From assembly GCA_023055505.1 (NCBI GenBank), contig JALIRH010000043.1, forward strand, positions 3,668,001 to 3,732,000: DNA of 64,000 nt, in the 5' to 3' direction. How positions within the stretch are numbered: the first letter of the stretch is position 1; each line of letters starts with the position of its first letter. Positions 1 to 64,000 of the stretch are shown in pieces. Under the pieces are notes generated by a model. It was not told the DNA's origin and made no database searches. It saw nothing but the letters and a program-made list of their open reading frames with translations. The stretch is from Callipepla californica brunnescens. Lineage: Eukaryota > Chordata > Aves > Galliformes > Odontophoridae. The position numbers were made by a program, and so were the translations under genes.

Positions 1-640
1 TGGATTGGATGAATGCAGCATGGTGGATGGGGTGGAATGGGATGAAAGGGGTGCAGTTGTGTGGGCGGGATGGGATGGGTTGAAATTGAAGAGGTGGGAT
101 GGGACTGATGCAGTAGGATGGAATGAATGCAGTAGGGTGGGTGGGATGGGATGAAATGGGATGGAGTTGGAGGGGTGAGGTGGGAAGGAATGGGGTGGTT
201 GCAGTAGGATGGGTGGGACAGATTTAAAAGGAAAAGGATGGGCTGGATGCAGTAGGGTAGGGGAGATGGGATGGAATAGGATGGGATTGGATGGATGAGA
301 AGGGATTGGAGGTGGGTGAAGTAGGGTAGGTTAGAAGGGAAGTTTTGGAGTGGAATGGGAAGGTGATCAATGCAGTGGGGTCATGTGATGAGGTTGGGAT
401 GGGGTGGGCTGGGACAGGGCAGGATGATGGGATGAAGTGTGACGGGTTGGGTTGCAATGGGATGGGCTGAAGTGGAGCAAAGTGGGGCAACACAGGGTGG
501 GATGGGGCCAACTGGGACAGAATACAGTGGCACAGGACGAGCTGGGATGCCATAGGGTGGCACTGAATGGGACAAGGCAGGAGGGGATGGTTGGAATGGG
601 GCAGGATGGGGTGTGGTGGGGCAGTGTGGGATGGAGCTCT
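1..640. repeat. Degenerate GGGATGGGAT-type simple repeat upstream of the first visible paracaspase exon
   Basis: Purine-rich, diverged short tandem repeat built on GGGATGG, GGAATGG and TGCAGTAGG words, running up to the polypyrimidine tract and acceptor at 661-665. It must lie in an intron of the paracaspase gene, because the acceptor at 665 opens an internal Ig exon. No exon for the N-terminal death domain expected of MALT1-type proteins was seen here. Open frames on either strand are proline- or glycine-rich repeat translations. Confidence 0.85.
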
Positions 641-665
641 TGACCATCCCGGGCTCCTCCTGCAG

Positions 666-3600
666 TCCACGATGTGATCCGCATCACGGTGCAGCCGGAG
701 TCACAGGCAGTGGAGGAGGGGACGTGTGTGTCCCTGAGCTGCTGGGCCACCGGCCCGCCAGGGCTCACCTACCAGTGGTTCTGCGGAAAGCAGGAGGTGA
801 GGCCCACGTCCTCTCCCCTATACCCGCACCGGTGGGAGTGAGCATCCAGAGCCCAGCCCCTCTGTGCCATAGGTGGCTGGAGCCACAGCCCCGGAGCTGG
901 TGGTCGACACTGCTGCACCGCCGGGACCGCCCCACTGGTACATCTGCCGCGTGAGCTGTGGGGCCGCCTTCGCCTTCTCCAGGTGGGCTCACATCCAGGT
1001 GGAGAGGAGCGGCAGCCCCGAATCAGGTGGGCCCTAGGGTCTGTGGGGCGTTGCTCACCCGAAGGACTAAGAACGGCTCCTGTAGGGTACTGCTCCCATA
1101 TGGGACTGGGAATGGCTCCTGTAGGGCATCGTGACCGGGTGCTGATCGGCTGCCCTTCCCATCCGCAGCCAGTGGTTACTGCCCCAGCATGGCAGGGCTG
1201 CAGATCCTGCAGCAGCCGCGGCCGTGCCGCCTGGCCGAGGGGGACCCGCTGGTGCTGGAGTGCAGAGCCCTCGGGAACCCACCGCCACAGTACCAGTGGT
1301 TCAGGAACCGGCGCCCCGTGGAGGGTGCACGGGCACCCCGGCTCCAGGTACCATAGCCCCTTGTCTGGCACTGCATGGCACAGCGTGGCATGGCATGGGG
1401 CAGCACAGTGCGGTGTGGGGCAGCGTGGTGGCTCCAGCTCTCCACCCCCCGCAGGTGCAGCTGGTGACGACGGCGGAGCGGGGCACATACTCCTGTCGCG
1501 TGTTCAACCTCTTCCATGAGCTGTGGAGCCAGGAGGTGGATGTGGAGATTGGTGAGAGCAACATCCACACCCCACGTTCCCTGCCCTGCAGCACCCTGGG
1601 TGCTGCAAAGCCCCCCAGCCCCATAGCACCTGAGTTCCACCTTCTCCTGACTCCACTTTGCGCTGCCTCAGGCCCGCGGCTCTTTGCCTCCGGAGCCCCC
1701 TGGCAGGACGGGGATGGAGGTAGGTGCAGGCGGTGGCACTGTCCCTTCTTTATGCTCGAGGCCATTGCCACCACCTCTCCCTTTGCAGACTCCCCGGAGC
1801 CCGGCAGCCCCGAGCAGTTGTACGGTGAGATCCCATCCAGGGGGAGTGGGGGACCCTGCGGGGCTGTGACGCAGTGTGGGGCACTGGGGACAGCAGGATC
1901 ATCCCTCTGTGTCCCCATGTGTCCCTGCAGCCACCGACAAAGTGGCGCTGCTGGTGGGCAACATGCACTACGCGCACCACAAACACCTGCGGGCGCCGAT
2001 GGTGGACGTGCACGCGCTCGGCGCGCTGCTGCGACAGCTCGACTTCAAGGTGGTGTCACTGCTGGACCTGCGCCGGGACGAGATGCAGATGGCTGTCGAT
2101 GAGTTCCTGCTGCTCCTCGATAAAGGGGTCTACGGTGGGGCAGCTCCTGAGGGGCTGCGGGGCTCTCACGGAGGGGGGGTTTGGGGCTTGGGGACATGCG
2201 AGGTGGAGCGGGATGTGCCACCACCCCCTCTCCCACTGCAGGATTGCTGTACTATGCTGGACACGGCTATGAGAACTTTGGCACCAGCTTCATGGTGCCC
2301 ATCGATGCCCCCAGCTCCTACACCTCCGCCCACTGCCTGTGTGTGCAGCACGTGCTGCAGCGCATGCAGCAACGCCGCACCGGCCTCAACATCTTCCTGC
2401 TCGACATGTGCCGCAAGAGGTGACCCCCACCTGTCCCACCCGTGACTCTGTGGGTGTGCTGGGTGTCACCCCACGGGGCCCCGCAGCACTCAGGGGCTCT
2501 TCTATTACAGGAACCTCAATGACGACGTCATCCCGCAGGTTGGGGCGCTGGAGGTGACGGCCAACATCGTCTTTGGCTATGCCACGTGGGTCCCCAATCA
2601 TACATCCTGCTTGCTGTGGGGCCGGCAGGACACAACCCCCCTGGCCCAGAGCAGGGATGCGGTTCTGACATCTCAGCCCTATTAGCACTGCATTTTTCCC
2701 TGACGTATGAATGCGCTGTGACTCCACAGCACAGCTCCGGCCCCCTCAGGGTGCGGTCCTCTATGGGGTTGGGTGTGCTCATGGCTGTGCCGACCTCCTA
2801 GCAGCACCCAAAGGCTCAGAGCACCGATGCTCACCCAGAGCTCAGGGATTCCTGCAGCGTGGGGTGGGGGTCCCAGCACCAGAGCCCACCCTGCCCATCC
2901 CTGCAGGTGTGCAGATGCCGAAGCCTATGAGCTGAGCCAGGGTGAGCTCTCCAACGGCGTCTTCGTCACCTTCCTCAAGCGCTGGCTGCTGGAGGATGAG
3001 AAGATCACGGTGCTGCTGGACAAGGTGGCCGAGGGTGAGTGCCACACAGCGGGGTTCGAAAGGGCCACAATCCCCCCCCTCCGAGCCCACACTGTGCCTG
3101 GCCCCGCAGACATGGGCACGCTGGAGCTGACGCGGGGCCGCCAAGCTCTGGAGCTGCGCAGTAACCTGTCGGAGAGGCGGGCGCTGACCGACCCCATCCG
3201 CTCCTCGGGATGGGCTGAGACCTCCGCCAGGAACCTGCAGTGGGCAAAGGCTCACGGTGCGTGCCACCACCACCTCCCCCAGTGGGTGGGGATGGGAAGG
3301 GGACAGCCCCGAGGCACGGGGTGGGTGGCACGTGGCATCTGCAGTGCACCACCAGCCCCAAGGCTTCACACCGGGGCTGCCCCCGCTGTCACCCCCCGTG
3401 TCACCCTGAGCATCGTTGGGGATCAATGCGGTGTCACCATGCTGCTCGCTGTCCCCGCAGTCCTCCCGGAGTGCCGCCACCTCCGCTTCGACTGCGGCAT
3501 CACGGTGCAGCTGGGCTTCGCTGCCGAGTTCTCCAACATCATGATCATCTACACCCGCATCCTGGCCACCCCTGGGGACATCACTGAGTGTGTGGCCAAG

Positions 3601-4187
3601 CTCACCGACCTCCCCGAGGTGGGGTGGCACACCTGGAGGGGCAGCACTTTGGGAGGGGTGGGGGTCCCACAGTGCCATCCCCCATCCTGCCATCACCATC
3701 CCCTGTGGCAGGAGCTGGACGTGGACCTGAAGTGCACCAACCAGGAGAGCCCCGAGGAGCTGGGCAGCCCCTTGGTGCCCACCTGGAGTGCTACCTGTCC
3801 CTCCTGCTGCCTCTACAGCCGCCTCTGTGGGCTGCAGAGATTGCGGGTAAGAGCTGTGCCACACCAGGTGTGTATGTGGGGACACACACACACACGCAGA
3901 GCCCCCCCGTGCCCACCTTGTCGTGTCCCCCCCTGCAGCAGGAGCTGTCCTTCACCATGTGCCTGCAGTACCGCTACCGCGGCATGGCCGACTTCGTGGA
4001 GGAGCGGCGGGCGGTGAACGTGGGGCGGCCGCTCATCGCCAAACTCAACCTGAGCCCCCGGGACCCCGGCACGCTGCACACCTCGGGGGGGTCTGGCAGC
4101 CCCCTGTCCCCATCACCCCCTGGCAGCTGGGGGAATGGCCCCAAGGAGAACCTGACCTCTGTGGTGCCTGGATCGCATGGGGTGTAA
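666..4187 (+). CDS. MALT1-like paracaspase (type 1 paracaspase paralogue), 5' partial
   Basis: Cysteine protease of the paracaspase family; MALT1 cleaves after arginine and acts in CARD-BCL10 signalling to NF-kB. Exons: 666-796, 873-1026, 1169-1347, 1455-1551, 1672-1719, 1789-1824, 1931-2134, 2242-2419, 2511-2585, 2907-3034, 3110-3256, 3461-3618, 3712-3846, 3939-4187; all GT-AG and in frame, 638 visible residues. Order: Ig1 (about 1-90), Ig2 (100-185), caspase-like domain (215-430), Ig3 (about 450-590), short tail. Catalytic His290 lies in YYAGHGYENFG (codon 2262-2264) and Cys339 in LLDMCRKR (codon 2409-2411), 49 residues apart as in MALT1. The RNLQWAKAH motif before Ig3 is kept (W454). The tail is far shorter than in MALT1, so the distal TRAF6-binding segment is absent. 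The many differences from MALT1 and the RAX2/complexin neighbours indicate a paralogue (PCASP2/3 group) rather than MALT1. The start codon is outside the window. Confidence 0.9.
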
Positions 4188-4193
4188 GGGGGC

Positions 4194-4530
4194 AGCTCTG
4201 TGTACTGGGCACTGCCACCCCATGTACAGAGCAGTGCCACTGTACGTACAGAGCGCTGCCATCCCATTATATATAGGGCTGCGTCACCCCATATACAGAG
4301 CAGGGCCACCCCAACCTAGGACACTGTCACCCCACATAGAGGGCTGTGCCATCCCGTTATATATAGGCCCATGACACCCCATATGTAGGGCAGTCCCATG
4401 CACAGAGTAGTGCCACCCCACACACAGGACAGTGCCCGCTACGTGTCCCCCAGCAGGGCAGTGAACCCCATATTTAGGGTGGTACCATCCCATTTACAGG
4501 GCAATGCCAGCCCCGTGTCCCCTCGCAGAG
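4194..4530. repeat. Minisatellite abutting the paracaspase stop codon
   Basis: Diverged tandem units of roughly 20-25 bp of the form GTGCCACCCCATATACAGAG begin a few bases after the TAA at 4185-4187. The array therefore forms the start of the 3'UTR. No canonical AATAAA was noticed in the following few hundred bases, so the transcript end is unknown. Confidence 0.8.
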
Positions 4531-4959
4531 CGGTGCCACCCCATAGGGAGGAGCCCCCTGTGTCCCCCCTGTGGACACTGCCCCCCAGGTCCCCCAGCTG
4601 CTGTGGGGTGGGCAGGGGGGCAGGGCCAGGTGCCGCAGCTCAGCGAGGCGTCGCACCGGGGCGGGATTGGGCTCATTCAGGCCTAGGAGAAATAGAGAGA
4701 AATAAGCAGATTAGGGGGCAAATCCCACAGGGGGGGGACGGGCGAGGGGAGGTGGAGGGCTCCTGCGCGGTGGTGGGGGGCACAGATTTCAGGGGATGAT
4801 TGAAATCTGGGGGGTTGGGGGGGATGGAAGGATGCCTTTTTGCTCCGATGACGTGAGCCGGGGGTGCTCACTGCTGTGTGCCAATGCTCCGGAGCGGCCG
4901 TGGGGGCCCCTCGACCCAATTAGGGTGGGCCGTGGGGCAGCCCCCTCCCCGCCGCCCGC

Positions 4960-5600
4960 CCTTTGTTGGCCGAGGGGTGCCCGGGCGTCGCAGCGGGGTC
5001 GGCGCCAACCTCTGCCATTATGTCATGCGAAAAGCGCAGCCCCCATTCAGCGTGTCCCGTCCCCCGGATCAAACCCCATTACTTCCGCGGCCGTTGCTTC
5101 ATTATCTCCCGCGCCGAGCACGCCTCTGCCCGTGGCCCATTAGCTGGGCTGGGGGGCCGGGGGAGCATCGATTTTGCGTTTAATGGGTTGTTAAAGGTTT
5201 AATTATCGCTAACGAAGCAGACGAGCAGCAGCAGCCGGGGGACGGGGACGAGGAGCCGGGTCCCCACGGGGTCACCGCGGCCTGGACGGTGTCATCGCGG
5301 CGTCTCCCGCAAGACCCCCGGCCGTGGGCACAGCTCTGCCCCGTGTTCGGCCCCAGTACATCCCATGTGCAGAACCCCAAAGCCCCTCCGTGTGCCATCA
5401 TCCCCAACAGTGCCAACCACAGCCGTCCCCAGCTCCGTCTGGGGCACCTCACCACCGCCACTCTCCTGTCCCCACTCCCACTGGGACCGCGTGGGCCCCA
5501 CTGGGGTTACCCCCCCCCTTCCACCCGGCAATTACGGCAGCTTTGTGCCACCGGCACCGCTGGAGAGCAATTAGGGCCGGAGTGACGGCGGAGCAGATTC
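4960..5600. promoter_or_regulatory. Candidate cis-regulatory island between the paracaspase gene and RAX2
   Basis: Non-repetitive sequence between minisatellites, without coding potential that could be defended. It mixes GC-rich stretches with AT-rich homeodomain-type words: CCATTAGC near 5138, TTTAATGGG near 5180, TAATTA at 5200-5205 and CAATTA words near 5530 and 5570. The position just 3' of RAX2 and the contrast with flanking repeats suggest an enhancer. This is inference only. Confidence 0.35.
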
Positions 5601-6014
5601 CCCCTGACAAGCATGCGGGATGCGGGCCGGGCTCCGCTCACCCGTGCGTGGGGCCGGCGGTGTTTCCGTGCAGATGTGGATTTCTGCAGCCCGGAGCGGA
5701 GCGCGGCATCCCCGCTCTGCCCATCTCCCTGAAACAACAACAGCCCCCGGTTGTTCCCTACGAAACTAGAGTGTTCCTGTTGGTGCATTAAAAAAGAAAA
5801 AGGAAAAGAAATTCTTGATGATGATGATGATGATAATAGTAATAAAGGGGTGCGGGGACCCCCCCCAGGTCCTGCATGGCCGCACGGAGGCGGCTGTGAG
5901 TGCCCCCGCGCCGCTGTCCGCGGTGCTCAGTCCTGGGGGGCACGTCCCTGCTCCGGTCCTGCCGAGCACCCCGCCGTCCCCCCCCCCGGGCTCGGGAGCA
6001 GGGGGCAGCGTTCA

Positions 6015-8086
6015 TCAAATGGGCTGCCAGGTCTTGTCGATGGTCTGAATGTGCTCCTTGGCTTTCATGCGGAGCGAGGCGATGCTGGAGCTCCTCTGGT
6101 CGACGTCCTCCAGCGGGTACTTGTCCACAAAGGGGGTGCCGCACTGGTAGGGCGCGGGGGCCATGGGCTGCATGCCCTGTGCCATGCCCGGGGGGGTGTT
6201 GAGGAAGGAGTGCCCGCCGTAGGGGGGCTGCAGGGCCTGGGGGGCCCCCATGAAGCCGGGGATGCTGTGCACCGGAGTGGCGCTGGAGATGGGCGACGTC
6301 AGCCACGGGTCGAGGGGGAGGGAGTTGCTCATGGGCCCCACGTTGGCTGTCATGGGCGGCCGGTTGAAGGACAGCATGGGGGTGTCGTGGATCTTCATGG
6401 AGCTGGCCTCCATCTTCTCCTGCCGCCTCCACTTGGCTCGCCGGTTCTGGAACCAGACCTGCCGGGGGACAGTAAGAGTGATCCGGGGGTGCGCGCCCCA
6501 CGGCTGGTGGTCCCTCACAGCACGCTCCTCAGGGGCACCCCATGTGTCATGCCCTTGCAGGGTGACCCTCATGCCACGTCATAAGCAAGGTCCCCCATGA
6601 GCTTTGTCCCACATAGGGTGTCCCTTGTAGGGTGTCCCATGTCTTGAACACCCTGTAAGGTGACCCTTGTGCCATGCTATGCAAGACGTCCTACACAAGA
6701 TGCCCCATGAGCTTCGTCCCACATAGAGCGCCATTGTAGGCTGACCCTCATGCCGTGTCCTACACAAGATGCCCTATGGGCTTCGTCCCAAATAGGGTGA
6801 CCCTTGTAGGGTTTCCCATGTGCTGTATCCTCTGCAGGGTGGCCCTTGTGTCATGTCCTATGGAAGATGTCCTACACAAGATGCCCCATGAGCTTTGTCC
6901 CATGGAGAGTGTCCCTTGTGGGGTGTCCCACATGTTGTACCCCCTGTAGGGTGGTGACCCTTGTGCCACGTCCCATGTACGGTACCATGTCCTGTGTAAG
7001 ATGTCCTGCATGGTGTTCCACGTAGAGTGCTCAGTGTGCTGTGTCCCACGCGTGGTGGTGACACGGTGATGGTGAGGATGGGGTGGTGGTTGGGCTGATC
7101 TCAGCGCTCTGTCCAACCTTAATGATCCTGAGATTCAGTGACCCACATAGGGTGGCCCACGTGCCATGTCCTGTGCAAGACATGTCCCATGGAGAGTGCT
7201 CTGTGTGACACACACCATGCCAGGTGCCCCACATCCCATGCCCCAGGCGTGGTGCCTGTATGATGTGTCCCCCCTGTGCCGTGTCCTAAGTGGGGTGCCC
7301 CACGCGCTGTGCCCCGTGCAGGGTGCCCCATGCGGGGCGCCCCGTTGTGCCGTATCCCACGCGGGGTGCCCCATGCAGGGTGCCCCACACGGGGTGCTCC
7401 AAGCAGTGCGTCCCCTGCGCTGTGTCCCCCGTGGGGTGTCCTGAGCAAGGTGCCCCACGCGCTGTGTCCCCCACGGCTCCAGCAATCCCTGCTCTTTTGT
7501 CACTCCTGCTCTATTTGGCTTTCTCTCCCTTTGTTGTGCTTTCAGACCCGGTTGCTGGAGGGACTGTCACCGCCTGTGCTGGCAGCGGGGTCTGCTCCAG
7601 GCTGAGCCCCCACGCAGAGCAGGGCTTTGTGCCAAACTGCCCCGTGTCCCGGCTCCAGGAAACCTAAAATCCTGAATCCATGAGAATCTCAGGGCTTCCC
7701 TGGCCACGAGGAGCTGATGGCAGTGAGGAGCTGCTGAGGGTTGTCACCCTTCCTATGGGACCAAGGCAGGATGCAACCCCACACTCCCACCCTGACCCTG
7801 TGCTTTGTGCAGTGTGGGAACGGAGGTGCGGAGCTGTCCCTACCTGCACGCGGACCTCTGGCAGGTTGACCTTCATGGCCAGCTCCTCGCGGCTGTACAC
7901 GTCGGGGTAGTGGGACTTCTCGAAGGCGCGCTCCAGCTCGTGCAGCTGGTAGGTGGTGAAGGTGGTGCGGTTCCGACGGTGCTTCTTTTTGGGCTGCTCC
8001 TCCTCGGCGGCGGCCGGAGGGGTCCCCTCGCTGTCCCCCGGCTTCCGCAGCTCACCCAGGTCCCCCTCACACTTATTGAGGAACAT
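6015..8086 (-). CDS. RAX2: Retina and anterior neural fold homeobox 2
   Basis: Paired-type homeodomain transcription factor that acts in the nucleus in retinal progenitors and photoreceptors, binding TAAT-type sites. Coding exons 8086-7844 and 6458-6015 give 228 residues. The start MFLNKCEGD resembles the MFLS start of mammalian RAX2. The homeodomain begins near residue 35 after a [11 protein letters not shown] run. The intron splits it between residues VQ and [12 protein letters not shown], the usual place in paired-class homeoboxes. A C-terminal OAR motif ([14 protein letters not shown]) ends near residue 218, followed by WQPI and the stop. The protein is longer than human RAX2 and has no octapeptide before the homeodomain, which fits RAX2 (chicken RaxL) and not RAX. 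An acceptor-like CGCAG at 8095-8099, just upstream of the ATG, indicates a 5'UTR intron. Confidence 0.95.
6530..7480. repeat. Minisatellite filling the RAX2 homeobox intron
   Basis: Diverged tandem units of about 20-50 bp containing GTGTCCCATG, TGCCATGTCC and AGATGCCCCATGAGC words occupy most of the intron 6459-7843. Units change towards GGGTGCCCCACGCG after 7280. Long open frames on both strands here are translations of the repeat, not genes. Confidence 0.9.
7093..7141 (+). mobile_element. CR1 3'-end fragment inside the RAX2 intron
   Basis: The words GATCTCAGCGCTCTGTCCAACC and TTAATGATCCTGAGATTC match the typical 3' end of avian CR1 LINEs (CCAACC followed by ATGATTC repeats). It is a very short tail that interrupts the minisatellite. 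Confidence 0.5.
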
Positions 8087-8349
8087 CTCAGCTCCTGCGA
8101 GCGGATGGTGGGGTCAGGAGGGGTGTGGGGACAGCAGACCACCCCATGAATTCCATCTGGACGAGCAGATGGACAGGAGATGGGCCGTCCCTACAGCACT
8201 TCCATGGGGCCACCAGCTCTGAAAACCACTCAGGGGCAAGCAGAGCTGGTCAGGTCCATCCCCCCTCCCCGTTCCCACACTCTGTCCCATGAAACTGCCC
8301 CACATCACTGCAGGACCCCATTCCAACCCCCACAGGACGACCAGAGCAT

Positions 8350-8590
8350 GTGGATTGATCGCTGTGCGTGCAGGGCCCGGTGTGCAGTGTGCATAGCCAT
8401 GGACGCAGCGTGCACCATGCAGTGCCATGCAGTGCACAGAGCGCGGTGCAGTGCGTATGCAGTGTGCACCGTGTGTGTGTGCAGCAAACACAGCATCCGT
8501 GTGCACAGCACGTGCAGTGCACCCAACATCCGCTGCGTGTGCAGCTCTGTGCTTGTGCATGCAGCAAACACACGGGGTCCTCGTGCCCTG
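8350..8590. repeat. TGCA-rich tandem repeat upstream of RAX2
   Basis: Short diverged units of the GTGTGCAGTGCGCA type, made of GTGCAGTG, TGTGTGCAGC and CAGCAAACACA words. No coding signal is visible. It lies in the presumed 5' intron of RAX2. Confidence 0.7.
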
Positions 8591-8715
8591 GGTGACACCT
8601 CCCGGCCCCATTGTCCCGTGGGGTGCAGTGGGGTGCGATGCCCCGCTGTCACTGTACTGGGGTTGGGGATATGGGGAGGGCCCGGGACCCCCGCTGCCAT
8701 CCCACTCGCACTCAC

Positions 8716-8742
8716 CCGCTTCTCATTTGCGCAGCTCCGCAC
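8716..8742 (-). other. RAX2: Possible 27-nt 5'UTR exon of RAX2
   Basis: On the minus strand an acceptor-like CTTGCAG (8748-8743... ending at 8743) is followed by 27 nt and a strong donor GTGAGT starting at 8715. Spliced to the presumed acceptor before the RAX2 ATG (exon from 8094), it would place a short upstream ATG frame in the leader. Evidence is splice-site appearance only. RAX2 in other vertebrates has a non-coding first exon, so the real one may lie elsewhere. Confidence 0.25.
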
Positions 8743-9239
8743 CTGCAAGGAGAGGGGAGAGGGGTGAGCGGTGCTGGGCCCCGCAGGGTGAGGGGGATGG
8801 GGACACGTGGGGACGGGGAAGGTTGGGGCTGAGGGGTGAGGGTCAGGGCTGTGTACAGGACAGCCAAACCCATCCAGAAGGAAAGAAGGCCCCAAGAAAA
8901 CAGGGAGAGAAACCATCCTGTGGGACAGTTGCGTGGTGCCCCACTGCTGCCCGCCTCATCCCCAGAGGCATCACACTGCGTCCCCATGGCACCACGTCCC
9001 CCATGTTGCCCAGCAGGCAGCCCCTTGGGTGCTGGTGCCATCAGTGTCCCCTCACCCCATATGCTGCTGGTGGGCTCTGCGCTCCGTGCCCCGTACAACA
9101 CGCTCCCTCTGTGGACCCGAGGGCACCCGGGACGCGCAGCGGGGCGGTCTGGGGACACCCCCCACCCTCTGCCATGCCCCCACAGCACGGCACAGCCCCA
9201 TGCCCACCCCGCTCTGCTCTGAGCCTCCTCCCGCAGCAC

Positions 9240-9570
9240 TTTCTCCCGAATTCCCGCAGAACGGCGTTACCTGCTGGGCCCGATGCGGCTTTTCCAGGAG
9301 TATTTAACTTTGCCGGTCCCTCCTGGGAACCAAACAAGCGGCTCAACCTCACCAATCTTGCAGCTTGGCAGCCAAAGTTGCCTCTAGTCTTCTTATTTGT
9401 CACAGAACCGCCGCGCTAAGGCTCGGGAGAATCTTTATTTAGTGTTGCAGATGTCACCAAGGCCCCGCAGATTGGAAATGAGTCCAAAGGATTAAGACGA
9501 GGTTATTAATTGGAGGCCTTCCCCTTTAAGAATGATTGACAGTTACTTTCTGGACAAGTAATTGCTCTAA
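9240..9570. promoter_or_regulatory. Candidate RAX2 promoter/enhancer island
   Basis: Non-repetitive AT-richer sequence upstream of RAX2. It holds an exact TGATTGACAG (9533-9542), a decamer known as a PBX-MEIS/PREP site; GGATTA (9489-9494), an OTX/CRX-type core; and TAATTG homeodomain cores at 9507-9512 and 9559-9564. Flanking DNA is G-rich repeat. Function is inferred from motifs and from position 5' to RAX2. Confidence 0.45.
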
Positions 9571-9879
9571 ATGTCCCCCCAGCGCCGGGCGGGCCGGGGG
9601 GGCTGCGGGTGCACAAAGCCCCGCGCTGCCTTCCCCGCTCGGATTGTCTCCCCACAAAGGCGTCCTGCTGGAGTTTTCCTTGTAATCCCCTCATTATGGG
9701 AGAGGAAAAAGAATTAGAAACACGGGGCAAGGAGAAGAAAGGCGGGGGGGGGGGGGTGGGGGGGAGGGAGAGAAACAATTTCCTTTGGCTTTGCCAGCGC
9801 TGCGCAGCCGGGAATGGGGCTGCTCTGGGGATGCCATGGGGCTGCGTCCCCCATTGGAGGTGATGGGGTGGCCCCATGG

Positions 9880-10560
9880 CAGCATGTGGGGTCCCTTGGG
9901 ATGCTGAGTGTGTGGGGACACGTGTGATGTCTGTGGGTGTCACAGCAGGCAGTGGGATCAGCTTGGGAACCGTGGATGGGATCAGCTGTGGGTGTTACAC
10001 CAATCATGGGGGGGTGGGCATGGGGTCGAGCAACGGGACCGTCTTTGGATGTCACATCAAGCATGGGAACCAGCAATGGGGTCAGCTGTGGATGTCACAC
10101 CAGCCATAGGGACCAGCCATGAGTCCACCTGAGATGTCACACGAGCATGGGGTCTGGCTATAGGACCAGCTTGGGATGTCACATCAGGCATGGATGTCAC
10201 AGCAGACATGGGAACAAGTGATGGAACCAGCTGTGGATTTCACACCAGGCGTGGGGAGTGGGCACGGGGTGCAGCAGTGCGACCACCTGAGGATGTCACA
10301 GCAGGGATGGGGTCAGCAGCAGGGACTGCCCAGAGGTGTCACATCAGGTGTGGGGAGCGGGCACAGGGAGCAGTCCCGAGCACTGGGACCAGCCTGGAAT
10401 CCATCTGTGGGTTCTGCTGTGGATGTCACACCAGGCATGGGATCAGCTTGGGACCAGCCATGGGCACCAGCTACGGGACCATCTGTGCATGTCACATCAG
10501 CCATGGGGACCAGATAGGGAGGAACAGGTGTGGGGGACTGAGCACAGGGACAAGGGGTGG
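9880..10560. repeat. Minisatellite between RAX2 and the complexin gene
   Basis: Diverged units of about 25-60 bp built from GGATGTCACACCAGGCATGGG and GACCAGC words, tandem on the plus strand. Frames read through it (GMGSAVDVT-type) are repeat translations. 10560-11390 is less repetitive GC-rich DNA in which nothing could be recognised. Confidence 0.9.
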
Positions 10561-11389
10561 GCATGGGACAGAGCACAAGGACACACTATGGGGCTGTCTG
10601 TGGGGTCTGGCCACAGGCTGTGGGACGTGGATCCGTGGTGCAGACAGCCCCATGCCTGCAGTGCTGTGGGGCAGAAACATCGTGCTGCTGGGGGCCCCAA
10701 CCCGGTGGGGGTCGGGAGCACTGGGATGGGGTCTCTTCCCCTTCACCTCCAGGTGTCTGTGCTGCCCAACTGCTGCCAGGTTTCCCCTTTTTGCCCTCCG
10801 CTCCCTTTTACTTTCACCAAAAACCCTCTTCCTGCCACCTGCCACAGCTCTTGCCCACCATCTCGGCTTCCCCCCACCCCCTTCCTCTCCTCAGTGCGGT
10901 TCCTCTTTCAGATGCTGTATGGGTTTTTGGTCACCCCCCAGGCTCTGTACCACCCCATGGAAGTGCCACGAGCACTGGGCTCAGACCCCAAAGCCACTGT
11001 GTGTCACTGCCAGTGGGGGTGCACCACGACCCCCATCCCCCTGCGCTGCTGTAGGGTGGTGGGGACGTCCCCATGTTGGGGACCACGCACAGGGACACAG
11101 ACACCAGTGGGCACCTTGTGCCAACACCACCAATGGCAGCAAGAGGACATCCCCGCAGCACCACGGGGACGCGGCACACAGAGCTGTCCCAGGAGGACCC
11201 CCCCTCACCTCCAGAGCCTCTTGCAGACACCCAGGAGCTCCGGAGGGACCCAAAGCTCTCGGATCCCCCTCAGAACCGCTGTGTCCCCACCGGGACCACC
11301 CGTGGGCGGTTTTCAGTGCGGGCGCAGCCGCCCCAGCTGCCCGGATTTGGATTTACCCACCAGGGCCGTGTGTGCGGAGCCGGCCCCGC

Positions 11390-11710
11390 TAAACCGCCTT
11401 AAGGTGTTGGCTCACACGGGCGGGGGAGGCCAGCAGGCTGATTTGACAAATGATTATAATTGCCTTTTAGGAGCAGATAGCAAATTGATTTGCTTCCTCG
11501 TCCAAGGCCCGTAATCGCTTCATCACTTTAAAATATTAATGCTATACTTCTTTGCTAGTTTCCCAATTACCCTAATTGAAGGCAAATTGGTTAAGAAGGT
11601 GCAATGCAGAGTATCAGGGGGTTTAGTTCACTCAAATGACAGTTTTAAACCTCCCTAATCCTATTAGCGGGCAAAGCTGCTAACGCTTAGAGACGCTGCG
11701 TCAGCTTACC
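11390..11710. promoter_or_regulatory. Strong candidate conserved regulatory element between RAX2 and complexin
   Basis: About 300 bp of unique, AT-rich sequence in otherwise GC-rich repeat DNA. Homeodomain cores: TAATTG at 11457-11462 and 11573-11578, CAATTA at 11564-11569; a CRX/OTX-type TAATCC at 11656-11661; and a near-palindromic GCTGCGTCAGC (11695-11705) resembling a MAF/NRL site. This mix is typical of photoreceptor control elements. No open frame or splice signal explains the composition. Conservation itself could not be tested. Confidence 0.5.
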
Positions 11711-12284
11711 GGGGCGGTGGGGCCGGGGCGGGGGTCGGGGCTGGGGGCCGCTGGCCGCACGTGACCAGCTCTGCCGGGGATTTGTCACTTTTTTAGTTCA
11801 TTAAGAGGCCCGGGGCGGGCGGGCGGGCGGCAGGGGTGACCCCAAAAGGGTGCGGAGGCACAGGTGGCAGCGTGGGGGCAGCGGGGGGGTTGGGTGATTA
11901 GCTGGGGAGACCTGGCCGAGGGTCCTGCCCCGGATCCCAGCTGGTGCTGGGAGCCCACAGGGAGCACTGGGAGCTGGCGATCCCAGTGCTCGGCCCCAGG
12001 GGATGGTGGGGATGTGGGGTGGGACTGAGCTGCCCCACAGAGGGCTCGGGGGCAGTACGGCCATTCGGAGTGTGTCCCAATGGGAGATGTTCTGCACCAT
12101 GGTGGGGACCGCGGGGACACCATTCCGTGTCTGGGGGCTCCAAAGGGCACCACCTCGTCAGCAACATATGGGGGTCAGGGACCCCCACCCCGTGACCCTA
12201 TTGCTGCTGGGGCAGCTGAGAGCTGCAGCACAACTTCCACTACACCAGCACAGCATTCGGCCCCACTGCCATGGGCACGCACCC

Positions 12285-12445
12285 CACAGACCCCATACCC
12301 ATGGATGCAATGGGCCCTGCAGGCCCCATAGGCCCCACAGATACTGTAAGCCCCACAGGTCCCACGTGCTCTGCAGACCCTGCAGGCCCCACAGAAGCCG
12401 CAGGCCCCATAGAACCCACTGGCCCCACAGGCCTTTCTGGAGCAG
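12285..12445. repeat. GGCCCCACA short tandem repeat
   Basis: About 160 bp of 9-bp-type units (GGCCCCACA, GGCCCCATA). Read in frame they look collagen-like (GP repeats). No splice or start signals support coding. Flanking sequence 11710-12285 and 12445-13135 holds no recognisable gene, apart from a G-run at 12718-12733. Confidence 0.75.
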
Positions 12446-13135
12446 ATGGTCCCAGTGTGGGGAGCCTGGGGTGGAGGGGGCTGAGCACATCCCTCCTTGC
12501 ACACAAGCGCAGTGTGAGTCCCGGGCGGCCCCACGGGGTGGTGGCATTGGGGGCAGCGCTGGTGGTCCATTTTACACGGGTTCAGCGAGCTTAGTCCTCG
12601 GGGACAGGCGACTCAGGCAGATTAGACCTCCCTAAAATAGGCAGGTATTAGTGATCTCAGCAGCCTGCAGCCTTCCGGAGAGCGCCCGCGCGGCGGCGTT
12701 TAAGCCCACGGTGCTGTTGGGGGGGGGGGGGTGGGACAGGGGAGACCCCTGGGGGTGCGGCCGTGGGTTGGGAGTATGGGGCATGGAGCTGTGTGTGGGG
12801 TGGGCACGGTGCTGAGGAGTTGGGGATGGTGTGGGATGGGGATGGTGTGGGGCGGTGGCATCGTGCAGCAGCACTGACAGCAGGCTGAGCCCACAGAATG
12901 CTGCTTTTATTGACCCAACCCCCCCAGGGGTGGGGTGGGGACCACTGCATGCCCTGGGCCAGGAGTGGCACCAGGAGTTGGGTGAAAAGGACCCCTCCAT
13001 CTCTGCCCAGAGCCCCCAGAAGTGCCAGGGAATGGACTGGGGGGGGACAACCCACCCCCAGCATGGACGTGGGGCCCCCACCCTGGCGTCCTGCACCCAC
13101 ATCCCACCCAGGGGCCTGACCCCCCCGGTGCCGCA

Positions 13136-14637
13136 CTACATCAGGGAACACTTCTCCTTCACTTCATCCACAGTGCCCATTGCACGGCCCCGCAGCGCCG
13201 GCAGATCCACGTCGCGCAGCTTGGCCAGGAAGGCGAAGGCTCCCTGCTCTTCCTCCTCCTCCTCCTCCTCGTCACGCACCATGGCGGCCAGCTCCTGCGG
13301 CAGCTCCACCGCACCACCCGCCACGTGCAGCTGGGCATCGTCCCGCTCGTCCTGTGTGGGTGGGAGGTGGCACTGGGGCTGCGGATGGACCCCCACCACC
13401 TGGGGAGGGAGCGGGAGGAGCGGGCTCCCTGGGGACAGCTGGGGATGGGGCTGCCTGGGGGCCCAGCGGCTGCCCAGCCCCACACGGGGACTGCTGGGGC
13501 TGCACAGCCCCACATTGGGACTGCTGGACAGGCGGGTGTGCAGGCGGATGGGATGGATGGAGACAGCAGCTGTCTGCTGCCCTCTTCAGGAATCGCCTCC
13601 CATCCTATGGGACCTGGGAGGGGGAGGATGGCCACCGCCCTGCTCGTTGGGATTGGGGCTGGGGGGCTTGGGATGCCCCTGTGTGTCCATACCTGGGCCA
13701 GGTGGTACTTGTCCCGCAGGTGCATGCGCACGGTTGCCCGTTCTGCTTTCTTGTGTGCAAAGGCTTTGTCCCGCTCGATCCTGTGTGATGGGTGATACTT
13801 TGTCACCTCTGCCCCAGTGGAGTCCCCACATCACCCCCCAGCCTGGTGTGGCTGCGCCCGTCCAAGGATCCAAAGGTGCAGTGATCCAACTGGGGGTCTC
13901 GGGATGGGGGCTGCATCCTGCCCCGCACCTGGCGGTGATAGCTGTGGTGGGAGGAGGACTCGCTCCTCCATGGACTCTCACTTCCCTGACGGCATCCCCA
14001 AATCACCCAGATTTGGGGTGGTGGCAGCTGAGTGCAGCCCAGCGCTGTCCCCATTGCCCCCTGCCTCTGTGGGCCCTGGGGTGAGGTGGCACTGGGCACC
14101 TCCCTTTCCTTTGTCACCCGTGGAGTGCTGAGTCCCTGTGCCAGCACCCATGGGGACCTCCTGCACCACAGAGATATCTCACACTGTGGGGACCTCCTGT
14201 ACCACTGGGACATCCCACCCACACCATGGGGTCATCCCTCACCATGGGGACACCCCACACCATGGAGACCTCCTGCACCTGGGGATCTCCTGCACCTTGG
14301 TGACATTCCAACCCATGGGGAAGTGTTGCACTACGGGGACATCCCACAGCATGGGGAGCTCCTGCACCCTACGGACCTACTCTGCTCCCACCCTCTGCCT
14401 CCCTGTCCCTGTCCCACCCATGGAGGGGATGAGTGAGACCCCGGTCCCACTGCATGAGGACCCTGCAGCCCCACCCAAGCCTTACTTCTCCTCCAGCAGC
14501 TGCCTCTGGTACTCCTCAAACTCCTCGTGGGACATGCCGTGGGGCAGGGCGGCTGCCTTGCCGTCCTTGGGGGCTGCCTTGGGCTCCTCCTCACCCCCCC
14601 GCAGGTTCCTCAGGGCGGCCGTGAAGAAGGCGGCCAT
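13136..14637 (-). CDS. Complexin 3/4-type SNARE regulator (CPLX4-like paralogue)
   Basis: Complexins bind assembled synaptic SNARE complexes; the 3/4 type is prenylated and works at retinal ribbon synapses. Exons 14637-14486, 13780-13693 and 13351-13136 join in frame to 151 residues. The N-terminus MAAFFTAALRNLRGG is amphipathic and shorter than in CPLX3/4. Then come the accessory region (MSHEEFEEYQRQLLEEK, about 35-51) and the central SNARE-binding helix (IERDKAFAHKKAERATVRMH, about 52-71) with the RDKYHL continuation. The rest is the family's HVAGGAVELPQELAAMV block, an acidic stretch, and a C-terminal CSLM CAAX box predicted to be farnesylated. Gene order beside RAX2 mirrors CPLX4 beside RAX on human 18q21, so I read it as a CPLX4-type duplicate. 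An acceptor-like CTTGCAG ending at 14687 indicates an upstream non-coding exon. Confidence 0.88.
14150..14375. repeat. Minisatellite in complexin intron 1
   Basis: Tandem units of about 24-30 bp containing CACCATGGGGACCTCCTGCAC, within the intron 13781-14485. No other feature is evident in this intron. Confidence 0.85.
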
Positions 14638-15059
14638 GGGTGGGTGGATGTGGTGCCCGCGCCGCGCCCAGCACCGGGTCCAGTGCCTGCAAGGTCAGCG
14701 GGACCCGGGATCAGGGCTGGATTATGGCATTAGGAGGGGAAGGCACTGCCATGGGGTGGGAAGACCTTCTTGTGCAGCACCCAAGGGTGCTGCAGACCTG
14801 GCCCCGGTGGAGATAACCCATCATCTGGGCTGGATGGAGGGGCACCGTGGGCACCCAAAGCCTCCTGCTGTGGTGGGTGAGAGGTGCAGAAAGAGGGTGT
14901 GGGGGAGACACGAGAGAAAGAGCTGAGAAACTCAACCCAGGACCCAAGGATTGGAAGGGAGACAAGGAATGGGGCGGGTGGGCACACACACACACCCTGT
15001 GCTCCCGTTAATCCCTGCTCTGCCAAGATACTGAGATTGCTTGCAAGGCAGTGCCTGGG

Positions 15060-15300
15060 GGCTGCCCCTGCCCTGCTCCCATAATCTATATGTGAGCGAT
15101 TCCCATACAGGCTCTGATTAAAAGAATAATCCCTGGCTGCACGCACAGCCCCGAGCAGAGTGGGGCTGGGCTGTGTGTGGGGGGCTGCGGGGGCTGGAGC
15201 TCCTGCCCCCCTCCCTGTGCTCATCCCAAATAAGGGATAGCCCTAATTTGAGCCCAGAGACTTTTAAAGACGCTGCCTAACTCATTTCTGTGGTTTAATC
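15060..15300. promoter_or_regulatory. Candidate complexin promoter/enhancer with CRX-like sites
   Basis: AT-richer non-repetitive stretch between the complexin start and the MATK 3' end. It has GATTA at 15116-15120, TAATCC at 15127-15132, CTAATTTGAG near 15243 and TTTAATCAG near 15294. TAATCC/GATTA cores are OTX/CRX-type sites. Position 5' of a complexin whose family is photoreceptor- and bipolar-expressed makes a promoter or enhancer likely, but no TSS motif was identified. Confidence 0.4.
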
Positions 15301-15698
15301 AGAAGGCCCAAACCCGTGGGGCTGAGCTGAATGCGGTTGGTGTCTCCGTGCAGGACTGGCACTGGGGCTGTGTCAGCAATGGGATGTTGTCTTCTGTAGG
15401 GATGGGACATCCCATGCTGTCCCCATCACTGGGAGAGGGGGCTTGCAGTGTCCCCAGGCATGGCTGGGCAAAGGGCCCCACGGGGATGGAGGGATCCGTC
15501 TGTCCGCTGCATCTTCTTGCGAGATGGAGGGGGGACATCATGTCCTCAGTGTGCATGCAGGGGAGGGGTGCACCCTGCGGAGCCTCTGCCCCATGGTCAT
15601 CGGGGGGGAGCAGCCCCAGGCTGCCCCATTCCACCCTGCTCCCAAACCTGGGGGCTCCTCCCGTGGCTCCTGGGGGCTCCACGGGTGTGGGACATGGG

Positions 15699-18600
15699 TT
15701 AAACATCCTTCAGGTGCTTCAGCTCTTTCTGCAGCTTCTCCGTGAGCTTCTTGAAGGACGGCCGCTTGCCCGGCTCCATCTCCCAGCAGCTCTTCATCAG
15801 TGTGTACACAGTGGGTGGGCAGCCCTCGGGGGGCTCCATGCGGTATCCCTGCTCCAGCTGCTCCGTCACCTCCTTCAGGCTCTGCAGGCGCAGTGGGGTG
15901 CTGGGATCCCCCTACCGGGGGCATCGGGGATGTCCCCATCCCGCACACCCCATTTGGGATGTGAAACCCCTGTACTCACCAACTTGGGGTAGGGCGCTCG
16001 GCCGAAGGAGAACACCTCCCACAGGAGGATCCCGTAGCTCCACACATCCGATTTGGAGGAGAATTTCTGCTGTGGCACAGGGCAGGGGCTGCGGCCGGGT
16101 GGGGACCCACCGCTCCCCAGCTGCACCCTCACCTCACCATGGTGAGGGGACCCCAGACCCCACATCCCACAGGAGATGCCCTCACCCTTGGGATGAGGAT
16201 CAGGACAAAGCCCAGATTTCAGGAGATGGGGAGTCAGCACAGAGCAGGGATGGATCGGTGGGATGGGGTGGGGGGAGCTGCTCTGGGGGCCCTTCACTCC
16301 ATCACTCACATTGTGCTTCAGGGCCTCAGGAGCTGTCCACTTTATGGGCAGCAGTGTGGTGTCCGCGCCCCGGGGGTTGATCCTGGCCAGGCCAAAATCG
16401 CTCACTTTGGCCACGTTCTCCTCGGAGATGAGGATGTTGCGGGCAGCCAGGTCCCTGTGCACCAGCTTCTTGGACTCCAGGTAGTCCATGCCCTGGGCCA
16501 CATCCCTGCAGTGATGGGCAGTGTCACCATGTGTCCCCCTGCCCTGCTGTCGCAGTGTCCCCCTGTCCAGGTGTCAGTGTCCCTTGTCCAATCTGAGTGT
16601 CACCCTTACCCCCCCATCCCAGTGCCACCATGTCCCCCATTCCAATGTCACCGTGTCCCTCAGGGTAGTGGTGATGGTGATGGAGGACTCACAGAGAGAA
16701 GTGCAGGAGCTGTGGCAGTGGGACGAGCGCGCGGCCCCGCGTGCGCAGGAAGTTGACCAGGTTGCCCTGAGGGATGAGAGAACTGTGTAAGGACCATTGG
16801 GATGGAGCTCCCAGAATAATACAACTGTGGGTTTTATCTGAATATGGAGCTGTGATCGGTCCCATCAGCAGAGGCCCGGCCGCCCTCACCTTGCTCATGA
16901 ACTCCATGACGATGTAGAGGCCGTTGTGCAGGATGACACCAAGCAGCCGCACCAGGTTCTTGTGCCGGACCTTCCTGAAGTGAGGGGTCCGCGGTCAGGG
17001 GGTCCCCCTCCCCCAGTGCCACGGGACGGGGTCTGGCTGTACCCCCGCTCCCCCACTCACGTCATGGTGGCAGTCTCAGTGAGGAAGGCCTGGGCGGTCA
17101 CGTCACACTTGACGTTCTTCACAGCCACCTTCTGCCCCATGTACTCACCCTGCAGGACATCTGGGGGGACACGGAGCGTCGGGCACAGGGCTGCCCCACA
17201 GAGCCCCAGGACAGTGGGGACAGTGCCCGCGAGAGGCATCCAGCGATGCCCTTTGGGGTCCTCTGGCTGAAGACCTCCAGTCCCACCTCCTCACCTCCGA
17301 ACTCGCCCTGTCCGATGCGCTCTCCCAGCGTGAGGTGCTGCAGGTTCAGCAGCCAGCCGGCTGCACGGTCACAGGGATGGGTCAGAAAGCCACCAGAGCC
17401 ACCTCCTCCCCCAGAGCTGGTCCTCACCCCCTCCCACCTTTGGCCAGCTCCTCCTCAGCCGATTTCATCCCGCTCTTGGCTTTGGGCTTCACCAGCTTAG
17501 TGCAGAGGGCTCCTTGCTGCTCCGTGTAGTGCTGCAGGACAGGGCAGGGGGTGAGGAGCCAGGGAATGGCCGTGGGGTGCTCTGTGGTACCCCAATGCCT
17601 GTCCCACTCAATAGGGAATTCCAAACCAACGTCTCCCCATGGGGCACAGCCAGGGCACACTGCCACGGAGCAGCCTGTCCTTGGGGGTGATGTGGAGGGG
17701 GTGGTTTGCAGAGATACAGCAGCAGGAGCAGTGGAGCTGCAGCAGTGTGGCTGAAAGGGGAAAGGGACCACCTGAAAGCAGATGTTGTGTCTAAACATGG
17801 AAACTATCGGGAAGCACGAACACCCAGAGTGGAGGCACGGAGCGGTTGTGGGTCAGGGAAGAGGCAGAACCGGAGGAAGAGCTTTCTGGAAGCGGGAGAG
17901 ACAGAGATATATTCAGCAGCAGCCAGGGCAGAGCAGCAGCATCCATTGCACCCACAACTGAGCGGGGTCTGGAGAACATTGTGCGGTGGAGAATGGCAGG
18001 GGGTGACAAAACCCACCAACAGCTTCAGCAAAGCCCCTGGGAACAGTGGGATGCTGTTGCTGTGATGTCACACAGATGGCAGCACTGGCACACGGGGTCA
18101 AGATCACCCCGTAGCTTCTCCATCACCGTGTGCCAGACCAGAGTGACCCCAGTGTCCTGAACGTTGGGGCTCTCACCTCGATCATGTCGATGAGGTTGCA
18201 GAAGTACTGCTCGCTGTCGATGCTCAGCGTGTTGTCCCGGTGCAGCACGCGGTAGTGGATCACCTCCTTGCCGAAGCTCACGCACAGCACGTAGTCACCG
18301 GGGTGCCGGACTGACTCACGCACCAGGAACAGCCCATCCTCAGGGGGCTGCAGCTCCTCCACCGCCTCCACCCCTGAAATCTTCCCATGGAACCAGCTGG
18401 GAATGGGGGCATGGGGATAGGGGTGTGGGGTGAGAATATGTGGAGATGAGGAGTGTGGGTTGAGGGGTGAGGGGATGTGGGGTTGGGGATCTCCCCCAGC
18501 ACCAGCAGCAAGGCAATAGGAGCAGAGACCCCACAGAGGCCATGCAGACCCCACTGCAGCCTTCTCCCCACTGGGGCCACCCCACCTGGTTGGGCACGAC

Positions 18601-19230
18601 GGGGGACTTTGGAGCCAACAAAACCATTGGTGACGTGGGCTCTGCACTGCTCTGCCCTCAGCAGCCCCTCCAGACACAGTGGGTGGAGGGGGAGGGGGAG
18701 GAATGTGTGAGACCCCCCTGCAGCCGCCAGGACCCCTGCAGTACTCACGGCATGAGGCTGAGCTTGGGGTCAGCACGGATGGCCCCGCGCTCCCGCAGAG
18801 CTCCAGCCGCCAGCAGCCCCTCCTGCCCACTGTCATTGTGCCGTGCACGGTACCAGCTCTTGCCCTGCAGACAGGATGGTCTCAGAAAGGGGACACCGCA
18901 CCGGGAAGGTCGCAGCTCCAGTGGCACTGCCAACCCCACGGCCCCTGGGGTCACCTCCACAGCCTCGATGATGGTGACCATGTCTCCCTTGCGGAAGCCC
19001 AGCTCGCCGGCCTTGGGCTTGGTGTGGTCGTGCTTGGTGACACACTGGGTCCCCGCGGGCCAGTGTTTCTGCAAGAAGAAGGCAGCATCACCAGGATGGT
19101 GAGGGCAGGGATGCTCAGACCTGGGGTCAGCCCCAGCTGGAAGGACTGCGTGGGATGGGACTCCCAGATGCCACATCCCTGTGTCAGTGCACTGCAGGAG
19201 GGGACGGTGAGCCCCACTCACCCCAGACAT
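15699..19230 (-). CDS. MATK: Megakaryocyte-associated tyrosine kinase (Csk-homologous kinase)
   Basis: Non-receptor tyrosine kinase that phosphorylates the C-terminal inhibitory tyrosine of Src-family kinases. Exons: 19230-19222, 19068-18955, 18864-18749, 18396-18177, 17531-17438, 17360-17295, 17160-17061, 16974-16890, 16766-16693, 16505-16310, 16066-15980 and 15881-15699; phases agree at every junction, 447 residues. SH3 about 5-75, SH2 from WFHGK (81) to about 165, kinase about 193-440. Visible kinase motifs: GQGEFG loop (201-206), VAVK Lys221, HRDLAARN (309-316), DFG (329-331), WTAPEAL. There is no inhibitory tail tyrosine after the kinase domain, as expected for Csk/MATK. The start exon encodes only MSG before a GTGAGT donor. 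It is preceded by an acceptor at 19268-19269, so a non-coding exon lies upstream. Human MATK isoforms differ in length here, so an upstream start is possible. Confidence 0.95.
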
Positions 19231-20714
19231 GGTCGGCTATCAGCACATCAGGGACTGCAGTCTGCTCCTGCAGAGAAAAAACTGAATGGGGCTATGGAGA
19301 AATGGGGCAGAGCCGGAGCCTTGGCCTCGTCCCCACACCCCCCACCGAACAGCAGTGCCCCACTGACGTGTGAGGCTATCACAACACCATGTGGTTTCAG
19401 CAAGAACTTGCTTTCTCATCTTCTGTCTGCAGCTGGAGATGTGGGGCTGGGAGTGATGCGGGGGGACGGGCTGCGGTGTCAGCAGTGAGGGGCTGACTGC
19501 CCCCATGGGGTCACTGCTGGGCACCTCAGGTTGTCACATCCGCAAGGTCCCCACACCCCTCTGCTGTCCCAGATGGGCCCCTGGTGCCCATTGACACACT
19601 GTGCCCGGTCCATGGGGCAGCGACCCACAGCACCTGCACCCCACGAGAACAGCCAGTCCCAGATGGAGCCCCACGCCTCAGGGCACCGATGACACTCTCT
19701 GCTCTGTTCCTCTTTCTGCAGGTGAGTCACTGTCACTCCTCTGCGTCACCGTGGTTGTGCCCCGTGACAACGAGAGTATGAGGACCCACTGCTGCAGACC
19801 CATCCCGGGCATGGGACAGCACTCAGCCATGGTGAATCGTGATCCTGTGGGGACACTCCGACCTTGTCCTAAAGGTTGTTCCTGGGGATGCTCAGCCCAT
19901 GGAGCTCCCAGCACCCCAAAGTTTGTTCCTGGGGAAGTTAAGCCCATGGAGGTCCTATTGTTCCTGGGGACACTCAGCCCATGGAGATCCCACCACTGTG
20001 CCATGAGCACGGTGGGTGGGCAGAATGGCGAGGAGAACACACTGGCTGGGCTGATGGCATAGAGCCCCAGAGTTTCACATTCTCACCACCCCCTGCAGTG
20101 GGGTGGGCATGGGTTGCTGGTCAGACCGGTGACTGCAGTGCTCTTCCCAACCTCAGCCATTCTACAGCGCTACAAAGGGTCGATGGGGACAAATGGGGAA
20201 CGTTTGTCACAAACAGGTACCTGATACCAGGCTGCTCTTCCCACTGAACACAGTGCATCCCTCTCACCCCACACCCATCCCAGCCCTCTCACTTACCCCC
20301 AGACGTGTCCATATGGGGCTGTGATGCTATGGGGTCACTCAATGGGACTCCAACCACTGAACTCTCAGAGAACCGACTCGTCCCGCATGGAGCAATGCTG
20401 TGTTATTTCCAAAGGGCACAGACGGAACCACGGTGTTATTTCCTGATTTCTCTTCTGGTTATGGAGATGTGATGCCCCAGAGGTCCTAGCGCCCGCCTTC
20501 TGTCAATCATTAATCAGAGCTGGGGCGTTAGTTAATGGCACTGAAAGTGACTTTAGCCCTTTGACAGCACAGGGATACACCCATCCAGGAACCATTGCCG
20601 GAGCGCTGCTATCGCTGTCCCCCAGCCACGCTGGGGAGGAAGCGGTTCCTCCACGGTCTGTTGGTGTGAAAAGGGAAAGTGGAGACCACAGTTCAGCACT
20701 CCGAATGTTCATAG
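19231..20714. other. MATK 5' flank, no gene recognised
   Basis: Unique, moderately GC-rich sequence. 19231-19267 is 5'UTR of the MATK start exon. No upstream MATK exon or promoter could be assigned. Around 19860-19985 there are four spaced copies of a TTCCTGGGGA...CAGCCCATGGAG unit, a small local duplication. Nothing else could be supported. Confidence 0.5.
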
Positions 20715-21265
20715 TAAAAGGGTGAAAGGAAGAAGGAAAGAATAGAAAGAAGGAAAGAAGGGTGGAAGGAAGGAAGGGTGGGAGGAAGGTAGGAAGAGAA
20801 CGAGGGAGAGAGGGAGGGAGGGAGGGAAGAAAGAAAGGAGGAAAAAGGAAGGGAAGGGAAGGGAAGGTGTAGGGAAGGGAAGGGAAGGTGTAGGGAAGGG
20901 AAGGTGTAGGGAAGGGAAGGGAAGGGAAGGGAAGGGAAGGGAAGGGAAGGGAAGGGAAGGGAAGGGAAGGGAAGGGAAGGGAAGGGAAGGGAAGGGAAGG
21001 GAAGGGAAGGGAAGGGAAGGGAAGGGAAGGGAAGGGAAGGGAAGGGAAGGGAAGGGAAGGGAAGGGAAGGGAAGGGGAAGAAGGGGAAGGGGAGAGGGAG
21101 AGGGAAGGGGGAAAGGGGAAAGGGGAAAGGGGAAAGGGGAAAGGGGAAAGGGGAAAGGGGAAAGGGAAAGGGAAAGGGAAAGGGAAAGGGAAAGGGAAAG
21201 GGAAAGGGAAAGGGAAAGGGAAAGGGAAAGGGAAAGGGAAAGGGAAAGGGAAAGGGAAAGGTTGG
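20715..21265. repeat. 550-bp polypurine tract, (GGGAA)n then (GGGAAA)n
   Basis: The plus strand is almost only A and G. GGAA/GGAAG-type words lead into near-perfect (GGGAA)n at about 20900-21075, then GGGGAAA and GGGAAA units at 21105-21260. The boundary between pentamer and hexamer arrays is sharp (about 21075-21110). The long Pro/Phe/Ser frame on the minus strand is an artefact. Confidence 0.97.
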
Positions 21266-21535
21266 GTTATGGTTGGGACTGGGATTGGAATTGTTTTGAG
21301 TTTGGGGTTAGAGCTGGTTTGAGGAAGGGCCGGGGCTGGAATTGGGATTGGTGGTGGATTGGTGTTGGGGTTGTGTTGAGGTGAAGGTTGGGTTGGGGTT
21401 GGGTTTGGGGTTTGGACTGGGGTTTGGATTTGGATTGGCATAAGGGTTGGGTTGGGGTGAGGATTGGGATGGGGTTAAGGTTGGGTTGGGTTGGGATTGG
21501 GTTGGACTTGGGCTTGGGCTGTTGTTGGGGTAGAG
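21266..21535 (+). repeat. Degenerate telomere-like G-rich array, GGGTTG type
   Basis: About 270 bp of GGGTTGGGGTT, GGATTGG and GGGGTTA words on the plus strand, diverged from TTAGGG. It follows the polypurine tract directly. Confidence 0.8.
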
Positions 21536-21895
21536 ATGCAATGGAACAGCATGGCCAAGCAAATTCTAAGACATTTTAATGCAAAAGAAGTAATTCTGTG
21601 TAATTCTTGCTATGTACCAAACAGGAATGAAGCAGAGCTGCACACTGCGCTGTTATGCGTCAGACATTAAATCCTGTGCCTTTCTACACACAGAATACAA
21701 GTTGGGAAAGGACAAAGTGGCCAATGGGGACACACATTGGGGTTGGGGTTAGAGAGGTACTGAAAGGGGACAGTTCAGAAAATGTGCAGTGCTCTGAGAA
21801 GGCTGCACGTGAGTGGCCGGGGGCCCGAAATGCATCCAATGAATTCAAGTATCACTCCTTCCTCATGAGTCAGAGGGTGAAAACAGAGCTCTCCT
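21536..21895. other. Unique spacer between opposite telomere-like arrays
   Basis: About 360 bp of non-repetitive sequence. No coding frame, LTR ends or element ends could be recognised. Confidence 0.5.
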
Positions 21896-21899
21896 TCCT

Positions 21900-22740
21900 G
21901 GCCCTAACCCAAACTCCAACCCCAGCACAACCACAACAAATCCCCAATCCCCATGCCAACACTAACCCCAACCACAACCCCAGCCTCAAAATCATCCCCA
22001 ACTCCAATCTCAGCCACAACCTTAACCCAACCCCTTTCCGGAGTCCAACCCAAACCCCAATGTCAACCCTATCCCCAACCCAACTCCGACCCCATCCCCA
22101 ACCCTAACCCAACCCCAACTCTAACCCCAACCCCAACCTCAACTCCATTCCCAACCCAAACCCCAGCATCAACCTCGTCCCCAACCCCAACTCAACTCCA
22201 ACCCCAACCCCAAGCCCCAAACCCAGCCCCAACCCTCACTCCAACCCTAGCTCTAACACCAGTCCCAACCTCAAACCCATTTCCAACTCAAACTCCAACA
22301 TCAACCCTGATCCAAACCCCAGCCCATTTCCAGCCCCAACCTCATCCCCAACACTAACTCCAACCCCAACCTCAAATCCATTTCTAACACAACCCTATCT
22401 CCATCCCCATCCCCAACCCATCCCCATCCCCATCCCCAATCCTAACCCAACCCAACCCCATCCCCATTCCTAACCCAACCCTAACCCAATCAAACCCAAC
22501 CCCAACCCCATCCCCAATCCAACTGAACCCAACTCCAACCCCATCCCCATCCCCAGTCCAACCCAACCCATCCCAACCCCATCCCCAATCCTAATCCAAC
22601 TATAACCAAACCCAACCCCAACTCTAACCCAACTCCAAACCCAACCCAACACTCACCCCAATGCTAACTCTAACCCCAATCCAACTCCACCCCCAACTCT
22701 AACACACATCCCAATCCCAACCCTAACCCAACCCCAACTG
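21900..22740 (-). repeat. Degenerate telomere-like C-rich array, CCCAAC/CCCTAAC type
   Basis: About 840 bp of CCCCAAC, CCCTAAC and CCCCATCC words on the plus strand, so the G-rich strand is the minus strand. It is opposite in orientation to the array at 21266-21535. Open frames of Pro/Thr/Asn are repeat translations. Confidence 0.9.
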
Positions 22741-23700
22741 GGAATTGGAGGGAATGGGGGGAATGGGAAGAACTGGGAAATTAGGGAGAACTGGGGGAAA
22801 TAGGTGGGAATTATGGGGAACTGCGGGATTGAAGGAATTGGAATTGAGGGAATGTGGGGGAAATTAGCGGGAATTGGGGGTAATTCTTGGTAATTATGGA
22901 GGTAATTGGGGGTAATAGGGTAGAACAAGGAGTAATTAGTGGGAATTGATAGTAATTAATGGGATTTCACAAGGTAATTAGTGTGAATAGGGGGTAATTG
23001 GGTGTAATGGTTGGGAATCGGGGATCAATTAGTGGGATTTTGTGGGAATTGGGGATAATTAGCAGGAATCAGGTGATTAGAGCGAATTAGGGGTAAGTAG
23101 TTGGAATTGGGTAATTAGTGGTAATTGAGGGTATTTAAGGATAATTACGGGGAATTAGTGGGAATTGAGGGTGTAATTAGTGGGAATCAGTGATAATTGG
23201 AGATAATTAGTGAGAATTAATGGGAATAGTGGTGGTAATTAGTGAGGAGTATAGGTAATTTTGGGATAATTAGTAAGAATTGAGAGATAATTAGTGGGAA
23301 TTAGTACTAATTAGGGGGGTAAAAATGGGAGAATTAGTGGGATTTAGTGGGAACTGGGGGAAATTAGTCGGGATCAGTGACAACTGGGGGTGATTAGGGG
23401 TAATTAGAAGCAGTTAATCGGTAACTATCGAGTAACTAATGGTAATTAATGGATAATTAGTGGTAATTGTGGGTAACTGTGGTGTAATTACAGGGTAATT
23501 GGGGTTACATGGTGGGAATTAATGGGTACTAATAGTAATTGTGGGTAATTGGTCGGGGAAGTATTGGGGAATTAGTGGAAGTTTGGGTAACAATTGATAA
23601 TTAGGGGCGATTATGGGCAGTAATTAAGTGGTAATTAGTGTAATTCCGTGGTAAATAATAGCTAATGGTGATAATCAATGGGCAATAACTTGACGAAGTT
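22741..23700. repeat. AT-rich degenerate array of GGGAATTAGT/GGTAATTAG units
   Basis: About 1 kb of diverged units of roughly 10-20 bp such as GGGTAATTAGTGGGAATT, with very many TAATTA/TAATTG cores. No gene signals. Confidence 0.9.
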
Positions 23701-24060
23701 GGGATGGAGGAGAGTGGGAATGGGGATTTGGGGATTTCAGGAATCTGAAATTCTGTGATTGTTACGGAGTTGGGATTCCCCAGTTGTGGGAATGTGAAAT
23801 TTTGGGATTTAGGGATTCTCAAAATTCGGGATTTGGGGATTCTGAAACGCTGGGATTCTCAGAGCCCACACTCTCTGGTTTTAAGATTCCAGGATTTGGG
23901 GATTCTCAAAATTTGGAATTCAGTGACTGTGGGATTCTGCAATTCCGGGATCCCAGAACTCCGCGATGACCCCACAACTTCAGAGCTGCGCTGTAGGATT
24001 CTGAGGATTATTGTTTTAGGCTTCCAGAATTCCGGATAATTCCATGGCCTTATTACTGAC
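23701..24060. repeat. GGGATTCTGAAATT-type short repeat
   Basis: Diverged units of about 10-20 bp (TTGGGATTCTCAAAATTC) continuing the preceding array but with a different consensus. Confidence 0.8.
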
Positions 24061-24088
24061 TTTCCCATTTCTGGCCCCATTTCCAGGT

Positions 24089-24512
24089 GCTGAAGAACAC
24101 CGAGTGCCCCAAGGGCACTACGGGGCTGAATGTGGAGGACAGTGGGACTCGGATTGGGGAATAATGAGGTTCTGCCCCACGCTTATGGATCTCCAGCCCT
24201 ATGTATGGGTCCACCCCACACTTATGGGTTCCAACTCCTACCTAAGGGTCCCAGCCTCTATACGTGGGTCCCACTCCACACATAAGGATCTGCTCTACAC
24301 TTACTTGCGGGTCCCAGCCCTACACTTATGGGTCTCACCCCATACCTGCATGTCCTACTCCACTAATGAGTCATCCCCACACTGACTATGGGTCTCAGCC
24401 CCCCGCCTCGCAAAGATCCTCCCCACCCCACACTGTACCACCACCACCGCTCCTGTGCTGCCTGTGTAGGCTCCTATAGGGCGGAGAGCAGCTGCATCTG
24501 CAGCCTGAAAGA
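24089..24512 (+). pseudogene. Possible relic of a resistin-like cysteine-rich gene
   Basis: After an acceptor-like TTTCCAG (ending 24086) the three frames contain pieces that resemble the resistin C-terminal cysteine motif: TECPKG in one frame and ECGGQWDS in the next. About 300 bp later, after a TATGGGTCCCACCCCACACT minisatellite, comes YRAESSCICS (24472-24501) behind an acceptor-like TGTGTAG. Resistins have a CPRG, then CGSWDVRAETTCHC pattern. The pieces are out of frame and interrupted, and the last cysteines were not found, so if real it is broken. Human RETN lies near ELAVL1 on 19p13, which is the main support. Chance similarity is quite possible. Confidence 0.2.
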
Positions 24513-24529
24513 GGTGTGAGGCCGACGTG

Positions 24530-24690
24530 GAGTGACTGTGGGGTCTGTGGAGTGGTTATGGGGCCTATATGGTGGTTATGGGGGCTATAGGTTGGTCGTA
24601 GGGGCTACAGGGCAGTTATGGGGTCCCTATGGGGTAGTCATAGGGGCTATAGAGTGAGTAGGAGGCCTGTGGGGCATTTATGGGGTCTGT
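24530..24690. repeat. GGGGCTATGGG-type minisatellite, left part
   Basis: Units of about 15-25 bp such as TATGGGGGCTATAGGTTGG. The same family resumes at 25000-25640, on the far side of the GC-box cluster. Confidence 0.8.
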
Positions 24691-24699
24691 TAGACCCAT

Positions 24700-24995
24700 T
24701 GACCCCAGCCCCGCCCCGTGACCCCGTCTGACCCCACCACCATTCTGGACACGCCCCCTGTGTGGCCCCGCCCCCGCCCCATTGCGCTGTGTGGGCGGGG
24801 TCAGCGGGCGGCTGGGGAAAGGGGGCGTGGCCTGATGAGCGGGGGGCGGGGCTTTGTGGAGGGCGCCGTCAGGGGGCGGGGCCACACATGCACTGTCTCC
24901 GCCTCCTGGTCTGTGATTGGTGCGCTGCATCTGAGGGGGTGGGGCCTTGAGGGCAGGCAGGGAATGAGGGGCGGGGCTTAAGGGGGGCTCAGTGG
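24700..24995. promoter_or_regulatory. Orphan GC-box/CCAAT cluster, candidate promoter
   Basis: Several GGGGCGGGG/CCCCGCCCC boxes (near 24767-24780, 24795, 24840-24850, 24875 and 24970) with an inverted CCAAT (GATTGG near 24916). It resembles a TATA-less promoter. It is about 2 kb upstream of the ELAVL1 CpG island and 5.5 kb upstream of the MATK start exon. Which transcript it would serve is unknown: distal MATK, an alternative ELAVL1 first exon, or a relic. Confidence 0.35.
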
Positions 24996-24999
24996 GGCT

Positions 25000-25640
25000 A
25001 AAAGGGAGCGAAAGTGGGGCGTGGGGGCTGTGGGGCACATGGGGGGGGTTGGCAGGGGATTTGTGGGGTAGGGGGTGATCTATGGCTTACTATGGGGCAT
25101 GGTATATGAGAGAGTACATCATGGGTTATGGGGTGACTACGGCACAGGATGTGGGGCGAGCTGTGAGGACAGAGCGTGGGGGGTGTGGGGTGGGATAGGG
25201 GTGTTCAGTGGGGTAGGATATGGAGTAGGTATGTGGGGGGTCTGTTGGACAAGAGATGGGGCAGGGTATGGGGAGCTATAGGGGTATATAAAGTGTCTGT
25301 GGGGCAGGATACGTGGTGGGCTGTGGCTAGGGATTTAGGGAAACTATGGGGCTCTATGGGGCATGGTGGGGGAGTATGGGGCAGATTACGTGGTGAGTTA
25401 TGGGGGTTATGTGGGGACAGCTGTAGGGCAAAGTGTGGGTCATATGGGGTTATGCGGTGAGCTAGAAGGGAGTATATAGGGCAGCCCACGGGGCTGTGTG
25501 GGGGGTATACATACATGGGACAGGGTACAGGGCTGTGGGGCAGAATATCTGTTGGGCTGTGGGGCTGTGCATGGAACAGCCTATAGAACAGGGTGTGGGT
25601 TGTCATACAGGGGGGTCTATGGGGCTGATGTGGGGCAGCG
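25000..25640. repeat. TGGGGCTATGGGG-type minisatellite, right part
   Basis: Diverged G-rich units (GGGGTATGGGGCA, GTGGGGCAGGATA). No coding signal. 25640-26210 is unique sequence in which nothing was recognised beyond a lone splice-like exon shape near 25756-25833. Confidence 0.85.
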
Positions 25641-26239
25641 TTTGGGTCTGTATTGACATGGTCTTCAGTTACATTTCCCAGCTGAGAATGACATGTCATT
25701 TGTGAACGGAAAATGATGTCACGGATCACAGAAAGGTTCTGATTTTACTTTCAGGGATTTGGGGCCCAAACCTGGCAAGCGTACAGGACCGACAAGCCCT
25801 GGAAGCAGCGCTGCATGAGGGGCATTGCTGCATTGTGAGTGACAGAGGACATCGGCTTCCTGCAGAGTGGTCCCATTCACACCCACGGAGAGGAGGAGAG
25901 GCGCGGGCAGAGCAGTGCCCTTTGGGTTGGCAGAGGGATGGCTCCAGATCAGCTCTTCCCCTCAGGTCTCTGCAGGAGGACCTGGAGCTCCCACTGCAGT
26001 GCACCACTGACCCAGGAGGCGTTCAGCTCTGTGCTCAGCACACACATATGGCACTGCCCCCTACCACAGCCCTGCTGGATCCGCTGATGCACACCGCTAC
26101 CGGCATCTCTCCACGGATAGGATCAGCTTGGGAGGGCAGCAATGGGCACAGCCCCTCTCCTCCTCACCCACAGGCTGTGACGGGCTCTGGGATCTAGCCC
26201 CGTTCCTCATCGCCTGCATGCAGCAATGAGGTCGGGGTT

Positions 26240-26735
26240 TGGGGTGCTACTCCTCACACACTGGCAGCAACGGGCTCCAGACACGTTTCTCTTCAACCGA
26301 GGGCAGTAATGGGCACTGGGTTCCAGGTCCCCCTTCTCCTCAACCGAGGGCAGTGATGGGCACAGTCCCTCTCCTCCTTGCACACAGGCAGTGATGGGCT
26401 CCGGGCTCAAGGTCCATTTCCTCCTCACCCACAGCAGCAACGGGCTCAGGGTTCTCCCCCTCCCCACCCTCTGGCAGCGATGTGCTCCGGGCTCCAAGCC
26501 CCTTCCTCCTCAACCAACGGCAGCGACGGGCTCCGGGCTCGAGGTCCTTCTTCTCTTTGCCCACAGGCAGTGCTGGGTGCCGGGCACAGCCCTCTCCTCC
26601 TCGCCCACAGGCAGTGGTGGGGTCCAGGCCCCCTCCTCCTCCTCACCCGCAGCCAGCGACGGGCTCTGAGCTCGGGGTCCTTGTTCTCCTCGCCCGCGGG
26701 CAGCGATGGGTTCCGGGCTCCAGGTCCCCCCGCTC
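26240..26735. repeat. Acceptor-like minisatellite of about 46 bp units upstream of ELAVL1
   Basis: Roughly ten units, each of the form GGCAGTGATGGGCTCCGGGCTC followed by a pyrimidine-rich TCCTCCTCACCCACAG. Units differ by substitutions and small length changes. The last unit ends at the edge of the ELAVL1 CpG island. Long open frames come from the repeat. Confidence 0.9.
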
Positions 26736-27181
26736 CTTACCCACGCACCCCCCCCCACCACTCCCGTGGGCATCGCAGCGCTCCGCGCCGCTCCCCGCAG
26801 ACCCCCGCGCTCAGTCCGAGCCGCGGCCATTTCCGGCGCCGCCCCGCACAGCCGCGCGCTCCCCGTGCGCGCTCCCGCGGCTCTCCCGCACGAACCCGCT
26901 CTCCCCCCCCTTCCCCCCCCCGCCCCGCGGATCCGCGCGGTTCCGCCGCGCCCTCCCGGGGGCGCCCACCTCGGCGCGGCGCCCCTCCCCCCGCGGTTCG
27001 CGGCCGCCGCTGGACGGACGTCGCGGCGGACCAATGAGAGGCGGGGCACGTGCGCGCGGCGGCCAATGGCGCTCGGCGGGCGGGGGCGGGGGGGCGTGTC
27101 CGGCGGCGCTGCGAGCGGCTTGTTGTGCGCGCTGCGGAGCCGTTCGCCTCCCGCTGCAGGGCCGCGCCGAACCGCAGCGAG

Positions 27182-48748
<21,567 letters not shown>

Positions 48749-50003
48749 CTTGCTCGTGCTTTTTGTATGGAATAGATAATGGAGTGACAGAAGTTGAAAC
48801 ATTTTTGTTAGTGTAAAACTCATTTTGCGCCAATTTTCACAAGTGTTTGTCTTAGTCTAAATGAGAAGTGGAAAAGGTTTTATATTCTGGGATGCAACTG
48901 ACATGTTCAAATGTTTGAAATCCCACAATGTTAGACCAATTTTAAGTTGCTTTAAGTTATTTCATTTAAAACATGTTAAAAAAAATAATAATAATCCCCT
49001 GAAATCTGAAGTAGATTGCATTTAACTAGACCCTCTGGATGGTGGTAAAATTGAAGCATGCTTTCACTTATGAGACTAACATTTGTTCCACTGAATGTTG
49101 TCTGCAAAAACTGGAATCTCTTCTAAAAAACTATCAGGCTGAATTAATGGATTTGCTTGTTTCTCATGTTGTTGTTTTTCTCACCCATTCTCCTGACCCC
49201 CCCCCCCACCCCCTCTTCCCCCCAGACTTGCTAGTATGAGAAGTTGAGAAATACTAATGTTTTAGTTGGCAGTCAATTTGTTTTGCTGATTAATATCCAT
49301 TGCTACATGTCGTTGAGGATTTTGCTTTATAAAGTTGGGGTCTTGTAAGTAGTAGCATGCCAGCATAACTTTTAACACCATTGATGAGGTAAGTTGCACA
49401 CCGAGCAGTGGCCAAGCTGTCCAATTGAGAGGTTTTAGCAACATTTACTTTTAAAGCCCAACATTTTTTAATAGGAACGGACCAAAGAGTTTCAAAGAAA
49501 CTCCGGGAAGATTTCAGAGTCAAAATGAAACTCCAAAAAAGTGTGAATATGTGTCGCTACGTTATCAAACTGAATCTCTTCTGTCCAGATATTTAATGCA
49601 TGGTGCACTACTTCCTGGTACATTATAACGCAGCAAGATACTCGTTTTCAAAGATCATTATAGTCTGAATTCCTTTGGTAGTTCTATTTTGTAAAGAAAA
49701 AAAAAAACATTTGTAAACATTTGAGCATTGTATTTCTCGCATCCCTTCTAATGAGTGCTAGATTTTTCTATTTTAATAGGATTTTGTTTTGACAACTAGC
49801 TTTACTTATTGAACACTCAGCAGAAAAGTACTTACGACTTGCAAGTTAGATATTAACAAAGAAAACCCTTTGATTTGTAGATTTAAAGATTAATCCCCCA
49901 AGTTTTCTGCAGACTGCCTTGAAACTTTGAGTTGTTCTGTTTCTGTTAATTTTCTTTTGCTTTTTTGTGTTTTTTGTTTGTTTTTACTTTTGCATTTAAG
50001 AAC

Positions 50004-50009
50004 ATTAAA
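50004..50009 (+). terminator. ELAVL1: Candidate proximal poly(A) signal ATTAAA
   Basis: ATTAAA followed by a U-rich stretch, about 1.26 kb after the HuR stop codon. It is suitable for the short 3'UTR form. Confidence 0.45.
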
Positions 50010-52406
50010 TTTGATTTTGTTTTGCTCAAATTTTGTTTTGTTTTTTATTTTCTGTTATTTTTTTGCTTAAGTATTGCACAAAACATCCAGCTTTCGAGAA
50101 AGTGTTGTTTTATAAAGAGCGTAGTTCCTCTTAAAGAGTCTTAATTTCGTCCTTTGACAGATGAGGAGAAGAAAAAGGGATGTGAAACGAGAGCACTACA
50201 GTACATCTGTCACATAGAACCTATGTTCCACGGGCTGATGTAACCCTGCGGTGCTCTTTGGTAGGAGGCCTGGGAAGGATTATTGGGTAAGGGCTGTGTG
50301 TAAGAGCGCTGTGCATGGCTAGAGACGTGCTCTGTGCAACCTCCAGGTAGGTTCAGCTGCCAGAAATTAGGGCACATGGGAAAACTGGGTCAGTTCTATT
50401 GCAGTGTCTCCTTTTTGCGTGAACCTCTGCCAGTCCCAAAGTGTTCCCATGCCAGCAGCTGATCCCGGCTGCCCGCAGCACTCCCACCCCCAGCTGAGCT
50501 TACCTTGCACAGGGAGAACCTCGCTTTCCTTCTTGCAGCAGGACTAGCAGTCTTGCATCACCTAAGGAAACCTGCACCTTCATCTCTGTGCACTGCAGCC
50601 TGAGAGCAGCTGAGCTCACCGCCCAGCTTTGGTACTTGTCCTCAGCTCTGCCTGGGAGCTGCTGCTGCTGATGGTTGTGGGGATGCGGATAGGCCTTGGC
50701 ACAGTGAGCATCCTCCTGCTGCCTTTGTGAGCGGTGAGCTTAAGCGGGGCTGTGTCCTCAGCATGGTCTGCCTCACCAGTCCCACCCGTCCTGCTCACTC
50801 TTCTCTTCTGAGGAGCACAATTTGGTGCAGTGCTACTTCATAGGACAGCAGCTGTGCCCCATACCCAAGTGTGCTGTCTGCCAACCGCTTCTGTCTCTTC
50901 CAGCATCTGTTCCAGATGTTTCTGTGCTTATCATCCATTTATCACTTCAACACATCTTTTTGTGGTGTACAAGAAAAGGTTCATAAGCACTATTGGGATT
51001 TCTCCCATATAACAGGTGTGTAGCATAGAGAAGTCTTCTGCCACTCCCCATCACCTCTTGACCTTGCCACTTTGCTGTTCCTCTGGAGTGAACCCGAAGT
51101 GGTTTCCAGCTTCCTCTAATTCTCTCTTGCTTTGTTTCATGTAAGATTTTTCTGACTAAATAGTGGATCTCAGTCTGAGGTCGACTTCCCAGATCTCACT
51201 TTGCATCCCTCACCATTTCAGGCACGCTGCTTGTTGTGCCACTGGTTGCTCACCAATGGCCCCGTTCTCTTTAACTTTTCTTGGAATCTTTTTGGCACCA
51301 CTGTCATCTGTCTGCTTTCTTATTTTCCCCTCTCCTGTTCTTTACTAAAGGAAGCTCAGGATGTCATTTCAGTAGTGATATGGAAGTTTCGTCTCCTAAG
51401 GGACGTCTGATTCCAGGCTCCTTTGGTAGTTGCTCTGGGAAACGTTACTGGGCTGTTTAGTTGAGCAAAGTGCTGCCTCTTGAGTCAGGAAAGGAGGAAA
51501 AAGTCCCACTAAAGTACTGAGAGCTGATGGTGGAAGAAGCACTTGGTCTGTTGGCTGTGCCATTCTCACAGTAAGTGTTCAGCGTAAGCAGCCGAGCTCA
51601 GGAAATTAAGCTCTTGTATTCATGATGCTTTTGGCCCCAAGCAGCAAGGTACACGTTGTGCTGATAAAGGGTGAAGGGCAGCTGCTGGAAGCAGGAACTG
51701 GTTTGTGGGCAGTTCCTGTAGCAGAAAGGTGTGAACACTTGGGCTTCCTTCCTCGTTGTCCACACAGCGCTCTTTCAGGCTGGCCCCTAATTTCATCTGT
51801 TTCAAAGCAGTCTTGGCCTCATAACTCACAGGGAATTGAAGGTAGAAAAGGTTATCTGCATTTTTTGTCCTTTCATTTGAGATGTAGTGGTTCCTTTCAG
51901 GTTCCCCTTCCGTCTCTGGGCTCACAGGTTCTTACAGGAGACAGAGCAGGCTCAGCTCTCCCATCCTGTTGCCAGTTTGGGATGTTACAATGGGATTGCA
52001 AAGAACTGTGTTCAATAGATGGTCCAGGAGGTGCTCTTTGGGGTGCAGCTGCTGCAGGTTGTGTGTGTGGAACACTCTCGTTCTCTTACTCATTGTCCAT
52101 CCGTTTCTCCCTTTCTATTCTTCCTTAGCAGCCTGGAGGTCTGAGGGATGGCTGTGCTGTATGGGGCTGCCCCAGCCCTGCAGGGTGAGCTGTGTTCTTT
52201 GGGCGCTGCAGGGTTTCACTCTAAAACGAGACAGTGCTGAGCACAGAGCTGTCCCGAGGGTGGTTCAGAGCTGCCCCCAAACTTCCCTGAATCTGTTCTG
52301 GATTTGAGCTGTATAGTACAGAACTGGGGAAAAAAAAAAAAAAAAAGAAGAAAAAAAAAACCCAACCCATTGGAAACACAGTATTTTAGGTTGAAAAAAA
52401 AAGTTA

Positions 52407-52412
52407 AATAAA
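52407..52412 (+). terminator. ELAVL1: Candidate internal poly(A) signal AATAAA
   Basis: AATAAA about 3.7 kb after the stop, followed by a GTTTTGTC stretch. It lies just after A-rich tracts, so it may be incidental. Confidence 0.3.
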
Positions 52413-53278
52413 TAAGAGTTTTGTCAGAGTTTCCTTGCAGGCTTTATTCAGGCCTGTCTTTTCTGAGTTGTTGGTTTATTAATGAGCTTTTATTCCCACC
52501 TGCTACCTGACACTTGCTTCCCAGATCCCCTGTAGGAATGGGGTGCAGCCCCTGCACAGACATCCCATTAACCATCTGCAGGGAGAGATGCTGTGCAGTA
52601 AATGCAGAGCAGGGAGCTCCGGGGTTGCTGTGTGCCGTATACAAGCTGACAAAGGCGAGTACAGCTCCTTCAGGCGAAGAAAGAGCACCATCAGAAGGGC
52701 TCTGACCAGGAGCAGAGTCAAAGCAGCGTAGCGTTCTGGTTTGTTTTCTCGTGGTTTCATTTTAGACGCTGTCTGTACTCAAGCACTGTGTTTGTCCTTT
52801 GAGCCACGCTACTTTTCTGCGGTGTCTGTGCTGCACTTCACTGTGCAGAGGGAGGGGAGCTGAGCCCCCCCGGCCCCTTGGCCTGTCCCATAGGGTGCAA
52901 GGAGGAGCAGGAGCTGTGGTAGCACCGCGTGTCCCTCTGGTGTTGGTGTCTTAGAACCTCTGTGCCACGATAGCACAGAGCCCAGTGACCACACAGTGGT
53001 GCACGAGTCCCAGATAGGGTAAAGTGCGTGGCTGTCAGGATGGGGAGCACAGCCATCCTGGCTGAGGCACAGTGTGTTGTAGTCACATCTGTACAAAGCG
53101 TTTCAAACTGGGCATGCCTACACCAAGAGCAGGAGGGGTCTGCAGCTGCAAGGGAGGGGGCCGAGTCACTGCGGAGGTGATGCAGTACTTTGGATGCTAA
53201 GTTTCAGAAGCAAGTGGTCCCTGAGCTCCTTAAATAGTTGTTCTCACGTTACTTTATTTTAATGTTTGGGGTAAGATC

Positions 53279-53289
53279 AATAAAATAAA
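53279..53289 (+). terminator. ELAVL1: Candidate poly(A) signal, overlapping AATAAAATAAA
   Basis: Two overlapping AATAAA hexamers followed by a U-rich TTTTTCTTTTCCC region within 40 nt, 4.5 kb after the stop codon. Confidence 0.5.
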
Positions 53290-54518
53290 GATTCTTCACG
53301 TCTTTCAGGAAAGATTTTTCTTTTCCCAGTGTATCCTAAACTGGAATAACTAAGTCTGTTTTGTTTTTTATTTTGTCTAGTTTATCATTATGTGCTTAAG
53401 AAACAAAAAAAAAAAAAAAAAAAAAAAAGACCGTTGAGAACATCCCCTGTGAGCTTTTCTAACCAGAGCGACAGCTGAAGGGCAGAACAGACTGCTCATT
53501 GAAACGAGGTCCTCCGGGAAACAAAACCCTCTGAGAAGCAGTAGGATTTGGGGGTGGGTTTTGTTTTTATCTATTTAACACATGGCTTTTTGTGAGCCGC
53601 TGACGGTGTCCCTGCAGCTCAGCTGCTGGAGCTTATATATATATATGTGTGTGTGTAAATATGGATGCGTTTGTCCCAGCGCTGCCCCGGCCGGAGCACC
53701 CCGTGCTGTGCTGTTGGGATGAGGCACTGAAGCTAAGGGCAGAAGCGCTGTGGGGAAGGGACCAAATTCACACCTGGCACAGGAAAACACCGCTCCCTTT
53801 TTGCTCACATTGTGGTTTTATCACCCTGTGTGCTTTAATGTCGGTGTTTGGCAGCAGGTCACGTCTTATTCTGTGCCCTCTGCTGCAGTTCCGCACTTCC
53901 CAGTGCTGGTGCTGGGCACCACGCGGACCATTACAACCACCCAAATCTTACACGGGCACTGCACCCAGGTTGTTAGCAGTGGTCAGAAATAGCAGAGCTG
54001 AGCGCGGCTGCGGACCCGGCGCAGCTTTCGACCCCAACTATTATTCTGTTGGAGTGGCATTTCCACCACGGAGCAGTTGGTGTTGGCTGTGGGAGATGGG
54101 TAGGAGTAGGACAGACACGTGAAACCGTGGGCAATGGCAGCAGCGTTGGCATCTCAGAGCCTCTGTGCTCCGTGTTCCTATTTCTGAAGGGGTTGGGGTC
54201 ACTCTTCAGCCGAGCGTTCTCACTTGGTCGTTGGGAAGAACTTGAACCCGATGGGGACAAACCGTGATCTGCCAGTATGAATCACACTGTACTCCTTTTC
54301 TTGATTTGATTCCCCTTATCCTCTGTAATCTTTTGTTTATGAATTTATCTGTTTGTGGGACAGAAGGTTTGACCGATTGTTTTCCGTTCTGTACAGTACC
54401 CGGTTAAACATTTTGTATATTTAGTGTGTTTTTAAGTTATTGGTTTGTTTTATATCAAATAATTTATTTTTCAGGTACCATTTTCATTTACGCTTTGTTT
54501 TTACATGGGTTTATTTTA

Positions 54519-54524
54519 AATAAA
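54519..54524 (+). terminator. ELAVL1: Candidate distal poly(A) signal AATAAA
   Basis: AATAAA preceded by a long U/A-rich region (54280-54515) typical of a distal 3'UTR end, 5.8 kb after the stop codon. Another AATAAA lies at 55291-55296 and could be an alternative distal end. Confidence 0.55.
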
Positions 54525-55534
54525 GTATGACACTGCTTTCCAAATGTCTGAAACGAAGTGGAATCCCATTGTGTTATTTTGAGAGTACCTCTGTAAAAAC
54601 CGTATTTCAGAAAGAGACGCAAAAATGCACCGATTCCGGACTTCTGCCCTTCATTTCGAGAGCTGGGGAACCCTCCGGTGCTTGTTTCTATTTTTTGTCT
54701 TTTGAAGTGGTTTGAGGCGTTGGGATTTTCATATTGAATCAGTTGAAAGGTGGGTCGGACGCAGCAGCGCTTTTGTAGAGTCCAACGGAGGGAGCGTTGC
54801 GTCCTTACAGTATCTTCAGAATTAAACAGAACAAAGCCTCGATCCCTTACCCTCATTTTAATATTTATTGATAGCACAAAGAGGTAATTATTATTTTTTG
54901 AACTTATTTTTTTGCCGACGCGTGCCTCGCTGGTTTTGTTAAGTGCTTATTTACGCCGTACCCGTCGTGTCCCTCAACGAGCCGTGCTGGGAGCTGATGC
55001 ATCGCGGAACGGTGTTGAGCTTTTACTTAATCGTTCCTCTTTGGTTCTTTTCCCGCAGGAATTGGGGTTTCTTTGTATGATTTGGAATTCTGATGGTTCG
55101 TTCTTCTTGCAGAGTGATATGAACTGTGTTTGCATTTGGCAGATTGAGTTTGCTCCGTTATAAAGCTTTTGTTACGCGTAACCCGATGAGAATGATGGAA
55201 TTAAAAGAAGGCACCTGGATGACTTTTTACCTTTCAGGAAGAGTTGTTCTCTCTGTCTTAGGATGTTTATCCCACTTGATTAAAAAACTGAATAAAATGA
55301 TAATTAAAGAAGAGCACCTACACTAGAGCAGACCCCAGCTGCAGCCCATTGCTGAGAAGTTTGGGGTTGGTTGGTTGGTGGTTTTTGCAACTTTCGGAGA
55401 GAGCCCTTGAGACGCAGCACTCCTTCATCCCCGAGGTTGGGCAGGACATGGTCGCTCTGGTCTGGGTAGGGTTTGTCCCAGTGGGGGTGTGCGAAGTGCT
55501 CGTGAAGCTGTGCTGCTGTCCTGCACAGAGCTGC

Positions 55535-55650
55535 ACGTGCCCCACACCTGGAGGTGGCCCTGGGTGCCCTGAGCTGCTGTGGGGTGTCCCTGCCCGGGGT
55601 TGGAACTGGATGGCCCCTCTCCTCCCTTCACCCCAACCATCCTACAGAGG
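55535..55650 (+). mobile_element. CR1 3' fragment
   Basis: CTGGAGGTGGCCCTGGGTGC, GGGGTGTCCCTGCCCGGGGT and TGGAACTGGATGGCCC follow the CR1 3' consensus, sense orientation. The terminal ATGATTC repeat is not evident. Confidence 0.6.
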
Positions 55651-58600
55651 ATGTAGCACTGCCAGGGCTGCCTGGAGCTTTGCAGAGCTACATTTCCAGC
55701 TCTTGCTGCTATAGGAATGGCCTGCAGTGCTTACCTGATTGAAATTGTTCTTCCTGATAGATTTTATAGACCAGAAATCAGCGTTTTTGGCTGCTGTCAC
55801 TCAAACAAACTATGGGATGTGCAATACCTGTTCCAGTCGGGAGCGCATAATCCCCAGCACAGAATTTTAGACATTTCCTGGCTTGTTTGCAGTGGAACTG
55901 CGGCCCCTTCAGTGTGATTCCTCCCACTGGGATCACTTTGCCCTGGTTCATACGACCCTTGTATCTTCCAGTTCTGTGAGAAGCAATAAGAGAAAACGTG
56001 CTGACAACCAGAAGGCTTTGCCACAACACATGCATCAGTCAGGTTTGTCCCCCTGTCAGAAATGGCCATTTTTGCAAAGAGAAAAAAAATCCCAATGTAG
56101 CCTGGCCCCATTAACCCTCAGGTGGAGATAACTTGGGATGGATTTGCCCTCCCTGCAGCACTCCCCTTGGCTGTGGGCTGTGCTGGCAGCTGTTGGCAGC
56201 TCTGCTGTCACCCCCATATCTCCCAGGACGGTGATAGATGACCCTGATGGTATTCGTTGGTACTTTGATCTTTAATCTTTTTCTTTTCCCATTTGAATAG
56301 TACGTAAGGCAGTAAATGTTAATTTTTCTGGATTGATTGACTTCTCTCTGCAGAGCTGCAGCTGGAATGCTCCTCAGCTCCATCCAGGAGCTGACGCAGA
56401 GCTTCACCAACCCAATAAAAGACAGCTGTGGCTCTTCGTGCATCCTCTGAGTCACGGCAGACTTCCGACACATCCTTTAACCCAACTTCTGTTTGAATGT
56501 GTTGGAACAGATCCTGCTCCCAAGCTCAGCCCAGTGCGTGCTGCAGAGAGATCCTAGCGGAGAGCAGAGCAGAAATGGTTTGGCTTGGGAGCAGTGTGGG
56601 GTCGGTGTGAGCAGTGCTGGGCTGTGGCTCACTGCCGCAGGAGGAGCATGTGCTCACGCTGTCCGGACCTCAGCATGGTACTGCAGTACACGTTGGCTCT
56701 GGTAAGTCAGTCCCTGTGCTTCTCTACAGGCAGATGGGTTTGGTTTTGACGCAACCATACATGTAAAATTGGGCTGAAGTGTTTTTGTGAGTGCATATCC
56801 TGACACCTTTTGGTCTCAGATTGTTCCCTCTGCTTTGTGTCTGTCAGGAGATGCATCTTCATATGTGTGTGTGCATGGATAAAGTGCATTTATCGCAGTG
56901 CGTTCTGCACTGTGTGCACACGTACACTGCCCCACATGCGGACACAGTGTGAAGGTAACACAGAATGGCACACGTCATTTTGTTAACAGCAAACTTGAAG
57001 ACAGAAGATCCAGTTTTTGTGCAGTAAACTCATACAAAGGTTTATCCTTAAAAATCTGAGCTGATGTCAAGCTTCAGAGTCACAAGGACAGTTTTTAACA
57101 GCAGTACAATAACGTGGGAAGGAGATGAAGTTTTAAGAGAATTCGCTTCTGATCGGATGAGAACACAGCATCCTCAATTCCTTTGAGATCCTAAAACGAT
57201 GTGAGACACATCCATCTTGTGCACCATCAGGTAACACAGTGTTACTGCCCTTCAGGAAGTGCTTCCCCTTGCTTCTGGGATCAGAATGCTATCTGTCACC
57301 CCTCTGAGAACTGGCAATTAGGAAATGATGCTTGCTTCTTTTTGGGGTGGCTTTTCTATTTTGTTTGCTGTTTTTACTGTGTTTCCTGGGCTTTAATACT
57401 GTAATCCTTTCTTATTGCAGGAATGGAAGAGAGAAGACTGCTCCGTTTTGAGAATACCTGTGAATGTCGTGAAGTGGCAGAGATTGGCCTCACTCACCAG
57501 CATGGTTTGGGTGCCCAGCTGGCCCTGCTCCCCATCCCTGGGTTCTGGGATGGACACCCAGACACTGCTGGTGGCCACAGGGAGGGGGCATTGGACCTGA
57601 GCTCAGCTCTTGGTGTCCATGTCATGAGTGCTGAGCTTCGCAGAGCAGCTCTGCTGTCCCCTCTGGACTCCCAGTTCCTCTGTGAGTGCGTGTTCTGGTC
57701 TGTGGGGAAGGAACAACGTGAAGCTGGTTCATTTAAGGCCACGTCCAAGGAAGAAAAAGGGAAGGGTTGGATCAGTGAAATTTAGGCAGCGTGACATCAT
57801 CTGCAAAACATGAAGTTTGTGAAGCCCGCCTTCTGCAGAGCACATTTGGGTGGAGGTCTCAACTGCTGGGGTTCGGTGCTGCAGAAGGGAGGTGCTGGTC
57901 AGGGGGCTGTGCAGGAGGCAGCTGAGTGAGTGGGAGAGCCCCGTTTTGCCCTTGTTTAGTGCTGAAGGTGTCACCCTGTCCTGAGCACTGTACTGCAGGA
58001 AGCAGAGGAGGAAGATGGGATGATGCCCAGGGAGAAGCTCCTTGCAGCAGCTCTGGCTTCCTGCTGTTGGTGCTCGTAGCTGTGTGAAAGCTTGATTGCT
58101 CATTAAAACGCCGCGTTGTCATACTGCTTTCATTTTATCATTATTTTTTTAAGAATGGTGATAGGTTTCTTACCGGTTCCTATCCTAATAAAAACCCTGA
58201 AGTGTTCGAGTGCCACAGGCTCAAATGAGAGGACATGGGGTGCTGGTAGGTGGTTGGGGCCTGGCTGGGGGCAGATTAGCCACAAAAGATGCAAGAGATG
58301 AGGAGGGTGATGGTGCTGCGGGATGACGCGCTGGGACAGCACGGTGTGCTTTGCAAAAGCACAGCTGATAAGAATAAGGGTAAGTGCACGGAGCTGGCCA
58401 CAATTGCAGATGCAAAGCAGGAAAGAGCAGTGTGCTCTGAGGTGTATGTGGGTATTTAGGACAAGGAAGAAATGTTTTAATTAGTATTGGGTGGTATGAT
58501 ATGAGTAGAAAACAGCGGTGATAGGCGTGTGGGTAATAGGGGATGTGACACACGTAACTTTAACCCCGTGCATCTTGTCTCTGCTCTGCAGCATGTTTCT

Positions 58601-59835
58601 ATAGGCAGTGCTGGAGCCAGGGAACGAAGGCTGCGTTCTGTGCTGAGCTGTGATGGCTCCGTCCTTGGTCCCAGTGAGGGAAAAATGTTACCCACATTTA
58701 ACGGTGTGGAGGTAAAAAAGATGGGGCACAGGTGGTCACAGGGGTTTACCACAAATAGTGCCACTAATTTGGTGTCTTTCTTTGATCATTAGAAATACTG
58801 CTAGTGGAAGTTGCTGTAAGAAAAAAACAACAACAGGGAAAGCTAAGCAGGAGGTTCTCCTCTGGGGGGACACAGCAGTTCGCTTACCTCCCAGGAGCCA
58901 ACCTTCAGCTTTTCTTTGCATTGAAATATCACATATTCTGTGAAACCCTGAGCTGGAAGCTTCTGGAAGGTCCCATAGCCCTAAACTTCCCCTCCCTGCC
59001 AGGAGAGGTGCTCAGGAGGCGTGAGAAGCATTGGTGTTCTTGTACAGCATGAGCACATCATCGAGAGGAGCTCATGGACAGATGTGCACATTCAGGAATT
59101 GGGTGCACAGCTCTGACGTGGTAACGTGGAAGGAGATCCCCTCTTAGGAGGTGGCCCAACTGGAAATCGCTGAGGGAGCTGTAGCAGTGGGAAAATCCAC
59201 GTGGTGGTTCAAACAAATGTGCTTCACGGCGTCTCATGGCACACAGGAGTGAAGACAAGAAGATAATAAATGATGTGGTCCATTCATGTGTGCCACGTCT
59301 CCCACGGGCCTGTGTGCTTTGGTTAGAGGGTGCACGAGGCTGAGGGTCAAGGAGTTCTTCATGTGAAAGATGGATCTGGCATTCTGCAGTCTGCCTTGCT
59401 ATGTGCTCTGCTGTGGAAGCACAGCAGGAGGATGTTGCTGTAGACTGGACAACCTGGATGCATTGACTTGTTTCCATGTCGTCCTCAGGGCTCTGCTGCA
59501 CCAGCAGTGTGGAAGGAAGGCCAGGAGCCATGAACCACCAGTGCAGTTTGGTGGTTTTGTAGCTGGAAAAGAAACAGGAGTGGGAGTGAGGGAGAACTGA
59601 GCCTGAGAATGCAGCAGAAGATAACATTCTGTAGAGCTGCCAGAATGTTCAACCTCAGCTTAACAGAGCCATTGGAAATTGCACATTGCACTGCAGTGAC
59701 GGTGGCGGTCGGCTGAGCAGCGTCGTTGGGCTGAAATTGTCTGAATTTACTTTGTAAGGATGGCTTCCATGCACCTGCTCCTTCATGGCAGTTCTGGTTG
59801 GACACAGTGTGCTCTGTCCCAGTGTCACATCTGGG

Positions 59836-60100
59836 ATTCATAGATTCATTAGGTTGGAAAGGACCTACAAGATCATCTAGTCCATCCTTCCTCTCACCAC
59901 CATCCCTACCCACTAAGCTACTAAATCAAATCCCTCAGCACCTCAGCTAAACGCTTCTTGAACAGCGCTGGGGACGGTGCCTCAACCACCTCCCTAGGCA
60001 GGCCATTCCAGGGCCTGACCACTCTTTCAGAGAAAAAAATTTTCCTCAAATCTAATCTAAATAGATTTAGATTTAATTTAGCCTAATCTACATATCTACA
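59836..60100 (-). mobile_element. CR1 LINE 3' fragment, antisense
   Basis: Reverse complement of the CR1 3' end: ATTCATTAGGTTGGAAAGGA then ACAAGATCATCTAGTCCATC, followed by internal CR1 blocks CTCAACCACCTCCCTAGGCA and CATTCCAGGGCCTGACCAC. It is well preserved, so fairly young. Confidence 0.92.
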
Positions 60101-61857
60101 CTTCAGCAAAGTCATTCAACAAGTCTCAAATCTACAAGGCTGGATCATTCAGCGGTGTTTGGCTGTACATTCCTTTAGAACAAAAAACCCTGAAATCAGA
60201 CAGCCCCGGCTTTGCCAGCCTCCTTACCAAGGCTGTGGTATGGGAGATGTGGGAATGACTAGTTTGCTTTTAGAAGAATTTCTTCACCTGGTGCTTTTTC
60301 CATACCATCTGCCATGGTGAATCAGTCCCTAGGCACTCTGTCCACCTGTTCTACTTGTAGAATCCGGCAATTATTGCTGTCCCTACCCAGTCACTACTGG
60401 GATGACATTACATCCCATGCTGAATTGTGTCCTGGATGTGTCCTCTTATTCTCAGCTACGAAATATTCTGTGGTTTTGAGTTCAAAGGGGTCTCAAAGTG
60501 CGACATTGTTCAGTCCATGGGTGGACAAACATTCTTAACAGACCCGTGCAGAGATTGCTTGTACCTGGCTGGAAAGAGAGATGGAAATAGACTTATGATG
60601 CCCAAAGACAAGGCGGTGTTCTCGAAACATGGGAGCATCACATTGCTGTTAACACTGTAACACTGGATTGTGGTTTGGGGTAATGCTTTGCAGACAAATG
60701 AAGACTTCTGGAAGAGGATGGCCCAATAACCACGTGGTTGTGGTTCTGCACATGGACCGTGAATGGTGGGTTCTGAGGTCAGCTGGCTGCAGGTGAGTGG
60801 AGCAGTGATGTGCTGGGAACGTGACCCATGTTCTTAAAAAATTAGCAGCACATCCATCTGTCTGAACTGCTTCTTTCAGGAGTGAATGTCTGCATAGTGA
60901 GAGTGGGGCAGGACCTGTCTGCCTTTCCCCCTTCCTCTCTTTTCATTTACTTCCTTATTTCAATTCTCTGTAGTGGGAATTTATGTGACCACAAACTATG
61001 AGAGCTGCAAACACTGCAGTCCTCACTGCGTACGGCAGAACGTGGCCATACTCCACCATCCACATCCGAAGATCCAGAGAGCATCTTTTCTGCTCCTTCC
61101 AGCATACAAGAGATTTAAGGGGTTAGCCAACTTCACTGAGAACATCTTGTGATGGATGTCTGTACCAACGTCCCAACAAGTGCACAGGAAGAGCACACAG
61201 CTCTTCAGCTCACAACTGGTACAAAGAGCACAGTAGCACTGTTAGGTGGAGCAGATTCTCAGCTACAAAACACTGTTCTCCAACATCACCACCGCCATCA
61301 GCTGTGGATTCTCACCAGTGGTGTACAAGAGCTTTGTGAGCTGAGTGCTTGGTGCAGGTCGTCCTTAGGGTCCCTCCCCTTCATCTCGTCCCCTTCACCA
61401 AACCTGCTGGTGGCACTCCATTCCCCAGCCAAGCTCATTCAGACAAATGGTTGGCTTTTCTGCCTGAATTTTGGGAGGTCCCGCAAAGCCAAGAGCTTCT
61501 GCTACCTTGGGTTAATAGTCATAGAAGCCGTAAGTAACCTCCATGAGGGTTTTGTTGCATAGAAGCAGCTTTCAGTGATTTTTATCAGCAAGATAATGCT
61601 CAGAGAACCTAGTTCCTTTGCCCAGTTGCTCTCCCAGCTTTATTAAGATATAGTACACAGTGTTTTTGAGGCTGAAGTAGTTTTCAGTGCGCTGAGCAGA
61701 ATCCTTCAGTTCACCCCATTCCCACTTGTCCCACAGTCCTGATGGGCAGAGGGGGACAGCACTGCTCCTGGTGCTGCCCAGTGACCTTGAGCCCATTCTC
61801 AGTGGCTTTCATGGCTTCTGGAAACCTCCTGTCCCTCAGCTTCTGATGCACTCATGT

Positions 61858-62001
61858 TACTCTGAATGCAGAACACCACGCTGACATTTTGGTTTTGGAT
61901 GCATGGCTCTGAATGCAGAACACCACGCTGACATTTTGGGTTGGATGCATTACTCTGTATGCAGAACACCACGCTGACATTTTGGGGTTGGATGCATGAC
62001 T
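61858..62001. repeat. Three-copy tandem repeat of about 48-54 bp
   Basis: Three nearly identical copies of CTGAATGCAGAACACCACGC plus TGACATTTTGG(TT)GGATGCAT, differing by a few bases. Nothing around it shows coding use. Confidence 0.95.
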
Positions 62002-62482
62002 GCTGGTGCTGTTGGACTTAACCCCAGTCCTACATCAGCTCATTAGCTGCTCTCGTCTGCCTTCATCTGAGTAATAGGAATAGCTCAATTCATTTCCCTG
62101 TGGGTTGTGTCACGTTTTAGAGAAATTCAGTGCTGTCAGTGTGAATTTAAGCTGCGTTCATGAGCATCGTGTTGTGGCAGTAATGATGACCCTGGGGCAG
62201 GAGAGGGGATGTGGTGGCATCACAAGAGGTAAATGCGTCCAGCAGCACACATAACGTGTGCAAAAGGCTTTTGTGGAGAAGGATGCCCTCGGGAGATGTG
62301 TTTTAAGGCTTTCATTGGAATGGGGATTTGAACTTAGGAGCAGATCCTCAGCTGGGAAATCAGCACAGTGCTGATAAACTGATGCAGCAAACTGATTGCT
62401 GCTGCAGCGCCTGTTCTGCTCAGCTGTGGCTTTGGGCTCTGGGCAAGAGATACGCTTAGTTTTTCAGATGAGAATCTAAAAG

Positions 62483-62548
62483 GTGTGTGTGTATATGTAT
62501 ATATTGATATGGAATATATATCAGTATGTATTGGTATATATATATAAA
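62483..62548. repeat. TA/TG-rich simple repeat
   Basis: GTGTGTGTATATGTATATATT followed by TATATCAG/TATATATATA words. It is a simple-sequence stretch between the transporter 3' end and the intergenic region. Confidence 0.85.
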
Positions 62549-62891
62549 GGTTTTAAAATAACCATTTGTACCTTACGGTGTGCAGCCTGGGCAGCAGGTA
62601 GAGGCTGCTGCCATAAGGTGACGGCTTCAGTTCCATCTCTGCTGCTCTCTGCCGTCTCCTTGCTGTTTCCCAATCCCCCTGCGCAGCCTCAATGTAGGGG
62701 ACAGGGCTGTGCCGTAACCCCAACTGCTGTAGGTGGGGCAGCCAGACCAGGCATGTCCTCAGCTCTGAGCAGTGGGGTAGAAAGGATAGAGAGGGGTTTG
62801 CTGCCCCAGGTAAGGCCTTCGTCTTGTGGAGCAGCTCTACGTGGCATTGGGAATGCTTAGCACCAAGGTCCCGGGGTGGGAGTGCTGCGAC

Positions 62892-63998
<1,107 letters not shown>

Positions 63999-64000
63999 AT

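Follow-up and report, generated by a model that had tools for sequence, protein, structure and literature searches.

A PCASP2-RAX2-CPLX4c-MATK block in a bird genome, probably from an old vertebrate gene block that survives in at least three copies

The window is a 64-kb stretch of contig C43. It carries, in order, a paracaspase gene (+ strand, 666-4187), RAX2, a complexin 3/4 gene and MATK (all three on the - strand), and all of these are open frames. Exon models and Pfam matches confirmed the original prediction that a paracaspase, RAX2 and a complexin 3/4 gene adjoin within 14 kb; of the limits given there, 666 is the first exon base inside the window, and the complexin ATG begins at 14637. 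The features are as follows.

666..4187, + strand: PCASP2 (paracaspase-2, MALT1-like), 14 exons encoding Ig1, Ig2, the caspase-like domain, Ig3 and the C-terminus
PCASP2 exons 1-7: 666-796, 873-1026, 1169-1347, 1455-1551, 1672-1719, 1789-1824, 1931-2134
PCASP2 exons 8-14: 2242-2419, 2511-2585, 2907-3034, 3110-3256, 3461-3618, 3712-3846, 3939-4187
2242..2419, + strand: PCASP2 catalytic exon, with YYAGHGYENFG (His) and LLDMCRKR (Cys) by translation
6015..8086, - strand: RAX2; exon 1 at 7844-8086 holds the starting Met and the larger part of the homeodomain, exon 2 at 6015-6458 its remainder, OAR and the stop
13136..14637, - strand: complexin 3/4 family gene, 4c type by sequence; exons 14486-14637, 13693-13780 (88 nt) and 13136-13351
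15699..19068, - strand: MATK, a tyrosine kinase of the CSK family; its 11 exons encode 445 aa, beginning with the SH3 domain and ending at the stop; start 5' of 19068
30127..48745, + strand: ELAVL1-like RNA-binding protein gene; RRM-matching open stretches 30127-30405 and 48383-48745 (Pfam RRM_1)

The PCASP2 exon junctions have GT/AG boundaries, and a single open frame runs across the 14 exons. Pfam matched Peptidase_C14 (1.1e-28) and MALT1_Ig (2.1e-51) from the caspase-like domain onward, and the Ig domains were also matched by Pfam Ig. The 5' start lies outside the window. Two N-terminal exons (death-domain region) are located in the 10 kb upstream, in frame with the window exon, and the 114-residue N-terminal start is 93% identical to chicken paracaspase-2 from its first Met and 54% identical to a shark paracaspase-2 row. 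No death domain was reported by Pfam in this N-terminal region, and the domain set is that of a type 1 paracaspase with the death-domain region counted by chicken and shark similarity. The window paracaspase is 89-95% identical to guineafowl, turkey and chicken rows, the last of which is named paracaspase-2, and it corresponds to PCASP2 of the PCASP1/2/3 triplication described in jawed vertebrates (PMC5978004). Looser patterns for the His and Cys contexts occur in 226/226 paracaspase rows (120/120 in P0001-P0120; 106/106 in P0245-P0351 minus P0265), and the strict string YYAGHGYE occurs in 120/120 of the former and 30/106 of the latter. A shared TRAF6-site change was rejected as a mark of PCASP2, since [STCAVN]PEExG is present in 110/120 of the first set and 19/106 of the later rows and is not diagnostic. 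By family, PCASP2 is a predicted MALT1-like arginine protease and NF-kB scaffold.

The RAX2 product has 228 aa with Pfam homeodomain (paired-type) and OAR matches. The pattern used found no octapeptide-like motif in the window, and tetrapod Rax2 is described without the octapeptide (PMC7137802). The gene is identified as RAX2 because of this structure, its MATK neighbor and the separate RAX on contig C41, the one other RAX-type gene found in the genome; a search of the genome found no third RAX. Membership in the family predicts a retinal transcription factor. Pfam identified SH3, SH2 and kinase domains in MATK, and both matches above the cut-off among solved structures are CSK (best 1k9a). 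MATK lies 1.06 kb from the complexin gene and is, by family, a predicted inhibitor of Src-family kinases.

The complexin has 151 aa, ends in the CAAX sequence CSLM and matches Pfam Synaphin at 1.7e-26. The complexin 3/4 subfamily is marked by a Synaphin domain, a CAAX terminus and a three-exon structure whose second exon is reported to be invariant at 88 nt (PMC2941751), and the window gene has all of these. Its sequence assigns it to the 'complexin-4c' type of sharks and bowfin. Across the 16 rows compared, three residues (F40, I52 and E109) occur in 4c alone. R45 was discarded as a private residue because it is also present in this bird's CPLX3. Several rows are listed in the database as complexin-3-like or complexin-4-like, and no mammal is named among the matches listed (best 120). 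By family, CPLX4c is predicted to be prenylated and to regulate SNAREs at ribbon synapses.

The right-hand neighbor, outside the block, is presumably ELAVL1-like, a name assigned by recognition of the sequence letters. Five ORFs chosen from 51-64 kb of the window gave no Pfam matches. Guanylate-kinase, PDZ/PTB and MRPL54-like genes lie directly upstream of the block, and we take them to be TJP3-like, APBA3-like and MRPL54-like, respectively. The human order at 19p13.3 is TJP3, APBA3, MRPL54, RAX2, MATK. The bird locus resembles this order in its upstream genes and in having MATK after RAX2, but it has PCASP2 and CPLX4c at two places that are empty in the human order.

Two further paracaspases were found in the same genome, at C41:959103-972308 (-) and C12:313668-322837 (+). 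The two C41 paracaspase exons examined are 88-92% identical to human MALT1 compared with 75% to the window copy. The reverse strand of C41 carries PCASP1, RAX, CPLX4 and an LMAN1-type lectin gene within 136 kb, in the order and orientation of the window. Recurrence of the same families in this arrangement rules out chance adjacency of the window genes as a serious alternative. There are three CPLX3/4 genes, and they are located on the same contigs as the three paracaspases (C43, C41 and C12); two more complexin loci, on C184 and C14, are of the CPLX1/2 type by elimination. CSK is 5.1 kb from CPLX3 on C12, on the same strand, which parallels MATK beside CPLX4c. PCASP3 is 1.44 Mb from CPLX3 on this 19.4-Mb contig, in the orientation expected from the block order, and chance alone would place it on the CPLX3 contig with a probability of 1.8%. 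Under uniform placement, the probability that each of these three contigs receives one of the three paracaspases is 2.3e-6. No lectin match was found on C12. The original prediction expected a MATK counterpart or loss at the 18q21 block. The MALT1 block has no MATK/CSK match in C41:820001-920000, nor does C41 among the matches listed genome-wide (95/355 candidates scored), and the counterpart, CSK, adjoins CPLX3 on C12 instead. In sum, paracaspases and CPLX3/4 share C43, C41 and C12, RAX genes share C43 and C41, and CSK/MATK genes share C43 and C12. This gene content, and the order and orientation of the blocks, are observed directly in this genome.

Protein searches took the best 120 of 1430, the best 120 of 176 and the best 120 of 612. 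The paracaspase tree sets 18 PCASP2 rows, three of them from cartilaginous fish, apart from PCASP1, which is represented by human, sturgeon and this bird's C41 copy. The PCASP2 side was recovered in 200/200 bootstrap trees (support 92/100) with the PCASP3 row in neither group. PCASP3 is the sole outgroup, and its very long branch (3.68) makes it a poor root; in the tree without it, the elephant-shark (Callorhinchus) row joins PCASP1 weakly (68/40). The complexin-4c rows, which also include three cartilaginous fish, split from CPLX3 and CPLX4 at 99/97 in a tree that took in the bird's own CPLX3/4 and human rows, and at 96/96 without the human rows. This tree has no outgroup, and the 4c rows, which fill one side of a branch, make up a clade only with a root outside them. 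The midpoint root as drawn falls inside 4c, and the tree gives no clear splitting order among CPLX3, 4 and 4c. With roots outside the PCASP2 and CPLX4c groups, both would predate the cartilaginous-fish split. The names of several database rows (simply MALT1, or complexin-3-like or 4-like) would suit recent or bird-specific copies of MALT1 and CPLX4, or those orthologs themselves. Both ideas are scarcely credible. Distinct MALT1 and CPLX4 genes are present on C41, and cartilaginous-fish rows side with the window genes in both trees, which argues that the window genes are old, not bird-specific and not MALT1/CPLX4 orthologs.

At least 27 contigs are common to the paracaspase-2 and complexin listings (22 birds, two newts, Protopterus, Amia and Scyliorhinus), the smallest being a 100,087-base contig of Heliornis. 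Contigs of equal size were assumed to be one contig from a single species, and some listed species names are incomplete. The count used the 109 complexin rows that carry a number, leaving out rows without one and the later teleost paracaspase rows. The numbers of Nyctibius grandis, Calonectris and Melanerpes differ between listings and were taken as different assemblies or as clusters spanning two contigs. RAX and complexins 3/4 are retinal genes. Separate later rearrangements could have gathered the blocks if the neighborhood were useful, rather than joint inheritance, and the retinal role reported for complexins 3/4 (PMC2941751) would favor this. Such convergence is very improbable given the agreement of C43 and C41 in order and strand, the one-per-contig paracaspases, the pairing of paracaspase-2 with complexin-4c on one contig in catshark, bowfin, lungfish, two newts and at least 22 birds, and the same block order reported in elephant shark and gar (PMC7137802). 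The paired arrangement is described in coelacanth as well as in those two fish (PMC7137802), so the arrangement is not confined to birds.

The window most probably (roughly 0.87) carries one copy of an old block that was duplicated in the early vertebrate whole-genome duplications, was then thinned by differential loss and survives in at least three copies. We infer the ancestral order, the 1R/2R assignment and the mammalian losses. The ancestral order would have been PCASP (+), RAX (-), CPLX3/4 (-), LMAN1 (-), CSK/MATK (-), and the block would have been copied within those duplications and thinned by different losses. Copy A, the window, would have kept PCASP2, RAX2, CPLX4c and MATK and lost LMAN1. 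Copy B (C41; human 18q21) would have kept PCASP1/MALT1, RAX, CPLX4 and LMAN1 and lost CSK/MATK. Copy C (C12; human 15q24) would have kept PCASP3, CPLX3 and CSK and lost RAX, with LMAN1L present in mammals and not found in this bird. Loss of PCASP2 and CPLX4c in place from mammalian copy A would have left RAX2 adjoining MATK. The location of the three paracaspases on the three CPLX3/4 contigs is what would be expected of ohnologs from the vertebrate genome duplications. The originally proposed block duplication is supported by the trees and the C41 order, with three blocks in place of two. Published human positions of ONECUT1/2/3 (15q21.3, 18q21.31 and 19p13.3) agree with the block's chromosome set, RAX and RAX2 being at 18q21.31 and 19p13.3 (PMC2211742).

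Kon & Furukawa 2020 (PMC7137802) described the Malt1-Rax-Cplx4 block and a paralogous counterpart in elephant shark, gar and coelacanth and proposed a segmental duplication. A small duplication of these three genes alone in the jawed-vertebrate ancestor, with no genome duplication, fits the tight C43 and C41 blocks, which have exactly these families in common, and the single cyclostome Rax, lamprey and hagfish Rax falling outside Rax plus Rax2 (PMC7137802). We judge it unlikely, since it leaves unexplained why the contig with CPLX3 and CSK also has a third paracaspase, why MATK is beside CPLX4c and CSK beside CPLX3, and why LMAN1/LMAN1L are beside CPLX4/CPLX3 (PMC2941751). 2R has been dated to the jawed-vertebrate stem, after the cyclostome split (PMC10927551); the single cyclostome Rax could therefore fit genome duplication, and with that date the published tree shape needs no segmental event. 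Kon & Furukawa themselves allow a genome-duplication origin (PMC7137802).

Several points weigh against a genome-duplication reading: the 1.44-Mb PCASP3-CPLX3 gap, the lack of a third RAX and of a C12 lectin, the long PCASP3 branch, the unrooted complexin tree and the reading of the Rax trees as segmental duplication by Kon & Furukawa. A wider proposal is that jawed-vertebrate paracaspases, RAX/RAX2, CPLX3/4/4c, LMAN1/LMAN1L and CSK/MATK all derive from one five-gene pre-vertebrate block, and that a putative shared retinal regulatory domain held complexin beside every surviving RAX through two genome doublings. This proposal is doubtful.

The source cited as PMC2941751 (Neural Dev 2010) is presumably by Zanazzi and Matthews. 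It reports CSK-LMAN1L-CPLX3 and LMAN1-CPLX4-RAX neighborhoods, with CSK 5' of cplx3 as MATK is 5' of CPLX4c in the window, and infers an ancestral LMAN plus cplx3/4 unit; its section 5 gives no gene neighborhood for cplx4c and mentions neither paracaspases nor MATK. Chicken and zebra finch are reported to have three paracaspases, of which mammals have lost two (PMC5978004, 2018; zebra finch degradome, PMC2865498, 2010). No word starting with synten or chromosom appears in the main text of PMC5978004; here each paracaspase is beside, or on a contig with, one CPLX3/4 gene. The main text of PMC7137802 contains no occurrence of CSK, MATK, LMAN1 or CPLX3, and the present analysis adds MATK and the PCASP3-CPLX3-CSK block and favors the whole-genome reading. 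No PCASP3-CPLX3/CSK link or three-block statement was found in the literature searched. The pairing of two blocks is already published, and the new element is three blocks within one bird genome. Published work disagrees on whether RAX/RAX2 arose by small segmental or by genome duplication, and the third block argues for the latter. The three paracaspases are thereby placed in a single paralogon, and the immune CBM protease family would then go back to the genome doublings. The cplx duplications are set in teleost and amphibian history in PMC2941751, whereas the 4c type here takes in birds and sharks. Complexin-4c, possibly a ribbon-synapse protein, is suggested to be an old gene retained in birds under complexin-3-like and complexin-4-like names.

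The first 19 kb of the window contain four genes. All three families that the original prediction placed side by side, a paracaspase, RAX2 and a complexin, were gene-modelled at 666-14637, and MATK follows directly.

Genes in the window at C43:3668001-3732000 (window coordinates)
666-4187, plus strand: paracaspase (PCASP2), 14 exons, canonical splice sites, single open frame
7844-8086 and 6015-6458, minus strand: RAX2 exons
14486-14637, 13693-13780 and 13136-13351, minus strand: complexin (CPLX4c) exons
15699-19068, minus strand: MATK, 11 exons
about 30 to 49 kb: ELAVL1-like gene, beyond MATK

Two missing N-terminal paracaspase exons were found in the 10 kb upstream of the window and join in frame. 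Further genes in the same segment show features of guanylate kinases, PDZ/PTB proteins and mitochondrial ribosomal proteins and were read as TJP3, APBA3 and MRPL54, the MRPL54 match lying slightly below the Pfam cut-off. We take the human 19p13.3 order to be TJP3, APBA3, MRPL54, RAX2, MATK, and on that basis the bird order is the human order with PCASP2 and CPLX4c added.

The 1.085 Gb genome (321 contigs) was searched for further members of these families. Paracaspases occur in the window, on C41 and on C12, and complexin family members on C184, C14, C12, C41 and in the window. Two RAX-type genes were found, on C43 and C41 (150 of 178 candidates scored), and the next-scoring match is a 62% homeobox. 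Lectin matches other than the one on C41 were found on C14 and C37 only.

Related genes elsewhere in the genome (contig coordinates)
C41:836146-841391, plus strand: LMAN1-type lectin exons
C41:857281-872339, plus strand: CPLX4, typed by sequence
C41:878016-879028, plus strand: RAX
C41:959103-972308, minus strand: paracaspase (PCASP1)
C12:313668-322837, plus strand: paracaspase (PCASP3)
C12:1766040-1767948, minus strand: CPLX3, typed by sequence
C12:1773040-1776419, minus strand: CSK
C184 and C14: complexin family, CPLX1/2 type by elimination

Read with the paracaspase forward, the order is PCASP2, RAX2, CPLX4c, MATK on C43; PCASP1, RAX, CPLX4, LMAN1 on C41; and PCASP3, a 1.44 Mb gap, CPLX3, CSK on C12. 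Of these genes, each one that follows the paracaspase lies on the opposite strand to it on all three contigs. The C41 block agrees with the window in order and strands. The block duplication that was the main inference of the original prediction holds. No MATK/CSK match was present in C41:820001-920000, and the genome-wide list, in which 95 of 355 candidates were scored, has none anywhere on C41. Under uniform placement, the probability that the three paracaspases fall one to each of these contigs is 2.3e-6; the C12 linkage by itself is weaker, with a probability of 1.8% for sharing the contig and 0.27% for lying at the distance seen.

Galliform birds supply the best protein matches listed for the window paracaspase: guineafowl at 93%, turkey at 95% (covering 94% of the query) and chicken at 89% to the 'paracaspase-2' entry and 94% over 91% to a second. 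Its caspase-Ig3 region shares 64% identity with human MALT1 and 70-72% with three cartilaginous-fish paracaspase-2 proteins. Two exons of the C41 gene have 88-92% identity to human MALT1 versus 75% to the window gene. A 22-sequence tree separated 18 paracaspase-2 sequences, the three cartilaginous fish included, from the PCASP1 sequences of human, sturgeon and C41 (support 92/100; 200 of 200 bootstrap trees). The sturgeon sequence (P0241, Acipenser sinensis) repeats the caspase region inside a single protein, which looks like a faulty gene model, and it was used solely as a PCASP1 fragment. The C12 paracaspase retains both catalytic contexts (YYAGHGYE and LLDTCRK), and its caspase exons have just 49-63% identity to the window gene. 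It falls in neither group, on a branch of 3.68 that far exceeds those of PCASP1 and PCASP2, and the root of the tree is therefore insecure. An earlier 20-sequence tree without this copy placed the elephant-shark sequence weakly with PCASP1 (68/40).

The best listed match to the window complexin is from Cyrtonyx (98%), followed by other birds and then mainly by amphibians, lungfish, cartilaginous fish and bowfin. Entries from Mustelus and Amia carry the name complexin-4c. In a tree containing this bird's own CPLX3 and CPLX4, a branch sets the 12 complexin-4c sequences apart from the rest (99/97, or 96/96 without the human sequences). This is a split and not a proven clade because the tree has no outgroup and its midpoint root falls inside 4c. 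Among the 16 sequences compared, residues F40, I52 and E109 occur in 4c alone. Exon 2 of the window gene is 88 nt, a length reported as invariant in cplx3/4 genes (PMC2941751). The bird 4c branch is long (0.57-0.7), and the bird proteins are without about four residues that other sequences carry before the CAAX end. Among the 120 complexin entries listed, a few of them nameless, amphibians come next after birds and the named entries include no turtle, crocodile or lizard; turtle and crocodile entries are present among the paracaspase-2 matches listed. Judged from these entries, non-avian reptiles may lack CPLX4c or carry it unannotated.

Linkage of the two genes extends to other species. At least 27 contigs of equal size appear in both the paracaspase-2 and complexin listings (22 birds, two newts, lungfish, bowfin and catshark), 109 complexin entries having a number for comparison. 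The smallest shared contig is 100,087 bases (Heliornis), and the locus tags of the pair in the newt Pleurodeles, 005323 and 005326, differ by three. The numbers differ in Nyctibius grandis, Calonectris and Melanerpes, which was taken as different assemblies or clusters spread over two contigs.

Block duplication as such is already published. Malt1-Rax-Cplx4 and paralogous counterparts are reported in elephant shark, gar and coelacanth, with a single cyclostome Rax outside both copies, and the authors favor segmental duplication while leaving genome duplication possible (Kon & Furukawa 2020, PMC7137802). Other sources describe CSK and LMAN1L next to cplx3 and LMAN1 and RAX on either side of cplx4 (PMC2941751), a set of three paracaspases in both chicken and zebra finch of which two were lost in mammals (PMC2865498), and, in a main text without synteny, PCASP1/2/3 (PMC5978004). 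Human positions of RAX, RAX2 and ONECUT1-3 were taken from PMC2211742. A literature search that covered the text of Kon & Furukawa found no paper uniting these neighborhoods as one three-copy block. What is new is that MATK is a member of the block, and that CSK, the counterpart of MATK, marks a third copy that also has CPLX3 and PCASP3. Given these two additions, a segmental copy of three genes explains less than the inferred genome duplications do. The second of the two vertebrate genome duplications (2R) is dated after the cyclostome split (PMC10927551). If 2R made the window and C41 copies, the tree should show one cyclostome Rax outside both, and that shape does not count against genome duplication.

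Three minor features were observed around the block. The G-rich start of the window (1-637) has 65-75% identity to dozens of places genome-wide and is a dispersed simple-sequence family. Between MATK and ELAVL1, positions 20726-23551 contain GGAAG arrays as well as long, degenerate arrays of the CCCCAA/TTGGGG type. Positions 2-1108 of the 10 kb downstream of the window contain, on the minus strand, glutamate-transporter (SLC1/SDF) exons that we recognize as probably EAAT4-like.
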